A stretch of DNA of 64,000 bases from Flagellimonas chongwuensis (lineage in GTDB: Bacteria > Bacteroidota > Bacteroidia > Flavobacteriales > Flavobacteriaceae), in assembly GCF_013376415.1 (NCBI RefSeq), contig NZ_WYET01000004.1:806001-870000 (forward strand). Reading direction: 5' to 3'. Each line of letters begins with the position of its first letter. Within the stretch, counting starts at the first letter, position 1. The notes below the pieces were generated by a model. It had not been told where the DNA came from. It saw only the letters and a program-made list of their open reading frames with translations, and did not search any database. Position numbers and translations under genes: made by a program. Of the stretch, positions 1 to 64,000 are shown one piece after another.

Positions 1-552
1 AACTTTGCAGAGCAATATCCCCATTTTGGATATCAACATCTCAGTCTAAAATCATCCATTTATAGCATACCCTTAACTTTTATGGGATATGGCGGCTACC
101 TGAACCCTTTTACTAACGAAGCTCAGGTGAATGGCGTTACCCCAAAATTTAGACTGCCCACCGTAAGCTGTCACGAAGTAGGCCATCAATTAGGATATTC
201 TGCCGAGGGCGCCACCAATTTTATCGGCTATTTGGTCACCTCTCAAAGCAATGATACTTATTTTAAATATTCCGCCTACAACCATGCCTTAGGATATTGC
301 CTCACCGATCTTTTTCATAAGGATGAAGAAAAGTATAATGAGATTGTGGGCACCATCAACATGGGGGTAAAGGAAAATTTCAATGAATTACGAGATTTTT
401 GGGAAAAATATGAGAATCCGATGGAGCCCGTATTCAAATCCGTATTCAACACTTTTCTAAAGGCGAACAACCAAAAAGAAGGCATCAAAAGTTATAATGC
501 CGTTGTAGGTCTCATCATCAACTACAGAAAACAGCAGATGGCCATCCAATAA
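1..552 (+). CDS. DUF3810 family protein, C-terminal part (5' end outside window)
   Basis: The frame is open from base 1, so this is the C-terminal portion of a longer protein; the first internal ATG at 82 is not the true start. It contains CHEVGHQLG, an HExxH zinc-peptidase-like motif, followed by GYLVTSQS and a helical C-terminus. This is the pattern I associate with the DUF3810 family of Bacteroidota, predicted membrane proteins with a gluzincin-like motif. The usual N-terminal membrane helices would lie upstream of the window. The substrate is unknown. It is followed 59 bp later by a secreted amidohydrolase on the same strand. Confidence 0.75.
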   Translation, partial: NFAEQYPHFGYQHLSLKSSIYSIPLTFMGYGGYLNPFTNEAQVNGVTPKFRLPTVSCHEVGHQLGYSAEGATNFIGYLVTSQSNDTYFKYSAYNHALGYCLTDLFHKDEEKYNEIVGTINMGVKENFNELRDFWEKYENPMEPVFKSVFNTFLKANNQKEGIKSYNAVVGLIINYRKQQMAIQ

Positions 553-611
553 GACTTGTAGAGTCCTTTGAGTTACGTTATATTTAAACCGACTAATTCA
601 ATTCAAACCTT

Positions 612-3557
612 ATGAAACTTAAACTTTTAGCGTTGCTATTCTTTGTAGGCAGCGTTTCTTTGTTTGCACAGGATTACTTTCCAATCAATGATGGTGTAAA
701 GGCAAAGAAAAACAACAATTACACGGCATTTACCAATGCCAAGATCTACGTAACCCCGACCCAAGTTATCAACAAGGGTACTTTGCTGATCCGGAATGGC
801 AAAGTAGTACAAGTTGGTAAATCCGTAAACATTCCAAAAAATGCAGTGGTCGAGGATATGAGCGGTAAATCCATTTATCCTTCATTTATCGACGTGCTTT
901 CCGGGTTTGGGGTAAAACTTCCCAAAGAAGCCAGTGGTGGTGGAAGGTCCGCACAATACGGTCCGTCCAGGGAAGGGTTTTATTGGAACGACCACATTAT
1001 GCCGGAAAACGATGCCATTGGCAGTTTTGAGTATGATAAAAAACAGGCCGAGGAGTTGAGAAATGCCGGTTTTGGAACCATCAATGCCCATATTGAGGAT
1101 GGTATTGCCCGAGGAACAGGTGTTTTGGTCGCGTTGAACGACGAAGCATCCGAAGCACAGCGTATCCTTTCCGATAAATCCGCCCAATACTTCTCTTTTG
1201 AGAAAAGCCAAGCATCCAGACAATCATACCCAGGTTCCTTGATGGGCGCCATGGCCCTGATGAGACAGGTATATTACGATATGGATTGGTACAGCAAAGG
1301 CAATGTGGACACCAAAGATCGTTCTTTGGAAGCACTTATTGCCAATAAAGGATTGACCCAAATATATGTTGCCGGTGATAATGGCAACGTATTGAGAGCT
1401 GATAAAATTGGTGACCTTTTTGGAATACAGTACACCATTTTAGGCGGTGGAGATGAGTATGAGCGTATAGATGAAATCAAAGCTACCAATGCCAAATTGA
1501 TTCTACCCGTTAATTTCCCAGATGCCTTTGACGTCTCAAATCCTTATCAAGCAAAATACATTGCGTTAAAAGACATGAGACATTGGAACTTGGCACCATC
1601 CAACCCTAAGGTGTTGGCGGACAACGGTGTCGAGTTTTCCATCACCCTGCATGGCCTAAAATCGCCAAAAGATTTAAAGGGAAAAATAATGAAGGCCATA
1701 ACTTACGGTCTTTCCGAAACAAAGGCACTTGAGGCCTTAACCACCGTTCCCGCAGCCATTCTAGGGAAGTCAAGTGAAATAGGGTCTTTGCAACCAGGTA
1801 GCCAGGCCAACTTTTTGATTACCTCCGGTAATATTTTTGACAAAGGAATCACCCTTTATGAGAACTGGGTGCAAGGAACCAAGAATATTGTCGAGAGCAT
1901 GGACGTAATCGATATTAGAGGTGATTATGACCTTGCAGTTAACGGAACCACATATAAAGTTTCCTTAACCGGCGATGCTGATAAACCAAAAGCTGAAATC
2001 AAAAAAGGAGAAGATAAAGTTGATTCCAAAATCGACTATTCTGCCGACTGGCTCAATATATCCTTTAGTGACGACAATATCGGTTCATACCGATGGGTAG
2101 CACAGGTTATGCCTGCCACCAACAGCATAAAAGGTACCATAGTCCTTCCCAATGGCGATGAAACTACGGCTACAATGACCAAGACATCTCCTTTCGAAGA
2201 AAAAGCCGAAGAAGACGAAACCACAGAAAAGCCACAGCTTATGGCCATAACCTATCCAAACGTTGGATATGGTTATAAAGAAAAGCCTCAGCAGGAAAGT
2301 ATTTTGTTCAAAAATGCTACGGTTTGGACCGGTGAGAGCATTTTGGAAAATACCGACGTGTTGATCAAAAACGGTAAAATCTCTAAAGTTGGAAAAGACC
2401 TAAGAGCTGGAGGAGCTACAGTTGTTGATGCCACCGGAAAACACTTAACGGCTGGAATTATTGACGAGCACACCCACATTGCAGCATTGGCCATTAACGA
2501 AGGGGGACACAATTCCTCAGCAGAAGTACGCATGGAAGACGTAATAGATCCAAAAGACGTTGCCATTTACCGTGATTTGGCCGGTGGGGTAACCTCCGCG
2601 CAATTGCTGCATGGTTCTGCAAACCCGATTGGTGGGCAATCCGCTATTATACGAATGAAATGGGGAGAAAGTGCCGAAGATATGGTATTTGACAACTCAC
2701 CCAAGTTCATCAAGTTTGCTTTGGGAGAGAATGTAAAGCAGTCCAACTGGGGCAGCTACTCACGTTTCCCACAAACAAGGATGGGTGTCGAACAGGTATA
2801 TACCGACTACTTCCAGCGCGCCAAGGAATATGACGAAAAGAAAAAGAGCGGAGAACCTTACCGACATGATGAGGAAATGGAAACCTTGGCCGAAATATTG
2901 AACGGAGAGCGTTTCATTTCTTGTCACTCCTATGTACAGAGCGAAATCAATATGATGATGAAAGTAGCCGAGAAATTTGATTTCCGTGTAAACACCTTCA
3001 CCCACATCTTGGAAGGTTACAAAGTTGCCGATAAGATGGCCGAGCATGGTGTTGGCGGTGGGACGTTCAGCGACTGGTGGGCCTACAAGTACGAGGTAAA
3101 CGACGCCATTCCCTACAATGCCGCTATCATGACAAGCCAAGGTGTTACAGTTGCCATCAACAGTGATGATGCCGAAATGTCCAGAAGATTGAACCAAGAA
3201 GCTGGTAAAACTGTTAAATACGGTGGCATGTCAGAATTGGAAGCCTGGAAAATGGTAACCCTGAACCCTGCCAAATTGCTTCACTTGGACGACCGTGTTG
3301 GAAGTATCGAGGAAGGCAAAGATGCCGATGTGGTTCTTTGGACCGACCATCCGTTATCTGTTTACGCAAAAGCTGAAAAAACCTTGATCGAAGGAAAAGT
3401 ATATTTCGATTTGGAAAAAGATAAAGCGTTAAGGGAATCCATCAAAAAGGAACGTAACCAGTTGATTGGAATGATGTTGAACGAGAACAAAAAAGGAGGA
3501 AAATCCAGAACTCCTGTGCAGAGCAAGAAAGAAGAATTTAACTGTGATACCCTTTAA
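612..3557 (+). CDS. Secreted two-domain amidohydrolase family protein
   Basis: This 981-residue protein has a signal peptide (hydrophobic residues 4-18 ending SLFAQ). It contains two amidohydrolase (imidazolonepropionase-like) halves. The first, roughly residues 37-440, has the beta-sandwich start (AKIYVTP) but reads YPSFIDVLSGFG where metal-dependent relatives have the HxH motif, so its metal site looks lost. The second, roughly residues 570-950, keeps DEHTHIA (His620, His622), CHS (His772) and NSDDAE (Asp852/853), an intact metal-site set. The C-terminus is Lys-rich. It probably hydrolyses a cyclic amide or peptide-like substrate in the periplasm; the substrate is unknown. It is 10 bp upstream of a second amidohydrolase and probably in one operon with it. 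Confidence 0.85.
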   Translation: MKLKLLALLFFVGSVSLFAQDYFPINDGVKAKKNNNYTAFTNAKIYVTPTQVINKGTLLIRNGKVVQVGKSVNIPKNAVVEDMSGKSIYPSFIDVLSGFGVKLPKEASGGGRSAQYGPSREGFYWNDHIMPENDAIGSFEYDKKQAEELRNAGFGTINAHIEDGIARGTGVLVALNDEASEAQRILSDKSAQYFSFEKSQASRQSYPGSLMGAMALMRQVYYDMDWYSKGNVDTKDRSLEALIANKGLTQIYVAGDNGNVLRADKIGDLFGIQYTILGGGDEYERIDEIKATNAKLILPVNFPDAFDVSNPYQAKYIALKDMRHWNLAPSNPKVLADNGVEFSITLHGLKSPKDLKGKIMKAITYGLSETKALEALTTVPAAILGKSSEIGSLQPGSQANFLITSGNIFDKGITLYENWVQGTKNIVESMDVIDIRGDYDLAVNGTTYKVSLTGDADKPKAEIKKGEDKVDSKIDYSADWLNISFSDDNIGSYRWVAQVMPATNSIKGTIVLPNGDETTATMTKTSPFEEKAEEDETTEKPQLMAITYPNVGYGYKEKPQQESILFKNATVWTGESILENTDVLIKNGKISKVGKDLRAGGATVVDATGKHLTAGIIDEHTHIAALAINEGGHNSSAEVRMEDVIDPKDVAIYRDLAGGVTSAQLLHGSANPIGGQSAIIRMKWGESAEDMVFDNSPKFIKFALGENVKQSNWGSYSRFPQTRMGVEQVYTDYFQRAKEYDEKKKSGEPYRHDEEMETLAEILNGERFISCHSYVQSEINMMMKVAEKFDFRVNTFTHILEGYKVADKMAEHGVGGGTFSDWWAYKYEVNDAIPYNAAIMTSQGVTVAINSDDAEMSRRLNQEAGKTVKYGGMSELEAWKMVTLNPAKLLHLDDRVGSIEEGKDADVVLWTDHPLSVYAKAEKTLIEGKVYFDLEKDKALRESIKKERNQLIGMMLNENKKGGKSRTPVQSKKEEFNCDTL

Positions 3558-3567
3558 AAAGTAGACC

Positions 3568-4866
3568 ATGAAAAAAATATTTTTAATCATAGTAATTGTT
3601 TTTGGGGTTTCATTGAACGCTCAGCAGACCCCTGCCCCACCTCAATCCGAACAAATAGCCATAATTGGTGCTACGGCACACATTGGTAACGGAGAGGTGA
3701 TAGAGAACTGTACCATTGTTTTTAAAGATGGTAAAATTACCGCCATTGGCGCCGATTTAATGGTACCCACCGTTGGGACCATGATCAATGCCGAAGGCAA
3801 ACATGTGTACCCCGGATTTATCGCTCCGTCCAAATCCCTTGGTTTGGTAGAGGTAGATGCCGTTAGGGCGAGTGACGACCAAGACGAAATCGGAGAAATG
3901 ATTCCTCATGTACGCAGTTTAATCGCTTATAATGCAGAATCCAAAGTTGTGGAAAGCATGCGTCCCAACGGCGTACTTATCGGACAGGTAACCCCTGTTG
4001 GAGGTACCATTTCCGGAACTTCCAGTATTGTTCAGTTCGATGCTTGGAACTGGGAAGATGCAGCGGTTAAAACAGATGACGGCATCCATATGAACTGGCC
4101 CAACTTTTTTCGAAGAGGCCGTTGGTGGGCTGGCGAAGAAAGAGGTTTTATTCCAAACAAAGAGTATGGCAAGGAAATGGCCGACATTGAAATGTTCTTC
4201 CAAAATTCCATTGCCTACGGAAAAGCCAGTGAAGATGAAAAGAACTTACCATTTGCCGCCATGCAGGGCTTGTTCGATGGTTCCCAGCGCCTGTACATCC
4301 ATGCAGACGGCGAAAAAGAAATGACCGACGCCGTGACAATGGCCAAGGAAATGGGGGTTAAAAACGTAGTAATCGTTGGTGGATATAGGGCCAACAAAAT
4401 TGTAGACCTTCTCAAAGAACATAATATTCCTGTTTTGGTCGAGCGTACACACGCATTGCCAAGTTTTGAAGACGATGATTACGACATCACCTATAAATTA
4501 CCAAAATTGTTGGTCGATGCCGGCCTTTTGGTTGGATTGCAAAATGAGGATGCAGCCAATTTCCAGGTAAGGAACCTTGCTTTTTATGCAGGACAGACCG
4601 TAGCTCAGGGATTGGACAAAGAAACCGCACTCCAATTGATAACCGGAAATACAGCCAAAATTCTTGGGATTGATGACTTGTACGGAACCTTGGAAGAAGG
4701 TAAAAGTGCCACATTGTTTATTTCCGAAGGTGACGCTTTGGATATGAGGACCAACCAACTATCAAAAGCATATATTGACGGTAGGGACGTTTCGTTGGAA
4801 ACGCACCAGACCGAACTTTGGAAACGGTATATGGGCAAATACGAAAGAGAAAAAGAAGGACAATAG
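3568..4866 (+). CDS. Secreted amidohydrolase-like protein lacking the HxH motif
   Basis: A 432-residue protein with a signal peptide (IFLIIVIVFGVSLNAQ). It opens with the small beta-sandwich domain typical of amidohydrolases (AIIGATAHIGNGEVIENCTIVF) and closes with the family's C-terminal sandwich (GTLEEGKSATLFISEGD). Where catalytic members read PGFID-HxH, it reads PGFIAPSKSLG, so both first-strand histidines are absent. It resembles the N-terminal half of the upstream gene. It starts 10 bp after that gene and ends just before a strong terminator, so the two form a two-gene operon. A heteromeric partner role for the metal-site-bearing neighbour is an inference. Confidence 0.8.
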   Translation: MKKIFLIIVIVFGVSLNAQQTPAPPQSEQIAIIGATAHIGNGEVIENCTIVFKDGKITAIGADLMVPTVGTMINAEGKHVYPGFIAPSKSLGLVEVDAVRASDDQDEIGEMIPHVRSLIAYNAESKVVESMRPNGVLIGQVTPVGGTISGTSSIVQFDAWNWEDAAVKTDDGIHMNWPNFFRRGRWWAGEERGFIPNKEYGKEMADIEMFFQNSIAYGKASEDEKNLPFAAMQGLFDGSQRLYIHADGEKEMTDAVTMAKEMGVKNVVIVGGYRANKIVDLLKEHNIPVLVERTHALPSFEDDDYDITYKLPKLLVDAGLLVGLQNEDAANFQVRNLAFYAGQTVAQGLDKETALQLITGNTAKILGIDDLYGTLEEGKSATLFISEGDALDMRTNQLSKAYIDGRDVSLETHQTELWKRYMGKYEREKEGQ

Positions 4867-4880
4867 ATTCTTCTAAAATA

Positions 4881-4910
4881 AAAAACGGCGCTCATTGGAG
4901 CGCCGTTTTT
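4881..4910. terminator. Bidirectional intrinsic terminator
   Basis: A perfect stem (AAAAACGGCGCTC / GAGCGCCGTTTTT) with an ATTG loop lies between convergent genes. It has a T-run on both strands, so it can end the amidohydrolase operon and the minus-strand lipoprotein gene. Confidence 0.9.
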
Positions 4911-4921
4911 GTTTTCGTGAA

Positions 4922-5725
4922 TTAATTCATTTTAATGGGAACGTACTCCCCATTTTCTGGTTTTTCATAAAAACTGTCCGGCTTGGCATCCTCATTCAGT
5001 AATACTTCTTCAAAATTGACAGTACTCACCGGTTCCATAATCGTTCTGCCCTCATACTTATGCCATGTAATGGATTTTGGCAATACCAGTCCATTCACCT
5101 CTTGCCAATTATCGTAGTGAATCCATTTAACATTATCCGAACTTTCCCCAGAGCGATAGGTCACGGTATAGCCCAACCAAGCCATCTGGTGGGTATCGGC
5201 ATCAAAATGAATGAAGTACTCATCTTTGGATGAAGCCCCCACACCTGATTCATAGGCTATTTGCAGACCGGGGTATTTTTTACCTTCATATTCCAAATCT
5301 TCGGTAGCAGTATACATGATGCCGTCATCGGCCAGCACAAAGGGCATGGCATAGAAATAAAACATCAAATTATGATAAAAGCCAGCGTCGCCTTCGTAAT
5401 TGCCCGCATCATTAAATAACCATGCTTGTTCGCCGTCAAAACCCATCGAAAATTGCTCCGTGTCAATTCTATCCTTTCGCGAACGCAAATCAATAGTATG
5501 AGTTTCGGACAGTTCGGGTTTGGGCAGTACAAAGGACAATGTTCGTTGCGCTTTCCATTGTTGCAAGCCTCCATGGGCATCAAAAACCTTAGTTAAGGCA
5601 TCAGGATAAACAGCTTCGTCCACCACCATTTCCTGCTGAATTGGTGTTTCATTTTTTTCTGTTTTAGGATTTTGTTTGCAAGCGGTAAGGCCAATAAAAA
5701 GTAATAGGATGGTTAATTTGTTCAT
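4922..5725 (-). CDS. Lipoprotein of unknown function
   Basis: A 267-residue protein. I chose the ATG at 5725 because it gives a clean lipoprotein signal peptide (MNKLTILLLFIGLTAC, lipobox LTAC, Cys16). A longer reading from 5863 would bury this signal internally and overlap the divergent methyltransferase gene. After the lipid anchor and a polar linker the protein is beta-rich, with TDRIDTEQFSMGFDGEQAWL-like blocks resembling outer-membrane lipoprotein carrier-like folds (LolA/DUF6503 style). I do not assign a function. It is divergent from the rRNA methyltransferase gene with a 64 bp spacer. Confidence 0.7.
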   Translation of the reverse strand: MNKLTILLLFIGLTACKQNPKTEKNETPIQQEMVVDEAVYPDALTKVFDAHGGLQQWKAQRTLSFVLPKPELSETHTIDLRSRKDRIDTEQFSMGFDGEQAWLFNDAGNYEGDAGFYHNLMFYFYAMPFVLADDGIMYTATEDLEYEGKKYPGLQIAYESGVGASSKDEYFIHFDADTHQMAWLGYTVTYRSGESSDNVKWIHYDNWQEVNGLVLPKSITWHKYEGRTIMEPVSTVNFEEVLLNEDAKPDSFYEKPENGEYVPIKMN

Positions 5726-5789
5726 GGTATCTATTTTACCAGTTGGTCGAAAAGCCCTTTTTTTAATTACAGGAATGGCTATTTTTACC

Positions 5790-6596
5790 ATGAATATGGA
5801 AGCTAAACTAGTCAGCAGTGCCCAGAATCCTTTGGTAAAAAGCATCATTTTACTAAAAGACAAATCCCGTGAACGTAGAAAGACAGGACTTTTTGTAGGA
5901 GAGGGACAAAGGGAAATTGAATTGGCCCTAAAAGGGGGCTATGTTCTGAAAACGCTACTTTTTTGCCCAGAGTTGATGGGCCCAACTTCCATTGAGGCTT
6001 TCACCAAAACTACAAACCCGGAAATTGTTCAGGTTTCCGAAAGCGTATACGGTAAAATTGCACACCGTGGCACCACAGAGGGAGTTATGGCCTTGATGCA
6101 ATCCAAGAACCATGCATTGAAAAACATCTCCTTTGAAAGCAAAACACCCTTGGTGTTGGTTGCCGAAGCCCCGGAAAAACCTGGCAACATTGGCGCACTA
6201 TTGCGTACTGCCGATGCCGCAGCCGTGGATGCCGTTTTAATAGCAAATCCCAAATCGGACCTATATAGTCCCAACATTATCCGTTCCAGCGTAGGTTGTC
6301 TTTTTACCAACCAGATCGGCGTAGGGACAACGGACGAAATCATTGATTTTTTACAAACCAACCAAATCAAAATCTACTGTGCCGCCCTCACCGCTTCCAA
6401 AAATTATGTGGAGTGCGATTTTAAAGCCGCTTCTGCCCTTGTAATGGGCACGGAAGCCACTGGATTGACAGAAAAATGGCTTCAAAATTCCGGCCAAAAC
6501 ATAATTATACCGATGCAAGGAGAAATAGACTCCATGAATGTTTCGGTATCCGCCGCAATACTTATATTTGAGGCGAAGCGCCAGCGCGGATTTTAA
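5790..6596 (+). CDS. TrmH/SpoU-family RNA 2'-O-methyltransferase (RlmB-like)
   Basis: This 268-residue protein has an N-terminal substrate-binding domain (SSAQNPLVKSIILL...GLFVGEGQREIELAL) followed by a SpoU/TrmH SAM-dependent methyltransferase domain. The knot motifs are visible: EAPEKPGNIGALLRTADA near residue 125, LVMGTEATGL, and IPMQGEIDSMNVSVSAAILIFE near the C-terminus. It should 2'-O-methylate rRNA or tRNA; the exact target cannot be read from sequence. ATG codons at 5790 and 5796 are both possible starts. An upstream start at 5676 would run into the divergent lipoprotein gene. It is followed 3 bp later by an M48 peptidase gene, so the two are probably co-transcribed. Confidence 0.88.
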   Translation: MNMEAKLVSSAQNPLVKSIILLKDKSRERRKTGLFVGEGQREIELALKGGYVLKTLLFCPELMGPTSIEAFTKTTNPEIVQVSESVYGKIAHRGTTEGVMALMQSKNHALKNISFESKTPLVLVAEAPEKPGNIGALLRTADAAAVDAVLIANPKSDLYSPNIIRSSVGCLFTNQIGVGTTDEIIDFLQTNQIKIYCAALTASKNYVECDFKAASALVMGTEATGLTEKWLQNSGQNIIIPMQGEIDSMNVSVSAAILIFEAKRQRGF

Positions 6597-6599
6597 GCT

Positions 6600-7832
6600 A
6601 TGGAAAAAAATATCCTTTTTTATGTCATTCTGGCCATTCTTGTGGTCCAATATTTGGTTCACCAGTATTTGGAGTACCTGAACGCCAAGCGTTTCAAATC
6701 GACATTGCCACCTGAACTGGCCGATGTTTTTGATGAACAGGAATATCAAAAATCACAGCAGTACAAGAAAATCAATTATAAATTTGGGGTCATTTCGGAT
6801 GGCTTTTCACTGGTTCTGACCACCTGCTTTCTCGTTTTTGGGGGCTTTGAATGGGTAGACCAACTTACGCGCTCCATCACGCAGGACAGCATTCCCATGG
6901 CATTGATTTTTTTCGGGATCATAATGTTGGGAAGCGCCATTTTGGGACTCCCCTTTTCCTATTACCGTACTTTTGTAATAGAGGAAGAATATGGCTTCAA
7001 CAAAACCACAAAATCCACCTTTTTCTCCGATAAAATCAAAGGCGGCATCCTAACCGTTGTTCTTGGAGGAGGTATTTTGACATTGTTCATGTTGTTCCAC
7101 CAATCTACAGGCGCCAATTTTTGGATCTATGCATGGATTGCCGTTGGAATCTTCATTTTGTTTATCAACTTATTCTATAGCCGCTTGATCGTGCCCATGT
7201 TCAACAAGCAAACGCCGCTTGAAGATGGAAGTTTAAAAAGTTCGATTGAAAACTATGCGCAAAAGGTCGGGTTCGAGCTTCAAAATATTTTTGTGATCGA
7301 TGGTTCTAAAAGATCCACTAAGGCAAACGCCTATTTTTCAGGTTTCGGAAAAGAGAAAAGAATCACTTTGTTCGACACCTTGATCAATGATCTTAGCGAA
7401 GATGAAATTGTGGCAGTTTTGGCCCATGAAGTAGGTCATTACAAGCGCAACCATATTATTGTAAATCTTGTAGTTTCCCTATTGACAACCGGTTTGACGT
7501 TGTTCGTTCTTTCATTGTTCATCAACCATCCAGAAATATCCTTGGCCATTGGGGTGTCCACACCGAGTTTCCATGCTGCATTGGTCGGGTTTGCATTGTT
7601 GTACAGTCCAATATCCGAGATCACTGGATTGATCATGAATTATTTATCAAGAAAATTCGAGTTTCAAGCTGATAATTTTGCAAAAAATACCTTTGCTGCA
7701 ACTCCATTGGTATCATCATTAAAAAAGTTGTCCAAAAAAAGCTTGAGCAATTTAACACCTCACCCAGCTTACGTATTTGTGCATTATTCACACCCCCCTT
7801 TAGTGGAACGTATCCGAAACCTAAAGGCATAG
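6600..7832 (+). CDS. M48 family metallopeptidase (Ste24/CAAX-protease type)
   Basis: A 410-residue integral membrane zinc protease. The N-terminal half has several membrane helices, which is characteristic of Ste24-type CAAX proteases. The catalytic motif is His276-Glu277-x-x-His280 (LAHEVGHYKRNH), and the third ligand is Glu354 in KFEFQADNFA. The C-terminus HYSHPPLVERIRNL is conserved in the family. In bacteria such enzymes are thought to act in membrane-protein quality control rather than on prenylated proteins. It follows the RNA methyltransferase with 3 bp between the genes. Confidence 0.92.
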   Translation: MEKNILFYVILAILVVQYLVHQYLEYLNAKRFKSTLPPELADVFDEQEYQKSQQYKKINYKFGVISDGFSLVLTTCFLVFGGFEWVDQLTRSITQDSIPMALIFFGIIMLGSAILGLPFSYYRTFVIEEEYGFNKTTKSTFFSDKIKGGILTVVLGGGILTLFMLFHQSTGANFWIYAWIAVGIFILFINLFYSRLIVPMFNKQTPLEDGSLKSSIENYAQKVGFELQNIFVIDGSKRSTKANAYFSGFGKEKRITLFDTLINDLSEDEIVAVLAHEVGHYKRNHIIVNLVVSLLTTGLTLFVLSLFINHPEISLAIGVSTPSFHAALVGFALLYSPISEITGLIMNYLSRKFEFQADNFAKNTFAATPLVSSLKKLSKKSLSNLTPHPAYVFVHYSHPPLVERIRNLKA

Positions 7833-7876
7833 TTTTTGTTGTTTAGATAATAAGATTATAGTAAATTTAATATACT

Positions 7877-10081
7877 ATGACAGAGGCTGCTATTGAAAAA
7901 GAGAACAAGGAGATTGCGAAGCAGTACAAGGAATTACTTCGCATAAGCTACCAAACATTGACGGACGAGGACAAGAAATTGATTCGTTCCGCCTTTGATG
8001 TTGCGGTGGACGCCCATAAGGACCAGCGAAGGAAATCCGGGGAAGCCTATATTTTCCATCCGATTGCCGTTGCTAAGATCGTAGCTTCGGAAATAGGCCT
8101 TGATGCCGTTTCCATTGCATCTGCCCTCTTGCACGATGTCGTTGAGGATACTGCCTATACACTTGCAGATATTGAGCGGATGTTCGGGGAGACGGTTGCA
8201 CGAATTGTGGACGGTTTGACCAAAATTGCGCATCTCAAGAAAGATAAAGATATAAGTCAGCAAGCAGAGAATTTCAGAAAAATGCTACTGACCCTGCATG
8301 ATGATGTCCGGGTAATCATCATCAAGATTGCCGACCGTTATCACAATATGCTCACCATGGATTCCATGCCGGAGCACAAACAAGTGAAGATTGCTTCGGA
8401 AACGCTCTATATCTATGCACCGTTGGCACACCGGATAGGTCTTTACAACATCAAGACACATTTGGAAGACCTCTCACTAAAATATACAGAGCCCGAGGTC
8501 TATAATGACATTTATGCCAAAATTGAGGATACGGAAGAAGAGAGCTTGGCCTATATCGAGGATTTTTCCAATGTGATAAGAACGTCCTTGGACAAAGAGG
8601 GACTCAACTATTTCATCAAGGGTAGGATGAAGTCCATCTTTTCCATCCGTAGAAAAATGAAGGCGCAAAACGTCTCGTTTGATGAAGTCTACGATAAGTT
8701 CGCCATCCGTATTATCTATAAATCCGACAAGAAAAACGAAAAGTTCCTTGCCTGGAAAATTTACTCCATAGTAACGGACCACTTTACTCCGAACCCAATC
8801 CGTTTGCGCGACTGGATCACCTCTCCTAAATCTACGGGTTACGAGGCACTTCATATTACCGTTATGGGCCCCAAGGGCAAATGGGTAGAAGTTCAGATTC
8901 GGAGTGAGCGCATGCACGAGATTGCAGAGAAAGGCTATGCAGCCCACTTTAAATATAAGCATGGCGCGCAGAAAGAACAAGGTATCGAAGAGTGGCTCAA
9001 CAAGCTTCAAGAAGCGCTTGAAAGTGCAAACGGCAATGCGGTTGATTTTGTAGAAGAGTTCAAGCTCAACCTCTACGCCAAGGAAATATTTGTTTTCACT
9101 CCCAAGGGAGATTTAAAATCCATGCCGAAAGGTGCAACTGCGTTGGATTTTGCCTTCAACATCCATACTGAAATCGGGATGAAGACCCGAGGGGCCAAGG
9201 TCAATGGAAAACTAGTGCCGCTTGGAACAAAGCTAAGAAGTGGCGATCAAGTTGAAATCATCACCTCCGAAAGCGCAAAACCCACCCAGACCTGGTTGGA
9301 CTACGCCGAGACGGCACGGGCACGTTCCAAGATAAAATCATCGCTAAGCGAGGAGAAAAAAGAAGTCGCCGAAGAAGGAAAAGAAATTTTGCGCCGCAAA
9401 CTCAAGGCCCAGAAAATCAACCTGAACGAAGACACGGTGAACAAATTGGTGACCTTCTTCAAACTAAAAACAAGTTTAGACCTTTTCTACCGGGTGGGCA
9501 TCGGGGTCATCGACAACGATAAGCTGAAGGATTTCTCCTCTTCCTACCATAATGCATTCATCAATTTCTTCAAGAACAGAATCCGTAAAAATCCTGCTCC
9601 AAAAGATGTTGACCGAAATGAGATTACCACCAAATACGATTTGCTTGTTTTTGGAAAGGAAGAAGAAAGACTCAATTATAAATTATCCCAATGTTGCAAT
9701 CCCATTCCCGGGGATGAGGTATTCGGCTTTGTAAGTGTAAACGATGGAATCAAGGTCCATAAAAAGAACTGCCCCAACGCCATTTCGTTACAGTCCAACT
9801 ACGCCTACCGTATCATTAGTGCCAAATGGATAGATTCTTCCCAAGAAGAATTCTCCGTCGACATCCAAATTACCGGAATCGACAACATGGGGCTGGTCAA
9901 GGATATCACTAAGATCATTTCGGAAAATATGCACGTAAACATGCGCAATCTGAACTTTAGTGCAGATGGTGGAACCTTTAAAGGGAAAATTACGCTAGTG
10001 GTAAAAAACAATAATATCCTGCAAAGGCTTATGAACAATTTAAAGCAGGTGGAAGGTATAGATAAAGTGACCAGAATTTAA
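7877..10081 (+). CDS. RelA/SpoT family (p)ppGpp synthetase/hydrolase
   Basis: This 734-residue protein has full long-RSH architecture. The HD hydrolase domain (residues about 45-190) contains His61 and the HDVVED motif (His86, Asp87, Glu90, Asp91), so hydrolase activity is expected. The synthetase domain (about 245-370) contains YDKFAIRIIYKS and STGYEALH. The TGS domain follows (about 400-465, VFTPKGDLKSMPKGATALDF), then a helical linker with a Cys-containing segment (SQCCNPIPGDEVFG), and a C-terminal ACT domain (from about 660). It makes and degrades the stringent-response alarmone. A possible -7 box, TAAATTTA, lies at 7862-7869 with a TTG 20 bp upstream. It appears monocistronic, because fur has its own promoter box. 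Confidence 0.93.
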   Translation: MTEAAIEKENKEIAKQYKELLRISYQTLTDEDKKLIRSAFDVAVDAHKDQRRKSGEAYIFHPIAVAKIVASEIGLDAVSIASALLHDVVEDTAYTLADIERMFGETVARIVDGLTKIAHLKKDKDISQQAENFRKMLLTLHDDVRVIIIKIADRYHNMLTMDSMPEHKQVKIASETLYIYAPLAHRIGLYNIKTHLEDLSLKYTEPEVYNDIYAKIEDTEEESLAYIEDFSNVIRTSLDKEGLNYFIKGRMKSIFSIRRKMKAQNVSFDEVYDKFAIRIIYKSDKKNEKFLAWKIYSIVTDHFTPNPIRLRDWITSPKSTGYEALHITVMGPKGKWVEVQIRSERMHEIAEKGYAAHFKYKHGAQKEQGIEEWLNKLQEALESANGNAVDFVEEFKLNLYAKEIFVFTPKGDLKSMPKGATALDFAFNIHTEIGMKTRGAKVNGKLVPLGTKLRSGDQVEIITSESAKPTQTWLDYAETARARSKIKSSLSEEKKEVAEEGKEILRRKLKAQKINLNEDTVNKLVTFFKLKTSLDLFYRVGIGVIDNDKLKDFSSSYHNAFINFFKNRIRKNPAPKDVDRNEITTKYDLLVFGKEEERLNYKLSQCCNPIPGDEVFGFVSVNDGIKVHKKNCPNAISLQSNYAYRIISAKWIDSSQEEFSVDIQITGIDNMGLVKDITKIISENMHVNMRNLNFSADGGTFKGKITLVVKNNNILQRLMNNLKQVEGIDKVTRI

Positions 10082-10091
10082 TTTTTAACTG

Positions 10092-10099
10092 TACCTTTG
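10092..10099 (+). promoter_or_regulatory. Bacteroidota -7 promoter box upstream of fur
   Basis: TACCTTTG exactly matches the TAnnTTTG consensus and lies 23 bp before the fur start. I see no TTG at the usual -33 distance, so only the -7 element is supported. Confidence 0.5.
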
Positions 10100-10122
10100 T
10101 GCATTAGCATAGGTAGAAAGCC

Positions 10123-10578
10123 ATGGGAAATAATAAAAATCAGGAAATTGTAAAAAACGTGTTCACTGCCTTTCTTGAAGAAAAGGGACACCGCAAAACC
10201 CCTGAACGATACGCCATTTTACAGGAAATTTATGAAAGTGACGACCATTTTGATGTAGAATCCCTTTACATTAAAATGAAGACCAAAAATTACAGGGTAA
10301 GTCGTGCCACGCTTTACAACACCATCGAACTTTTATTGGAATGTAAGCTGGTACGAAAACACCAATTCGGTAAAAATCAGGCTCAATACGAGAAATCCTA
10401 TTTTGACCGTCAGCATGATCACGTAATACTTACCGACACTGGTGAGGTGGTAGAATTTTGTGACCCGCGCATTCAATCCATCAAAAAAACTATCGAGGAG
10501 GTATTTGATATAAAAATCAACAACCACTCTTTATACTTCTACGGAACCCGAAATAAAGAAAAAAACCTAACTGAATAA
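10123..10578 (+). CDS. Fur family transcriptional regulator
   Basis: A 151-residue protein with the Fur layout. The N-terminal winged helix (residues about 15-85) contains the recognition segment [17 protein letters not shown], and a dimerisation/metal domain with [18 protein letters not shown] follows. The two CxxC pairs that bind structural zinc in many Fur/PerR proteins are absent; only two isolated cysteines are present. It could be an iron regulator (Fur) or a peroxide sensor (PerR); the sequence alone does not decide. It is 12 bp upstream of purA, so the two are probably co-transcribed from the box at 10092. Confidence 0.88.
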
Positions 10579-10590
10579 CCCACATATTAC

Positions 10591-11859
10591 ATGGTAGATT
10601 TATTGCTTGGACTCCAATGGGGAGACGAAGGAAAAGGAAAAATTGTTGATGTACTGACCAAGGAATACGATATTATCGCCAGATTTCAAGGAGGTCCGAA
10701 TGCAGGGCACACTTTGGAGTTTGATGGTATAAAACACGTTTTGCACACTATTCCGTCCGGAATATTTCACAAAAATGCCATCAATGTGGTAGGTAACGGA
10801 GTCGTAATCGACCCTGTAATATTTAAAAAAGAGCTCGATAACTTGGAGAAATTCAATATAGACATCGAAACCAAGCTCTTTATCTCAAGAAAAGCACATT
10901 TAATTTTGCCCACCCACCGTTTGTTGGATGCCGCTTCCGAGGCTTCCAAAGGAAAAGCAAAAATCGGTTCCACCTTAAAAGGTATTGGACCGACATATAT
11001 GGACAAAACCGGCAGAAACGGTATGCGCGTTGGTGATTTGGAGTTCGATGATTGGAAAACCAAATACAGAGCTTTGGCCGACAAGCACGAAGCGATGATA
11101 GATTTTTACAATGTGGAAATCCAGTACAACCTCGACGAATTGGAAGCCGAGTTCTGCGAAGGTGTGGAAACATTGAAAAAATTAACCTTCATCGACAGTG
11201 AGGAATACATTTTCAAGGCGCAGGCAGAAGGCAAGAAAATATTGGCAGAGGGAGCACAAGGTTCGTTGTTGGACATTGATTTTGGAACCTATCCGTTTGT
11301 AACCTCTTCGAATACTACAGCCGCTGGTGCCTGTACTGGTCTTGGAGTTGCTCCCAACAATATCAAAAATGTTTTGGGAATTTTCAAGGCTTACACCACC
11401 AGAGTGGGAAGCGGCCCCTTCCCTACTGAACTTTTTGATGAAGACGGTGCCACCATGGCCAAAGTCGGAAACGAATTCGGTGCAACAACAGGAAGACCCC
11501 GACGTTGTGGTTGGTTAGATTTGGTTGCTTTGAAATATGCCGTTCAAATCAACGGTGTAACAGAATTGATGATGATGAAAGCCGATGTTCTCAGTGGTTT
11601 TGACACCATCAAGGTCTGTACTGCATACCAATATAAAGGAGAAGAAATCCAGCATTTGCCTTACAGTATAGAGGAAGAATATGTAACCCCTGTTTATACT
11701 GAAATGAAAGGTTGGTCCGAGGATCTTACGAAGCTTTCCAAAGCGGAGGATTTACCTGCCACCTTAAATGATTATATCGCCTTTTTGGAAGAGCAGTTAA
11801 ACGTGCCCATCAAGATTGTATCGGTAGGTCCGGATAGGCTTCAGACGATTCATCGATAG
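10591..11859 (+). CDS. purA: Adenylosuccinate synthetase
   Basis: This 422-residue protein matches the normal PurA length. It carries the GTP/IMP-site P-loop GLQWGDEGKGK (residues 7-17), NAGHT, the KGIGPTYMDK segment, FGTYPFVTSSNT and the C-terminal GPDR motif. It converts IMP, aspartate and GTP into adenylosuccinate in AMP synthesis. It lies 12 bp behind fur, an arrangement that would couple AMP synthesis to a metal or peroxide regulator gene. A weak hairpin (CCTATT/AATAGG) just after the stop may act as terminator. Confidence 0.97.
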   Translation: MVDLLLGLQWGDEGKGKIVDVLTKEYDIIARFQGGPNAGHTLEFDGIKHVLHTIPSGIFHKNAINVVGNGVVIDPVIFKKELDNLEKFNIDIETKLFISRKAHLILPTHRLLDAASEASKGKAKIGSTLKGIGPTYMDKTGRNGMRVGDLEFDDWKTKYRALADKHEAMIDFYNVEIQYNLDELEAEFCEGVETLKKLTFIDSEEYIFKAQAEGKKILAEGAQGSLLDIDFGTYPFVTSSNTTAAGACTGLGVAPNNIKNVLGIFKAYTTRVGSGPFPTELFDEDGATMAKVGNEFGATTGRPRRCGWLDLVALKYAVQINGVTELMMMKADVLSGFDTIKVCTAYQYKGEEIQHLPYSIEEEYVTPVYTEMKGWSEDLTKLSKAEDLPATLNDYIAFLEEQLNVPIKIVSVGPDRLQTIHR

Positions 11860-11889
11860 ACCTATTTTATAAGAATAGGGTTAACCTTA

Positions 11890-11905
11890 TGTGACCAATG
11901 TCACT
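11890..11905 (+). promoter_or_regulatory. CRP/FNR-type operator upstream of dps
   Basis: TGTGA-N6-TCACT is a 9-of-10 match to the CRP/FNR half-site consensus (TGTGA-N6-TCACA). It also contains the perfect inverted repeat GTGAC/GTCAC. It lies upstream of dps, with a near-consensus -7 box (TACCTTTA, 11937-11944) between operator and gene but no -33 TTG. That arrangement suggests activation by a CRP-family protein. Confidence 0.45.
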
Positions 11906-11958
11906 TTAAGGAATGTTAGTTTGTTTTACCTTTAAATTAATCTAAAAAATAAAACAAA

Positions 11959-12438
11959 ATGACTCAAAACCTTAATCAAATAGGACTAGATAAAACAGCA
12001 TCGAGCGATTTGGCGGATAAGCTAAATGAGTTATTGGCCAATTATCAGATTTTCTACATGAATGCCCGTGGATTTCATTGGAACATTAAAGGTGAAAAGT
12101 TTTTTGAACTTCACCTTAAGTTCGAAGAACTCTATAACGATTCATTGATCAAAATTGATGAAATTGCAGAACGAATCTTGACCTTGGGCTTTACTCCACT
12201 ACACACCTTTGGGGATTATCTGGAGCTCTCAAAAATAAAGGTCTCCAAAAATATATCAAGCGGTACAGAGGCCATTCAGAAAATATTAAAAGGGTATGAA
12301 GTGCTGTTGCCGTTGGAAAGAGAACTTTTGGAAATGTCAGGGGACTCCAATGATGAAGGCACCAATGCACTTATGAGCGATTACATCCGTGAACAGGAAA
12401 AACTTATTTGGATGTACTCGGCATATTTAAACCAATAA
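11959..12438 (+). CDS. dps: Dps family DNA-protecting ferritin
   Basis: A 159-residue four-helix ferritin-like protein. The ferroxidase residues lie in GFHWNIKG (helix A) and in LHLKFEELYNDSLIKIDEIAERI (helix B), the Dps pattern for an inter-subunit iron site. Dps oxidises Fe(II) with peroxide, stores iron in a 12-mer and protects DNA. It sits 99 bp after purA and has a CRP-like operator in its upstream region. A DinB-family gene follows after 5 bp, probably in the same transcript. Confidence 0.93.
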   Translation: MTQNLNQIGLDKTASSDLADKLNELLANYQIFYMNARGFHWNIKGEKFFELHLKFEELYNDSLIKIDEIAERILTLGFTPLHTFGDYLELSKIKVSKNISSGTEAIQKILKGYEVLLPLERELLEMSGDSNDEGTNALMSDYIREQEKLIWMYSAYLNQ

Positions 12439-12443
12439 CTCGT

Positions 12444-12884
12444 ATGACCAAGGACATTCTCAATGACCTAATCGCACAGAATCAGAAAACTTGCGATTTC
12501 ACCTTTAACGAAATCACAGAGGAAAATAGTGTTCTAAGATTGAACGATGACACCGCATCCATCGGGTTCATTTATCGTCATATTGGAGAGATCATGCATC
12601 TACTTGCCCAATTCTTTGGTGTCCCAACAAATGTTGAGAACACCACTATGGGGCAAAAAGACACCGGCAAGGCGTACAACAGGGATGAAAACCAAAAACT
12701 TATAGAGGACGGTTATCAAGTATTGTACGGCCTTGTCAAAAATCTTTCCGAAGATCAATGGAGGGAAACCTTGGACACTCCGTTTTTCGGAACCATTTCC
12801 AGGGTCAGGCTATTGGGACATATATTATATCACACAACTTACCATTGCGGACAAATTACCCTAACGCTTAAACACGGAAAATAA
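12444..12884 (+). CDS. DinB family protein
   Basis: This 146-residue protein is predicted to be a four-helix bundle of the DinB/YfiT superfamily. It carries the typical metal-binding histidines, IYRHIGEIMHLLAQF (helix 2) and HILYHTTYHCGQI (helix 4). I chose the ATG at 12444, 5 bp after dps. A start at 12408 would overlap dps and precede the conserved N-terminus. The family includes metal-dependent thiol transferases and many uncharacterised stress-linked proteins; the reaction is unknown here. Co-transcription with dps suggests an oxidative or metal-stress role. Confidence 0.85.
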   Translation: MTKDILNDLIAQNQKTCDFTFNEITEENSVLRLNDDTASIGFIYRHIGEIMHLLAQFFGVPTNVENTTMGQKDTGKAYNRDENQKLIEDGYQVLYGLVKNLSEDQWRETLDTPFFGTISRVRLLGHILYHTTYHCGQITLTLKHGK

Positions 12885-12902
12885 AAAACAAGGCCTTAAC
12901 CG

Positions 12903-12922
12903 TTTGGGAGAGAAATCCCAAA
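12903..12922 (+). terminator. Possible terminator after dps-dinB
   Basis: A perfect 7-bp stem (TTTGGGA/TCCCAAA) with a GAGAAA loop is followed by a short T-containing stretch. It lies 18 bp after the DinB stop. The T-tract is weak, so the call is tentative. Confidence 0.45.
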
Positions 12923-12960
12923 GCTTTCTAAACGATGCATGCCACTTCCGTTAAAAACCC

Positions 12961-12968
12961 TACTTTTG
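12961..12968 (+). promoter_or_regulatory. -7 promoter box upstream of the OstA-like gene
   Basis: TACTTTTG matches TAnnTTTG exactly and lies 11 bp before the ATG at 12980. It supports that start over an in-frame ATG at 12935, which would be upstream of the box. Confidence 0.5.
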
Positions 12969-12979
12969 GGCAAAATTTT

Positions 12980-14683
12980 ATGGACTTGAAAAGCATTTCA
13001 TTTCTCATTCTATCACTTTTCGCTTTTAGCGTTTTTGCCCAGGACCAACAACCTCAGGGCGGTCGACAGATCAACATTGTATACGGGGCGAATTTCACCA
13101 AAGATGAGGCCCAATTCCCAGGTGCTTCCATTTTTAGCAAGGACGATGAGCGACAGGTACAGTTTGAACACCAAGGTGCAGACCTTTGGTGCGATATTGC
13201 TATTTTTTATGCAGAAGAGAACCGCTTAAAAGCCATTGGCAACATTCGCTTGCAACAAGGGGATTCCATTGAAATGAACAGTGCAAAACTGGATTGGGAC
13301 GGCAATACCAGTTTGGCCAAGGCTTGGGAGAACGTAGACCTGACCAACGGGCAAATGCGATTGACCACCGATACCCTTTATTTTGACAGAGAGAAACAAC
13401 TGGCCTATTACAATTCGGGCGGAAAGGTGGTGGACTCCGCTAATGTGCTTACCAGCAAAGTGGGTACTTACTTTATAACCCCGAAAAAATATCAATTCCA
13501 GCGTAACGTACATATCGACAACCCCGATTATATCATCGATTCGGAGCAGTTGGATTATTACACCACCTCAAAGAATGCCTATATGTACGGCCCTTCCACC
13601 ATTACCGGAGAGGAATACAAAATTTATTGCGAGCGGGGTTTTTATGACACCACAATCGAACAAGGGTACGGCATTAAGAACACCCGTATCGATTACGACA
13701 ATAAAATAATCGAGGGAGACAGCCTTTATTTCGACAAAGCTTCGGAATTTGCTTCGGCCACGAACAATATTCAGATTACCGATACCATCAACAATGGGGT
13801 TATTCGTGCTCACTACGCAGAGGTACACAAGGCCAAGGATTCCGTTTTTGCGACCAAAAGAGCAGTTTCCATCAGTCTGGTAGAGAAAGATTCCTTATAC
13901 ATGCATGGAGACACCTTAATGGTCACCGGTAAGGAAGAGGAGCGAGTTTTAAGGGCCTTCAGGAATGCCAAATTTTATAAAACAGATTTGAGCGGCAAGT
14001 GCGATTCCATCCATTTTGAGGAAAGAACAGGAATCACCCAACTGATCACCGACCCCATTTTATGGAACGTGGACAACCAGATTACCGGAGATAGTATCCA
14101 TTTGATATCCGATATGGAAACCGACAAACTGGATTCCCTCAAAGTGATTGAGAATGCCTTTATCATCTCTTTGGATACGATAAGCGGTACGGGATACAAT
14201 CAGGCCAAGGGGAAGAATCTCTTTGGTAAGTTCATTGAAAATGAATTGAAGCTCATTGATTTGGTCCAAAACACCGAGGTCATCTATTACGTATACAACG
14301 ATGACCAAGAGCTGATCGGAATCGACAAGACCATTTGCAGCAAGATACGTTTGCTTATGGCAAACAACGATATTGAAGACATCACATTTTTTGTGAATCC
14401 GGATGGAGATATATTCCCTGAGACCGATTTGCCCGTGGAGAGTAGAAAACTAAAAGGATTTGTTTGGCGCGGCGATGAACGAATTAGGTCAAAAGAAGAA
14501 ATATTTGATGAAGACGACAACAATATCGAACTGGCAAAAATTAGGGGCATAGACAATCCAATCGATATCGATGCGGAGGAAAACGAGCGACAAAACAACC
14601 AGAACGACCCCATCAACACACCTAACACCAAGGCGGTAAAACCCAAAAAGACCGCGGTTCATAAGAAAGCACAGACACCATAA
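12980..14683 (+). CDS. OstA-like (LptA/LptD N-terminal-like) exported protein
   Basis: A 567-residue protein. The ATG at 12980 gives a good signal peptide (SISFLILSLFAFSVFAQ). The mature protein is a long series of short beta-strand repeats of the OstA/LptA type (ENRLKAIGNIRLQQGDSIEMNSAKLDWDG; LTTDTLYFDREKQLAYY; IDSEQLDYYT). Its C-terminus is Asn/Lys-rich and probably disordered. The beta-jellyroll fold bridges or chaperones LPS in the periplasm in Lpt systems; a similar role is inferred here. The stop overlaps the next gene's ATG (TAATG), so the aminotransferase gene is translationally coupled. Confidence 0.85.
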   Translation: MDLKSISFLILSLFAFSVFAQDQQPQGGRQINIVYGANFTKDEAQFPGASIFSKDDERQVQFEHQGADLWCDIAIFYAEENRLKAIGNIRLQQGDSIEMNSAKLDWDGNTSLAKAWENVDLTNGQMRLTTDTLYFDREKQLAYYNSGGKVVDSANVLTSKVGTYFITPKKYQFQRNVHIDNPDYIIDSEQLDYYTTSKNAYMYGPSTITGEEYKIYCERGFYDTTIEQGYGIKNTRIDYDNKIIEGDSLYFDKASEFASATNNIQITDTINNGVIRAHYAEVHKAKDSVFATKRAVSISLVEKDSLYMHGDTLMVTGKEEERVLRAFRNAKFYKTDLSGKCDSIHFEERTGITQLITDPILWNVDNQITGDSIHLISDMETDKLDSLKVIENAFIISLDTISGTGYNQAKGKNLFGKFIENELKLIDLVQNTEVIYYVYNDDQELIGIDKTICSKIRLLMANNDIEDITFFVNPDGDIFPETDLPVESRKLKGFVWRGDERIRSKEEIFDEDDNNIELAKIRGIDNPIDIDAEENERQNNQNDPINTPNTKAVKPKKTAVHKKAQTP

Positions 14684-15879
14684 TGTCCAAAAAGGATTTT
14701 TTCACATACCAAGCCCAAACCTCCCTACATCCATTGGCCTTGGAGGTTTCTCATGCCAAGGGGAGCTACATCTATGATCAAGATGGCAATGCCCATTTGG
14801 ATTTTGTGGCAGGTGTTTCGGCTTGCAGTTTGGGACACGGCCATCCCAAAGTAGTGGATGCCATCAAAACACAGGTGGACCAATACATGCACGTTATGGT
14901 CTATGGGGAGTATGTTCAAAGGCCTGCCGTGGAATTCTCCAAACTGTTGGCCTCCCGTCTTCCCGATAATTTGAATACCACGTATTTGGTCAATTCGGGT
15001 ACGGAAGCTATGGAAGGAGCCATTAAATTGGCACGAAGGCATACGGGACGTTCACAGGTCATCGCCGCGAAAAATGCCTATCATGGCAACACCATGGGCA
15101 GCTTGAGCCTTATGGGGCTGGAAGAACGCAAAAGCGCCTTCCGTCCCTTGATTCCAGATGTCCGTTCCATTGAGTTCAATGCGGAAGAAGAAATCCAAGA
15201 CATTACCGAAAAAACGGCCGCCGTGGTCTTGGAAACCATTCAGGGCGGCGCCGGTTTTATTTTACCGGAAAACGGTTATCTGGAAAAAGTGCGGAACCGC
15301 TGCTACGAAGTGGGCGCATTGTTAATTCTGGACGAAATACAGCCAGGCTTTGGACGTACGGGCAAATTGTTTGCTTTTGAACATTTTAACTGCCCGCCGG
15401 ACATCTTGGTCATTGGAAAAGGCATGGCATCGGGCCTTCCTGTTGGAGCTTTTGTGGCATCACACGAGTTGATGGCCGATTTAAAAGAAAACCCGAAATT
15501 TGGGCACATCACGACTTTTGGTGGTAATCCCGTAATTGCAGCCGCAAGTTTGGCGACCCTAAAAGAAATCACCGAAACAGACCTGATCCCGCAAACCTTG
15601 GAAAAGGAAAAACTGTTCCGAAGACTATTGCAACATCCATTAATAAAAGAAATACGCGGTAAAGGTTTAATGCTCGCCCCGATTATGGAGCGCAAGGAAA
15701 TAGCTGACTTTTTGGTCCTCGAGGCCGCAAAAAAAGGACTCATACTTTTCTGGCTGTTATTTGAGCCAAAAGCTGTGAGAATCTCCCCTCCCCTGACCAT
15801 TTCCATGAAAGAAATTGAGGAAGGATGCGACCAAATCCTTGGGATTTTAAACAGCTATAAATCAGATACTGTTAACTAA
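14683..15879 (+). CDS. Class III (PLP-dependent) aminotransferase
   Basis: This 398-residue protein has the class III fold. Landmarks are NSGTEAMEGAIKLARR (residues 104-119), the PLP-ring Asp217 in LILDEIQPGFGRTG, and the PLP lysine Lys246 in VIGKGMASG. It resembles acetylornithine/ornithine-type aminotransferases, but the amino donor is not readable from sequence. It is coupled to the OstA-like gene by a 1-bp stop/start overlap. That pairing recurs in Flavobacteriaceae as far as I recall, and its biological reason is unclear. Confidence 0.9.
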   Translation: MSKKDFFTYQAQTSLHPLALEVSHAKGSYIYDQDGNAHLDFVAGVSACSLGHGHPKVVDAIKTQVDQYMHVMVYGEYVQRPAVEFSKLLASRLPDNLNTTYLVNSGTEAMEGAIKLARRHTGRSQVIAAKNAYHGNTMGSLSLMGLEERKSAFRPLIPDVRSIEFNAEEEIQDITEKTAAVVLETIQGGAGFILPENGYLEKVRNRCYEVGALLILDEIQPGFGRTGKLFAFEHFNCPPDILVIGKGMASGLPVGAFVASHELMADLKENPKFGHITTFGGNPVIAAASLATLKEITETDLIPQTLEKEKLFRRLLQHPLIKEIRGKGLMLAPIMERKEIADFLVLEAAKKGLILFWLLFEPKAVRISPPLTISMKEIEEGCDQILGILNSYKSDTVN

Positions 15880-15902
15880 TTTGTTGATAACATACCCCTA
15901 AA

Positions 15903-15944
15903 ATGGACTTTAAGAGTAGCTCAAAGGGTTAATTTTAAGTCCAT
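15903..15944 (+). repeat. Inverted repeat ahead of the TPR gene
   Basis: ATGGACTT (15903-15910) and AAGTCCAT (15937-15944) are perfect 8-bp arms around a 26-nt centre. They lie between the aminotransferase stop and the TPR gene start. A near -7 box, TAATTTTA, lies inside the repeat at about 15930. It could be a terminator-like hairpin or an operator. Confidence 0.4.
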
Positions 15945-15965
15945 AGTACAACCAAAAACGTTCCT

Positions 15966-17366
15966 ATGGCGTTAGAATCTAACGAGTATCCTGACAAATC
16001 CATTAGCAAATTTGAGTCCATGCTCAAGACGGATGACGTCTATTTCTTTGATGCAGAGGACTTTGAGGAAATCATCCACCACTACTTGAACAACGGCAAA
16101 ATCTCCTTGGGGAAAAAAGCCATCCAGATTGGTTTGGAACAACACCCAAATTCCATGGAGCTCAAGCTTTTACAAGTAGAGGTTTTGGCTTTCGAAGATA
16201 AATTTGAAGCAGCGGAAACACTTCTGGATGAAATTCAGAACATCAATGCCGCAAACGAGGAAGTATTTATTCAACGGGCCAACATCCGTTCCAAACAGGA
16301 CAAGCACCAAGAAGCCGTAAACCTATTGTTGGAAGCTTTGGATATCACGGACCATTCCTTCGACATCCATTCCCTTTTAGGTATGGAATACCTGTTTATG
16401 GACAACTATGAGCAAGCCAAACTAAGCTTTATGCGCTGTGTTGAGATTGATGACGAAGATTATTCGTCCCTTTACAACGTGGTGTACTGTTTTGAGTTTT
16501 TGGAAGATTTTGATGGCAGCATATATTACCTGAACGATTATTTGGATAGAAACCCCTATTGCGAGGTCGCTTGGCACCAATTGGGCAAAATGTACCTTGC
16601 CAAAAAGCTTTATATCGAAGCCTTGACAGCTTTTGACTTTGCCGTGATTTCGGACGACTCCTTTATCGGCGCCTATTTTGAAAAAGGCAAGGTGTTGGAA
16701 AAGTTGGGAAGGTACAACGAGGCCATTGAAAATTATGAGTCCACCATATCCATCGAAGACCCAACATCTTACGCATTTCTGAGACTGGGCAAATGTCATG
16801 AAAAACTGGGAAACTTTGATCTGGCCAAATACTACTACTATCACACCGTTCATGAAGACCCTTTATTGGACAAAGGATGGTTGGCCATCACCGATTTCCA
16901 TTTTGGACAAAAGAACTATGATAAAGCGCTGTACTACATCAACAAGGCCATAAATATCGATGGTGAAAACCCAAAGTATTGGAAAAAATCCGGTAAAATT
17001 TATGCAGCCCTCAAAAACTGGGACGAAGCTGATTTTGCCTATAAGCAAGCTGTGGATTTAGGTAACTACGAACTCTCCACATGGCAAAACTGGGCCGAGG
17101 CCCTCAATAAAATCGGGGATTACAATTCCGCTATCCAGGTGTTGATTCAGGGATTGGAGTTTTACCCCGATAACTGTGATCTAACCTATAAATTGGCGGG
17201 CATCCATTTAAAAAATGACGACTTGGCCGAATCAAAACAGATTTTATCCAAGGCCATGAAACTGGATATTGGTAAATTGCGACAGTTTGAAAAGGAATTC
17301 CCGGAATTCACTGAAGTCGATTGGGTGAAAGCGCTGGTTTCAAAAATTAGAAAAACAGCCAAGTAG
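15966..17366 (+). CDS. Tetratricopeptide repeat protein
   Basis: A 466-residue protein without signal peptide or membrane segment. It consists almost entirely of TPR-like helical pairs: recognisable repeats include LYNVVYCFEFLEDFDGSIYYL, AWHQLGKMYLAKKLYIEALTAF, AYFEKGKVLEKLGRYNEAIENY and YWKKSGKIYAALKNWDEADFAY, spaced about 34 residues. It is a cytoplasmic scaffold or adaptor with unknown partners. It is 22 bp upstream of the tandem DUF368 genes and likely starts an operon running to aroE. Confidence 0.88.
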   Translation: MALESNEYPDKSISKFESMLKTDDVYFFDAEDFEEIIHHYLNNGKISLGKKAIQIGLEQHPNSMELKLLQVEVLAFEDKFEAAETLLDEIQNINAANEEVFIQRANIRSKQDKHQEAVNLLLEALDITDHSFDIHSLLGMEYLFMDNYEQAKLSFMRCVEIDDEDYSSLYNVVYCFEFLEDFDGSIYYLNDYLDRNPYCEVAWHQLGKMYLAKKLYIEALTAFDFAVISDDSFIGAYFEKGKVLEKLGRYNEAIENYESTISIEDPTSYAFLRLGKCHEKLGNFDLAKYYYYHTVHEDPLLDKGWLAITDFHFGQKNYDKALYYINKAINIDGENPKYWKKSGKIYAALKNWDEADFAYKQAVDLGNYELSTWQNWAEALNKIGDYNSAIQVLIQGLEFYPDNCDLTYKLAGIHLKNDDLAESKQILSKAMKLDIGKLRQFEKEFPEFTEVDWVKALVSKIRKTAK

Positions 17367-17388
17367 CCAGTACATTTTATCCAAATTC

Positions 17389-18306
17389 ATGCAAGCACGT
17401 CGTATACTGGACTACATTTTTATTACCCTTAAAGGAATGGCCATGGGCGCTGCCGATGTCGTTCCCGGAGTCTCAGGAGGAACCATCGCCTTCATTTCAG
17501 GAATTTATGAAGAGCTCATTACCTCTATCAATAATATTAACCTTTCCCTCATTCCTGTTTTAAGAAAAGAAGGAATAAAGGCTGTATGGAACAAGGTAAA
17601 TGGCAACTTTTTAGTAGCCTTGTTCCTAGGGATTTTCATCAGCGTACTATCCTTGGCAAAGTTCCTGAGCTGGCTTTTGGAGAACGAACCCATTTTACTT
17701 TGGTCCTTTTTCTTTGGATTGGTAGTAGCATCCATATTTTTGGTCGGCAAGGAAATTACAAAGTGGACAGCAGGCTCCATAGTTGTTTTGATTTTGGGTG
17801 CCGCGCTCGCGTTTTTCATTACAGAGTTGCCAGCAAGCGACAATACCGACAACCTCCCCTATCTGTTCCTATCAGGCGCCTTGGCCATTTGTGCCATGAT
17901 CCTTCCCGGTATTTCCGGAGCTTTTATCTTGGTACTGTTGGGGTCTTACAAAACCATTTTGGACGCTGTTCATGAACGCGACATCAAAATTATCTTGACC
18001 GTTGGTCTTGGAGCCATTTTTGGGCTGTTGAGCTTTGCCCGACTCCTTAAATGGATGTTCAACCACTATAAGAATATCACATTGGCATTGTTGACAGGCT
18101 TCATCCTAGGCTCCTTGAACAAAATATGGCCTTGGAAAAAGGTTATAGAGACCAAGACTTTTGGTGAAAAAATCATTGTCGTGGACGATATGAACGTACT
18201 CCCCGGCGCTTTTGAGGGAGACAGTAAATTAATGCTGGCCATTGTATTAGCCATCCTAGGTTTTTCACTTATTTTTATCCTGGAAAGATTAGCTTCCAAA
18301 AAATAA
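17389..18306 (+). CDS. DUF368 family membrane protein (PopT-type), copy 1
   Basis: This 305-residue polytopic protein has the family hallmark GAADVVPGVSGGTIAFISGIYEEL near the N-terminus and a second inverted-repeat hallmark MILPGISGAFILVLLGSYK in the middle. About eight membrane segments are visible. DUF368 proteins (PopT) have been described as undecaprenyl-phosphate transporters that return the lipid carrier to the cytoplasmic face. That assignment is by family only. It is 20 bp upstream of a second DUF368 gene. Confidence 0.9.
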   Translation: MQARRILDYIFITLKGMAMGAADVVPGVSGGTIAFISGIYEELITSINNINLSLIPVLRKEGIKAVWNKVNGNFLVALFLGIFISVLSLAKFLSWLLENEPILLWSFFFGLVVASIFLVGKEITKWTAGSIVVLILGAALAFFITELPASDNTDNLPYLFLSGALAICAMILPGISGAFILVLLGSYKTILDAVHERDIKIILTVGLGAIFGLLSFARLLKWMFNHYKNITLALLTGFILGSLNKIWPWKKVIETKTFGEKIIVVDDMNVLPGAFEGDSKLMLAIVLAILGFSLIFILERLASKK

Positions 18307-18326
18307 GGAAACCCTATTTTTGGCAC

Positions 18327-19364
18327 ATGCAGCAACCTAGAACATTTCTGGACAACTTCTTCTTGGTCATCAAAGGCCTCTGCATGGGAGCGGCCAACAA
18401 GGTCCCGGGTGTTTCGGGCGGTATTGTCGCCTTTGTTGCCGGTTTTTACGAGGAGTTCATCTATTCCCTTCAAAAACTGAACTCAAAGGCACTTAAGCTA
18501 TTCTTCAATGGAAGGTTCAGGAGTTTTTTCCGGTATATCAATGCCAAATTTCTGGGATTATTGATATTTGGAATGCTGGTCAGCTACTTTAGTGTTTCCA
18601 GGATTTTGGATTATTTTCTACAGCACAACGAACTATTTGTATGGGCCACGTTTTTTGGAATGGTCATCGGGTCCATTTATCATATTGGAAAAGACTTTTC
18701 CCCATGGGACAAGCGTACCATACCCGCCGGTCTTATTGGGCTTATCATTGGTGTTTCCATCAGTTTTTTAAACCCTGCAAAAGAAAACGACAACCTATTC
18801 TTCATCTTTTTTTGTGGAATAATAAGCGTCTCCGGAATGACGCTTCCAGGACTTTCGGGTTCTTTCATTTTGATATTGATGGGTAATTACGTGCTGCTTT
18901 TGGTAGATTCCGTCAATGCCCTGTACGATACATTTTCCGAGATATTTTCAGGTGATTTCAGTTTTTGGAATAATGCGGAACGCATGCAGACCCTGAAAAT
19001 TCTGGCAGTTTTCACCCTAGGCTCAATTACCGGATTGGTCACATTTTCACATTTATTGAGCTATCTACTAAAACATTACAAATCCACCACCACAGCTGTT
19101 TTACTAGGTTTCATTACCGGTTCCTTAGGTGTTTTATGGCCTTGGAAAAAGACCATTTTCAAATTGGACCTGGCCAACAATCCCATTTTGGACACCAATG
19201 GAAATAAAATAATCCTAAACTATACCAGATATTTCCCGGATATGGCAAAGGCCGAAACCTGGTGGGCCATACTTTTTATTTTACTGGGGATTTTGGTATT
19301 ATTAATTTTGGACTGGTATGGCAACAACAGAAAAAAGAATGAACAGATACGGCCTTCTCGGTAA
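18327..19364 (+). CDS. DUF368 family membrane protein (PopT-type), copy 2
   Basis: A 345-residue paralogue of the preceding gene, with GAANKVPGVSGGIVAFVAGFYEEF at the N-terminus and TLPGLSGSFILILMGNYV in the central repeat. It is about 40 residues longer than copy 1, with an extended loop near residues 200-230 and a longer periplasmic segment near residues 280-310. The sequences have diverged substantially, so the duplication is not recent. Its 3' end overlaps aroE by 26 bp. Confidence 0.9.
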   Translation: MQQPRTFLDNFFLVIKGLCMGAANKVPGVSGGIVAFVAGFYEEFIYSLQKLNSKALKLFFNGRFRSFFRYINAKFLGLLIFGMLVSYFSVSRILDYFLQHNELFVWATFFGMVIGSIYHIGKDFSPWDKRTIPAGLIGLIIGVSISFLNPAKENDNLFFIFFCGIISVSGMTLPGLSGSFILILMGNYVLLLVDSVNALYDTFSEIFSGDFSFWNNAERMQTLKILAVFTLGSITGLVTFSHLLSYLLKHYKSTTTAVLLGFITGSLGVLWPWKKTIFKLDLANNPILDTNGNKIILNYTRYFPDMAKAETWWAILFILLGILVLLILDWYGNNRKKNEQIRPSR

Positions 19365-20070
19365 AAACATCTCCTACTCCTTTTCGCAAGGTTATTTTGC
19401 CCAAAAATTCAACGATTTGGGCTTGATGGACCACAGCTACGAAAACTTTGACCTTCAAAAAATTGAAGAGGTAATAGATGTGCTCAAACAAAAGGACATA
19501 AGAGGGCTGAACGTCACCATTCCCTACAAACAAGAGATCATTTCCTTTTTGGATGAGCTAGACCCGAAGGCAGAACAAATAGGGGCCGTAAACACCATTC
19601 AGTTTTCAAAGAAAGGTTTAATCGGTTTCAATACCGATGCATACGGTTTTCAAAAATCTTTGAAGCCCTACCTAAAACCGCATCACACCCAGGCGTTGAT
19701 ATTGGGAACGGGAGGCGCGTCCAAGGCGGTTCAATATGTGCTCAACGAACTTGGAATCAAAAGCACCTATGTTTCCCGCAGCAAAAAAGATGGGCAGTAT
19801 ACCTATGATGAACTTGACCAAGACATCATGGAAGAAAATACCTTGATCATCAATTGCACACCACTGGGAACTTTTCCAAATATTGAGGGTAAACCTGAAA
19901 TCCCCTATAATCACATCGGAACGCAGCACTTATTGTACGATTTGATCTATAATCCTGAAAAAACCAGCTTTCTATCCATGGGGGAGTCCAAGGGAGCTTC
20001 TATTTGCAATGGGCTAAAAATGTTGGAAGGACAAGCTGAAAAGGCTTGGGAAATCTGGAACAACGTATAA
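19339..20070 (+). CDS. aroE: Shikimate dehydrogenase
   Basis: A 243-residue protein reducing 3-dehydroshikimate with NADPH in aromatic amino acid synthesis. Visible motifs are the shikimate-binding SYSFSQGYF (residues 12-20), NVTIPYKQ with the catalytic lysine, NTDAYGF, the Rossmann loop GTGGASKAV and the C-terminal NGLKMLEGQAEKAWE. I chose the ATG at 19339 because MNRYGLLGKNISYSFS is the family-typical beginning; an ATG at 19318 would add seven residues. Either start overlaps the DUF368 gene, indicating coupling. Confidence 0.95.
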   Translation: MNRYGLLGKNISYSFSQGYFAQKFNDLGLMDHSYENFDLQKIEEVIDVLKQKDIRGLNVTIPYKQEIISFLDELDPKAEQIGAVNTIQFSKKGLIGFNTDAYGFQKSLKPYLKPHHTQALILGTGGASKAVQYVLNELGIKSTYVSRSKKDGQYTYDELDQDIMEENTLIINCTPLGTFPNIEGKPEIPYNHIGTQHLLYDLIYNPEKTSFLSMGESKGASICNGLKMLEGQAEKAWEIWNNV

Positions 20071-20121
20071 AACCAGCTATTGATATAGCGATTCCAGCGA
20101 CACCTACAACCATCATATTAA

Positions 20122-20148
20122 AGCAAAAGAAGAATCACTACTTTTGCT
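20122..20148 (+). promoter_or_regulatory. -7 box embedded in an inverted repeat upstream of the DUF349 gene
   Basis: AGCAAAAG (20122-20129) and CTTTTGCT (20141-20148) are perfect 8-bp arms. The right arm contains TACTTTTG (20139-20146), an exact -7 consensus. The overlap of promoter and palindrome is what an operator would look like. The gene starts 66 bp downstream of the repeat. Confidence 0.45.
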
Positions 20149-20213
20149 ATTAGACAATTAAGTTGTTAAATTGGCTATAACTTTCATCAATCAAAGAGGT
20201 AAACACGCAACCA

Positions 20214-22271
20214 ATGCAGGAAAACGATCGTAAACTTCAGCAAGCTGAAGGTGGCAAAGAAGAAATAACGGAGAACACAAAAACACATTTGGAAGAGACC
20301 GAACAGGCCGAAACAAAAGTGTCAAAGCAGACCGTGCCCGAAAATGAGGAGAAAAAACAACCTGAAAGGGAAACTTCTTCCGAAACCAACAACGAGGAGA
20401 CGAGTGCCAAAAGCGATGATTCCAACGATCATTTGGATGAGATTGATGAGTCCAATGCCGAGGATGCAGAAGATACCGAAAACGAAAAAAGGCATACCAT
20501 TCCCATGTTGGACTACCATTCCATGTCCATGGAAAATCTGGTTGGGGAATTGCAGCGATTGGTCAAAAACGAAAAGGTACAGGCAATCAACAAGCATGTG
20601 AGTGCCATTAAATATGAGTTCGACCAAAAGTTTCAAGATTTTCTAGATGAAAAAAAGGAGGAATTTGTATCCAAAGGCGGAAACGAAATTGATTTCCGTT
20701 ACAACTCTGTAGCCAAAAGGCAATTCAACGAAGTATATTCCGATTTCCGGGAAAAACGGGACCAATATTACAAGCAACTTGATCAATCCCTAAAAAGTAA
20801 TCTTCAAAACCGACTGGAAATCATTGAAGAGCTCAAAGGCCTTATTGATATTGAAGAAGACATCAATACAACCTATAACAACTTTAAAGATTTACAGCAC
20901 CGGTGGAGAAATGCCGGTCCCATTCCACGCACCAATTACAATGATGTTTGGCGAACCTATCACCACCACATGGAAATCTTTTACGATTTCCTTCACTTGA
21001 ACCGTGAGTTGCGTGATCTGGACTTTAAACATAATCTGGAAGAAAAACAAAAATTGGTGGAACGTGCGGAGGCGTTGGCCAATGAACCGGATTTGAACAA
21101 AGCGTTCCGCGAGCTCCAGACCCTTCACAAAATATGGAAAGAGGACATTGGTCCGGTTGCCAAGGAACATCGGGAAGAAATCTGGGAGAAGTTCAGCAAC
21201 GCCACCAAGGCCATGCACCAACGTAGGCAGGAGCATTTCCACGAACTGGAAAAGGTCTACGAGAAGAATTACGAGAAAAAGCAGGAAATAATTGCCTCTA
21301 TCTCCTCCATTTCCGACAATGTTGCGAACAACCACCGAGGTATCCAACAGCAGATAAAAGAAGTGGAAGCCCTAAGAGACTCATTTTTCAAGGCCGGAAA
21401 GGTGCCACAGAAGGTAAATGAAGAAACATGGGACCAGTTTAAGCAGAGTGTCCGCAAGTTCAATAGGACCAAAAATGCTTTTTACAAGAATCAAAAGAAG
21501 GAACAGCAGGAAAATTTAGAAAAGAAAAAAGAGCTTCTTGAACTGGCCATCTCCTTAAAAGATAGTGATGAGTGGGCAGAGGTTACGCCCCAAATGAAGC
21601 GGATACAAAGCGACTGGAAAAAGATAGGCCATGTTCCCCGAAAATACTCAGATAAAATCTGGAAAGAGTTCAAGGACGCCTGCAACCATTATTTTAACCG
21701 TTTGCACTCCGAAAAGAACGAGGCGAATCAGGAAGAGTTTGAAAACTTTAAGAAGAAGAGCGAGTGTCTTGACCGTTTGAAGGAATTCCAATTGAGTGGC
21801 GACAAGAAAAAGGATATTGAGGACATCAAGACATTTTTGTCTGAATGGAAGCAGTACGGCCGTATTCCGTACAATAAAAAGCATATCAATAGTAAGTTCA
21901 ATAAAATTGTAGACGCCCTACTCAAGAAATTAGGAGTTGGCAAACAGCAATCCGAACTGCTTAAATATGGAAACAAGGTTCAGGAGTTGGCCAAAACAGA
22001 GGATAATTATGCTATTGGCAACGAACGTGTATTTGTTAAGCGTAAAATTGATGAAGTAAAATCGGAAATACGTCAATTGGAGAACAATCTGCAGTTCTTC
22101 TCGAACGATTCTGAAGACAATCCACTGGTAAAAGAAGTGGTGAACAATCTCAACAAACAAAAAGAAGCTCTCCAGACTTGGAAAGAAAAAATGAAAAACC
22201 TCAACATCCTGGAACACAAGCTCAATAAGGAATCCGAAGAAGAGGAAACCGACAGCAACGAAGAGGAATAG
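20214..22271 (+). CDS. DUF349 repeat coiled-coil protein
   Basis: A 685-residue, highly charged cytoplasmic protein. The first 100 residues are acidic and low-complexity (runs of E, T, D, N). The rest holds tandem DUF349 units of about 70 residues, each with a conserved W and a P...W pair, such as HRWRNAGPIPRTNYNDVWRTY, KIWKEDIGPVAKEHREEIWEKF, FFKAGKVPQKVNEETWDQF and SDWKKIGHVPRKYSDKIWKEF. The C-terminus is another coiled coil ending in acidic residues. DUF349 proteins are widespread in Bacteroidota and of unknown function. Confidence 0.9.
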   Translation: MQENDRKLQQAEGGKEEITENTKTHLEETEQAETKVSKQTVPENEEKKQPERETSSETNNEETSAKSDDSNDHLDEIDESNAEDAEDTENEKRHTIPMLDYHSMSMENLVGELQRLVKNEKVQAINKHVSAIKYEFDQKFQDFLDEKKEEFVSKGGNEIDFRYNSVAKRQFNEVYSDFREKRDQYYKQLDQSLKSNLQNRLEIIEELKGLIDIEEDINTTYNNFKDLQHRWRNAGPIPRTNYNDVWRTYHHHMEIFYDFLHLNRELRDLDFKHNLEEKQKLVERAEALANEPDLNKAFRELQTLHKIWKEDIGPVAKEHREEIWEKFSNATKAMHQRRQEHFHELEKVYEKNYEKKQEIIASISSISDNVANNHRGIQQQIKEVEALRDSFFKAGKVPQKVNEETWDQFKQSVRKFNRTKNAFYKNQKKEQQENLEKKKELLELAISLKDSDEWAEVTPQMKRIQSDWKKIGHVPRKYSDKIWKEFKDACNHYFNRLHSEKNEANQEEFENFKKKSECLDRLKEFQLSGDKKKDIEDIKTFLSEWKQYGRIPYNKKHINSKFNKIVDALLKKLGVGKQQSELLKYGNKVQELAKTEDNYAIGNERVFVKRKIDEVKSEIRQLENNLQFFSNDSEDNPLVKEVVNNLNKQKEALQTWKEKMKNLNILEHKLNKESEEEETDSNEEE

Positions 22272-22299
22272 AACTCGGTAAATACCAAGATATCCAACG

Positions 22300-22325
22300 A
22301 AGGACCGCCAAATCAGCGGTCCTTT
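22300..22325 (+). terminator. Intrinsic terminator after the DUF349 gene
   Basis: A 9-bp perfect stem AAGGACCGC/GCGGTCCTT with a 7-nt loop is followed on the plus strand by TTGTCATTTTTG. It lies between convergent genes. Confidence 0.75.
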
Positions 22326-22343
22326 GTCATTTTTGATGATGTA

Positions 22344-22772
22344 TTAGCCCTCAATATACTCCAATAGATAATTGATTAAATCTGTAGTGGTCACAATACC
22401 AACAAGTTTACCATTGTCCACAACCGGTAACGCATGAAACTCTTTTTTGGAAAGAAAGCGCGCCACATCAGGGATAGACGTTTCAGAGTTTACACTGACA
22501 ACATCATTGACCATTACCTGCGGAATCGTAAACATGTTGTACACTATGGTATCCACATATTCTTCATGCTCGTCCACAGCGTCGGCAAAACTTATGCGAA
22601 GTAAGTCGGTGTAACTCAACATTCCTTTAATCACCTTGCCCTCAACAACAGGTATATGTCGAATATGGTGCTTTTTAAAAAGCTGCTCAGCGGTCACCAA
22701 ATCGTCATTGGCGGTAAGTGTCACCAATTTTTTGGTCATTATTTTTGAAACAGGCACACTATTTTTCATCAT
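22344..22772 (-). CDS. Two-CBS-domain protein
   Basis: This 142-residue protein consists of two CBS domains: residues about 5-60 (VSKIMTKKLVTLTANDDLVTAEQLFKKH, HIPVVEGKVIKGMLSYTDLLR) and about 80-140 (VVSVNSETSIPDVARFLSKKEFHALPVVDNGKLVGIVTTTDLI). Paired CBS domains form a Bateman module that binds adenine nucleotides. There is no effector domain, so it is a stand-alone sensor with an unknown partner. Two adjacent ATG codons are possible starts. It follows rny after a 72 bp gap. Confidence 0.88.
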   Translation of the reverse strand: MMKNSVPVSKIMTKKLVTLTANDDLVTAEQLFKKHHIRHIPVVEGKVIKGMLSYTDLLRISFADAVDEHEEYVDTIVYNMFTIPQVMVNDVVSVNSETSIPDVARFLSKKEFHALPVVDNGKLVGIVTTTDLINYLLEYIEG

Positions 22773-22844
22773 TCAAGTATTTATCAATTCCTTGAATGAA
22801 GTTAGTCCTATCCCCCTTGGAAAAGTATGATAATTGTCAGGAGA

Positions 22845-24416
22845 CTATTTTGCCACGTTCACTGATCTTGTTTCTCGGATCACGGTCACCTTCACTTGTC
22901 CAGGATAAGTCATGTCCGTTTGAATTTTCTGTGAAATCTCAAAAGACAGCTCGGCGGCTTTGTCATCGTTCACCTTTTCACTTTCAACGATAACTCGCAG
23001 CTCCCTACCGGCTTGTATCGCATAGGCTTTCTGCACTCCGTGGAAACCGAAGGCTATATCTTCCAAATCCTTTAAACGTTGGATGTAGGAGTCCAAAACT
23101 TGTCTTCTAGCCCCTGGACGTGCACCACTAATGGCATCGCACACCTGAACAATGGGAGATAATAGCGTTGTCATCTCTATTTCATCGTGGTGAGCCCCTA
23201 TCGCATTACAGACTTCGTCCTTTTCACCGAACTTCTGGGCCCACTGCATACCCAAGATAGCGTGCGGTGTTTCCACCTCTACTTCGGCCATGGGGACCTT
23301 TCCGATATCATGCAACAATCCTGCTCTTTTGGCCAATTTTGGGTTTAGTCCCAGTTCTGCGGCCATAACCCCGCAAAGTTTGGCAACCTCGCGAGAGTGC
23401 TGTAACAGGTTTTGTCCGTAAGAGGAGCGATACTTCATTCTACCTACTGCTTTAATCAACTCGGGGTGCAATCCATGGATTCCCAAATCGATTACGGTGC
23501 GTTTTCCAATCTCTGCTATCTCTTCGTTGATTTGCTTTTCGGTTTTTTTCACCACTTCTTCAATACGTGCAGGGTGAATACGGCCATCGGTCACCAATCG
23601 GTGGAGGGACAGTCGCGCCACTTCTCTTCGTACAGAATCAAAACAAGATAGAATAATCGCTTCCGGCGTATCGTCTACTATAATTTCAACCCCTGTAGCA
23701 GCCTCAATGGCTCGTATGTTTCGACCTTCACGCCCAATGATCCGTCCTTTTACATCATCGGATTCCAAGTTGAATACGGAAACACAATTTTCCACCGCCT
23801 CTTCGGTACCTATACGCTGAATGGTATTGACCACAATTTTTCGCGCCTCCTGCTGTGCGGTAAGCTTTGCTTCTTCCAGAGTATTCTGCAAATAGGCCAT
23901 GGCATCGCTCTTTGCGGTCTCTTTTAAAGATTCCAACAATTGTGCTTTGGCATCTTCCGCGGAAAGACCGGAGATTACCTCTAGTTGCTGTACTTGACTT
24001 TTATGGAGTTTTTCTACTTCGGATTGCTTCTTGTCCAGAATATCACTTTTATACTCGACCTCCTTTATCTTTTGTTGATATTGATCGTTGAGTTTTTTGT
24101 TCTTGGCCAATTCGCTGCTTACCTGTGATTCTTTATCCCTGGTTCGCTTTTCGGCCTCGGCTATTTTTTTATCCTTGTTGATAATAACTTTCTCATGCTC
24201 CGCCTTCAACTCCAAAAACTTTTCCTTGGCTTGGAAAATCTTATCCTTTTTAATGCTCTCTCCTTCTTTATTAGCCTCTTTCACAATGTAGGCAGCTTCC
24301 TTCTTTGCATTGGCAATGGTCTTGGATGCTTTGCCTTTCTCCATCATCTTGGCTATTGCGAACCCTATTGCCAAGCCCACTACAGCTGCGACAACAATTA
24401 CTATGATATTATCCAT
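22845..24416 (-). CDS. rny: Ribonuclease Y
   Basis: A 523-residue membrane-anchored endoribonuclease. Domains in order are an N-terminal membrane helix ([19 protein letters not shown]), a long charged coiled coil (about 30-195), a KH RNA-binding domain with [15 protein letters not shown], and an HD domain with LLHDIGK and a downstream HHDE. RNase Y initiates mRNA decay. Length and order match the family. It lies directly downstream of the 6S RNA on the same strand. Confidence 0.96.
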
Positions 24417-24435
24417 GTTTGATTGTGTTTAGTTT

Positions 24436-24607
24436 AAAAAAAAAGCCCACATCGGAAGAAGTTTTGTACAAACTCCAAAATACAGGTTTAGGGCTACCAA
24501 GCTGATCAAGGATCCCTATACAAGTAGGGCCTGCTTTTACAGCCTAAACTCACCCTCTCTAATTATATTAGTGTTGAGTTTGTCAAAAATAAATTACCAA
24601 TGTGGGC
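24436..24607 (-). ncRNA. ssrS: 6S RNA (flavobacterial type)
   Basis: This rod-shaped RNA of about 163 nt lies between zapA and rny. The closing stem pairs 24445-24452 (GCCCACAT) with 24600-24607 (ATGTGGGC). The second stem is 24468-24475 with 24576-24583 (8 perfect pairs). The third is 24485-24492 with 24543-24550 (one G-U). An apical hairpin CCCTA/TAGGG sits at 24514-24529. Between stems two and three is a large asymmetric bubble (25 versus 9 nt), the promoter-mimic feature of 6S RNA. On the minus strand the closing stem is followed by nine T (24436-24444), which fixes the orientation. 6S binds the RNA polymerase holoenzyme and adjusts transcription in slow growth. The zapA linkage matches enterobacterial ssrS. 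The fit to the 6S-Flavo family was not computed. Confidence 0.8.
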
Positions 24608-24633
24608 AGTAACAATATTTTATTTAAAAGAAC

Positions 24634-24927
24634 TTATTCCCCCAATTTAGAATGTACCAGTTCGTCCAAGGCCCTGAGGCGCTGCATGGCCGCCTCGGCA
24701 TTTTCTGAACGGTCTATTCCGCTTTGCTCAATTTTAGATGCAAATTGCAAGGCACACATGGCCAAAACATCCTGCTTGTCCCGAACGGCATAGTTTTGCT
24801 CAAACTTTTTTGCCAGATTTTCGATGTTCTTGGCCGCTTTGCGCAACCCTTCCTCTTGCTTGGGGTCAATTGTTAAAGGATACACCCTATCCGCAATGGA
24901 AAGTTTTATTTTGAGCTTCTCGTCCAT
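24634..24927 (-). CDS. zapA: Cell division protein ZapA
   Basis: A 97-residue protein. The start at 24927 gives MDEKLKIKLSIADRVYPLTI, the family-typical beginning; an upstream start at 24966 would overlap the previous gene more deeply. The ZapA N-terminal beta/alpha domain (RVYPLTIDPKQEEGLRKAAKNIENL) is followed by a coiled coil. ZapA cross-links FtsZ filaments at the division ring. It starts 15 bp after the upstream coiled-coil gene and is followed by the 6S RNA, so the operon is coiled-coil protein, zapA, 6S, possibly rny. Confidence 0.9.
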   Translation of the reverse strand: MDEKLKIKLSIADRVYPLTIDPKQEEGLRKAAKNIENLAKKFEQNYAVRDKQDVLAMCALQFASKIEQSGIDRSENAEAAMQRLRALDELVHSKLGE

Positions 24928-24941
24928 AATCTCGGTACCAG

Positions 24942-25232
24942 TTAATCCGCCAACTTGGCTATGCAAACATCAAGTTCGCGAATCAATGTATTTATCTTGA
25001 GCTTAGCTTCTGTTTTACTAGTATTACTACCCAGCATCGTGTTTGCCATTTTCAGGGATTCGTATTTCTCTTCCCAATCGTTGAGCGCTTTCTGCTGAAG
25101 TCCGTTTTCTTCTTTTTGGAGTTCCAATTCTTGCCTTAAATTGGCGTTGAGTTGGTGCAACAGCTCCATTTTGTGAAGCAATTTACTCACCTTGTTCTCC
25201 AAAGAATCAACAATCTCAACAAGTTCGCTCAT
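24942..25232 (-). CDS. Small coiled-coil protein upstream of zapA
   Basis: A 96-residue soluble protein starting MSELVEIVDSLENKVSKLL. Residues about 3-75 form a continuous heptad coiled coil (ENKVSKLLHKMELLHQLNANLRQELELQKEE). It has no signal peptide or membrane helix. Its size, coiled coil and place before zapA suggest a division-ring accessory role analogous to ZapB, but I cannot show homology to ZapB. An ATG five codons upstream is possible. A good promoter lies 27 bp upstream. Confidence 0.75.
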   Translation of the reverse strand: MSELVEIVDSLENKVSKLLHKMELLHQLNANLRQELELQKEENGLQQKALNDWEEKYESLKMANTMLGSNTSKTEAKLKINTLIRELDVCIAKLAD

Positions 25233-25258
25233 ATTTGCAAACAACAATACGTATTACA

Positions 25259-25289
25259 CAAAGTTAACGATCCTCGTACAACCTCGCAA
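25259..25289 (-). promoter_or_regulatory. Promoter of the zapA-6S operon
   Basis: On the minus strand, TTG (25287-25289), a 20-nt spacer and TAACTTTG (25259-25266) match the TTG-N17-23-TAnnTTTG promoter of Bacteroidota. It is 26 bp upstream of the coiled-coil gene start. Confidence 0.6.
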
Positions 25290-25400
25290 TACTTTTAAGA
25301 TTTATTCTTAAAGCTTTGCTTCAAGTAAAAAGTGGTTTCCTCCAAAACTTTTTATCAAATCAAAACATTGGTTACTTTCGTAAGGAATTATTGTTTTTAT

Positions 25401-27092
25401 ATGCGCCTCTATCTTTTTTTTATCACTTCTTTTATTGCATTGCACTTATCTGCCCAAAAAGAATATCCTCAGGATGCATTCGGCTCTCCGTTGGACATAC
25501 CCTTGGTTTTGGCCGGGACTTTTGGCGAACTGCGTTCCAATCATTTTCATTCGGGGATGGATATTAAAACGCAACAGCGCGAAGGCCTACCGGTATTTTC
25601 CATTGCAGATGGTACGGTGACGCGTATCGTAGTTTCGCACTGGGGGTACGGGAAAGCTCTTTATGTAGCACACCCCAATGGCTACACTTCGGTGTATGCG
25701 CATCTTAAAAAGTTTGGTCCAGAAATAGAGGAATACGTTAAAAAAATGCAATATGACAAGCAATCGTACGAGGTGGAAATGTTCCCTGATTACGGCGAGT
25801 TAAAAGTGAACAAGGGAAGTATCATCGCCTATTCGGGCAATACGGGCGGTTCCGCAGGCCCACATCTTCATTTTGAAATACGTAGCAGTGTAAGCGGCAA
25901 GCCGACCAACCCACTTTTGTATGGTTATGAGGTACGCGATGCCACCGACCCTACTTTGCTGGGACTGTACGGTTATCCCATTTCGGAAGGCGCTCTCATC
26001 AATCAAAGCGCAAAAAAAATTCAATTGAACTACAAAAGGCAAGCTGATGGTTCCTATTTAGCGGACAAGGTAACCGCTAGTGGCACCATCGGTTTTGGAC
26101 TCAATACTTTTGATCGCCTGGATATGGCCGCCAACCAAAATGGAGTGTATGCCATAAAGCAAACGGTTAACGGGAGGGTGCATTCAGAATTCGATTTTGA
26201 GACCTTCTCCTTTGCCGAGACACGCTACATCAACACACTTATTGATTACGCCTATTATTATGATCATCGGCAGCGTATACAAAAATGTTTTAGGGAACCT
26301 TATAACCACCTAAGCATTTACAAATCGCTCTATAATGATGGAAAAATAAGTATTGAAGAAGGCATGTCGTACAATGTTGAATTGCTCATTTCGGATTTGG
26401 CAGGCAACACTACAAAACTTGTTATTCCAATTGAAGGCAAAAAAGAAGAGGAGAAAATCGCAAAAGAGGACAAAGCCACGGAAAATTATTTGATTGCGGA
26501 GAAACCGAACAACTTTGACCTTGGTGCTGCCAAAGTTTACTTCCCTGCCAGTACGTTTTATGAAGATTTCTTCATCAATTTGAAAAAAGGGAACGATACA
26601 ATCACCATTCACGATAACAGCATTGCCGCACACCGGAACTTCACCATCAGTTTCGACCCATCCAAATATGCAATGGAAGATAGGAGCCAGATGTTTATTG
26701 CGCATTTGGACAGCAGAATGAGACCTTCGTATTCGAAGACATACAAACGCGACGGGGCATTTACCACCCGAACCAGGATCTTGGGTACTTATACATTGGT
26801 AAAGGATAGCGTAGCACCACAGATACGCCCCAAAAACTTTAAGGAAAAGCAATGGTTGAGCAATTACAGCTACCTAAGCCTTACCATTACGGACGACCTC
26901 AGCGGGATTGACTCCTATTCCGCCACACTGAACGGGAAATGGATTTTGATGGAATACGAACCAAAAACCAATACCATCACCTATAATTTTGATGACAACA
27001 TTGCAAACGAAACGGAATGTGAACTTAAAGTTACCGTTACGGACAATGTCGGCAACTCTAACACCTATACAGGCTCTTTTTTCAGGAAATAG
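25401..27092 (+). CDS. Secreted M23 family metallopeptidase
   Basis: A 563-residue protein. The ATG at 25401 exposes a signal peptide (MRLYLFFITSFIALHLSAQ); upstream starts lack one. The LytM/M23 domain (residues about 35-190) has all zinc-site motifs: NHFHSGMD (HxxxD), YAHL, and GPHLHFE (HxH). The remaining two thirds are beta-rich, with a final Ig-like region (VKDSVAPQIRPKNF...DDLSGIDSYSATLNGKW). It should cleave peptidoglycan cross-bridges or act as a cell-wall hydrolase with a binding domain. It is divergent from the zapA operon. Confidence 0.9.
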   Translation: MRLYLFFITSFIALHLSAQKEYPQDAFGSPLDIPLVLAGTFGELRSNHFHSGMDIKTQQREGLPVFSIADGTVTRIVVSHWGYGKALYVAHPNGYTSVYAHLKKFGPEIEEYVKKMQYDKQSYEVEMFPDYGELKVNKGSIIAYSGNTGGSAGPHLHFEIRSSVSGKPTNPLLYGYEVRDATDPTLLGLYGYPISEGALINQSAKKIQLNYKRQADGSYLADKVTASGTIGFGLNTFDRLDMAANQNGVYAIKQTVNGRVHSEFDFETFSFAETRYINTLIDYAYYYDHRQRIQKCFREPYNHLSIYKSLYNDGKISIEEGMSYNVELLISDLAGNTTKLVIPIEGKKEEEKIAKEDKATENYLIAEKPNNFDLGAAKVYFPASTFYEDFFINLKKGNDTITIHDNSIAAHRNFTISFDPSKYAMEDRSQMFIAHLDSRMRPSYSKTYKRDGAFTTRTRILGTYTLVKDSVAPQIRPKNFKEKQWLSNYSYLSLTITDDLSGIDSYSATLNGKWILMEYEPKTNTITYNFDDNIANETECELKVTVTDNVGNSNTYTGSFFRK

Positions 27093-27095
27093 CGT

Positions 27096-27103
27096 TATTT
27101 TTG
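27096..27103 (+). promoter_or_regulatory. -7 promoter box after the M23 gene
   Basis: TATTTTTG (exact TAnnTTTG) lies 4 bp after the M23 stop and 113 bp before the next start. That implies a leader of about 105 nt containing the palindrome TTAGAGCTCTAA at 27141-27152. There is no TTG at -33. Confidence 0.4.
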
Positions 27104-27140
27104 CACACGAAAAGTAGGCTAGTCAAGTAAATGTCCTTTT

Positions 27141-27152
27141 TTAGAGCTCTAA
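27141..27152. repeat. 12-bp perfect palindrome in a leader
   Basis: TTAGAGCTCTAA is self-complementary and lies 64 bp before the start of the next gene, downstream of its putative -7 box. It could be an operator; function is not shown. Confidence 0.35.
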
Positions 27153-27215
27153 TAATCAACCTATTTAAAAGCAACCTCATCCAAAGATCAAGATTGTTGA
27201 ATTAAAATTTGATGA

Positions 27216-27863
27216 ATGAAAAATATTGTCTTTGCCCTTGTTCTTTTCACCAGCGTATGTACAATGGCGCAAAAGAACATTTATGAGAGCATAAGGTTTG
27301 ATGAATACACCGAAGACCACGAGATTTTAGCCATTATCCCCTTTATTGCCCATTTGGAGCTAAAAAAGGCCGTGGATACCGATGAGTTGACCCTACTGGC
27401 CGAAAAAGAGGGCTATGCGGTACAAAATGCCTTGGAAACCTATTTCTCCAAACGTAAAAAGCGTAAAAAGTTCAATGTGGATTTTCAGAACATCATGAAC
27501 ACCAACGCTATTTTGGCTCAAAACAATATCAACTATAACAATATTGATACCTACACTACACAGGAACTTTGTAAAATTTTGGATGTAGACGGTATCATAA
27601 GCGGCAACTTAAACCTCAACATTCTACTTTCTGAAGGAGTCCCGACCGATTTCAGTATTCTGGATTATTTCAGTGGCAATGCCAACTATGGAAGAATCGG
27701 GGTAAAAATAAGTGACGGTGAGACCGGGAAACTACTTTGGAAGTACGAGAACGAGATTTCCAAAAAAACCGGAAAGAACACCACCGAGCTTATCGACAAA
27801 ATGATGAAGACCGCTTCCAGAAAATTTCCTTACGACAGGGAAAAAAGAAGAAACCGAAATTAA
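27216..27863 (+). CDS. Secreted protein of unknown function
   Basis: A 215-residue protein with a signal peptide (MKNIVFALVLFTSVCTMAQ). The mature part has alternating strands and helices: LAIIPFIAHLELKK, LCKILDVDGIISGNLNLNILLS and ISDGETGKLLWKYENEISKK. The last is the kind of 'variable part versus time-of-output' strand seen in TolB/CsgG N-domain-like and GNA1162-like periplasmic proteins. I did not recognise a named family. Its stop is immediately followed by the convergent cysteine desulfurase stop with no gap. Confidence 0.65.
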   Translation: MKNIVFALVLFTSVCTMAQKNIYESIRFDEYTEDHEILAIIPFIAHLELKKAVDTDELTLLAEKEGYAVQNALETYFSKRKKRKKFNVDFQNIMNTNAILAQNNINYNNIDTYTTQELCKILDVDGIISGNLNLNILLSEGVPTDFSILDYFSGNANYGRIGVKISDGETGKLLWKYENEISKKTGKNTTELIDKMMKTASRKFPYDREKRRNRN

Positions 27864-29012
27864 TCAGCTATTCGCAAATTCTTTTAAGACCCCAACGACA
27901 TAATCCAACTCCTGCTTGGTGTTGTACATAGAAAAAGAAAAGCGCAGACTGGGCTTGTCCAGCTCCTCGCCTTCCAAAATTTCGTTGAGTACGTGCGAAC
28001 CTTGATTGCTTCCCGATTGGCAGGCGCTTCCTTTGGAACAGGCAATACCTTTCATATCCAAATGGAACAACAGCATCAGACCTTTCTGTTTATCAAAAGG
28101 CAAGCGAATATTGGCCAACGTATAGGTACTTTTTTCTAAATCGCCGGAAAGTCCATTGCATTCGGCACCTGGAATCTCTTCCAAAATCCTATCCACAAAA
28201 TATTTCTTGAGCTCTTTTACCGCCTCAATTTCTTCTTCCAGATGCTCATACGCTTGTACAAATGCCTCTTCCAGACCAACAATGTTATGGAACGGTTCTG
28301 TACCTGCCCTAAACCCACGTTCTTGGGAACCTCCTACAATCAACGGTTTCAAACCTGAATTTTTTCGGATAAAGGCAAAACCTACACCCTTGGGCCCATG
28401 GAACTTATGGGCTGCAGCTGTCATAAAATCAATATTCACGGCCTGCACATCCCAAGGATAATGCCCAATGGATTGTACGGTATCTGAATGAAAAAGTGCA
28501 TTGTTCGCCTTGCATAGCTCACCCACGGCGGCGATATCGGTGATATTACCAATCTCGTTGTTCACATGCATCAAACTGACCAATTTTTTGGAGTCATCTT
28601 TTTTGAGCAATTCCTCCAAATGCTTCATGTCAGGATTGCCAAATTCATCCAAGTTTACATACCAAACATGGACACCATACTCCTTTTCCAGTTCCTCCAC
28701 TGTATGGAGCACCGCATGATGTTCAATCTTGGAAGTTATGATGGTCTTGACACCCAAATCTCTTACGGCACAACGCAAAATCATGTTATCCGCCTCGGTA
28801 CCTCCAGATGTAAAGATGATTTCCGATGCTTGGGCGTTCAACGTTTTGGCAATGGTCTTACGTGCTTGCTCCACGGCGGTTTTTGCAGATCTACCAAAGC
28901 TATGGGTAGATGATGGGTTGCCATATTGCTGTGCAAGAGCCTCCTGCATCCGTTCAATTACCTCTTTCCTTACCTGCGTGGTGGCAGCATTGTCCAGATA
29001 GATTTTTTGCAT
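27864..29012 (-). CDS. Cysteine desulfurase family protein
   Basis: This 382-residue PLP enzyme begins MQKIYLDNAATTQV. The PLP lysine is Lys203 in AAHKFHGPKG, and the catalytic cysteine is Cys331 in SKGSACQSGSNQ. It removes sulfur from cysteine as a persulfide for Fe-S clusters or thiolated tRNA. It belongs to the NifS/IscS group rather than SufS; no iscU or other Fe-S scaffold gene is next to it, so the partner is elsewhere. A -7 box lies 26 bp upstream. Confidence 0.92.
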   Translation of the reverse strand: MQKIYLDNAATTQVRKEVIERMQEALAQQYGNPSSTHSFGRSAKTAVEQARKTIAKTLNAQASEIIFTSGGTEADNMILRCAVRDLGVKTIITSKIEHHAVLHTVEELEKEYGVHVWYVNLDEFGNPDMKHLEELLKKDDSKKLVSLMHVNNEIGNITDIAAVGELCKANNALFHSDTVQSIGHYPWDVQAVNIDFMTAAAHKFHGPKGVGFAFIRKNSGLKPLIVGGSQERGFRAGTEPFHNIVGLEEAFVQAYEHLEEEIEAVKELKKYFVDRILEEIPGAECNGLSGDLEKSTYTLANIRLPFDKQKGLMLLFHLDMKGIACSKGSACQSGSNQGSHVLNEILEGEELDKPSLRFSFSMYNTKQELDYVVGVLKEFANS

Positions 29013-29037
29013 GATCGGGTTTACTTTTTAACAGGTG

Positions 29038-29045
29038 CAAAAGTA
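29038..29045 (-). promoter_or_regulatory. -7 box of the cysteine desulfurase gene
   Basis: On the minus strand TACTTTTG matches TAnnTTTG exactly, 25 bp before the ATG. No -33 TTG was found. Confidence 0.5.
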
Positions 29046-29110
29046 CAGGAAATAAAGTTAATTTCTTTTAAAGTGATCCTAAGGATTAGTGTTTTAAAAT
29101 GGAATTGCTT

Positions 29111-29118
29111 TAAATTTG
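29111..29118 (+). promoter_or_regulatory. -7 box immediately before a lipoprotein gene
   Basis: TAAATTTG matches TAnnTTTG exactly and ends only 4 bp before the ATG at 29123. If it is used, transcription would start at or next to the A of the start codon, giving a leaderless mRNA. Confidence 0.4.
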
Positions 29119-29122
29119 GTGC

Positions 29123-29644
29123 ATGAGAAAATGTATCTTTTCAATTCTTGGGGCAATCACAATCCTTTCCTGTAGCGATGGGGATCTTCAAATCGAGACC
29201 ATTGACTTTGACAGTGCCTCGATACAATATTGTGCCAATCCTGTTGCCAACGCCAAAAATTTGATGTTCAAAATAAATGATAACGAAGCCCTTATACTTG
29301 AGCTTCAAAGCGGGGTCTTGAACCGTGGGGTTGCTGGAGATACTGTAATAACCGAGAGTACGGTTCCGGGACAATCCCAGGTAACGTACAGGGTTTTCTC
29401 GGATGCCGTTAACAAGGATTATTTTTGTAACGACATACCTACGGTGGATCCTAAAGTAATTGACGAAGTTGTTGCCGAAGGGGGCATGGTAATTATTGAG
29501 ACCATGCCGGTAGAAAACGACACTACACGTTTTGAACACAACATAAACCTTAGCGGTATATCATTTGTCACCGGAAATGGGGAGCGTATCACTAATTTGG
29601 CCATAAATGAATTTGGAGAGGTTATCACCGTGGTACCTGACTAG
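29123..29644 (+). CDS. Small lipoprotein of unknown function
   Basis: A 173-residue protein with a lipoprotein signal (KCIFSILGAITILSC, Cys17). The mature chain is predicted beta-rich, with conserved-looking FKINDNEALILELQ and a C-terminal NINLSGISFVTGNGERI. Cysteines in YCAN and FCND could form a disulfide. I recognise no family. Its stop overlaps the convergent Smr gene stop in CTAG. Confidence 0.65.
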   Translation: MRKCIFSILGAITILSCSDGDLQIETIDFDSASIQYCANPVANAKNLMFKINDNEALILELQSGVLNRGVAGDTVITESTVPGQSQVTYRVFSDAVNKDYFCNDIPTVDPKVIDEVVAEGGMVIIETMPVENDTTRFEHNINLSGISFVTGNGERITNLAINEFGEVITVVPD

Positions 29645-30183
29645 GTGTTTTGGTAAATATAGACCTCGGTAGCCCCCAAACCATATTTTTGATAATCGGC
29701 ATCGTAAAATTTCACATTATCGTACCGATTGAAAAGATAGTGCAGTTCCTCTTTTAGAACGCCTTCCCCTACCCCGTGGATAAACACTACCTTTTGAATT
29801 CGCTTGTTAATGGCAAAGTCCAATTGTCTTTTGGCGGTATCCAATTGAATGTTGAGCATATCGTAGTTGCTCATGCCCTTGCTTGATTTCACCAATTGAT
29901 GAATATGCAGGTCAACCTCCATTTTTGGAGCACTTCTTTCTTTGGGTTTGATAGTAGGAGCTTTTCTTCTTTTGGGGATTTCTTTTTCTTTTTTGATTTG
30001 GGCCACCTCATGATTGGAAACCGATATATCGCCACCTATTTTAACGAGATCACTACTGGCAAAATGCATGGGAAAACCATCGTCGGTAATTAACGTTACC
30101 TGATTGCCATCAATTTTTTGAATGACACCCGAAATGGCCTCATCCAATACCTCTGCCCTATCCCCTATCGAAAATTTCCCCAT
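29641..30183 (-). CDS. Smr-domain protein (DUF2027 type)
   Basis: A 180-residue protein. It begins with a small SH3-like domain (MGKFSIGDRAEVLDEAISGVIQ) followed by a Lys/Pro-rich linker. It ends with a Smr domain holding EVDLHIHQL (the DLHG-equivalent position) and VVFIHGVGEGVLKEEL (the HGxG motif). Smr domains occur as the C-terminus of MutS2 and act as nucleases; stand-alone forms are poorly characterised. It shares a CTAG stop overlap with the convergent lipoprotein gene. Confidence 0.85.
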   Translation of the reverse strand: MGKFSIGDRAEVLDEAISGVIQKIDGNQVTLITDDGFPMHFASSDLVKIGGDISVSNHEVAQIKKEKEIPKRRKAPTIKPKERSAPKMEVDLHIHQLVKSSKGMSNYDMLNIQLDTAKRQLDFAINKRIQKVVFIHGVGEGVLKEELHYLFNRYDNVKFYDADYQKYGLGATEVYIYQNT

Positions 30184-30262
30184 ACACGATTTCTATCTAT
30201 AAAAATGACATGAAAATTAAACTTGAATACAAAAATAATAGTATTTTCGGGCTCTACAGACA

Positions 30263-30583
30263 ATGATGTACCTAACACCGACCATAATCGCCTTTGATCT
30301 TGAAGATTATATGCTTCCCTGTCTTAATAAACGGATTACAGGCATAGATTGTCCAGGGTGCGGTTTGCAGAGATCGGTAAACCTTTTACTGCATGGAGAG
30401 TTCTTAGCTGCTTTTCAAATGTACCCTGCCATATACCCCATATTGTTCCTATTGCTGTTTTTGATCACCAACATTTTTGTGAAGTTTCAACATGCCAATA
30501 TGATCAAAATGGTTTTAACGCTATTGACAGTGGGTACCGTTATCATAAGTTACATCCTAAAAATGAATAACCTTTTTAATTAA
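30263..30583 (+). CDS. DUF2752 membrane protein
   Basis: A 106-residue protein with the DUF2752 signature GIDCPGCGLQRS (Cys30, Cys33) followed by two membrane helices (MYPAIYPILFLLLFLITNIFV; VLTLLTVGTVIISYIL). Function is unknown; the CPGCG motif could bind metal or be redox active. ATG codons at 30263 and 30266 are equivalent starts. It is 11 bp upstream of a CCC-motif gene and probably co-transcribed with it. Confidence 0.88.
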   Translation: MMYLTPTIIAFDLEDYMLPCLNKRITGIDCPGCGLQRSVNLLLHGEFLAAFQMYPAIYPILFLLLFLITNIFVKFQHANMIKMVLTLLTVGTVIISYILKMNNLFN

Positions 30584-30594
30584 TACTTAAAATT

Positions 30595-30921
30595 ATGGAA
30601 CAACAAAAACTTCCAAATGCGACCCTGATATTGGTCTTCGGAATCATCTCTATTGTAACTTGCTGTTGCTATGGGGTTATCGGACTTATTTTTGGTGTGA
30701 TTGCTTTAATCTTGGCCAACAAGGCCCTTAAACTATACGCTGAAAACCCAGAAATTTATGAAGGCGTACAAAATGTAAAAACAGGTAGAATACTTGCCAT
30801 CATTGGTGTTATACTCAACGTATTGGCTCTTGCCTATTTTATCTGGGCCCTTTCTTTCTTTGGATGGGAAACCTTACAAGATCCACAGAGAATGCAAGAA
30901 ATCCTTGAACAATACCAATAA
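30595..30921 (+). CDS. CCC-motif membrane protein, copy 1
   Basis: A 108-residue protein with two membrane helices and the triple cysteine TCCCYG (Cys23-25) in the first. The inter-helix loop LANKALKLYAENPEIYEGVQNVKTGRILAIIG has the conserved NVKTGRI segment. It fits the CCC-motif small membrane proteins of Bacteroidota, which have no known function. The triple cysteine could be lipid-modified or metal-binding (inference). It lies in the DUF2752-CCC-CCC operon. Confidence 0.82.
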   Translation: MEQQKLPNATLILVFGIISIVTCCCYGVIGLIFGVIALILANKALKLYAENPEIYEGVQNVKTGRILAIIGVILNVLALAYFIWALSFFGWETLQDPQRMQEILEQYQ

Positions 30922-30930
30922 TATAATTTT

Positions 30931-31242
30931 ATGAACCAACAACCCTTACCCGGGGCAAGCACTGTGTTGACAATGGGAATACTCTCCATTGTCCTCACTT
31001 TGGTGTGCTGCGGGCCATTCGGTGCTATTTTTAGCATCATTGGATTGGTAAAAGCTAAGACCGCTACCCAATTGTACGAGCAAAGTCCTGAAAATTACAC
31101 TGATTTCAGCAATGTGAAAACAGGTAAGATCCTTTCTTATATAGGATTGGCCCTTGCTCTCGTTTCTTTAGTATTCGTAATCCTTTATTTTGGATTTATA
31201 GTAGCGGCAATAACTACAGGTGAGTTGAGTGGCGAATTTTAA
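30931..31242 (+). CDS. CCC-motif-like membrane protein, copy 2
   Basis: A 103-residue paralogue of the preceding gene: LPGASTVLTMGILSIVLTLVCCGPFG with two rather than three cysteines (Cys26-27), and the shared loop AKTATQLYEQSPENYTDFSNVKTGKIL. It is separated from copy 1 by 9 bp. Its TAA stop overlaps the convergent recQ stop in TTAA. Confidence 0.82.
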   Translation: MNQQPLPGASTVLTMGILSIVLTLVCCGPFGAIFSIIGLVKAKTATQLYEQSPENYTDFSNVKTGKILSYIGLALALVSLVFVILYFGFIVAAITTGELSGEF

Positions 31243-33440
31243 TTCGCCACTTCACTTATAAATTTAAGACGGTATAAACGGAGTTCTTCATCTTCGTAAT
31301 CGCCATCAAATTCATCAATGGCAGCGGATATGGAATCCGTGTCGGCTTCCAAGAAGTAATCGTGGATTTCTTCCTGTTGGTCCTCATCCAGTATTTCATC
31401 TATCCAGTAACCAATATTCAACTTGGTTCCACTGAAGACAATCTGCTCCATTTCTTTGATAAGTTCCGGCAATTCCAATCCTTTGGCAGAGGCTATATCA
31501 TCCAAAGGCAACTTTCTATCCACACTTTGGATTACGTAAAGTTTTAAAGCGGAATTGGCTCCTGTACTTTTTACTACAAGATCATCCGGCCGTATTATGT
31601 CGTTCTCATCCACATATTTAGAAATCAGCTCCACGAAGGCCTTACCATATTTTTTTGCTTTTCCTTCCCCAACTCCTTGAATATTCAGAAGCTCGTTCAT
31701 GGTCACTGGATACTTTAAGGACATATCTTCCAATGATGGGTCTTGAAAAACCACAAATGGCGGCACTTCATGTTTTTGTGCCTCCCTTTTGCGAAGGTCA
31801 CGAAGTAATTTCAACAAATTCTCATCAGCTACCCCTCCATTCGATTTTTCCGCGGTAACAATATTTCCTGTATCATCTTTGGAGTACACATGGTCCTTGG
31901 TCATCATAAACGACTCTGGATCCTCGAGATATTCCTCACCTTCTTTAGTCAGGTTCAAAATACCATAGCGTTCAATTTCTTTTTTAAGGAGACCTGCCAC
32001 CAAAACCTGCCTGGTCAAAGCCATCCAAAATTCTTTGTCCTTATCCTTACCTATCCCAAAAAAACTTTTTTCATCGGTCTTATGTGAAGAAATCATGGCA
32101 TTCGTCTTGCCGACAAGTACTCTTACAATCTCCTTGGTCTTGAACTTTTCCTTGGTATCCCTTACCACGCTCAGAAGTTTCACTACATCTTCTTTTGCCT
32201 CTTCTTTTGGCTTAGGGTTTCTGGAGTTATCATCCATATCGGCGCCCTCGCCGTTCTCCTCATCAAAATCCTCACCGAAATAATGTAGTATAAATTTTCT
32301 ACGGGATATGGATGTTTCGGCATAGGCTACTATTTCCTGTAAAAGTGCATTTCCAATCTCTTGCTCCGCAACGGGCTTACCTGACATGAATTTTTCCAAC
32401 TTTTCCACATCCTTGTATGCGTAATAGGCCAAACAATGCCCTTCTCCGCCGTCTCGCCCTGCTCGACCGGTTTCTTGATAATAGCTTTCAATACTCTTGG
32501 GAATATCGTGGTGGATAACAAAACGTACATCCGGCTTGTCTATCCCCATACCAAAAGCAATGGTGGCCACCACCACATCCACCTCCTCCATCAAAAACAT
32601 ATCTTGGTATTTGGAACGGGTCTTGGCATCAAAACCAGCATGATACGGAACGGCGCTCACCCCATTTACTTGGAGCACTTGGGCCAATTCTTCCACTCTT
32701 TTGCGGCTCAAACAATAAATGATTCCCGATTTTCCTTGATTTTGCTTCACAAAACGGATGATATCGGCATCTACATCCTTGGTCTTGGGCCGTACTTCAT
32801 AAAATAAATTAGGCCTGTTGAACGATGCTTTGAAAACCTTGGCATCCGTCATCCCTAAATTTTTAATGATGTCTTCCTGTACTTTTGGCGTAGCTGTTGC
32901 CGTTAGACCGATTATGGGGATATTGTCTCCCAAGCGATTGATAATACCTCGAAGATTTCGGTATTCTGGTCTAAAATCGTGCCCCCATTCTGAAATACAG
33001 TGGGCTTCATCCACAGCAACGAAGGAAAGTTTTACATTTTTTAGAAATTCCACATTTTCTTCCTTCGTCAAGGATTCTGGCGCCACGTAAAGTAATTTGG
33101 TCACGCCATTGGTTATATCTTCTTTTACCTGCTTAACCTCTGTTTTTGTAAGGGAGGAATTCAGAACATGGGCAATGCCGTGTTGCTCGGATATGCCCCG
33201 AATGGCATCTACTTGGTTTTTCATCAAGGCAATCAAAGGCGAAACCACAATGGCGGTTCCTTCTTTCATTATTGCCGGCAGTTGATAGCACAGGGACTTT
33301 CCTCCCCCTGTGGGCATAATCACAAACGTATCGTTATCATTAAGAATGTTCTGGATTACACCTTCCTGTAATCCTTTGAACTTCGAGAAACCAAAATATT
33401 TTTTGAGCGAGGAATGTAAATCAGTATTCATTAGGCTCAT
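31239..33440 (-). CDS. recQ: ATP-dependent DNA helicase RecQ
   Basis: A 3'-5' helicase of 733 residues from the chosen start at 33440 (MSLMNTDLHSS); an ATG at 33455 or 33431 is also possible. It carries the Walker A MPTGGGKSLCYQLPA, the DEAH box AVDEAHCISEWGHDFRPEY, helicase motifs to TGRAGRDGGEG, a zinc/winged-helix RQC region and a C-terminal HRDC domain (KHEVPPFVVFQDPSLEDM, LLNIQGVGEGKAKKYG). It acts in recombination and fork repair. The C-terminus has an extra about 100-residue acidic tail, as is usual in Bacteroidota RecQ. Confidence 0.95.
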   Translation of the reverse strand: MSLMNTDLHSSLKKYFGFSKFKGLQEGVIQNILNDNDTFVIMPTGGGKSLCYQLPAIMKEGTAIVVSPLIALMKNQVDAIRGISEQHGIAHVLNSSLTKTEVKQVKEDITNGVTKLLYVAPESLTKEENVEFLKNVKLSFVAVDEAHCISEWGHDFRPEYRNLRGIINRLGDNIPIIGLTATATPKVQEDIIKNLGMTDAKVFKASFNRPNLFYEVRPKTKDVDADIIRFVKQNQGKSGIIYCLSRKRVEELAQVLQVNGVSAVPYHAGFDAKTRSKYQDMFLMEEVDVVVATIAFGMGIDKPDVRFVIHHDIPKSIESYYQETGRAGRDGGEGHCLAYYAYKDVEKLEKFMSGKPVAEQEIGNALLQEIVAYAETSISRRKFILHYFGEDFDEENGEGADMDDNSRNPKPKEEAKEDVVKLLSVVRDTKEKFKTKEIVRVLVGKTNAMISSHKTDEKSFFGIGKDKDKEFWMALTRQVLVAGLLKKEIERYGILNLTKEGEEYLEDPESFMMTKDHVYSKDDTGNIVTAEKSNGGVADENLLKLLRDLRKREAQKHEVPPFVVFQDPSLEDMSLKYPVTMNELLNIQGVGEGKAKKYGKAFVELISKYVDENDIIRPDDLVVKSTGANSALKLYVIQSVDRKLPLDDIASAKGLELPELIKEMEQIVFSGTKLNIGYWIDEILDEDQQEEIHDYFLEADTDSISAAIDEFDGDYEDEELRLYRLKFISEVAN

Positions 33441-33562
33441 TTCCGCATTTTTCAATTTATAACAAGCAACCTAAACGGCAGTTGAAGCTTTTAATATTTT
33501 ATCGTTCATTTACAGATGAATCTATTCTCACTTCCATAATAGTCTGTAAAAGATAGTTTGAT

Positions 33563-33570
33563 TAGTTTTG
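33563..33570 (+). promoter_or_regulatory. -7 box of the kdsD-tatC operon
   Basis: TAGTTTTG matches TAnnTTTG exactly, 67 bp before the TTG start of the KdsD gene. No -33 TTG at normal spacing is seen. Confidence 0.45.
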
Positions 33571-33637
33571 TAATCTTAAATATAAGACATTCTTTTAGGA
33601 ATGCAATCAGTTAATCGGTTTATTACATTATTATACT

Positions 33638-34603
33638 TTGAGCGACATTAAGTCAATTTTATCCATAGCAAAACGCACCCTCGAAATCGAGAGCAAAGCA
33701 GTAGCAAATTTGATTGGACTTTTGGACGACCAGTTTGCGCATGCAGTACAGCACATTTTACAGTGCAACGGAAGAGTTATCGTTTCAGGGGTAGGCAAAA
33801 GTGCCATAGTTGCCTCCAAAATTGTAGCTACGTTGAACTCTACGGGAACGCCGGCCATTTTTATGCACGCGGCGGATGCCATTCATGGTGATTTGGGAAC
33901 CATTCAAGAAAACGATGTGGTGATTTGCCTATCACAGAGCGGCAATACGCCAGAAATAAAAGCGCTGCTCCCCCTAATTAAAGTTGGTAGCAACAAACTT
34001 ATCGGAATCACTGGAAATATGGAGTCCGTACTGGCCAAACAAGCTGATTTTGTGCTAAACACCTACGTGGAGAAAGAAGCGTGCCCCAATAATTTGGCGC
34101 CTACCACCAGCACCTCGGCACAAATGTCCATGGGTGATGCCCTTGCCATTTGCCTTTTGGAGCTCAAGGGGTTCAGCAGTTCGGATTTTGCCAAATACCA
34201 CCCCGGTGGAGCTTTGGGAAAGAAGCTATATTTGCGCGTTGCCGATATTGTGGCCAATAATCAAAAACCACAGGTAGATATCAATGCCAAGGTAAAAGAT
34301 GTAATTGTGGAAATATCTGAAAAAATGCTCGGCGTTACAGCTGTATTGGACCAAGAAAAGGTTGTGGGCATAGTAACTGACGGCGATGTACGAAGAATGT
34401 TGAGCAAATACGATAATATAAGTGGACTTACCGCGAAGGACATTATGACCTCGAACCCTAAGACGATAGATGTGGACACTTTGGCCGTGAAAGCGTTGAA
34501 ACTGTTACAGGAAAAGAGCATATCGCAATTGTTGGCCTTTGATGGTGAAAAATATGCCGGTGTGGTCCACATTCATAACCTTATAAACGAGGGAATCCTA
34601 TAA
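33638..34603 (+). CDS. kdsD: KpsF/GutQ-type arabinose-5-phosphate isomerase
   Basis: This 321-residue protein has an N-terminal SIS domain (VSGVGKSAIVASKIVATLNSTGTPAIFMH, DVVICLSQSGNTPEIK, TSTSAQMSMGDALA) and two C-terminal CBS domains. It makes arabinose 5-phosphate, the precursor of Kdo for lipopolysaccharide. The start is TTG: an in-frame TAG lies at 33596 and no ATG or GTG occurs between. The stop overlaps the tatC ATG (TAATG), coupling the two genes. It lies 1.2 kb upstream of lptB, another LPS gene. Confidence 0.92.
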   Translation: MSDIKSILSIAKRTLEIESKAVANLIGLLDDQFAHAVQHILQCNGRVIVSGVGKSAIVASKIVATLNSTGTPAIFMHAADAIHGDLGTIQENDVVICLSQSGNTPEIKALLPLIKVGSNKLIGITGNMESVLAKQADFVLNTYVEKEACPNNLAPTTSTSAQMSMGDALAICLLELKGFSSSDFAKYHPGGALGKKLYLRVADIVANNQKPQVDINAKVKDVIVEISEKMLGVTAVLDQEKVVGIVTDGDVRRMLSKYDNISGLTAKDIMTSNPKTIDVDTLAVKALKLLQEKSISQLLAFDGEKYAGVVHIHNLINEGIL

Positions 34604-35445
34604 TGGCTAAAAAAGAGAGAAAAAGTCCAGATGAAATGTCCTTTTTGGACCATTTGGAAGAATTACGTTGGCATTTGGTACGCTCAACTTTGGCAGTTGT
34701 AATCATTGCCTGTGTAGCCTTTGTTTTCAGGGGCTTTATTTTTGACACAATATTGTTCGGGCCCAAGAGCATGGATTTCCCGACCTATCAATTTTTCTGT
34801 AATATTGGAAAGTTTTTCGGGGTAGATTCCGAATTCTGTGGAGACACCATCCCGTTCACCATTCAGAGTAGATTGATGGCCGGACAGTTTTCCGCACATA
34901 TCTGGACATCAATTTGGGCGGGGGTTATTCTAGGCTTTCCTTATATTTTATGGGAATTGTGGAAATTCATCAGTCCAGGGCTATACGAAAACGAAAGAAA
35001 GCATTCCAGAGGATTCATCATTACGGCCTCAGGCTTGTTCTTTCTTGGCGTACTCTTCGGTTATTACATTGTTGCACCATTGTCCATCAACTTTTTGGGA
35101 TCTTACCAAGTAAGTAAAGAGGTATTGAACGAAATCGACCTTGCCTCCTACATTGGAACGGTAAGGGCTTCTGTAATTGCTTGTGGGATTATGTTTGAAT
35201 TGCCCATCGTTATTTTCTTTTTGACCAAGGTCGGATTGGTAACTCCAGAAATCCTGAAGAAATACAGAAAGATAGCTTTGGTAATAATCTTGATACTGTC
35301 CGCGATCATTACACCACCGGATATAACAAGTCAAATCATTGTCTGTATTCCTGTACTTATATTGTACCAGGTAAGTATTTTTATTTCCAGAATGGTTGTC
35401 AGAAAAGAAGAACGAAAAGAGAAAGCAAGAAAAAATGCCAAATAA
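34603..35445 (+). CDS. tatC: Sec-independent translocase subunit TatC
   Basis: This 280-residue polytopic protein carries the cytoplasmic N-terminal motif SFLDHLEELRWHLVRS, the conserved FSAHIWTSIWAGVILGFPYILWELWKFISPGL block, and six predicted membrane helices. It is the twin-arginine signal receptor of the Tat translocase; tatA/B are not in the window. The last 20 residues are Lys/Glu-rich. It overlaps the following AhpD-like gene by 11 bp. Confidence 0.95.
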   Translation: MAKKERKSPDEMSFLDHLEELRWHLVRSTLAVVIIACVAFVFRGFIFDTILFGPKSMDFPTYQFFCNIGKFFGVDSEFCGDTIPFTIQSRLMAGQFSAHIWTSIWAGVILGFPYILWELWKFISPGLYENERKHSRGFIITASGLFFLGVLFGYYIVAPLSINFLGSYQVSKEVLNEIDLASYIGTVRASVIACGIMFELPIVIFFLTKVGLVTPEILKKYRKIALVIILILSAIITPPDITSQIIVCIPVLILYQVSIFISRMVVRKEERKEKARKNAK

Positions 35446-35785
35446 AGTAGAAGAGTTCAATGCCTATCGTGCCCAAATGAACGATAAGCTGCTTGCGGAA
35501 AATAACAAACTCATCAAACGCATCTTTAACCTGGACACCAACGCCTATATGGCCGGCGCTTTGGACGTAAAGACCAAAGAGCTCCTAGGCTTGGTAGCCT
35601 CCGCAGTTCTCCGTTGCGATGATTGTGTAAAGTACCATTTAGAGAGCTCCAAAAAAGCCGGTGCCAATAAGGAAGAGGTAATGGAAACCTTGGGCATAGC
35701 CACCTTAGTCGGCGGAACCATTGTAGTACCCCACCTAAGACGTGCATACGAATACTGGGAAGCATTGGAAGAAAGCGAAGCTTAA
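35435..35785 (+). CDS. Carboxymuconolactone decarboxylase/AhpD-like protein
   Basis: A 116-residue protein whose CDDCVKYH motif (CxxC plus His) is the redox-active signature of AhpD-like members. The surrounding KELLGLVASAVLRCDDCVKYHL and EEVMETLGIATLVGGTIVVPHLRRA match the family. It probably is a thiol-dependent peroxidase accessory or an oxidoreductase. I chose the ATG at 35435 because the upstream in-frame start at 35396 lies inside tatC and adds only Lys/Glu. It overlaps tatC by 11 bp. Confidence 0.88.
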   Translation: MPNKVEEFNAYRAQMNDKLLAENNKLIKRIFNLDTNAYMAGALDVKTKELLGLVASAVLRCDDCVKYHLESSKKAGANKEEVMETLGIATLVGGTIVVPHLRRAYEYWEALEESEA

Positions 35786-35824
35786 AAAAATCCAAAAGAC
35801 CATTCGGTAGACAAAGAATATGTT

Positions 35825-35832
35825 TAGTTTTG
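35825..35832 (+). promoter_or_regulatory. -7 box upstream of lptB
   Basis: TAGTTTTG (exact TAnnTTTG) lies 10 bp before the lptB ATG. The implied mRNA leader is only a few bases. Confidence 0.5.
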
Positions 35833-35842
35833 GCAAATTCCT

Positions 35843-36583
35843 ATGAAGCTACGTGCAGAAAATATAATGAAGGCCTACCGAGGCCGAAAAGTTGTTAAGG
35901 GTATTTCCCTTGAAGTAAACCAAGGCGAAATTGTTGGACTGTTAGGTCCAAATGGAGCTGGGAAGACCACATCTTTCTATATGATAGTTGGTTTGATAAA
36001 ACCCAATGGCGGGAATATCTATCTGGATGATATGAACATTACCGCTTTTCCTATGTACAAAAGGGCCCAGAACGGTATTGGCTATTTAGCGCAAGAAGCT
36101 TCTGTTTTTCGAAAATTGAGCATCGAGAAAAATATCCTGAGCGTGTTGCAGCTTACCAAATTGAGCAAAAAGGAGCAACATATGAAGATGGAGTCCCTGA
36201 TTGATGAGTTTGGTTTGGGGCACATCCGTAAAAACCGTGGTGACCTGCTCTCAGGTGGTGAACGCCGTCGTACCGAAATTGCCCGCGCCTTGGCCACAGA
36301 CCCTAAATTTATTCTTTTGGATGAACCATTTGCAGGGGTCGACCCCGTAGCGGTGGAGGATATTCAGCGAATCGTGGCCCAATTAAAGAACAAAAACATC
36401 GGCATTTTAATCACCGACCACAATGTTCAGGAAACTTTGGCCATTACCGAACGTTCCTATTTAATGTTCGAAGGTGGTATCCTAAAAGCAGGGGTGCCCG
36501 AAGAACTTGCAATGGACGAAATGGTTAGAAAAGTCTACTTGGGCCAAAACTTCGAGCTACGGAAAAAGAAGCTTGATTTTTAA
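35843..36583 (+). CDS. lptB: LPS export ABC transporter ATP-binding protein LptB
   Basis: This 246-residue ATPase has Walker [10 protein letters not shown], signature [15 protein letters not shown], Walker [14 protein letters not shown] and the His-switch [10 protein letters not shown]. It drives LPS extraction from the inner membrane with LptFG (not in window). It is full length. The last 206 bp (36378-36583) reappear in diverged, frameshifted form at 41886-42092 beyond the two paralogous genes, so the 3' end of this gene may have been replaced or duplicated during an insertion. Its TAA overlaps the next gene's stop in TTAA. Confidence 0.95.
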
Positions 36584-39024
36584 TTGGATTTAGCGGTGTT
36601 CAATATCTTAACTTCTGAGAATAGACTTCCGTCCTTACCCATTCCTTCGATAATTACCTTTAGGTTATCAAAACCATAGTTAGGAATTTTGAGGGTGTAA
36701 TTGTTGTTCTTATCCAACCATACCAATGGCTCCCAATGAATCAATCCAAAATTCTCAAAAGCCGTGTTGGTAAACGAGATGAATTCTGGGTTATAAAATT
36801 CCTTTTGTCTTTCAAAACCATTATCAACTTTAAATGCAAAAGATTTATCGGACATAAAACCTTTACCCGGGGTTAGATTTAGCTCTTCTCCTTGCCTTGT
36901 AAAAATATATATCGTTTCTGTATTTCCAGCTTTGGTTCCCATATACCTTGACAAACGATCTATATAAAAGCTCTCTACCTGTGTTAAGGGCATCTGGTAA
37001 AGCACATCCAGGTTCATTTGTACCACATCGTCCAAAACAATATTAACTCCAAACCTAGGGTTTCTACGTGATCTTATTTTGTACCTGCTAATAAATGCAG
37101 GGTCTCCTCCATCATAGGCCTGCAATTCCTCCAATACCACATAGCCTTTAGAGCGCAATAATTCTGCCACCGTACCATACGTTAGAGCTAATTCTTCATC
37201 AACAACTGTAATTTTACTTGCCAAATAGCGGGGAACCCTTATATTCTCTCTGGCTTGTTTTTCAAGTTTACTCTGTTCGGTTACCGTAACATTGTCCAGC
37301 GCTATAAGTTCAAAATCTGAATGTAAATCGGGTAACGCTAAATCATTGCTTCTTGAGTCCATGATTCCACTCTCGGTATTAAAAAAGTTAATTTTTTTAA
37401 TACCGGAAACATCAATTTTTTCATCCAGAAAGTAACTGTTAGATAAGCGAGCATACATATTTAACTTGGATAACTTTCCCCAATTGTTCTTTTTTGAAAA
37501 GAAGATGTTTTCTCCATTGATCGGATAAAAGTTGGTAATCAAAAACTTATCTTGGCCAGGGGAAAGGTTTATTTCCGAAGGTTCGTGTTCAATCGATTTA
37601 TGTACCAGAATACTTTCTCTTTTCAATTCTTCATTTAAAAACCCGTAAAGAGTCAATCCATCTACCGAATCATACTTGGTTTCTAATTTATCGCTTAAAA
37701 TCTCTTGCCAATCATATTTACTATAACCTTGTGTTAAAAGGAGCAAATCAAGGTCATATTTTTTCTTAATCTCATTCTTGCTGAAATAGTAGCTTGCATT
37801 TTCTACATCGCCCTGTATATAGGGCATAAGATAAATTTGTTTGTAAATACTATTTTCTCCCTTATAAACCTTTGTGTTTTCGGGTAATACTGAAACACTT
37901 ATCCCCATAGGCTGATAACCCCTAGAGTTTAATGTTATTTCCAAAGAGTCTTTTGTAACCGTTGCGTAGTTTATGGAGGCTTCAACCCTATTTGCTAACC
38001 CACTATTCCAAACATAAAATTGTCTCTCTTCAATAGGGTTGTTCCTATCGTCTAGCAAGGTCAGGATATTTACTCCCTCCATCAAGTTAGTCTTATCAAA
38101 ATAAGCTGTATGCACTCTGGCATTTTTGGACAACACAACAGGCTCTGAGATAAATTCTCCGTATTTGTGCAATAGCAAATTTGTCTTTACCTCACCATCT
38201 TTCAAGGCTAAATCGTTGGCCTCAACTTGCACAAAAACTTCATTTTTGTAGGGATTGTCAACTACATTCAAGTTAATTCCCTTAGCGTAAATCCTGGGAA
38301 CCCTAACACTTAATTCCTCTCCAGAAGGCATTTGCAGATTGGCAAAATAAAAAACGTTCAATTCAGGTGTAATCTCAAATTTTCCAAGACCCAAGCTATT
38401 AGTTTCAATCAATGCCAATTGCTTACCAGCTTCATCCACAATTTTTATATTATCCATTTGTAAAGGCATGCCCATACCATTCTGTACTTTGACCCCCACA
38501 ATATTGTTTATTCCTGCTACAAGTTTGCCGCCCTCCGGCAAAAACTGGATATCTACTTTTCTTGGATCCAGTTGATTTAACGGAATATTATAATCGGACT
38601 TTACGACTAAGATTTGCTTCAAAAATGCATTGTCATCTTTAAAGTTTCGCATCCAGTTGGTTTTAGCTTTTAAAAAATAGCGGCCTTCACCAAATGTTGA
38701 ATCAACCTTTACACTGCCTTTAAAAAAACCTTCGTTCACGTAGTAGAGCAATTCTTTTTTAAGTACTCCCAAACTATCATATACACCCACATTGATTGTT
38801 TTGGATATATCGGAGGGTTGGGATTTTTTAAGGTCATACAAATAACCTTTAAACCAAATTTCCTCATCTGGGAGAAATATATCTTTACCTACCTGCAGGT
38901 ACACAACTTCCCTCGGGTCCTTGAAGTATTCACGGTATTTCTCCTCGATTTGATTTTGGGCATTAAGCGTGTTTATTAGGAATAATAAGGATACTATATA
39001 AAATAGCGGTTTATATTCTCGCAT
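36580..39024 (-). CDS. Exported MG2-like / plug-like protein, paralogue A
   Basis: An 814-residue protein with a signal peptide ([16 protein letters not shown]). An N-terminal region (residues about 30-140) resembles macroglobulin MG2 domains: [53 protein letters not shown]. Beta-domains follow ([16 protein letters not shown]). Near the C-terminus is a TonB-plug-like segment ([15 protein letters not shown]...[20 protein letters not shown]), but no transmembrane beta-barrel follows. Such proteins are common in Bacteroidota without known function; a surface or periplasmic role is inferred. It is a close relative of the next gene. The DNA is visibly more AT-rich than the flanking genes. Confidence 0.75.
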
Positions 39025-39169
39025 TTCTAGATAATTATTATGGTTAGTTGCGTAGTAAGATTAATTTCTTGATAAAAGGTCAAGAAGATACACAAATAAA
39101 AATTAGTTACCCTTTTGATGCTTAAGATGGACTTTCCAAACAAATGACAATCAGAATATTAAATCAATA

Positions 39170-39204
39170 AAAGTGTTTTACTATTACCGTCCTAAAAACA
39201 CTTT
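39170..39204 (-). terminator. Possible terminator between the two paralogues
   Basis: A perfect 10-bp stem AAAGTGTTTT/AAAACACTTT around a 15-nt loop lies downstream of paralogue B and upstream of paralogue A (minus strand). The following sequence is AT-rich but not a clean T-run, so an attenuator is equally possible. Confidence 0.45.
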
Positions 39205-39265
39205 GCTCTATAAACCCTTACGAATAGCGCAATTAAAGATCAAAAACCTGTCGAAAAATGGATGT

Positions 39266-41698
39266 TTAGTTCGAATCACCTACGTCCAATATTCTAATTT
39301 CGGACAACACATTTCCGTCCCTGTCCATTCCTTCAATAACCAACTTTAAGTTATCGAAACCATAGTTTGGGATTTTTAAGGTATAACTGTCATCTTCGTC
39401 TATCCATATCCAGGGCTCCCAGTGAATCAACCCAAAATTTTGAAAAGCGGTATCAGTAAAAGAAGTAAATTCCGGGTTATAAAAGTCCTTTTGTTTTTCG
39501 AACCCTTTGTCCACTTTGAATTCAAAAGATCTCCTGGACATAAAGTCTTGGCCAGGTGTGAGATTGAGTTCTTTTCCACGTCTTGTATAGATATAAATTG
39601 TTTCATTTAAAGCTGATCTAGCACCCATATACCTAGATAACCTATCAATATAAAAACTCTCTACTTGAGTCAAGGGCATATTGTAGAGTACATCCAAATT
39701 CGGCAGCAAAACATCATCCAAAACAATATTAACCCAGGCGCCACGCCTTGATTTAATTTTCACCCTACTGATGAATTCGTTACTACCACCATCATACGCC
39801 TGCAACTCTTCCAATACTTCATAACCTTTTGAACGCAACAACGATGCAACAGTATTGAACGTCAATGCCATTTCTTTATCCACAAAGGTAATTTTATCTG
39901 CCAAATATCTCGGAACCCGAATGTTCTCTCGGGCGCTTTTTTCCATTTTACTTTCCTCGGTTACGGTCACGTTATCCAAAGCAATAAGTTTTTCTTCTGA
40001 GCTTACTTCTGGTAGTTTAAAGTCTTTATTCACATTACTTATGGTTTCTCCTTTATTCTTGAAAAAGGTATTTTTTTGATGACCGGAAACATCAATTCGC
40101 TCATCCAAAAAATAATTATTGGATAAGCGGGCATACATATTCAACTTGGATATTTTACCGCGACCATCGATTTTGGAAAAGAAAATACTCTCGCCAGTGA
40201 TAGGATAAAAATTGGTGATTAAAAATTTATCTTGACCGGATGATAAGTTTATTTCCTTAAGTTCATGCTCGATAGTTTTATGCACTAAAATTTTCTCCCT
40301 TTTCAAATCCTCATTTAAAAAACCATAAAGACTAATTCCATCCACTGGGCTATACGTTGTTTCAAACTGGTCTCTCAAAATAGTATCCCAGTCATATTTA
40401 CCTTGCCCCTCGGTCAATAAGAGCAAATCCATCTCATATTTCTTTTGATGATTGGTGTCTTTAAAATAATAACCACCGTTTTGAATATCCCCTTTTAGAT
40501 AAGGCCTCAAATAAATTTGGCTGTACATATTCTCGTTTCCTTGATAAACTTTTGTGTCCAATGGAAAAACGGATACACTCAGCCCCACGGCCTCGGGAAC
40601 TTTGGAATTTATAGTAATTTCCAGCGAGTCGGTTGCCCGTGAAGAATGCCCTAGTGCGGTTTCAATTTTGTTCTCCCCTAATCCTTTCCAAACAAAAAAT
40701 TGCCTTTCCTCTATGAGCTTGTTGTCCATATCGAACAAGGTCAGTGTGTTGACACCGGTCATTAACTTTGTCTTATCAAAATAAGTACTGAACACTTTAC
40801 TATTCTTGGTCAATAATACTGGTTGAGATACGATCTCACCATCTTTGTGCAAAACCAAGTTTGTATTTATATCACCATCTTCCAAGGCTAGATCATTTGC
40901 TTCAACTTGCACCAAAATTTCCTTTTTGTAGGGATTGTCAACTACATTGAGATTAATCCCTTTAGCATTGGATCTTGGCAATTTAAAACTTATCTCTCCT
41001 CCGGAAGGGACTCTGATTTTGCCAAAATAATCGGAACGGGGATTGGGGGTTATTTCAAATTTTCCAAGACCTTGACCATTGACCTCTATCAATGCCAGTT
41101 GCTTGCCTGACCCATCCTCTATCCTGAGGTCGCCTAAATCTACTGGCAAGCCCTTACCATTGACCACTTTGACCCCCACGGTGTTTTTTATTCCAGATAC
41201 CAGCTTGCCTCCCTCCGGTAAAAAACGGATATCCAAATTCTCGTAATTTAGCTGGTCTTGGGCAACATCCAGGTCGGATTTAACGACTGTGATTTCCTTT
41301 AGAAATGCATTTCCATAACTGAAATTTCTCATCCAGTTTGTTTTTGCTTTCAAAAAATATCTTCCTTCCCCAAACGTTGAATCAACCTTTACACTGCCTT
41401 TAAAAAAGCCTTCGTTCACGTAGTAGAGCAGTTCCTCTTTCAATACTCCCATACTATCGTAAACCCCCACATTGATTGTTTTGGAGATATTGGAGGGACG
41501 TTCGCTTTTTTGGTCGAACAGGTAACCTTTGAACCAAATTTCCTCATCTTCAAGAAATATATCTTTACTTACCTGCAGGTACACCACTTCCCTTGGGTCC
41601 TTGAAATAATCCAGATATTTCTCCTCTATTTGATTTTGGGCATTGAGAGAAATCAATATGAACAAAAAGTAAAACAATAATGGTGTGTGTTTAGACAT
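39266..41698 (-). CDS. Exported MG2-like / plug-like protein, paralogue B
   Basis: An 810-residue paralogue of gene A in the same order and strand. I chose the ATG at 41698 because it gives a clean signal peptide (MSKHTPLLFYFLFILISLNAQ). The N-terminal MG2-like region ([19 protein letters not shown]) and the C-terminal plug-like region (NIVLDDVLLPNLDVLYNMPL) are nearly identical to A. The middle, about residues 150-260 and 380-480, is more diverged. It ends [20 protein letters not shown] like A. No TonB barrel is present. Function is unknown; tandem duplication with central divergence could reflect different ligands or partners. Confidence 0.75.
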   Translation of the reverse strand: MSKHTPLLFYFLFILISLNAQNQIEEKYLDYFKDPREVVYLQVSKDIFLEDEEIWFKGYLFDQKSERPSNISKTINVGVYDSMGVLKEELLYYVNEGFFKGSVKVDSTFGEGRYFLKAKTNWMRNFSYGNAFLKEITVVKSDLDVAQDQLNYENLDIRFLPEGGKLVSGIKNTVGVKVVNGKGLPVDLGDLRIEDGSGKQLALIEVNGQGLGKFEITPNPRSDYFGKIRVPSGGEISFKLPRSNAKGINLNVVDNPYKKEILVQVEANDLALEDGDINTNLVLHKDGEIVSQPVLLTKNSKVFSTYFDKTKLMTGVNTLTLFDMDNKLIEERQFFVWKGLGENKIETALGHSSRATDSLEITINSKVPEAVGLSVSVFPLDTKVYQGNENMYSQIYLRPYLKGDIQNGGYYFKDTNHQKKYEMDLLLLTEGQGKYDWDTILRDQFETTYSPVDGISLYGFLNEDLKREKILVHKTIEHELKEINLSSGQDKFLITNFYPITGESIFFSKIDGRGKISKLNMYARLSNNYFLDERIDVSGHQKNTFFKNKGETISNVNKDFKLPEVSSEEKLIALDNVTVTEESKMEKSARENIRVPRYLADKITFVDKEMALTFNTVASLLRSKGYEVLEELQAYDGGSNEFISRVKIKSRRGAWVNIVLDDVLLPNLDVLYNMPLTQVESFYIDRLSRYMGARSALNETIYIYTRRGKELNLTPGQDFMSRRSFEFKVDKGFEKQKDFYNPEFTSFTDTAFQNFGLIHWEPWIWIDEDDSYTLKIPNYGFDNLKLVIEGMDRDGNVLSEIRILDVGDSN

Positions 41699-41885
41699 TC
41701 TAAATAATTTAATGGTTATCAACTATAAACTCAATTATCATTGTACCCTACCATGAAAAAAATTTAAGCACTAATATTTTAATGCGATTGTTTCATAGAC
41801 AGATATACTTTTTTAAAAAAGTCAATCTTTCACAGTCTTAAATAATAGTTATTAGTAGAATTCCCACATAAACTGTTCCAAATTA
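41699..41885. other. AT-rich spacer upstream of paralogue B
   Basis: A gene-free AT-rich stretch of 187 bp. It contains the 16-bp palindrome ACTTTTTTAAAAAAGT (41807-41822). I see no exact TAnnTTTG box for the minus strand and no open frame of interest. It ends exactly where the lptB remnant begins, so it is probably part of the inserted segment. Confidence 0.5.
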
Positions 41886-42092
41886 CCCAATTAAAGAACA
41901 AAAAACATAGGTGTTTTAATAACCGACCATAACGTTCTGGAAACTTTGGCCGTTACCGAGCGTTTCTATTTGATGTTCGAAGGCGGTGAACTAAAAGCTG
42001 GGGTTCCCGAAGAACTTGCCATGGGTGAAATGGTTAGAAAAGAATGCCTCGGCCAAAACTTTGAGCTAGGTAAAAAGAAGCTTGGTGTTTAA
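41886..42092 (+). pseudogene. Remnant of the lptB 3' end
   Basis: The 207 bp align with lptB 36378-36583 end to end, including the stop codon. The first 19 bases are identical. By hand I count about 30 substitutions plus one extra A in an A-run near 41900, which shifts the frame. The readable part translates as VLITDHNVLETLAVTER...KKKLGV, about 60 residues of the LptB C-terminus. About a dozen changes are non-synonymous, including Q-to-L after the switch-His segment. No homology to lptB is seen upstream of 41886, so there is no Walker A, signature or start. It cannot encode a working ATPase. It ends 2 bp before the convergent pssA stop. Confidence 0.9.
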
Positions 42093-42094
42093 AC

Positions 42095-42820
42095 CTACTT
42101 CTCGGAAGGCATCAATAAAGAAGCCAAAACATAAAAAAGTATAATCACCGGTATAGCCAAAAACTGTAATGTCAACAACAAAACCAAGCTTCCAATAATA
42201 AACAAATAGCGAATGCCATTATCCTTAAAACTCCAATTTTTAAACTTTAGGGCAAAAAGTTTGATGGGCGAGTTCAGCAAATACGAGCTCAAAACCGTCA
42301 AAACTACCAAAAACCATGGATTTAGGATTATGTTGTTCAACACCTCGTTATTATGATACAGGAGAATCATGGGCATCGAAAGAATCAAAAGGGCATTGGC
42401 CGGTGTTGGCAGCCCCACAAAAGAAGATACTTGGTTCTCATCCACATTAAATTTGGCCAATCTGTAGGCCGAGGCCAAGGTAATGGCAAAACCGACAAAA
42501 GGCAACAGTGTAATTTCTGCATCATGCCCAATAAAACCAAGATTCCAACCTCCCCGTTCGGCCATGCTCAATAACTGGAACATAACCACTCCAGGCACCA
42601 AACCACTGGTAATCACATCGGCCAAAGAGTCCAACTGCACCCCTATTTCACTCTGTACACCAAGTAGTCTCGCTGCAAGACCATCAAAAAAGTCAAAGAA
42701 AATCCCGATAAATACAAAAAGGGCCGCCCATTCCAAATGATTGAGCACTGCAAATACCGTGGCAATACAACCGCTCAACACATTAAGCAGAGTTAAAAAA
42801 TTGGGAATGTAGGACTTCAT
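42095..42820 (-). CDS. pssA: CDP-diacylglycerol-serine O-phosphatidyltransferase
   Basis: A 241-residue membrane protein of the CDP-alcohol phosphatidyltransferase family. The motif DG-x2-AR-x8-G-x3-D-x3-D appears as FFDFFDGLAARLLGVQSEIGVQLDSLAD. It makes phosphatidylserine, the precursor of phosphatidylethanolamine. The start at 42820 gives MKSYIPNFLTLLNVLSG, the family-typical beginning. It is divergent from the Lnb-like gene and convergent with the lptB remnant. Confidence 0.93.
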   Translation of the reverse strand: MKSYIPNFLTLLNVLSGCIATVFAVLNHLEWAALFVFIGIFFDFFDGLAARLLGVQSEIGVQLDSLADVITSGLVPGVVMFQLLSMAERGGWNLGFIGHDAEITLLPFVGFAITLASAYRLAKFNVDENQVSSFVGLPTPANALLILSMPMILLYHNNEVLNNIILNPWFLVVLTVLSSYLLNSPIKLFALKFKNWSFKDNGIRYLFIIGSLVLLLTLQFLAIPVIILFYVLASLLMPSEK

Positions 42821-42835
42821 GAAATTAGATTTCCG

Positions 42836-42867
42836 TAAAAATAAAGGAAAAATCAAACTGTACACAA
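42836..42867 (-). promoter_or_regulatory. Probable pssA promoter
   Basis: On the minus strand, TTG (42865-42867), a 21-nt spacer and TATTTTTA (42836-42843; one mismatch to TAnnTTTG) lie 15 bp before the pssA ATG. Confidence 0.45.
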
Positions 42868-42899
42868 CGGATAGTAGGCCGAGTCGTTTTTATTCTGAT

Positions 42900-42923
42900 A
42901 TTTGTTCTGACAACAGAACAAAT
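42900..42923. promoter_or_regulatory. Palindrome over the Lnb-like gene start codon
   Basis: ATTTGTTCTG (42900-42909) and CAGAACAAAT (42914-42923) are perfect 10-bp arms with a 4-nt ACAA centre. The right arm ends in the AT of the ATG at 42922. It lies in the short divergent pssA/Lnb-like intergenic space. In DNA it looks like a dimeric-repressor operator; in mRNA it would be a hairpin covering the start codon. Confidence 0.6.
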
Positions 42924-44091
42924 GAGACGAAGGCTCCATCTATTATTTTTTTGCTTCATTATTGGGAAGTTCCTTTTTGCCCAAGCTCCACAACTCACGG
43001 AAAATGCACAAGTAAGCCTGCTTACCTGTGCCGCAGGCGACGAATTGTACTATGCCTTTGGCCATAGCGCTTTTCGCGTGCAAGACCCGGCACTCGGAAT
43101 AGATGTGGTCTATAATTACGGGACTTTTGATTTTGATCAACCTAACTTCTACCTCAACTTCACCAAGGGCAGAATGATCTATTCTCTTTCCCGCAGAAGT
43201 TTTGAAGCTTTCCTCTATGAGTACGAATTGGAAAAAAGATGGGTAAAAGAGCAGATCTTGGACCTCAATCTGCAGCAACGCAATCAGCTCCTTGCCTTTT
43301 TTGAAGAAAACTATCTGCCCGAAAACAGGGACTACCTGTATGACCCGCTTTTGAACAATTGTTCCAGCATTACAGGCGATGTTTTAAAAGAACAATTTGG
43401 GGATGCCATTGTTTTTGATGGCTCCTATCTTGACAAGCAATACACCTTTCGGCAACTGGTACGCCAGTTTATGGCCGTTAATACATGGTCCATGTTCGGC
43501 ATTGATCTCGCCTTTGGTTCTCCTGTGGACAGAAAGGCAACGGTACAGGAACATATGTTTTTGCCCTACTATGCTATGGAACAACTAAGGCACACCTCCC
43601 TTAACGGAAAGCCCTTGGTAAAAAGGGAGCGGACCATTTTGGACTATAGCGAACACCTTCAACAGGGCTTTTTTCCGCTCTCACCACTTTTTTGGTTTTT
43701 GATGTTGATGGCTTTCACGGCGATTATCACTTATTTTGATCACAAACACAAAACTCGTAGCCGCTGGCTGGACTTTTCGTTGCTATTTATATCGGGATTG
43801 GCAGGGACCTTTCTCTTTTTGCTCTGGGTGGCGGCGGACCACACGTCCACCCCATATAATTTTAATATTTTATGGGCATTTCCCACCAACGCGATTGTTG
43901 CTTTTGCCTTGGTTTTTCAAGATAACATACCTCAATGGGCTCCAAAATACTTGTGGGCGGCCCTAGGGGCAATGGGCATAGTGCTTTTGCTTTGGATACT
44001 CAAGGTTCAGATTTTTTCCCCTGTAGTTATTCCATTACTTTTGACGCTGGCCATTCGATACCTTTACATCATCAGGTATTCCAAATTATAG
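42922..44091 (+). CDS. DUF4105 (Lnb-type) membrane protein
   Basis: A 389-residue protein with an N-terminal signal/anchor, a periplasmic DUF4105 domain (residues about 25-200) and four or five C-terminal membrane helices (from about residue 250). The thiol-protease-like dyad candidates are His48 in YAFGHSAFR and Cys147 in LLNNCSS. The DUF4105 family has recently been linked, to my recollection, to lipoprotein N-acyltransferase Lnb of Bacteroides, which would transfer an acyl chain to lipoprotein N-termini. That role is inferred. Its start codon lies inside a strong palindrome. Confidence 0.82.
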   Translation: MRRRLHLLFFCFIIGKFLFAQAPQLTENAQVSLLTCAAGDELYYAFGHSAFRVQDPALGIDVVYNYGTFDFDQPNFYLNFTKGRMIYSLSRRSFEAFLYEYELEKRWVKEQILDLNLQQRNQLLAFFEENYLPENRDYLYDPLLNNCSSITGDVLKEQFGDAIVFDGSYLDKQYTFRQLVRQFMAVNTWSMFGIDLAFGSPVDRKATVQEHMFLPYYAMEQLRHTSLNGKPLVKRERTILDYSEHLQQGFFPLSPLFWFLMLMAFTAIITYFDHKHKTRSRWLDFSLLFISGLAGTFLFLLWVAADHTSTPYNFNILWAFPTNAIVAFALVFQDNIPQWAPKYLWAALGAMGIVLLLWILKVQIFSPVVIPLLLTLAIRYLYIIRYSKL

Positions 44092-44112
44092 GTCGGCCCA
44101 CAAACAACATCC

Positions 44113-45984
44113 ATGAACTTATTAACGGTCGAAAACATATCAAAATCGTATGGGGAGCTGGTGCTCTTCTCCGATATCTCCTTTGGAATCAATAAAGACC
44201 AAAAGATAGCCCTGATTGCCAAAAACGGAAGTGGCAAAACCTCCATTCTCAATATCATGTCGGGAAAGGACACCTCCGAAACCGGTCAGGTGACTACGCG
44301 CAAGGGCATCAAAATTTCCTTTTTGGAGCAGGAACCCAAACTCAATCCAAATTTGACCATTGAGGAAACCATTTTCACCACGGACAATGAAATCCTAAAA
44401 GTAATTGCCAATTACGAAAGGGCCGTTGAGAACCCCGATAATACAGAGCAATACCAAAAAGCTTTCGAAGCCATGGAGCGCTTAAATGCCTGGGATTTTG
44501 AAACGCAATACAAACAAATCCTTTTTCAGTTACAGCTTTCCAAACTCGATGCGAAGGTCAGCACATTATCTGGCGGACAAAAAAAGCGCTTGGCCTTGGC
44601 CAATGCCCTGCTCAACAAACCTGATTTATTGATTCTCGACGAGCCCACCAACCACTTGGACCTTGAAATGATCGAGTGGCTGGAAGCATATTTTGCCAAA
44701 GAAAGCATAACGCTGTTCATGGTAACGCACGACCGCTACTTTTTGGATAGGGTCTGCAATGAGATTTTGGAGCTGGACGACAACCAATTGCACACATATA
44801 AAGGCAATTACTCGTACTATCTGAACGAAAAAGATGCCCGGATGGAACGGGAAGCCGTAGAGCAACAAAAGACCAAAATGCTCTACAAAAAGGAGTTGGA
44901 TTGGATGCGCAGGCAGCCCAAGGCACGTACAACGAAATCAAAATCCCGGATTGATGATTTTGCGGAGATAAAACAGCGTGCCCACAAACGCCGACAGGAG
45001 CACGAGGTACAGCTAGAGCTCAACATGGAGCGCTTGGGCAGCAAAATTTTGGAACTGCACAATATTTCAAAATCCTACGGGGACAAAACCATCTTGGACA
45101 AATTCGATTACAACTTCACCAAAGGGGAACGCGTGGGTATTATTGGGAAAAACGGAACGGGCAAATCAACTTTTTTAAATATCCTTACGCAACGGGAAGA
45201 TGTGGAAGGCGGAAAAGTCGTGGTTGGTGACACCATAAAATTTGGATACTACACCCAAAAGGGAATCCCGGATAAAGAAGGTCAAAAGGTTATTGATGTG
45301 ATTCGCGAGTTCGGGGATTACATCCCCTTAAAAAAGGGAAGACAAATCTCCGCGCAGCAACTTTTGGAGCGTTTTCTTTTCGACCGTAAAAAACAATACG
45401 ATTTTGTTGAAAAACTAAGTGGTGGGGAACGTAAACGACTGTATTTATGCACTGTGCTCATTCAAAATCCGAACTTCCTGATTCTGGATGAACCTACCAA
45501 CGATTTGGACATTGTTACGTTGAACGTACTGGAAAGCTTCTTATTGGATTTTCCCGGATGCTTGATCGTGGTCTCCCACGACCGTTACTTTATGGACAAA
45601 ATCGTAGATCACCTATTTGTTTTCCGTGGGGAAGGTGTTATTGAAGATTTTCCTGGCAACTATTCCGATTATCGAGCATACGAGAGCAGTAAAGTAATAG
45701 AGGAACGCGAAAACAAGACCACATCTTCAGAAAAAACGGAAAACAATTGGCGGGATACGAGTGGTGGCAAACTTTCCTATTCAGAGCAAAAGGAATACAA
45801 GCAGTTGGAGAAGGATATCCAAAAATTGGAAGAAAAGAAAGTAGTGCTGCAAAACAAGTTTACAGACCCAGAAATGGATGGGGACGAAATTGCCAACCTT
45901 TCCATTGAACTTAAAGAAGTAACCGATGCCATCGAAGAAAAAACAGAGCGCTGGTTCGAGCTTTCTTCCATTTTAGAAGGATAA
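44113..45984 (+). CDS. ABC-F family ATPase
   Basis: A 623-residue soluble protein with two ABC domains. Domain 1 has AKNGSGKTS, LSGGQKKRLALANALL and LLILDEPTNHLD. Domain 2 has GKNGTGKST, LSGGERKRLYLCTVLI and FLILDEPTNDLD. Between them is a charged linker (EAVEQQKTKMLYKKELDWMRRQPKARTTKSK), and a coiled coil forms the C-terminus. ABC-F proteins bind the ribosomal E site and resolve stalled translation (EttA/Uup-like); which subtype this is cannot be settled here. It is 21 bp after the Lnb-like gene and 2 bp before the next. Confidence 0.93.
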   Translation: MNLLTVENISKSYGELVLFSDISFGINKDQKIALIAKNGSGKTSILNIMSGKDTSETGQVTTRKGIKISFLEQEPKLNPNLTIEETIFTTDNEILKVIANYERAVENPDNTEQYQKAFEAMERLNAWDFETQYKQILFQLQLSKLDAKVSTLSGGQKKRLALANALLNKPDLLILDEPTNHLDLEMIEWLEAYFAKESITLFMVTHDRYFLDRVCNEILELDDNQLHTYKGNYSYYLNEKDARMEREAVEQQKTKMLYKKELDWMRRQPKARTTKSKSRIDDFAEIKQRAHKRRQEHEVQLELNMERLGSKILELHNISKSYGDKTILDKFDYNFTKGERVGIIGKNGTGKSTFLNILTQREDVEGGKVVVGDTIKFGYYTQKGIPDKEGQKVIDVIREFGDYIPLKKGRQISAQQLLERFLFDRKKQYDFVEKLSGGERKRLYLCTVLIQNPNFLILDEPTNDLDIVTLNVLESFLLDFPGCLIVVSHDRYFMDKIVDHLFVFRGEGVIEDFPGNYSDYRAYESSKVIEERENKTTSSEKTENNWRDTSGGKLSYSEQKEYKQLEKDIQKLEEKKVVLQNKFTDPEMDGDEIANLSIELKEVTDAIEEKTERWFELSSILEG

Positions 45985-45986
45985 AA

Positions 45987-46487
45987 ATGTGGTTCCGATT
46001 CACTTCATATTTAAACTTTTTAGCCAAATCCAACAATCAGCATGGTGTGCACTCCCCTTTTGTGTTCCAATATGTGACAAAATGCCTCTATTCCAGAAAA
46101 AGACTTCACAAGAACAAAAGCATCAATACATTACTCAAGACCATCGGTTATTTTGGTTTTGAAATAGTCAGTATTAAAAATAATGTTGAGACTACGGAAT
46201 TGGTCAAACAGACTTTTCCCAAAGTTCGATTTGATGAAAACCCTGTTGACATTCTTTTTGTGGATGAAATAGACGTGCTATTATTTCAAAAAATATATTC
46301 CGAAGGAAAATTGCACAACGATAGCCTTATCTTGATTGACTCTATGTATAAAAACAAGGAAACCTTGGACCAATGGAAGTATTTGATTGCCTTACCTGAA
46401 ATCACCGTAAGCATAGATATGTATCATTGCGGACTTATTTCCATCCGAAGGGAACAGGTAAAGGAACATTTCACGATTCGAATTTAA
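45987..46487 (+). CDS. Shortened class I methyltransferase-like protein
   Basis: A 166-residue protein. Its N-terminal NNQHGVHSPFVFQYVTKCLYS and its C-terminal ISIRREQVKEHFTIRI match the two ends of a SAM-dependent methyltransferase family common in Flavobacteriaceae, usually about 230 residues. The middle, where the Gly-rich SAM loop (E/D-x-GxGxG) should lie, is missing, although the VDILFVDEIDVL strand and NDSLILIDSMY remain. The frame is intact. It is probably a degenerate or repurposed member without methyltransferase activity. It is 2 bp after the ABC-F gene and 17 bp before a small membrane protein. Confidence 0.7.
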   Translation: MWFRFTSYLNFLAKSNNQHGVHSPFVFQYVTKCLYSRKRLHKNKSINTLLKTIGYFGFEIVSIKNNVETTELVKQTFPKVRFDENPVDILFVDEIDVLLFQKIYSEGKLHNDSLILIDSMYKNKETLDQWKYLIALPEITVSIDMYHCGLISIRREQVKEHFTIRI

Positions 46488-46504
46488 AACGGTAATTTTA
46501 GGTT

Positions 46505-46666
46505 ATGGAAAATATAGCTACGGATAACACCATTTGGTACATCTTGGCCGTTTTGGGACTTATCTATCTGATTATTTTGTTCAGAAACAAGAAAGCGACA
46601 AAGCGTAGAAAGTCCCGCAAGTTTATGGAGGGAAAGCGTCAACGAGATAAAAACAATGAGCAATAA
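46505..46666 (+). CDS. Small single-pass membrane protein
   Basis: A 53-residue protein read by eye: MENIATDNTI, then a membrane helix (WYILAVLGLIYLIILF), then a strongly basic tail (RNKKATKRRKSRKF, KRQRDK). The positive tail places the C-terminus in the cytoplasm. Such small proteins recur next to cobalamin adenosyltransferase genes in related Flavobacteriaceae, as far as I recall. Function is unknown. It starts 17 bp after the methyltransferase-like gene, and the palindromic repeat begins right after its stop. Confidence 0.65.
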   Translation: MENIATDNTIWYILAVLGLIYLIILFRNKKATKRRKSRKFMEGKRQRDKNNEQ

Positions 46667-46667
46667 A

Positions 46668-46714
46668 CAATGTGCAATGGACAATTACTATTGTTAATTG
46701 ATTATTGAACATTG
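46668..46714. repeat. CAAT-rich palindromic repeat
   Basis: A 47-nt imperfect hairpin in three paired steps: CAATG/CATTG, CAAT/ATTG and CAATTA/TAATTG, around a short loop. It sits between the small membrane gene and the adenosyltransferase gene. Similar CAATTG-type intergenic palindromes are frequent in Bacteroidota; only one copy is visible here. Confidence 0.5.
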
Positions 46715-46726
46715 ATAACTGATACC

Positions 46727-47284
46727 ATGAAGATATATACCAAAACTGGGGACAAGGGCACCACATCGTTATTTACAGGCACACGTGTTCCCAAGCATCA
46801 CGTCCGCATTGAAAGTTATGGCACCATTGATGAACTCAATTCACATGTAGGGCTTTTACGGGACCAGGATATGGATGAACATTCCAAAAAAACACTTTCC
46901 CTTGTCCAAGAAAAGCTTTTTACCGTGGGCTCCATACTGGCCACAGAGCCCAAAAAGGACAAAAGGCTTAAGATTTCCCGCATAAGTTCCGAAGATATTG
47001 AGCTTTTGGAACAGGAAATGGACAAGATGAACGAAAGCCTTCCGGAAATGACACATTTTATACTACCAGGAGGGCACACCACCGTGTCATACTGTCATAT
47101 TGCCAGAACGGTTTGCCGACGGGGAGAACGTATGATTTCCTATTTACATGAGAATGAGCCGGTGCCGGAGAACGTTTTATCCTATATTAATCGACTTTCC
47201 GATTATTTATTTGTTCTGGCACGCAAATTGTCCAAAGATTTAAATGCCAAAGAGGTCAAATGGATTCCTGAGAAGTTGGACTGA
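46727..47284 (+). CDS. PduO-type cob(I)alamin adenosyltransferase
   Basis: A 185-residue protein with the ATP-binding N-terminus YTKTGDKGTTSLFTGTRVPKHHVRIESYG, TIDELNSHVGLLRD and the C-terminal ARTVCRRGERMISYL and INRLSDYLFVLARKL. It makes adenosylcobalamin, the cofactor of methylmalonyl-CoA mutase, whose chaperone MeaB is 10 kb downstream. I chose the ATG at 46727 (MKIYTKTGDKG); an ATG at 46712 lies beside the palindromic repeat and would add five residues. Confidence 0.93.
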   Translation: MKIYTKTGDKGTTSLFTGTRVPKHHVRIESYGTIDELNSHVGLLRDQDMDEHSKKTLSLVQEKLFTVGSILATEPKKDKRLKISRISSEDIELLEQEMDKMNESLPEMTHFILPGGHTTVSYCHIARTVCRRGERMISYLHENEPVPENVLSYINRLSDYLFVLARKLSKDLNAKEVKWIPEKLD

Positions 47285-47352
47285 CAAAATCGCTTTTTTG
47301 CCCTAAATGTTTTGTCAACAATAAAATAATTTTTAAATAATGGTGTTTTTAC

Positions 47353-47382
47353 TTGGCAGATTGAGTTTAAAAATTATTTTTG
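47353..47382 (+). promoter_or_regulatory. Promoter of the DUF2795 gene
   Basis: TTG (47353-47355), a 19-nt spacer and TATTTTTG (47375-47382) are a full match to the Bacteroidota promoter. The gene starts 28 bp downstream. Confidence 0.65.
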
Positions 47383-47409
47383 CAAAAAATTTAAAATCAA
47401 ACCGTTACT

Positions 47410-47634
47410 ATGTACTGGACTTTAGAACTAGCCTCATATTTAAGTGATGCGCCTTGGCCAGCAACCAAAGACGAACTGATAGATTACGCCATTCGAACAG
47501 GAGCGCCGTTGGAAGTTGTAGAAAATTTACAATCCATGGAGGAAGAAGGAGGCGAGATATATGAGTCAATAGAAGAAATTTGGCCCGATTATCCCACCGA
47601 AGAGGACTACCTCTGGAACGAGGATGAATATTAG
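47410..47634 (+). CDS. DUF2795 protein
   Basis: A 74-residue very acidic protein with the family-typical LELASYLSDAPWPATKDELIDYAIRTGAPLEVVENL followed by an acidic C-terminus (EEIWPDYPTEEDYLWNEDEY). DUF2795 is a small soluble family of unknown function. It has its own promoter (47353-47382) and terminator (47657-47684) and is therefore an independent unit just before secA. Confidence 0.88.
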   Translation: MYWTLELASYLSDAPWPATKDELIDYAIRTGAPLEVVENLQSMEEEGGEIYESIEEIWPDYPTEEDYLWNEDEY

Positions 47635-47656
47635 ATCCGAAAACACAAACCACGTT

Positions 47657-47687
47657 AAAAAGTCTCATTTGAGGCTTTTTTTTATGT
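47657..47687 (+). terminator. Intrinsic terminator after the DUF2795 gene
   Basis: AAGTCTC/GAGGCTT (7 bp, one G-U) with an ATTT loop is followed by T8. It is directly upstream of the secA promoter box. Confidence 0.75.
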
Positions 47688-47694
47688 AATTTTG
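47687..47694 (+). promoter_or_regulatory. -7 box of secA
   Basis: TAATTTTG matches TAnnTTTG exactly, 74 bp before the secA ATG. The only nearby TTG (47669-47671) is in the terminator hairpin with a short 15-nt spacer. Confidence 0.45.
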
Positions 47695-47768
47695 ACAGCC
47701 TGGCCAAAGAATTCCATCGTGATCCCATCAATGGAACGGCTTTTGACAATCAAAAGAAAAAACATTTC

Positions 47769-50700
47769 ATGAGTTTTATTAATTCCGTACTTAAGGTTTT
47801 TGTAGGAGATAAATCGGAGAAGGATGTAAAGTCCCTACAACCTTTGGTAAAAGAGATAAAATCCTTTGAGCAACAACTTGAAGGATTGTCACATGATGAA
47901 CTGAGACAAAAAACTACATCTTTTAAAGCAAGAATAGCTGAAGACTGTAAAGAGATCAACGATAAAATTGCCGAGCTAAAAGAAGAAGTGGAAAATTCGA
48001 ACGACATTGATCGTAACGAAGAAATCTACTCCGAAATCGACAAACTCAACGAAGAAGCTTATAAAGTTTCAGAAAAGACTTTGGAAAACATACTTCCCGA
48101 AGCCTTTGCCGTGGTAAAGGAAACCGCAAAACGATTTGCGGCCAACGAAACCTTAACCGTTACGGCCAGTGAATTCGACAGAATGCTTTCCGGCGATAAG
48201 GATTATGTTTCCTTGGAAGGCGACAAAGCGGTTTGGCAAAACTCATGGGATGCCGCTGGAAAAGAAGTTACCTGGGATATGGTACACTACGATGTACAGC
48301 TTATCGGGGGTATTGCCCTGCACCAAGGAAAAATTGCCGAGATGCAGACAGGTGAAGGTAAGACTTTGGTAGCTACCCTCCCACTCTACCTCAATGCCTT
48401 GGCCGGTAAAGGTGCCCACTTGGTAACGGTAAACGACTACCTGGCCAAAAGGGATAGCGCCTGGATGGCTCCATTGTTCGAGTTCCATGGGCTTTCCGTG
48501 GATTGCATAGACAAACACCGACCCAACTCCGATGGAAGAAGGGCAGCCTATAACGCCGATATTACTTACGGGACCAATAACGAATTTGGTTTTGACTATC
48601 TCCGCGACAATATGGCGCACACTCCAGATGATTTGGTACAACGTCCGCACCACTACGCCATTGTTGATGAGGTGGATTCGGTATTGATCGACGATGCTCG
48701 TACACCTTTGATAATTTCCGGTCCGGTTCCTGAAGGAGACCGTCATGAATTCAATGAACTTAAGCCACAGGTTTCGGATATCGTCCAAAAACAACGTCAG
48801 CATTTAACCGGCGTTTTGGCAGAAGCCAAAAGACTTATCAAGGAAGGCAACACTAAGGAAGGTGGTTTCTTGTTGCTACGGGTTCACCGTGGACTTCCTA
48901 AAAATAAGGCACTCATCAAGTTTTTAAGTGAAGAAGGGGTCAAGCAATTGCTTCAAAAGACCGAAAACTTCTACATGCAGGACAATAATAGGGAAATGCC
49001 AAAAGTGGACGAAGACCTATTATTTGTTATCGATGAAAAAAACAATCAAATTGAATTGACCGATAAAGGGGTAGAAAGCATCTCTACCGATCAGGACAAA
49101 GAATTTTTTGTGATGCCCGACATCGGTAGTGAAATTGCCAAAATCGAGAGCCAAAACCTCGAGATTGAAAAAGAAGCTGAACTCAAGGAAGACCTCTTTA
49201 AAGAATTTGCCGTAAAGAGTGAACGCATCCATACCATGACCCAGTTGTTGAAAGCCTACACCCTGTTCGAAAAGGATGTGGAGTATGTGGTGATGAACAA
49301 CAAGGTAATGATCGTGGACGAGCAAACTGGTCGTATCATGGACGGTCGTAGGTATTCGGACGGGCTTCACCAAGCTATTGAGGCCAAGGAGAACGTAAAA
49401 ATCGAGGCCATGACCCAGACTTTTGCGACAGTCACCCTACAGAACTACTTTAGAATGTACAGTAAGCTGTCAGGAATGACGGGCACAGCGGTAACGGAAG
49501 CAGGTGAATTCTGGGAAATATACGAGTTGGATGTGATGGAGATTCCGACCAACCGACCCATTGCCCGTGACGACAGGCAAGATTTGATCTACAAGACCAA
49601 ACGTGAAAAATACAATGCCATCATCGACGAAGTAACAAAAATGTCGCAATCCGGCAGACCTGTATTAATCGGTACTACCTCCGTTGAAATTTCGGAATTG
49701 TTGTCCAAATTGTTGAGCGTCCGCAAGGTTCCTCACAACGTATTGAACGCAAAACTTCATAAAAAAGAGGCAGATATTGTTGCTGAAGCCGGTAAAGGTG
49801 GTATTGTTACCATTGCTACCAACATGGCCGGTAGGGGTACCGATATTAAATTATCATCCGAAGTAAAAGAAGCAGGTGGTTTGGCCATTATTGGTACAGA
49901 ACGCCACGATTCTAGACGTGTGGACAGACAGTTGAGAGGTCGTTCCGGACGACAAGGAGACCCTGGTAGTTCCCAGTTCTATGTTTCTTTGGAAGATAAC
50001 CTGATGCGTTTATTCGGCTCTGACCGAGTTGCCAAAATGATGGACCGCATGGGCTTGGAAGATGGTGAAGTCATCCAGCACTCCATGATGACCAAATCCA
50101 TTGAGCGCGCACAGAAAAAAGTAGAGGAAAACAACTTCGGTATCCGTAAGCGTTTGTTGGAGTATGATGATGTTATGAATGCCCAACGTGAGGTTATCTA
50201 CAAAAGAAGAAGACACGCATTGGAAGGTGAACGCCTAAAGGTGGACATCGCCAACATGATCTATGATACCTCTGAAGCCATTGCGGAAACCAATAAAATG
50301 GCCGATGATTTCAAGAACTTTGAATTTGAGCTCATTAAATATTTCTCCATTACATCACCTATTGATGAAGACGAGTTCAAAAAATTGAGCTTTCAGCAGA
50401 TTGCCAATAAAGTCAACGACGAGGCCTATAAGTACTACAAAGAAAAAATGGAGCGTAGTGCCACGGTTGCCTTCCAAGTCATCAAAAAGGTGTACGAAGA
50501 TGAGTCCAACAAGTTTGAACGTATTGTAGTTCCATTTACGGACGGCATCAAGTCCTTGAACGTTGTGACCAATTTAGAAAAGGCGTACAATACCGATGGA
50601 AAACAGTTGATCACGGATTTTGAGAAGAACATCACACTGGCAATCATCGACGATTCTTGGAAAACGCATTTGCGTAAAATGGACGAATTGAAACAGTCCG

Positions 50701-51131
50701 TGCAATTGGCCGTTCACGAGCAAAAAGATCCCCTGTTGATCTATAAGTTCGAAGCTTTTGAACTTTTCAAGGAAATGATCGATAAAGTAAACCGTGAAGT
50801 AATATCCTTCTTATTTAAAGGAGAATTGCCATCGGAGAACACCTCTCAGATTCAGGAAGCCAGAAATGTCCGTAGACCCAAGGAAAACATTCAAACCTCA
50901 AAGGAAGAAATTCCGAACAGCGATGAATTGGCCGCACGGAACAGAGCTGCAGGACAAACTCAAGGACAGCGACAGCAGGTAACGGAAACCATTGTCAGGG
51001 AAAAACCGAAAATCGGTAGAAATGAAAAGGTCACCATTAAAAATGTGATGTCCGGGGAAAGCAAAACGGTAAAATACAAACAGGCCGAACCCCTTATAGA
51101 GAAAGGAGAATGGGTCTTGGTCAACGACTGA
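47769..51131 (+). CDS. secA: Preprotein translocase ATPase SecA
   Basis: A 1120-residue motor that drives Sec export. The Walker A MQTGEGKT is at residues 192-199, and VDEVDSVLIDDARTPLIISGP, the TGTAVTEAGEF region and DRQLRGRSGRQGDPG follow. It is longer than E. coli SecA because of insertions, notably the block between NBD1 and the preprotein-binding domain (VSDIVQKQRQHLTGVL...). The C-terminus (GRNEKVTIKNVMSGE...EKGEWVLVND) lacks the Cys-rich zinc tail that binds SecB in proteobacteria. It has its own promoter box and a strong terminator. Confidence 0.97.
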   Translation: MSFINSVLKVFVGDKSEKDVKSLQPLVKEIKSFEQQLEGLSHDELRQKTTSFKARIAEDCKEINDKIAELKEEVENSNDIDRNEEIYSEIDKLNEEAYKVSEKTLENILPEAFAVVKETAKRFAANETLTVTASEFDRMLSGDKDYVSLEGDKAVWQNSWDAAGKEVTWDMVHYDVQLIGGIALHQGKIAEMQTGEGKTLVATLPLYLNALAGKGAHLVTVNDYLAKRDSAWMAPLFEFHGLSVDCIDKHRPNSDGRRAAYNADITYGTNNEFGFDYLRDNMAHTPDDLVQRPHHYAIVDEVDSVLIDDARTPLIISGPVPEGDRHEFNELKPQVSDIVQKQRQHLTGVLAEAKRLIKEGNTKEGGFLLLRVHRGLPKNKALIKFLSEEGVKQLLQKTENFYMQDNNREMPKVDEDLLFVIDEKNNQIELTDKGVESISTDQDKEFFVMPDIGSEIAKIESQNLEIEKEAELKEDLFKEFAVKSERIHTMTQLLKAYTLFEKDVEYVVMNNKVMIVDEQTGRIMDGRRYSDGLHQAIEAKENVKIEAMTQTFATVTLQNYFRMYSKLSGMTGTAVTEAGEFWEIYELDVMEIPTNRPIARDDRQDLIYKTKREKYNAIIDEVTKMSQSGRPVLIGTTSVEISELLSKLLSVRKVPHNVLNAKLHKKEADIVAEAGKGGIVTIATNMAGRGTDIKLSSEVKEAGGLAIIGTERHDSRRVDRQLRGRSGRQGDPGSSQFYVSLEDNLMRLFGSDRVAKMMDRMGLEDGEVIQHSMMTKSIERAQKKVEENNFGIRKRLLEYDDVMNAQREVIYKRRRHALEGERLKVDIANMIYDTSEAIAETNKMADDFKNFEFELIKYFSITSPIDEDEFKKLSFQQIANKVNDEAYKYYKEKMERSATVAFQVIKKVYEDESNKFERIVVPFTDGIKSLNVVTNLEKAYNTDGKQLITDFEKNITLAIIDDSWKTHLRKMDELKQSVQLAVHEQKDPLLIYKFEAFELFKEMIDKVNREVISFLFKGELPSENTSQIQEARNVRRPKENIQTSKEEIPNSDELAARNRAAGQTQGQRQQVTETIVREKPKIGRNEKVTIKNVMSGESKTVKYKQAEPLIEKGEWVLVND

Positions 51132-51151
51132 TCCGCCCCAAATAGAAACCT

Positions 51152-51184
51152 AAAGTGGCAGTTATTAAAGCTGCCACTTTTTTT
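51152..51184 (+). terminator. Intrinsic terminator of secA
   Basis: A perfect 10-bp stem AAAGTGGCAG/CTGCCACTTT with a 9-nt loop runs directly into a T-run, 20 bp after the secA stop. Confidence 0.9.
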
Positions 51185-51233
51185 ATATCAAAAACATAGT
51201 TAGATTTACACCGTAAAACACCCCATTAAGCAA

Positions 51234-51267
51234 CTCTATCACACCGCTCAACCTTTTTGTGATAGAG
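51234..51267 (+). promoter_or_regulatory. Inverted repeat before the histidine kinase gene
   Basis: CTCTATCAC (51234-51242) and GTGATAGAG (51259-51267) are perfect 9-bp arms around a 16-nt centre. They end 19 bp before the kinase start. No TAnnTTTG box is seen. It may be an operator or a leader hairpin. Confidence 0.45.
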
Positions 51268-51286
51268 GCATATTCACACGCAGCAT

Positions 51287-52507
51287 ATGAGAAGTCCTGG
51301 CAAGGATACATATAGGATACAAGACAAGGTTACTTTGATACTTAAAGTAAATTACAATTCTTCCTTCTTTGCTGCCATCTTTGGATTGGCATGCTACTTC
51401 TTGTTGGGTATAGATGGTATTGTTCCTTATACTTTTTGGGGCTACGCAGTCATCAATCTATTGAACACACTTCTTTATAAACAACATGAAAAACTGGTGC
51501 TCACCTACAACCTGACCTCCATTCTTTCCATGTTGGGAGCAATTGTAATCACACTTTACAGTGGAGGCATAGAGAGCCCGTTCGTTTTTGTTTTGGCCAT
51601 AATAGTGTTTGCCGGATATGTGACCACTAAAGTTTTCGGTCAATTGTACCTTATTTTAAATTTGTCCGTTCTTACCATTTTGTTCCTATATGACACGGGT
51701 GATTTCAAGATTTCCGAAAATACAATTCCATTGGAATCACGCGACTGGTTCGCCTACTTGAGTGCCGTGTTCGCTGTGTACTTGTTGGGAGGAGTATTTG
51801 GTAAGAACCTTTTAAGTGCCCACCATAGGTTGTACAAATCCCGCAATGAGATTCAGGAACGTATAGACGAAAAGGAAATACTGTTGAAGGAAGTACATCA
51901 TCGTGTTAAAAATAACCTACAGACCGTTTCGAGCCTATTGAGCCTTCAATCAAGATCCATTGATGATAGCAAAATCAGCAACATCATCAAAAGCAGCCAA
52001 AACAGGGTGGTATCCATGGCCATGGTACACGAAATGCTCTACAAACGCGATGATTATCTATCCAAAATAGAACTGAAACCCTACGTTCAAGAACTGTGTG
52101 ACTATTTGGTCAGGTCGGTTAAGGGTAGCGTAAATGATGTGAAAGTCAATCTGGACATCAACAATTACAAGTTGAGCATTGACACCGTGATTCCTTTAGG
52201 TCTGATTATTAACGAAACCATCACCAACGCCTTAAAGTATGGAATTGCCGAAGTCCGAAATGGTGAGATTCATGTCTCTGTGGAAAAAATTGGGAACAAT
52301 AGATATAAAATGCACCTTGGGGACAACGGTATCGGGTATTCTGAGGAAATCAATCCTAAAACATCCAACTCCTTGGGACTAAAGCTCATCTACAACTTGG
52401 CCCGACAGCTTAGGGGCACCATTACCAGGGATTACGATAAAAAAGGGACACACTACACCATTGAGTTTGAAGAAGTGATAGAACAGTTCAATTCGGTAGA
52501 CCAATAA
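51287..52507 (+). CDS. Membrane sensor histidine kinase (HisKA_2 type)
   Basis: A 406-residue protein. About six membrane helices occupy residues 20-175 (FFAAIFGLACYFLLGID, ILSMLGAIVITLYS, FVFVLAIIVFAGYV, and others). A short coil leads to the HisKA_2 motif KEVHHRVKNNLQTVSSLLSLQS (phospho-accepting His205) and a HATPase domain (LGLIINETITNALKYG, LGDNGIGYSEE, NSLGLKLIYNLARQL). No receptor domain or partner regulator is nearby, so the signal and output are unknown. Confidence 0.9.
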   Translation: MRSPGKDTYRIQDKVTLILKVNYNSSFFAAIFGLACYFLLGIDGIVPYTFWGYAVINLLNTLLYKQHEKLVLTYNLTSILSMLGAIVITLYSGGIESPFVFVLAIIVFAGYVTTKVFGQLYLILNLSVLTILFLYDTGDFKISENTIPLESRDWFAYLSAVFAVYLLGGVFGKNLLSAHHRLYKSRNEIQERIDEKEILLKEVHHRVKNNLQTVSSLLSLQSRSIDDSKISNIIKSSQNRVVSMAMVHEMLYKRDDYLSKIELKPYVQELCDYLVRSVKGSVNDVKVNLDINNYKLSIDTVIPLGLIINETITNALKYGIAEVRNGEIHVSVEKIGNNRYKMHLGDNGIGYSEEINPKTSNSLGLKLIYNLARQLRGTITRDYDKKGTHYTIEFEEVIEQFNSVDQ

Positions 52508-52522
52508 ATCGAAAAACGAAAA

Positions 52523-52540
52523 GGTCGGCTTGCACCGACC
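52523..52540 (-). terminator. Terminator for the minus-strand small-gene pair
   Basis: GGTCGG/CCGACC around CTTGCA; on the minus strand it is followed by TTTTCGTTTTTCG. It lies just after the convergent kinase gene. Confidence 0.7.
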
Positions 52541-52573
52541 ATTCCTACCTATTTCCAAAATAAACTTAAACTT

Positions 52574-52669
52574 CTAAAATCTCCTCTCCCTAAAGGAAAA
52601 GGCAATGCTTGCCAATACAAACGCTATACTTAGGGACACCCCAAAAGGAATCAGTACATCCAACATCAT
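52574..52669 (-). CDS. Putative 31-residue membrane peptide
   Basis: Read by eye on the minus strand: MMLDVLIPFGVSLSIAFVLA, then SIAFSFRERRF. It is one hydrophobic helix plus a short basic tail. The first ATG follows the stop of the upstream 78-residue gene by 2 bp, so translational coupling is plausible, and a terminator lies 34 bp downstream. There is no recognised family; length alone makes this tentative. Confidence 0.45.
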   Translation of the reverse strand: MMLDVLIPFGVSLSIAFVLASIAFSFRERRF

Positions 52670-52671
52670 AA

Positions 52672-52908
52672 TTAAGCTAATTTTGCACCGTCCTTCTTAG
52701 TCTTAAAAGAAAGCTCTTTTTTGATACGGGAGTTCTTGAACTTGTAAAGTCTGGCCGTTTTTCTATCCTTTCTGATTGTCTGGTCGAATTCAACCTTCAA
52801 CTCAACACCCATTGTTGGTACATCCACTTTAACTTCCTTGGAAAGATCTTGTGCGGAAGCCATAGTTCCGAAAAAAGTTACTGCGATGATGGTGAAAATT
52901 GTCTTCAT
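52672..52908 (-). CDS. Small secreted basic protein
   Basis: A 78-residue protein with a signal peptide (MKTIFTIIAVTFFGTMASAQ). The mature 58 residues are rich in Lys and beta-prone (VDVPTMGVELKVEFDQTIRKDRKTARLYKFKNSRIKKELSF). I recognise no family. It sits upstream of the putative 31-residue peptide and shares its terminator. A near-consensus promoter (TTG-N16-TAATTTTA on the minus strand, box 52931-52938) lies 23 bp upstream. Confidence 0.6.
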   Translation of the reverse strand: MKTIFTIIAVTFFGTMASAQDLSKEVKVDVPTMGVELKVEFDQTIRKDRKTARLYKFKNSRIKKELSFKTKKDGAKLA

Positions 52909-53312
52909 TTGTTCTGTTTGCTTTACGATGTAAAATTACTTTCGCTTACAAACCCAACTCGATTTCTATCGCTCAATGACACCTTTCCGTCGGTGAATAT
53001 TTTTTTTTCGGTTGAAGTGTTTTTTATCTACGATGAACGTTTTGGGGACCAAGAACAACATACCGAACGCATGTGCATTTCATCGATAATCCGCTTTGCA
53101 GTTCATCTGTAACCCACTGAAAGGCAATAATTTATTTGTAAGAAAAAGATTATATATATGTAGTCCAACTTGAGTTGTTACTGGTTGTTTCCTACGTTTT
53201 TGATACTCCGCCAATGCTGGCGTTCAATCCGTCCAATAGACGATGATTAACATTTTTTAACGGCTATATAAGTAATTGTTGGTATCTTATTACTACTAAA
53301 GAAGAAACTAAA
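52909..53312. other. 404-bp divergent intergenic region
   Basis: A gene-free region between the small secreted gene (minus) and msrA (plus). The left edge holds the near-consensus minus-strand -7 box at 52931-52938. The centre is AT-rich with a TATATATATG run near 53150. CAACT-TG-AGTTG (53166-53177) is a short inverted repeat. I see no convincing reading frame, no exact -7 box for msrA and no structured RNA. Confidence 0.5.
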
Positions 53313-54008
53313 ATGAAATCTGTGAGAACTCCATTTTTAATTCTGCTGCTGTTGGCATCAATAAGTTGTCAACCCAAGAACAAATCCGACAATCAAGAAG
53401 TAGCTCAAACAAATGAGTCCGAAAACCATTCTATAGCTAAGTTGAGCTCAGAAGAACTTCAAAAATACAAGACCGCCTATTTTGCCAGTGGATGCTTTTG
53501 GTGTGTTGAAGCCATTTTTGAAAGCGTAAAGGGCGTTAAGGAAGTATATTCTGGTTATTCCGGTGGGTTCGAAAAAAATCCCACCTACGAAGAAGTTTCC
53601 TATGGTAGGACGCATCATGCCGAAGCTGTAGAAGTATATTACGACCCAGAAACCATATCATTCACACAATTGGTACAGGTTTTCTTTGGTTCGCATGATC
53701 CAACTTCATTGAACAGACAAGGTCCAGACCGTGGAGCACAGTATCGTTCCATTGCGTTTTACAAGAATGATAAGGAAAAGAAAATCATTCAGGATTATAT
53801 AGCCAAGTTGGAAGCCGAAAACGTATATGGTGACCGTAGTATAGTTACTGAGGTTACACCTTTTGAAAAGTTTTATAGGGCCGAAGAGTATCATCAGGAC
53901 TACGAAAGGCGGAATCCAAACAACAGCTATATCAGAAATGTATCTATTCCTAGATTAAATCGCTTTAAAGAAAATTTTAAGTCCTACCTGAAAGAAGATG
54001 TTCATTGA
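53313..54008 (+). CDS. msrA: Lipid-anchored peptide-methionine (S)-S-oxide reductase
   Basis: This 231-residue protein starts with a lipoprotein signal (LLLLASISC, Cys19) and a charged linker. The MsrA domain follows with its GCFWC active site (Cys61, Cys64), GYSGG, the HHAEAVEVYYDP block and EYHQDYERRNPNN. It reduces methionine-S-oxide, here probably in surface or periplasmic proteins because of the lipid anchor. No MsrB domain is fused. The C-terminal tail ends FKENFKSYLKEDVH. It appears to be a single-gene unit. Confidence 0.93.
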   Translation: MKSVRTPFLILLLLASISCQPKNKSDNQEVAQTNESENHSIAKLSSEELQKYKTAYFASGCFWCVEAIFESVKGVKEVYSGYSGGFEKNPTYEEVSYGRTHHAEAVEVYYDPETISFTQLVQVFFGSHDPTSLNRQGPDRGAQYRSIAFYKNDKEKKIIQDYIAKLEAENVYGDRSIVTEVTPFEKFYRAEEYHQDYERRNPNNSYIRNVSIPRLNRFKENFKSYLKEDVH

Positions 54009-54062
54009 AGATGATGTGGTAGGCACTGGTCGTTGAAGAGTTATATCGACCAATAGGTTCGG

Positions 54063-54109
54063 GGTGGTTCCTTGGGACTGGCAATTGAAGCTAGTTCTTT
54101 AGAACCACC
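54063..54109. repeat. Hairpin overlapping the 3' end of the effector gene
   Basis: GGTGGTTC (54063-54070) and GAACCACC (54102-54109) are perfect 8-bp arms, with an inner stem GGACT/AGTTC and GC/GC around AATTGAA. The right half includes the last codons and stop of the minus-strand gene. It lies between convergent genes and could end both, though T-runs are weak. Confidence 0.5.
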
Positions 54110-55548
54110 TCGCTGTATTTAGAATTGATTTTGATGGTCTTACCATCATTTTTACTGATGTGGTATCCTGTATATAGGTTGCCTCCCTGCTTTTTGGTTG
54201 ATGTTAATTTTAGCGCCTTGGGGTACTGAAAACCTGAAGTCGTCTCATTTACCGAAATAACATAGGGCGTTTCGGGCAATTTGCAATCCAACTCCCCATT
54301 TTCCAAAGATATATCAATGGAGTTGAAACCATTGGATACCTCATCAATATTCAATACGCCAAAATTATTGGTCACCAAAGCCTTGCCGGCTACCCTACCA
54401 ATCACCACATTGGATGAAACAGAATTCAGTTTTAAATTCTTTACCTCTTTTAAATTGACCCTATCCGAGTAATCGGCACTAAGGCTGCCATAGTTCCAGT
54501 TTTGAACCACTACGGGAGAGTATGAAACCCGAATATCGGTGCTGGCACCTTCGATGGTTGAGGCAAGCAAGCTTGCATAAGACAAGCTTGCTTTGATGTT
54601 TTTGGCATTTTCTGCCAATTTTACCTCACCGTGTCGTACATTCATTTTTACCTTAATGTACTTCGGCATTTTGATGATGATTCGTTTTTTGACCTTATAC
54701 TCTTTATGCTTACCTCCCGATGAAAAATAAAATACATTAGGGCTTCCGTTCACTCTGATTTCTTCCCGTAACTGCTTTCTAAGTTCTGCCTGCTCTTTTC
54801 GGATTTCAGCCTGCTGGGCGCGCATCTCTTCTTGTTGCTCTCTCCTTTGTTCTTGCATCTCCCTGCGTATTTCCTGTTGCTCTTCACGGAATCTCTCCCT
54901 ATCTTCCCTCATCTCCTCTCTTCTGGCCTCGCGTTCCTCTGCCATTTTCTCCATCTCTTCTCCCCATTTCTCAAAACGCTCCTTATATTCCTTATCAAAG
55001 GTTTTGTCAAACTCCTTTTTCCATTCCTTCATGTATTTGTCACCATCCTTTTTGTAGGCATCGTAATCAAAATCTATAGGTGGCATAGGAGGTAACGGTG
55101 GCATGGAGGGCATCACCGCTATTTCTGGAATAATGATTTCAGGGATTTCCGGAATTTCAACATTGGCGATAATTTCTGCCACCGACGGCATATCTGGAAT
55201 ATCGATGTTCACCGTTCTAAAATCATAATCATAGCTAGGTCCCGCACCTTCTGTGCTTACCTCAATTTCCTTACTATTGCCCATTATTTTGACCAGATCC
55301 TGCTCAAAATAAAAATCCGCATCTTTTTGATCTACGCCTTCCAGCTCGATTACAGCTGTGATTTCCACTTGGTCCTTTGCCCAAGTCTCGAACTCAATAT
55401 CGGCATAACTCGTATTGATGCTCAATTCCGTGTCGTTTTTGACATCGAAGGTTTCCTTGTAGGTTTTGGATTTCTCCTGCGCTTGGCCGGTAAAGCCGAC
55501 CAAGGCCAGAAACAATCCGCTACACAATATTTGATGATTCCTGTTCAT
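54091..55548 (-). CDS. Secreted E/R-rich coiled-coil protein of a sigma-factor operon
   Basis: A 485-residue protein with a signal peptide (CSGLFLALVGFTGQAQ). An N-terminal beta-domain (TFDVKNDTELSINTSYADIEFETWAKDQVEITAVIEL) resembles adhesin-like DUF4097 strands. A Pro-rich stretch follows (IPEIPEIIIPEIAVMPSMPPLPPMPP), then a long Glu/Arg coiled coil (residues about 190-265), then a second beta-helix-like part ending SKYSEVVLKN. The family is frequent beside ECF sigma genes in Bacteroidota, function unknown. Its start overlaps the anti-sigma-like gene by 29 bp. Confidence 0.7.
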   Translation of the reverse strand: MNRNHQILCSGLFLALVGFTGQAQEKSKTYKETFDVKNDTELSINTSYADIEFETWAKDQVEITAVIELEGVDQKDADFYFEQDLVKIMGNSKEIEVSTEGAGPSYDYDFRTVNIDIPDMPSVAEIIANVEIPEIPEIIIPEIAVMPSMPPLPPMPPIDFDYDAYKKDGDKYMKEWKKEFDKTFDKEYKERFEKWGEEMEKMAEEREARREEMREDRERFREEQQEIRREMQEQRREQQEEMRAQQAEIRKEQAELRKQLREEIRVNGSPNVFYFSSGGKHKEYKVKKRIIIKMPKYIKVKMNVRHGEVKLAENAKNIKASLSYASLLASTIEGASTDIRVSYSPVVVQNWNYGSLSADYSDRVNLKEVKNLKLNSVSSNVVIGRVAGKALVTNNFGVLNIDEVSNGFNSIDISLENGELDCKLPETPYVISVNETTSGFQYPKALKLTSTKKQGGNLYTGYHISKNDGKTIKINSKYSEVVLKN

Positions 55549-56122
55549 TTTTTGATGATTTTAATTGATTCAACTTTGATTTTAACTTTTGCAACAACTG
55601 CAATCTCAACTGCAGGTTATTAATGAGTGCACCTATGGTCTGATCATTGGGACCAAAATCGTTCAACTCCTCATTAAGTCTTTGGTATTCCTTGTTCAGT
55701 TCCGCCAATCGGTCCATATAGCTGCCCACAAGCTCCTTGTTACCAGGGTCATCGGCCAGTTCCGACAACTGTAGGTTAATATTGGTAGTGTAATAGGTCT
55801 CTATTTTCTTCAAGTCGGGTGATAGGTCTCCCAATGAAATACCTTGTGCTTCGTTGCCAGGAGTCTCTTTGTCCACAACGGTTATCTTTTCATCAGGTTC
55901 AACCGTTCCTCCATTATTGTTGAAATAATAGACCGACAAGCCCACAGCAACCACAACCGATGCGGCAATCTGCATCCAAAGTGAAATCACCTTTCGCTTG
56001 GGAGGGTCTTTGGGCAACTCTTTTTCCAACTTGGAAAAAAAGCGATCCTCATGTCCTTCCGTCATTTTAAAGCTTTTCTGCTTTCTCTCCTTTTCAAATA
56101 TTTCCCTAAGATCACGTGCCAT
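55520..56122 (-). CDS. Putative anti-sigma factor (single-pass membrane protein)
   Basis: A 200-residue protein with a cytoplasmic N-terminal region (residues 1-45, MARDLREIFEKERKQ...EDRFFSKLEKELP), one membrane helix (LWMQIAASVVVAVGLSVYYF, about 48-67) and a periplasmic helical C-terminus ending in NQLKSSKNEQ. Position directly after a sigma gene, the topology and the 11-bp overlap suggest an anti-sigma factor. No ASD or zinc motif (HxxxCxxC) is visible. It is likely coupled to the effector gene downstream. Confidence 0.65.
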   Translation of the reverse strand: MARDLREIFEKERKQKSFKMTEGHEDRFFSKLEKELPKDPPKRKVISLWMQIAASVVVAVGLSVYYFNNNGGTVEPDEKITVVDKETPGNEAQGISLGDLSPDLKKIETYYTTNINLQLSELADDPGNKELVGSYMDRLAELNKEYQRLNEELNDFGPNDQTIGALINNLQLRLQLLQKLKSKLNQLKSSKNEQESSNIV

Positions 56123-56648
56123 ATGCCAAACCTTTTAGTTTCTCCTTTAATTGCGCCTTTCCTCTCAATAATCGGGTTCTCGATGCAGTTTCCGTGATGC
56201 CTAAAATTTCGGATATCTCGGAATGGTCGTACCCTTCCACCAAAAACAATTGCACCACATATCTATATTTTTGGGATAGTTCCTCGATTGTTTTCTTCAC
56301 TTGTTCAATGGAAATCCCTTCATCCACAGACCAGTCATCTTCTTCCGCTACTTGCAGATACCTCTCATTGAGCTCCACTGTTCGTTGATGTTTCGATTTT
56401 AAAAAATCGATGCTGCCGTTCACTACAATTCTCTTTAACCAGGCCCCGAACGTTACATCTCCCTTAAACTGCTCGATACGCTGAAATGCTTTTATAAATG
56501 AATCTTGCAGCACATCCTCCGCGTCATCTGCATTTTTAAGGAACCTCATGGCCACACAGAACATACCCTCGCAATACTGACGGTACAGTTGCATTTGTGC
56601 CTGACGATCGTTCGCCTTGCACTTTTCTACAAGCTCAATATGGAGCAC
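56112..56648 (-). CDS. ECF-type RNA polymerase sigma factor
   Basis: A 178-residue sigma-70 family protein. Region 2 contains AMRFLKNADDAEDVLQDSFIKAFQRIEQF and FGAWLKRIVVNGSIDFL. Region 4 contains EELSQKYRYVVQLFLVEGYDHSEISEILGITETASRTRLLRGKAQLKEKL. There is no region 3. The start is GTG at 56648: an in-frame stop lies 21 bp upstream and no other start is available. The gene opens a three-gene operon, sigma, anti-sigma, effector, each overlapping the next. Confidence 0.9.
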   Translation of the reverse strand: MLHIELVEKCKANDRQAQMQLYRQYCEGMFCVAMRFLKNADDAEDVLQDSFIKAFQRIEQFKGDVTFGAWLKRIVVNGSIDFLKSKHQRTVELNERYLQVAEEDDWSVDEGISIEQVKKTIEELSQKYRYVVQLFLVEGYDHSEISEILGITETASRTRLLRGKAQLKEKLKGLAYGT

Positions 56649-56742
56649 ACTCGGTTCTATGTTTGGTTTTTTAGTTGTTCTGTACTAATGACGATGCAAA
56701 AAATACAACGTTGCAAAATAGCCCGTTTTTTATTCATTTTTA

Positions 56743-56778
56743 ACAAAAAAAGCCCCGCTGAACAAATCAACGGGGCTC
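56743..56778 (-). terminator. Terminator of the Ohr gene
   Basis: The stem AGCCCCG/CGGGGCT is extended by TGA/TCA after one mismatch, and is followed on the minus strand by TTTTTTTGTT. Confidence 0.85.
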
Positions 56779-56799
56779 ATTATTAAAACGTTACCTAAT

Positions 56800-57225
56800 T
56801 TATTCGTCCAACAATAAATTTAGGTGAACGGTAATATTGTCGCGTGTAGCTTTGCTATAAGGACACATTTCATGGGCTTCGTTGATTATGGTTTCGCCCA
56901 TTTCCTTATCTACCGTGGGCAAATACGTATCCAACGTAACCTCCAAGAAAAATCCATCTTCCTCTTTATTAAAGGCAACAATAGCGGTAACGCTAAAATC
57001 CCCTAGGTCATCGATATCATGGCTTTTGGCCACTGCCTCCACTGCACCGGCGTAGCAGGTAGAATATGCCGCCGCAAAAAGTTCTTCAGGATTGGTGGAT
57101 TCAGGGTCTGGCTTACCTTTGGAATTTGGCATGCTTATCGGAAAATCCAAAACCCCGTCCTCACTTTTTACATGTCCTGCTCTTCCTCCTGTATTAGTGG
57201 CCTGGGCCTCAAAAATTGTCTTCAT
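56800..57225 (-). CDS. Ohr-type OsmC family peroxidase
   Basis: A 141-residue protein. The two redox cysteines are Cys57 in AAYSTCYAGAV and Cys121 in HEMCPYSKATR, the Ohr arrangement. Ohr reduces organic hydroperoxides using a lipoyl-type thiol. It has its own terminator. No OhrR regulator is adjacent, so control is unclear. It is divergent from meaB with 210 bp between. Confidence 0.9.
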   Translation of the reverse strand: MKTIFEAQATNTGGRAGHVKSEDGVLDFPISMPNSKGKPDPESTNPEELFAAAYSTCYAGAVEAVAKSHDIDDLGDFSVTAIVAFNKEEDGFFLEVTLDTYLPTVDKEMGETIINEAHEMCPYSKATRDNITVHLNLLLDE

Positions 57226-57435
57226 CTTTTAAATGTTTATAGGTTCGTAAAAATCGGCACCTTTTATGATTACCGATCATTTAACGAATAAGGTACCACT
57301 TTGCTTGCGGAAGTCCGCTTTAACAGATATTAAATTTTTGTGAAATGGATGGTAAAATAAAGAGGCAAAACCGAGCAAAGTCCGAACAAACCCGTAAAAT
57401 CTTTATAAATTCGTACAAACTGATGAACCGTACAC

Positions 57436-58479
57436 TTGGCAGAAGAGAACAAGATACCTTCCGATACCATTTCCAAAATCAAGTCACTCAGAAAACAAGA
57501 ACTTTCTGTCGATGCTTTGGTCCAAGGTATTTTTGATGGCAACCAAGCTATGCTTGCCAAAGCCATCACCTTATTGGAGAGTACAAAAACAGCCCATTTT
57601 GAAAAAGCCAATGCCGTTATAGAAAAGTGTCTTTCCCGACCCACGTACAGTATTCGTTTGGGAATTACGGGGGTTCCAGGAGTCGGTAAAAGTTCATTTA
57701 TAGAAACCTTGGGCAAAACCCTGACCGACAAAGGCAACAAAGTTGCCGTGTTGGCCGTGGACCCGACCAGTTCATTGAGTAAAGGCAGCATTTTAGGGGA
57801 TAAAACCCGAATGGAAACCTTGGCAAAAGACCCGAATGCCTTTATTCGCCCTTCCCCTTCTGGTAGCTCATTGGGTGGTGTGGCACAAAAAACACGGGAA
57901 AGCATCATACTATGCGAAGCTGCAGGTTACAATGTTATTTTGGTGGAAACCGTAGGTGTTGGACAAAGTGAAATTGCGGTACACAGTATGGTCGATTTTT
58001 TCCTTTTGCTGAAATTATCAGGGGCCGGAGACGAGCTCCAAGGGATTAAGAGAGGAATCATGGAAATGGCCGATGCCATAGCCATCAACAAAGCAGATGG
58101 CAACAATTTGGAACATGCCAAACTTGCCGTAACAGAATTTTCCAGGGCATTGCACCTATATCCGCCCAAAGCCAACGGTTGGACACCTAAAGTGATGAAA
58201 TGTTCCGCAATGGAAAGAACCGGCATTGAAGAAATCTGGGACTTGGTGCAACAATTTGTGGAACACAACAAGGAAAACGGCTTTTTTGAAAAAAACCGAC
58301 AACAACAGAACAAAAACTGGTTCCTTCAGACCGTGGATGAACAGATCAAGCAATTTTTCCATCAAAAACAAGCTTTTAAAACGGAACAGGCCAAGTTGTT
58401 GACAGAAATCGAAGAGCATAAAATTTCGCCGTTCTATGCGGCAAAACTCCTATTGGACAAGATTACCAAGGAACTTTAA
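57436..58479 (+). CDS. meaB: Methylmalonyl-CoA mutase-associated GTPase MeaB
   Basis: A 347-residue G3E-family GTPase with P-loop ITGVPGVGKSSFIETLG, VDPTSSLSKGSILGDKTRM (switch region), VILVETVGVGQSEI and INKADG. It protects and reloads B12-dependent methylmalonyl-CoA mutase. The start is TTG at 57436: an in-frame TGA lies at 57424-57426 and no ATG or GTG occurs between. The mutase genes are not in the window. Its cofactor partner, the adenosyltransferase, is at 46727. Confidence 0.93.
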   Translation: MAEENKIPSDTISKIKSLRKQELSVDALVQGIFDGNQAMLAKAITLLESTKTAHFEKANAVIEKCLSRPTYSIRLGITGVPGVGKSSFIETLGKTLTDKGNKVAVLAVDPTSSLSKGSILGDKTRMETLAKDPNAFIRPSPSGSSLGGVAQKTRESIILCEAAGYNVILVETVGVGQSEIAVHSMVDFFLLLKLSGAGDELQGIKRGIMEMADAIAINKADGNNLEHAKLAVTEFSRALHLYPPKANGWTPKVMKCSAMERTGIEEIWDLVQQFVEHNKENGFFEKNRQQQNKNWFLQTVDEQIKQFFHQKQAFKTEQAKLLTEIEEHKISPFYAAKLLLDKITKEL

Positions 58480-58489
58480 ATAAAAGCAA

Positions 58490-58497
58490 TAAATTTG
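58490..58497 (+). promoter_or_regulatory. -7 box of the GT2 gene
   Basis: TAAATTTG matches TAnnTTTG exactly, 17 bp before the ATG. No -33 TTG was found. Confidence 0.45.
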
Positions 58498-58514
58498 CAC
58501 AGATTTTATATTGA

Positions 58515-59477
58515 ATGAGCACCGTCACCGATTCCCTTTTATCCATAGTGGTTCCTTTGTACAACGAGGAGGACAATGTGGTCCTTTTGACCCAAAAAAT
58601 CAATGAAAGCCTTGAAGGGTACAATTATCAAATTGTATACGTAGATGATTTTTCTACCGACAAAACCCGAATCAAGGTCAAGGAAATGGATGACAAGAGA
58701 GTCCATTTGATTGAATTGAAAAAAAACTATGGCCAGAGTTTGGCCCTGGCTGCCGGGATTGATTATGCCGAGGGGGAATTTATCATCACCATGGATGGGG
58801 ACTTGCAAAACGACCCCTCCGATATTCCAAACATGTTGCAATACGCCATTACCGAGGAATACGACGTTGTGACGGGTATTCGTCAAAAGCGAAAGGACTC
58901 ACTTGTTAAAAAGATACCCTCTAAAATCGCCAATTTTTTGGTGAGAAGGGTCACTAAATTGGACATCAAGGATAACGGATGTGCCCTCAAGGTTTTTACC
59001 AAGGATATTGCAAAAAGCCTGAATTTGTATGGGGAAATGCACCGCTTTATCACACTTTTGGCCCATTTGGAAGGTGCACAGATCAAACAAGTTCCCGTAA
59101 AGCACCATGCTAGGCACGCTGGGGTTTCCAAATACGGCCTAGAGCGTGTTTTTAAGGTTGTGGCGGACATGATGCTGTTACTTTTCATTAGAAAATACTT
59201 TCAACGTCCCATCCACTTGTTTGGGATTTTTGGAGTTTTGCTGGTCATCCTTGGAGTTTTGATCAACATTTATTTACTAATCGTTAAGCTAGGATTTGAT
59301 CAAGATATCGGTACGAGACCGCTGCTCATTTTCGGGATGATGTTTATTGTTGGTGGAATCCAATTGTTTACCATCGGAATTGTAATGGAACTTTTGATTA
59401 GAACCTACTACGAATCACAGCAGAAACGACCATATCGCATTAAAAAAATAAGCATAGGTGACGGAAAAGCTGCGTAA
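58515..59477 (+). CDS. Family 2 glycosyltransferase with C-terminal membrane helices
   Basis: This 320-residue protein has a GT-A domain (VVPLYNEEDNVVLLT, VDDFSTDKT, DxD-type DGDLQNDP) followed by two membrane helices (IHLFGIFGVLLVILGVLINIYLLI; LIFGMMFIVGGIQLFTIGIVMELLI). This layout is that of polyprenyl-phosphate sugar transferases (DPM1/GtrB/ArnC type). It probably makes a lipid-linked sugar that feeds the GT39 enzyme downstream. It overlaps the flippase-like gene by 20 bp. Confidence 0.88.
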   Translation: MSTVTDSLLSIVVPLYNEEDNVVLLTQKINESLEGYNYQIVYVDDFSTDKTRIKVKEMDDKRVHLIELKKNYGQSLALAAGIDYAEGEFIITMDGDLQNDPSDIPNMLQYAITEEYDVVTGIRQKRKDSLVKKIPSKIANFLVRRVTKLDIKDNGCALKVFTKDIAKSLNLYGEMHRFITLLAHLEGAQIKQVPVKHHARHAGVSKYGLERVFKVVADMMLLLFIRKYFQRPIHLFGIFGVLLVILGVLINIYLLIVKLGFDQDIGTRPLLIFGMMFIVGGIQLFTIGIVMELLIRTYYESQQKRPYRIKKISIGDGKAA

Positions 59478-60330
59478 AAAGCTCATAACCGCCTTGAAGA
59501 TTATCATCAGTGCGGTACTGATTTACTTTATTTTCACCAAAATAGAGTTGAAAGATGTACTCCAAACCCTAAAAAAGGGCGACCCGCTCTATTTGTTCTT
59601 GGCATTGCTCTTTTTTGTACTGTCCAAAATTTTATCAGCTTTGAGGACCAACCTGTATTTTCATCAAATCGGAGCGAAGGTTTCCCAGTTGAGCAACTTA
59701 AAGCTGTACCTATTGGGAATGTTTTACAACCTCTTTTTACCGGGAGGGATTGGCGGTGATGCCTATAAAGGCTACGTCATTCAGAAAGAATATCAACCAG
59801 GCACCAAAAAAGTAGTTTCAAGCTTACTATTGGACCGTTTAAGCGGGATGTTGCTGCTGTTTGTCTACGCTTGTGCACTTGCCCTCTTGTCCAAAAATGA
59901 GTTTTTCCAAAGGTTTTACTGGCTGATTGTAGCGGCCATCCCTTTGAGCGTTGCAGTATTTTGGTTTGTGAACAAAACCTTTTTCAGCTCCACCCTTTCT
60001 GTGTTTTGGAAATCTGTCGGGTTCTCGACCTTGGTGCAATTGGCTCAGCTGGTCTGTATTCTCTTTATTTTGAAATCCTTGTCCGTTAGTTTGGATAGTA
60101 TTGAGTACCTGTTCGTGTTTTTGGTCTCCTCGATTGTTTCGGTAATTCCCTTGACCATTGGCGGTATTGGCAGTCGAGAGGTCACCTTTTTGTACGGTGC
60201 AAAATGGTTGGGATTGGATGAAAGCACATCCATTGGCATCAGCTTTACTTTCTTTTTGATTACGGCACTTACTTCGCTCTTCGGTGTCATCTACCACTTC
60301 AATAAGCCAAAGTTGGAATCGGTAGATTAG
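59458..60330 (+). CDS. Flippase-like (UPF0104/LPG synthase TM-type) membrane protein
   Basis: A 290-residue protein with about eight membrane helices, matching the UPF0104/AglD/MprF-N flippase-like family. The conserved block FLPGGIGGDAYKGYVIQKE and the later VSVIPLTIGGIGSREVTFLYGAKW are visible. It starts with GTG at 59458 inside the GT2 gene. Proteins of this family sit beside GT2 enzymes and may move lipid-linked sugars; that is inferred. Its stop overlaps the convergent GT39 stop in TTAG. Confidence 0.82.
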   Translation: MTEKLRKKLITALKIIISAVLIYFIFTKIELKDVLQTLKKGDPLYLFLALLFFVLSKILSALRTNLYFHQIGAKVSQLSNLKLYLLGMFYNLFLPGGIGGDAYKGYVIQKEYQPGTKKVVSSLLLDRLSGMLLLFVYACALALLSKNEFFQRFYWLIVAAIPLSVAVFWFVNKTFFSSTLSVFWKSVGFSTLVQLAQLVCILFILKSLSVSLDSIEYLFVFLVSSIVSVIPLTIGGIGSREVTFLYGAKWLGLDESTSIGISFTFFLITALTSLFGVIYHFNKPKLESVD

Positions 60331-61985
60331 TCCAAATGCACCAAATGCATTTTGTTCAATTTATCTTCTCTCGTATTCGGGTTCAGGAATTTGATCTGCA
60401 ATCGGGTAATGCGAAATTGATCCACGGTAATTTGCTCGTCCCAAGCAATTCCATTGTCTTTCAATTGCTTTAATTCTTCATCCGTGGCGTAGACCCAAAC
60501 ATCGTCCTTTTTGGCAATTTCCGGTATTGAAACTATTTCAACAGGCTTTTTGTTATAGAAATCCAACGACCAAGAATATCTTTCGGAAACCTTATAAATA
60601 TTGTCCACGGGAATATTGTTCTCCCGCACCTTTTCCGCCATATTGGAACCGCCTTGGTATTCGAGCAGTTTTGGGTAAAAATGGGCATTCATTAAACCAT
60701 TCAACAGAACTGAACTCAAAATAGCGACCGTTACAATTTTAGTGTATACGGCTTCTTTTTGAAAAAGAAGATATGTAACCAATACGAGTGCCAACAACAA
60801 TAACAAATAGTTATACCAATATTCCAATTTGAAAACATAGAGACTTACCAACAGGGCAAAGACCACTACCAATCCCAATATAAAATACTGGATACCCAAG
60901 ATGATTTTTGCCATCTTCAATTTTTCCTGTTGGTGCAAAACATATAGGAAAGCTGCTGATAGGATCGCATATAACGGCATCAGGATATTCATGTAGTGCG
61001 GCAATTTAAACTGCGCAAAACTGATGAGAAGGAACAAAATGGAAATCCCGCCCACGGTCAGAAATTCTAAATTGGGCCTATAAGCGAACTTCGCTTCCCA
61101 AAAGGCTCTTACTTTGGTCCAGTAGCCAATCAATGCAAGAACCGTCCAAGGCAGGAACACCCACAAAAAGGTATGGAAGAAAAAGAAAAAATCGCTACTG
61201 TTCTTCCCTACGCCTTCGCCACTCATCCGTTCAAAGCTCTGCTCCCAGAAAATAAAGAAGATACCACTACGGTGATCCTTGCCGCGAATTACTTTTTCGG
61301 GGTGTAAATCAAACTGATGGTAATAGGCGTATAACATCGGGGTTATGGTCAAGCAAAAAACAACTAATGCAACCAGTAACTTCCAATTGAGCAGTCTTTT
61401 CCATTTTCGGGTATAGGCCAAGTGGCAAAGTATCGAGATTCCAATGACCACTAAGGCAATCTGCCCTTTGGTGGAAAAGGCCATTCCAGCCCCAAAAGCA
61501 CCCAAAGCGATACTTTTTAAGGTATTCTTTTCGATATAAGTGGCCAATTGCCAAATGGAGAATATCGTAAATCCAGTCAAAACAGCATCGGTACGGACAT
61601 CAATGTTGGCCAAGACCATGGTTTGGGCCGTCATAAAAATCAATGAGGCATATCGACCAACATCCTTATTGTATAACAATTTACCAAGACCGTAGCAGCT
61701 ATAGGCACCTAACAAAGTTGACAAAATACCGGGAATGCGGTATACCCAATCGTGAATGCCAAAAATTTTATAGGAAAGTGCTGCCAACCAATAATGCATG
61801 TGCGGTTTGTCCAGATACTCTTCGGGACCTTTGAAAAGGCTCAAAAAATCATTTTCCTGAACCATCCGCATGGCCATTACTGCAAATTGAGCAGAATCGT
61901 TCTCCATTAAGGTTACAAACATGCCAATGATGTACACCAACACAATCAATCCAATATAAAACCAATATCTAGCGGTTGAGATCAT
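60327..61985 (-). CDS. ArnT-like GT39 glycosyltransferase
   Basis: A 552-residue membrane protein. The start at 61985 gives MISTARYWFYIGLIVLVYII and overlaps the PAP2 stop by 4 bp (ATGA). The N-terminal PMT_2 motif MENDSAQFAVMAMRMVQEN...YLDKPHMHYWLAALS contains the acidic residues of the GT-C catalytic loop; about 12 helices and a C-terminal soluble domain follow. It probably transfers a sugar from a polyprenyl phosphate donor to lipid A or another envelope lipid, as ArnT does; the donor and acceptor are not known here. Confidence 0.88.
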   Translation of the reverse strand: MISTARYWFYIGLIVLVYIIGMFVTLMENDSAQFAVMAMRMVQENDFLSLFKGPEEYLDKPHMHYWLAALSYKIFGIHDWVYRIPGILSTLLGAYSCYGLGKLLYNKDVGRYASLIFMTAQTMVLANIDVRTDAVLTGFTIFSIWQLATYIEKNTLKSIALGAFGAGMAFSTKGQIALVVIGISILCHLAYTRKWKRLLNWKLLVALVVFCLTITPMLYAYYHQFDLHPEKVIRGKDHRSGIFFIFWEQSFERMSGEGVGKNSSDFFFFFHTFLWVFLPWTVLALIGYWTKVRAFWEAKFAYRPNLEFLTVGGISILFLLISFAQFKLPHYMNILMPLYAILSAAFLYVLHQQEKLKMAKIILGIQYFILGLVVVFALLVSLYVFKLEYWYNYLLLLLALVLVTYLLFQKEAVYTKIVTVAILSSVLLNGLMNAHFYPKLLEYQGGSNMAEKVRENNIPVDNIYKVSERYSWSLDFYNKKPVEIVSIPEIAKKDDVWVYATDEELKQLKDNGIAWDEQITVDQFRITRLQIKFLNPNTREDKLNKMHLVHLD

Positions 61986-62551
61986 ACCCCTATTTTTTGA
62001 AAAGCAAATATAGCCAACTTGGCCCACAACCATCCGAACAGTGAGCCTACAAAGGCTCCTGTAATCACATCCAACGGATAGTGCACGCCGATGTAAATAC
62101 GGCTATAGGCCACAATGCAGGCCCAAAGCAGCAAAACCCAAGAAATATATTTCACCTTATTTCTGAACAATACGGCAAAGAAAATCGCTGGGCCAAATGA
62201 GTTGGCCGCGTGCGCAGAAAAATACCCAAATTGTCCACCACAGTAGCTTTTTACCAAGCGCATTGCGCTGCTCACATCAGGTTCGTGGCAGGGACGCAAG
62301 CGACCGATACCATACTTGAAAAAATTGGACAGCTGATCGGTACAAGTAATCAACAAAGCAATGGAAACCAAAATTATTCCAGTTCCCTTCCAACCAAAAG
62401 TTCGATAGGATAAATAAAGCAATAACAGATAAAGTGGTGCCGAGTTTCTGGTCGTCGTCATAAACATCCAGAAACCGTCCCAAGTCTCGGTTCCCAATCC
62501 GTTAAGGAACAAAAACAGTTCTTTATCGTGTTGCAGTAATTGTTCCAGCAT
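61982..62551 (-). CDS. PAP2 superfamily phosphatase
   Basis: A 189-residue membrane protein with the three PAP2 motifs: KYGIGRLRP (KxxxxxxRP), FGYFSAHAANS (SxH variant) and SRIYIGVHYPLDV (SRxxxxxHxxxD). It removes a phosphate from a lipid such as undecaprenyl pyrophosphate or lipid A. It is coupled to the ArnT-like gene by a 4-bp overlap and to the small acidic gene upstream by 1 bp. A lipid A or carrier dephosphorylation role in one pathway with GT39 is inferred. Confidence 0.9.
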   Translation of the reverse strand: MLEQLLQHDKELFLFLNGLGTETWDGFWMFMTTTRNSAPLYLLLLYLSYRTFGWKGTGIILVSIALLITCTDQLSNFFKYGIGRLRPCHEPDVSSAMRLVKSYCGGQFGYFSAHAANSFGPAIFFAVLFRNKVKYISWVLLLWACIVAYSRIYIGVHYPLDVITGAFVGSLFGWLWAKLAIFAFQKIGV

Positions 62552-62778
62552 TATTGGTCGTATCTGGAAACTTCCCGGTCATAAAAAGCCGTGGCGGCCT
62601 CAATTAGGCTTTCCGCTTCTTCCAATAAATCGGCTTCATCTTGTTTGGAGAATTCTTCCATCCATTCCACTTCATCATTCTCCAGATTGATGATGAATCG
62701 TGGGTATTCGGTATGTACAATAAAAATGGCCTCGGGAAAATCCGTATTATCGGCCAATAAAAATTTAGGTAGTTCCAT
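62551..62778 (-). CDS. Small acidic protein of unknown function
   Basis: A 75-residue acidic protein, MELPKFLLADNTDFPEAIFIV at the start and a Glu-rich helical second half (EWMEEFSKQDEADLLEEAESLIEAATAFYDREV). It has no signal peptide or membrane helix. It overlaps the PAP2 start by 1 bp (TAATG), so it is first in the operon with PAP2 and GT39. I do not recognise a family. Confidence 0.7.
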   Translation of the reverse strand: MELPKFLLADNTDFPEAIFIVHTEYPRFIINLENDEVEWMEEFSKQDEADLLEEAESLIEAATAFYDREVSRYDQ

Positions 62779-62792
62779 GTGTTCTTATTTTG

Positions 62793-62808
62793 ATTCCAAT
62801 CTTGGAAT
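62793..62808. repeat. 16-bp palindrome upstream of the small acidic gene
   Basis: ATTCCAA-TC-TTGGAAT: 7-bp perfect arms with a 2-nt centre, 15 bp before the ATG at 62778 and 5 bp after the MATE gene stop. It could be an operator of the PAP2/GT39 operon. Confidence 0.4.
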
Positions 62809-62813
62809 TCATC

Positions 62814-64000
62814 TTATTGAGCTATCAATTTCTTGGTCAAAAAGTTGAATCGAAGATACAACATTACAGCCGATGCCGTAAGCCCCGACAACAATCCGAT
62901 CCAAATACCGGTGCTTTCAAAACTGGTGCGCAATCCCAAGAAATAGCTGATGGGAAATCCAATCAACCAGTAGGCAATAAAAGTAATGAGTGTTGGTATC
63001 TTCACATCTTGCAAACCACGTAGGGCACCCAAAACCACCACTTGGAGACCATCAGAAATCTGAAAAAAGGCCGCCACCAACAACAGTTTGGCCGCAATAA
63101 AAATCACTTCGCTATTATCGGCCTGGTTGGCTATGTCATCCACATCCAAATAAATCGTAGGGAACCAATGTCTTCCCAATAGGAAAATGGCGGCAAAGGC
63201 TATTTCCACAAGCAAGGTCAAGAAAAATACGGATTCAGCGATTCGCTTCAATTCTTTATGGTTCTGAAGTCCTTTTTGATTTCCGACCCTGACCATTGCC
63301 GCCACGCTAAGCCCGGTCCCTACCATAAATGTCATACTGCTCAAGTTCAAGGCAATCTGATTGGCGGCCTGCGCATTTTTGCCCAGTACCCCGCTCAACC
63401 AAATGGCCGCGGTAAAAATGGCAACTTCAAAAAACATCTGCAATGCGGATGGAAAACCAAGATTGATGATTTTTTTCATCACTTTCTTTTCGATGCTTCT
63501 AAAGTTGAAATGGGTCACGTAGAATTCAAACTTCTTTTTTCGCTGGAGCAGATACCAAATAAACGCTACCATGATTACACGTGAGACCAAGGTGCCTATT
63601 GCTGCCCCTACAATCCCCATTTTGGGAAATCCGAAAGAACCAAAAATGAGAAGGTAATTTAGGGTGATATTGACCACATTCGCCACGATGGTGGTATACA
63701 TGGGGTATTTGGTCTGCGACAGACCATCAGAAAACTGTTTAAAAGCCTGGAATATGATCAAAGGCACCAGCGAAAAAGCCACCAAATCCAAATAGGGCAT
63801 GGCAAGTTCCACCACCTCTGGGGGCTGCTCCATATGGTGCATCAAAGGTTTGCAAACTTGTATAAGCCCAAAAAGTGACAACCCTAATAAGGTACAAAGT
63901 ACCAAGCCGTGTTTCAGGGCACTTTTGCCCGCCGCTTGATCCTTTGCACCATCCGCTTCGGCCACCAATGGCGTTATGGCCGTGGAAAATCCAATCCCAA
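62814..64000 (-). CDS. MATE family efflux transporter, C-terminal part
   Basis: The reading frame stays open to the end of the window (upstream residues read GIGFSTAITPLVAEADGAKD, the conserved end of helix 2 in MATE proteins), so the 5' part lies outside. The visible 395 residues contain about ten membrane helices, including the second-half MATE block GTGLSVAAMVRVGNQKG. It belongs to the NorM/DinF group and should export drugs or organic cations using Na+ or H+. Its real start is not in the window; the TTG at 63968 is internal. No regulator is adjacent. Confidence 0.92.
   Translation of the reverse strand, partial: GIGFSTAITPLVAEADGAKDQAAGKSALKHGLVLCTLLGLSLFGLIQVCKPLMHHMEQPPEVVELAMPYLDLVAFSLVPLIIFQAFKQFSDGLSQTKYPMYTTIVANVVNITLNYLLIFGSFGFPKMGIVGAAIGTLVSRVIMVAFIWYLLQRKKKFEFYVTHFNFRSIEKKVMKKIINLGFPSALQMFFEVAIFTAAIWLSGVLGKNAQAANQIALNLSSMTFMVGTGLSVAAMVRVGNQKGLQNHKELKRIAESVFFLTLLVEIAFAAIFLLGRHWFPTIYLDVDDIANQADNSEVIFIAAKLLLVAAFFQISDGLQVVVLGALRGLQDVKIPTLITFIAYWLIGFPISYFLGLRTSFESTGIWIGLLSGLTASAVMLYLRFNFLTKKLIAQ

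Follow-up and report, generated by a model that had tools for sequence, protein, structure and literature searches.

Accessory genes at the 3' end of lptB in Flagellimonas and a possible route for their spread between species

Introduction

How did two paralogous genes come to stand between lptB and pssA in Flagellimonas chongwuensis, with a second, damaged copy of the lptB 3' end on their far side? The locus lies in a stretch of 64,000 nucleotides (contig NZ_WYET01000004.1, positions 806,001 to 870,000 of assembly GCF_013376415.1), called the window below, in whose coordinates all features are given. Its genome is labelled G000, and P denotes the subfamily of the two paralogues, P1 and P2. 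An initial annotation of the sequence had read the locus as a single insertion of about 5.3 kb at the lptB 3' end, by which the native end of the gene was displaced and left to decay. Here, we compare the locus with 71 genomes of the same genus and with 397 genomes of the family (three of this genus), and weigh the ways in which it could have arisen.

The lptB 3' end and the genes between its two copies

The host gene of the duplicated 3' end, lptB, is intact (35843..36583, + strand; TIGR04406, 360 bits). Its last 206 nt, lptB bases 536–741 (36378..36583, +), represent the functional copy of the repeated tail and align with 41886..42092 (+) with 30 mismatches and one extra A. The second copy ends in TAA, 2 bases from the stop codon of the right-hand neighbour pssA (42095..42820, −; CDP-OH_P_transf above cut-off, TIGR00473 at 90 bits, short of the 107 that this model requires). 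Against an HMM of 66 lptB ends it scored 169 bits, compared with at most 4.8 bits for the controls (38 reversed and 380 shuffled spacers), which confirms the decayed copy of the lptB end that had been annotated beside pssA. Apart from the cases described here, the lptB tail is nearly always single-copy: two matches were found only in G000 and G382 among the 397 family genomes (388 with a match), and only in G000 and G017 among the 71 genomes of the genus (69 with a match), a search for which the 43-bp tail of G012 described below is too short. G382, of the same family, is a genome with 7% contamination.

Between the two copies lie P1 (36580..39024, −; 814 aa), whose stop codon overlaps that of lptB, and P2 (39266..41698, −; 810 aa), whose open reading frame extends to 41722 from a TTG. 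The two proteins are 66–67% identical, and the GC content of the genes is 0.32–0.43 in 500-base windows, against 0.39–0.48 immediately on either side. P1-type copies occur in G017 (87.0% nucleotide identity) and G012 (87.6%), and a copy of P2 in G022 (85.5%). By eye, both proteins begin like signal peptides; both show a weak MG2 match under Pfam's cut-off, and NCBIfam gave no match for either. Fold prediction for P yielded no usable fold (mean pLDDT 51.7), comparison with PDB sequences only two matches (E 0.08–0.1), and a scan for promoters and terminators only scores under the shuffle means. A role related to the surface or to secretion is our guess; the account below deals with the placement of P.

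A further trace of lptB may lie between P1 and P2, at about 39222..39270 (+). This stretch begins with ~18 bases that match the start of the tail and, judged by eye, closes at the P2 stop with bases that match the lptB end, as in a short relic of an lptB end with an internal deletion. Its score was equalled by 3/1000 shuffles, for a stretch picked by hand, and a homologous stretch between the two P genes of G022 was reached by 7/1000 shuffles; we take this as modest evidence for a relic. If so, the initial annotation, which saw a repeat of lptB nowhere else, would not be quite right on this point; the 206-bp tail copy stands. The single insertion event of about 5.3 kb is too simple as well, with two cassettes present.

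The lptB–pssA junction across the genus

A junction with both the lptB end and pssA on a single contig could be read for 68 of the 71 genomes; the junction count excludes G006, whose contigs are split, as well as G014 and G090. Direct contact of lptB with pssA is a common state (30/68), by our count with a gap of 4–20 bp to the last pssA sense codon, the pssA stop codon included. The other junctions hold an insert of 427–479 bp (24/68; in the single case scanned, G016, an ORF with a bPH domain), an insert of 880–890 bp (5/68; in the single case scanned, G034, an ORF with DUF4198), a 200-aa ORF (1/68), a 169-bp inverted-repeat element (1/68, G001) or P (7/68: G000, G012, G013, G017, G022, G078 and G093). 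The G001 spacer (L036) sits exactly between lptB and pssA, has inverted ends of ~20 bp (by eye) and looks like a miniature transposon.

At an identity of at least 65%, P gave 10 matches in 7/71 genomes, all between lptB and pssA, one of them being the cut-off start of the second P of G022. Each of the seven P inserts comprises a single P gene or a pair, in some cases accompanied by a small neighbouring gene. P is patchy in the genus. Neither outcome that the initial annotation had named as refuting its reading was seen, namely the pair and the remnant in all relatives with vertical divergence, or a remnant that is a simple recent duplicate within the species.

More distant members of the P family are found beyond these seven loci. 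Outside the genus, five of the sampled family genomes (397 in all) match P at E 1e-100, all at 32–34% identity, and Flagellimonas lutimaris carries a distant relative (31%). Broader relatives, at about 25–35% identity, mostly have no adjoining lptB at the loci inspected, many of which comprise only about 1.5 kb of flank. In G006 (L137, 8902–16319), lptB is followed by two whole P-family genes (34–35%) and a third that is cut by the contig end, and another contig (L028, 1–1827) begins in a P gene adjoining pssA; this is probably a three-gene P array at the lptB–pssA site. In G304, which belongs to another genus (L140, 5249–9628), a P-family gene (33%) adjoins pssA and is separated by ~500 bp from lptB. 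Because these relatives also lie between lptB and pssA, the link of the wider family with this site may be old.

lptB tails beyond P

Each lptB was aligned to the spacer of its own genome for the 38 spacers longer than 100 bp. A tail beyond P was found in three genomes, all P carriers: G017 (194/206 identical), G000 (176/206) and G012 (43/43, lptB 699–741), and the tail HMM agreed. In the other 35 spacers, lptB-tail scores stayed at shuffle level. Among the P loci, no decayed tail was found in G013, G078 and G093, and none that is clear in the fourth tail-less locus, G022, where 49/1000 shuffles scored as high as the right flank. The 31 spacers without P (bPH-type, DUF4198-type, 200-aa ORF and 169-bp element) gave no tail above shuffles, and the G006 spacers no tail match.

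The tails of G000 and G017 keep the usual lptB–pssA spacing. That of G012 abuts a bPH-type gene, not pssA, and lptB does likewise in G061, the nearest relative of G012 by lptB; the layout thus also occurs against another neighbour than pssA. Because the tails keep the former neighbour and its spacing, the remnant is best read as the former lptB end still in place. Together with the direct junctions and the patchy distribution of P, this upholds the earlier proposal of an insertion at the lptB 3' end with displacement of the former end. G012 is apparently a metagenome-assembled genome of low coverage.

The pattern of substitutions bears on whether the displaced ends were once functional. Between the G017 tail and the lptB of that genome there are 10 differences over 198 nt, all at synonymous third positions; the nine joint-side bases left out of this count hold three more, one of them not synonymous, so that 12/13 differences are synonymous when these bases are included. 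Random changes would be synonymous 20–28% of the time, and the working lptB genes of related genomes (21 pairs) likewise differ mostly at synonymous positions. Since the differences are all or nearly all synonymous, both tails of G017 worked as gene ends in separate lineages, the displaced one until recently. In the G000 remnant, the 30 differences comprise 17 synonymous and 13 non-synonymous ones, fitting an earlier functional divergence followed by decay. A displaced end of the kind described by the initial annotation is hence seen in G017, as the functional end of another lineage, with a mixed picture in G000.

Alternatively, the lptB end or a tail–P unit could have been duplicated in place and then have drifted. 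Tandem P arrays do exist (in G022 and, probably with three genes, in G006), and for G000 taken alone the ratio of 17 to 13 is near expectation under such a duplication (P 0.075). Against it, the remnant keeps the lptB–pssA spacing while lptB now abuts P, and the synonymous pattern of G017 would arise by chance with a probability of 1.7e-4 (10/10) or 2.4e-4 (12/13) even if the functional copy is also allowed synonymous changes. We reject in-place duplication for G017, where the pattern makes it very unlikely; the rejection is not full for G000, and for the locus as a whole we give this explanation hardly any weight.

Movement of P between species

To place P relative to its surroundings, identity at fourfold sites was compared between P (best-matching copies) and the flanking genes tatC, CMD, lptB, pssA and Lnb for each of the 21 pairings among the seven P carriers. 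In 7/21 pairs, the identity of P exceeds that of every one of the five flanking genes: G000/G012 (P 65% vs flanks 40–52%), G000/G022 (69% vs 40–55), G017/G012 (60% vs 33–47), G022/G078 (48% vs 30–44), G013/G078 (55% vs 32–41), G013/G093 (56% vs 35–52) and G078/G093 (60% vs 33–49). In the remaining 14 pairs P is not above all flanks, and pairs with different P types are often lower, such as G000/G013 (37% vs 48–55). Vertical descent looks likely for G000/G017 (67 vs 54–70) and G022/G013 (59 vs 60–62). The non-allelic pair G000_P1/G022_Pa reaches only 38% at fourfold sites, so AT-richness alone is not the cause of the high P values. With P above its flanks in seven pairs and often below them between types, P comprises old types of which same-type copies are often younger than their host species, and P has moved between some species.

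The first P of G022 (L048) has a body of the G013 type, whereas its first ~200 bases are closest to P1 and its upstream region is P1-like; P genes thus exchange parts.

A second trace of exchange lies next to the site. From ~42500 to 53090 of the window (about 42.6–53.1 kb), 30/42 windows of 250 bp are 98–100% identical to G010, a genome of another species, and the others 81–97%, as compared with 86.6% to the left of the site (22540–36583) and 91.0% to the right of 53235. This G010-like tract starts inside pssA, and we interpret it as a recent homologous exchange between species that reached to within ~400–500 bp of the remnant.

The joints and the origin of the present lptB end

At the right end of the cassette, the region upstream of P2 (41699..41885) closes with ~24 bases that precede the remnant. 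G000_P2 and G017 have the same right joint together with these bases (about 21/24, counted by eye), which recur at ~21/24 also in G022, where no clear tail follows. Despite the common joint, the tail of G017 is fresh and that of G000 decayed. Because the joint is shared while the tails differ in age, it is probably older than the displacement in G017 and came with the cassette, as would be expected if the cassette brings a piece of lptB of its own. This step is the weakest link of the argument.

The joints are also where homology-facilitated illegitimate recombination has to be considered, a process known from competent bacteria (PMC3240628). Here, a foreign lptB–P fragment would have recombined by homology in lptB on one side and by a chance short homology inside the recipient tail on the other, leaving the right-hand tail without any role. 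Such an event would account for the origin of the first tail-carrying joint; short shared stretches are seen at the joints (by eye), and the tails start at two places, lptB 536 (G000 and G017) and lptB 699 (G012). The bases that precede the G012 tail, however, resemble the 536 joint (by eye), and the two places may be one joint with a later deletion in G012. Moreover, the common joint of G000 and G017, with tails displaced at different times, would need two events at the same base. We regard this explanation as unlikely.

The initial annotation had further suggested that the present lptB of G000 is a hybrid. The bases of G000 at lptB 698–738 are shared in full with G078 alone, another P carrier, whose lptB is otherwise 81.8% identical; the part from 699 to 738 (36541..36580, +) could be an imported end, as only 2/2145 lptB pairs are identical there, the other being G018/G070 (88.0% elsewhere). 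This shared stretch, a single pair noticed after looking, starts where the G012 tail starts. In addition, the first 180 bp of the G000 lptB are 97–98% like G059, and later 60-bp windows 83–97%. On the other side, G026, from whose site P is absent, likewise combines two marker codons of the stretch, and the excess similarity of P does not extend to lptB in general. The hybrid is consequently only weakly supported by the identity to G078 and the similarity to G059. Since lptB lacks the excess, left-hand exchanges would have taken place near its end or have been overwritten. The whole region is a mosaic, and single breakpoints are unsafe.

Search for a recombinase and for viral or plasmid copies

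Alternatively, the insert could be the remnant of an element driven by an integrase, with the lptB 3' end as its attachment site, which supplied a replacement end and has since lost its integrase. The layout fits: in E. coli, e14 supplies the end of icd, and a native end of 163 bp remains beyond the element (PMC6379469). Among the open reading frames of at least 60 aa in the 5.3-kb insert (P1, P2 and four of 62–76 aa opposite P2), Pfam gave only MG2 in P1 and P2, nothing in the four small frames and no integrase-like match. The composition of the seven P inserts described above also speaks against such an element. Of the lptB tail, no relative was confirmed among 13 pattern matches in IMG/VR, and seven matching phage records were at most 67.2% identical, none of them a close copy; in 56 plasmid records, the best among the matches listed reached 68.7%. 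The comparison with integration into a conserved gene 3' end, drawn in the initial annotation, therefore holds for the layout, with an end supplied and a native end displaced; site-specific integration was not seen, and neither were an integrase and a viral copy. We consider a remnant of an integrase-driven element quite improbable. Among the papers listed in our literature search, lptB did not appear as a site of insertion; this does not show that no such report exists.

Proposed mechanism

On balance, we lean towards a spread of P by homologous recombination between species, with lptB sequence on both flanks of the cassette as the homology. P genes would then make up a cassette that is bound to one locus and passes from species to species within the genus through ordinary homologous recombination. 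The left side of the cassette is fused to the lptB end through the overlapping stop codons, and a piece of lptB tail can be attached to its right side. In a recipient with lptB against pssA or another gene, donor DNA would enter, presumably by transformation; the left exchange would take place within lptB or at its end, the right one between the lptB piece of the cassette, probably the part that recombines, and the tail of the recipient. As a result, P would be inserted with lptB whole, and the former tail of the recipient would be left beyond P to decay.

Several observations temper this model. No excess of P was seen in 14/21 pairs, and 4/7 P loci (G013, G022, G078 and G093) have no clear tail. 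The 43-bp tail and the lptB of G012 agree at every position, a likeness shared there by one of 2145 lptB pairs (G061 has 40/43), and a foreign donor alone does not explain this. The G000 genome contains the competence (PF03772) and DprA (PF02481) families, but these match in the E. coli control too. Competence is reported for Riemerella but, with conditions unchanged, not for F. johnsoniae (PMC7965970).

Tentatively, and with more doubt than conviction, P might be viewed as a recombinase-free mobile cassette. A host-gene end on both flanks would let the recombination of the recipient insert P at one site, beside any downstream neighbour and with the host gene unharmed, and the same repeats could multiply P or remove it cleanly. 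This suggests a route by which accessory genes could become established beside the end of a core gene with no enzyme devoted to the task, the end serving as a landing pad that is restored at every insertion. Were the route general, such transfers could be recognised by repeats of gene ends next to ordinary genes, and some accessory genes beside core genes could be traced in this way. With at least five kinds of insert at this site in one genus, the proposal is testable in culture.

Comparison with known systems

The closest known layout is that of e14 in icd, in which the inserted DNA likewise supplies the 3' end of a housekeeping gene and the native end lies on the far side. The same arrangement is found for phage 21 in icd of E. 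coli. In contrast to e14, a prophage with site-specific integration, the insert described here is a single P gene or a pair of them, in which no gene for an integrase was found. The P insert thus resembles an e14-type element, and it is not classed as one because searches for an integrase and for a viral form that carries the tail yielded neither.

Genomic islands in the 3' ends of tRNA or other genes regenerate their 3'-end target on insertion, and the lptB end is likewise regenerated. Such islands differ from the P loci, whose repeats measure 206 and 43 bp and whose cargo belongs to one gene family, with no gene for a recombinase found. Homology-facilitated illegitimate recombination (PMC3240628) is similar in that one end would be formed by homology and the other by a chance joint. 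It differs from the situation at lptB, where one right joint is common to species whose tails were displaced at different times.

Finally, in recombining bacteria, homologous flanks carry in variable genes, leading to the exchange of alleles and accessory genes. The spread of P by homologous recombination would be similar in that homologous flanks bring in variable genes. The difference is that the right flank is here a second copy of the end of the left flank, so that the cassette need not match the downstream neighbour.
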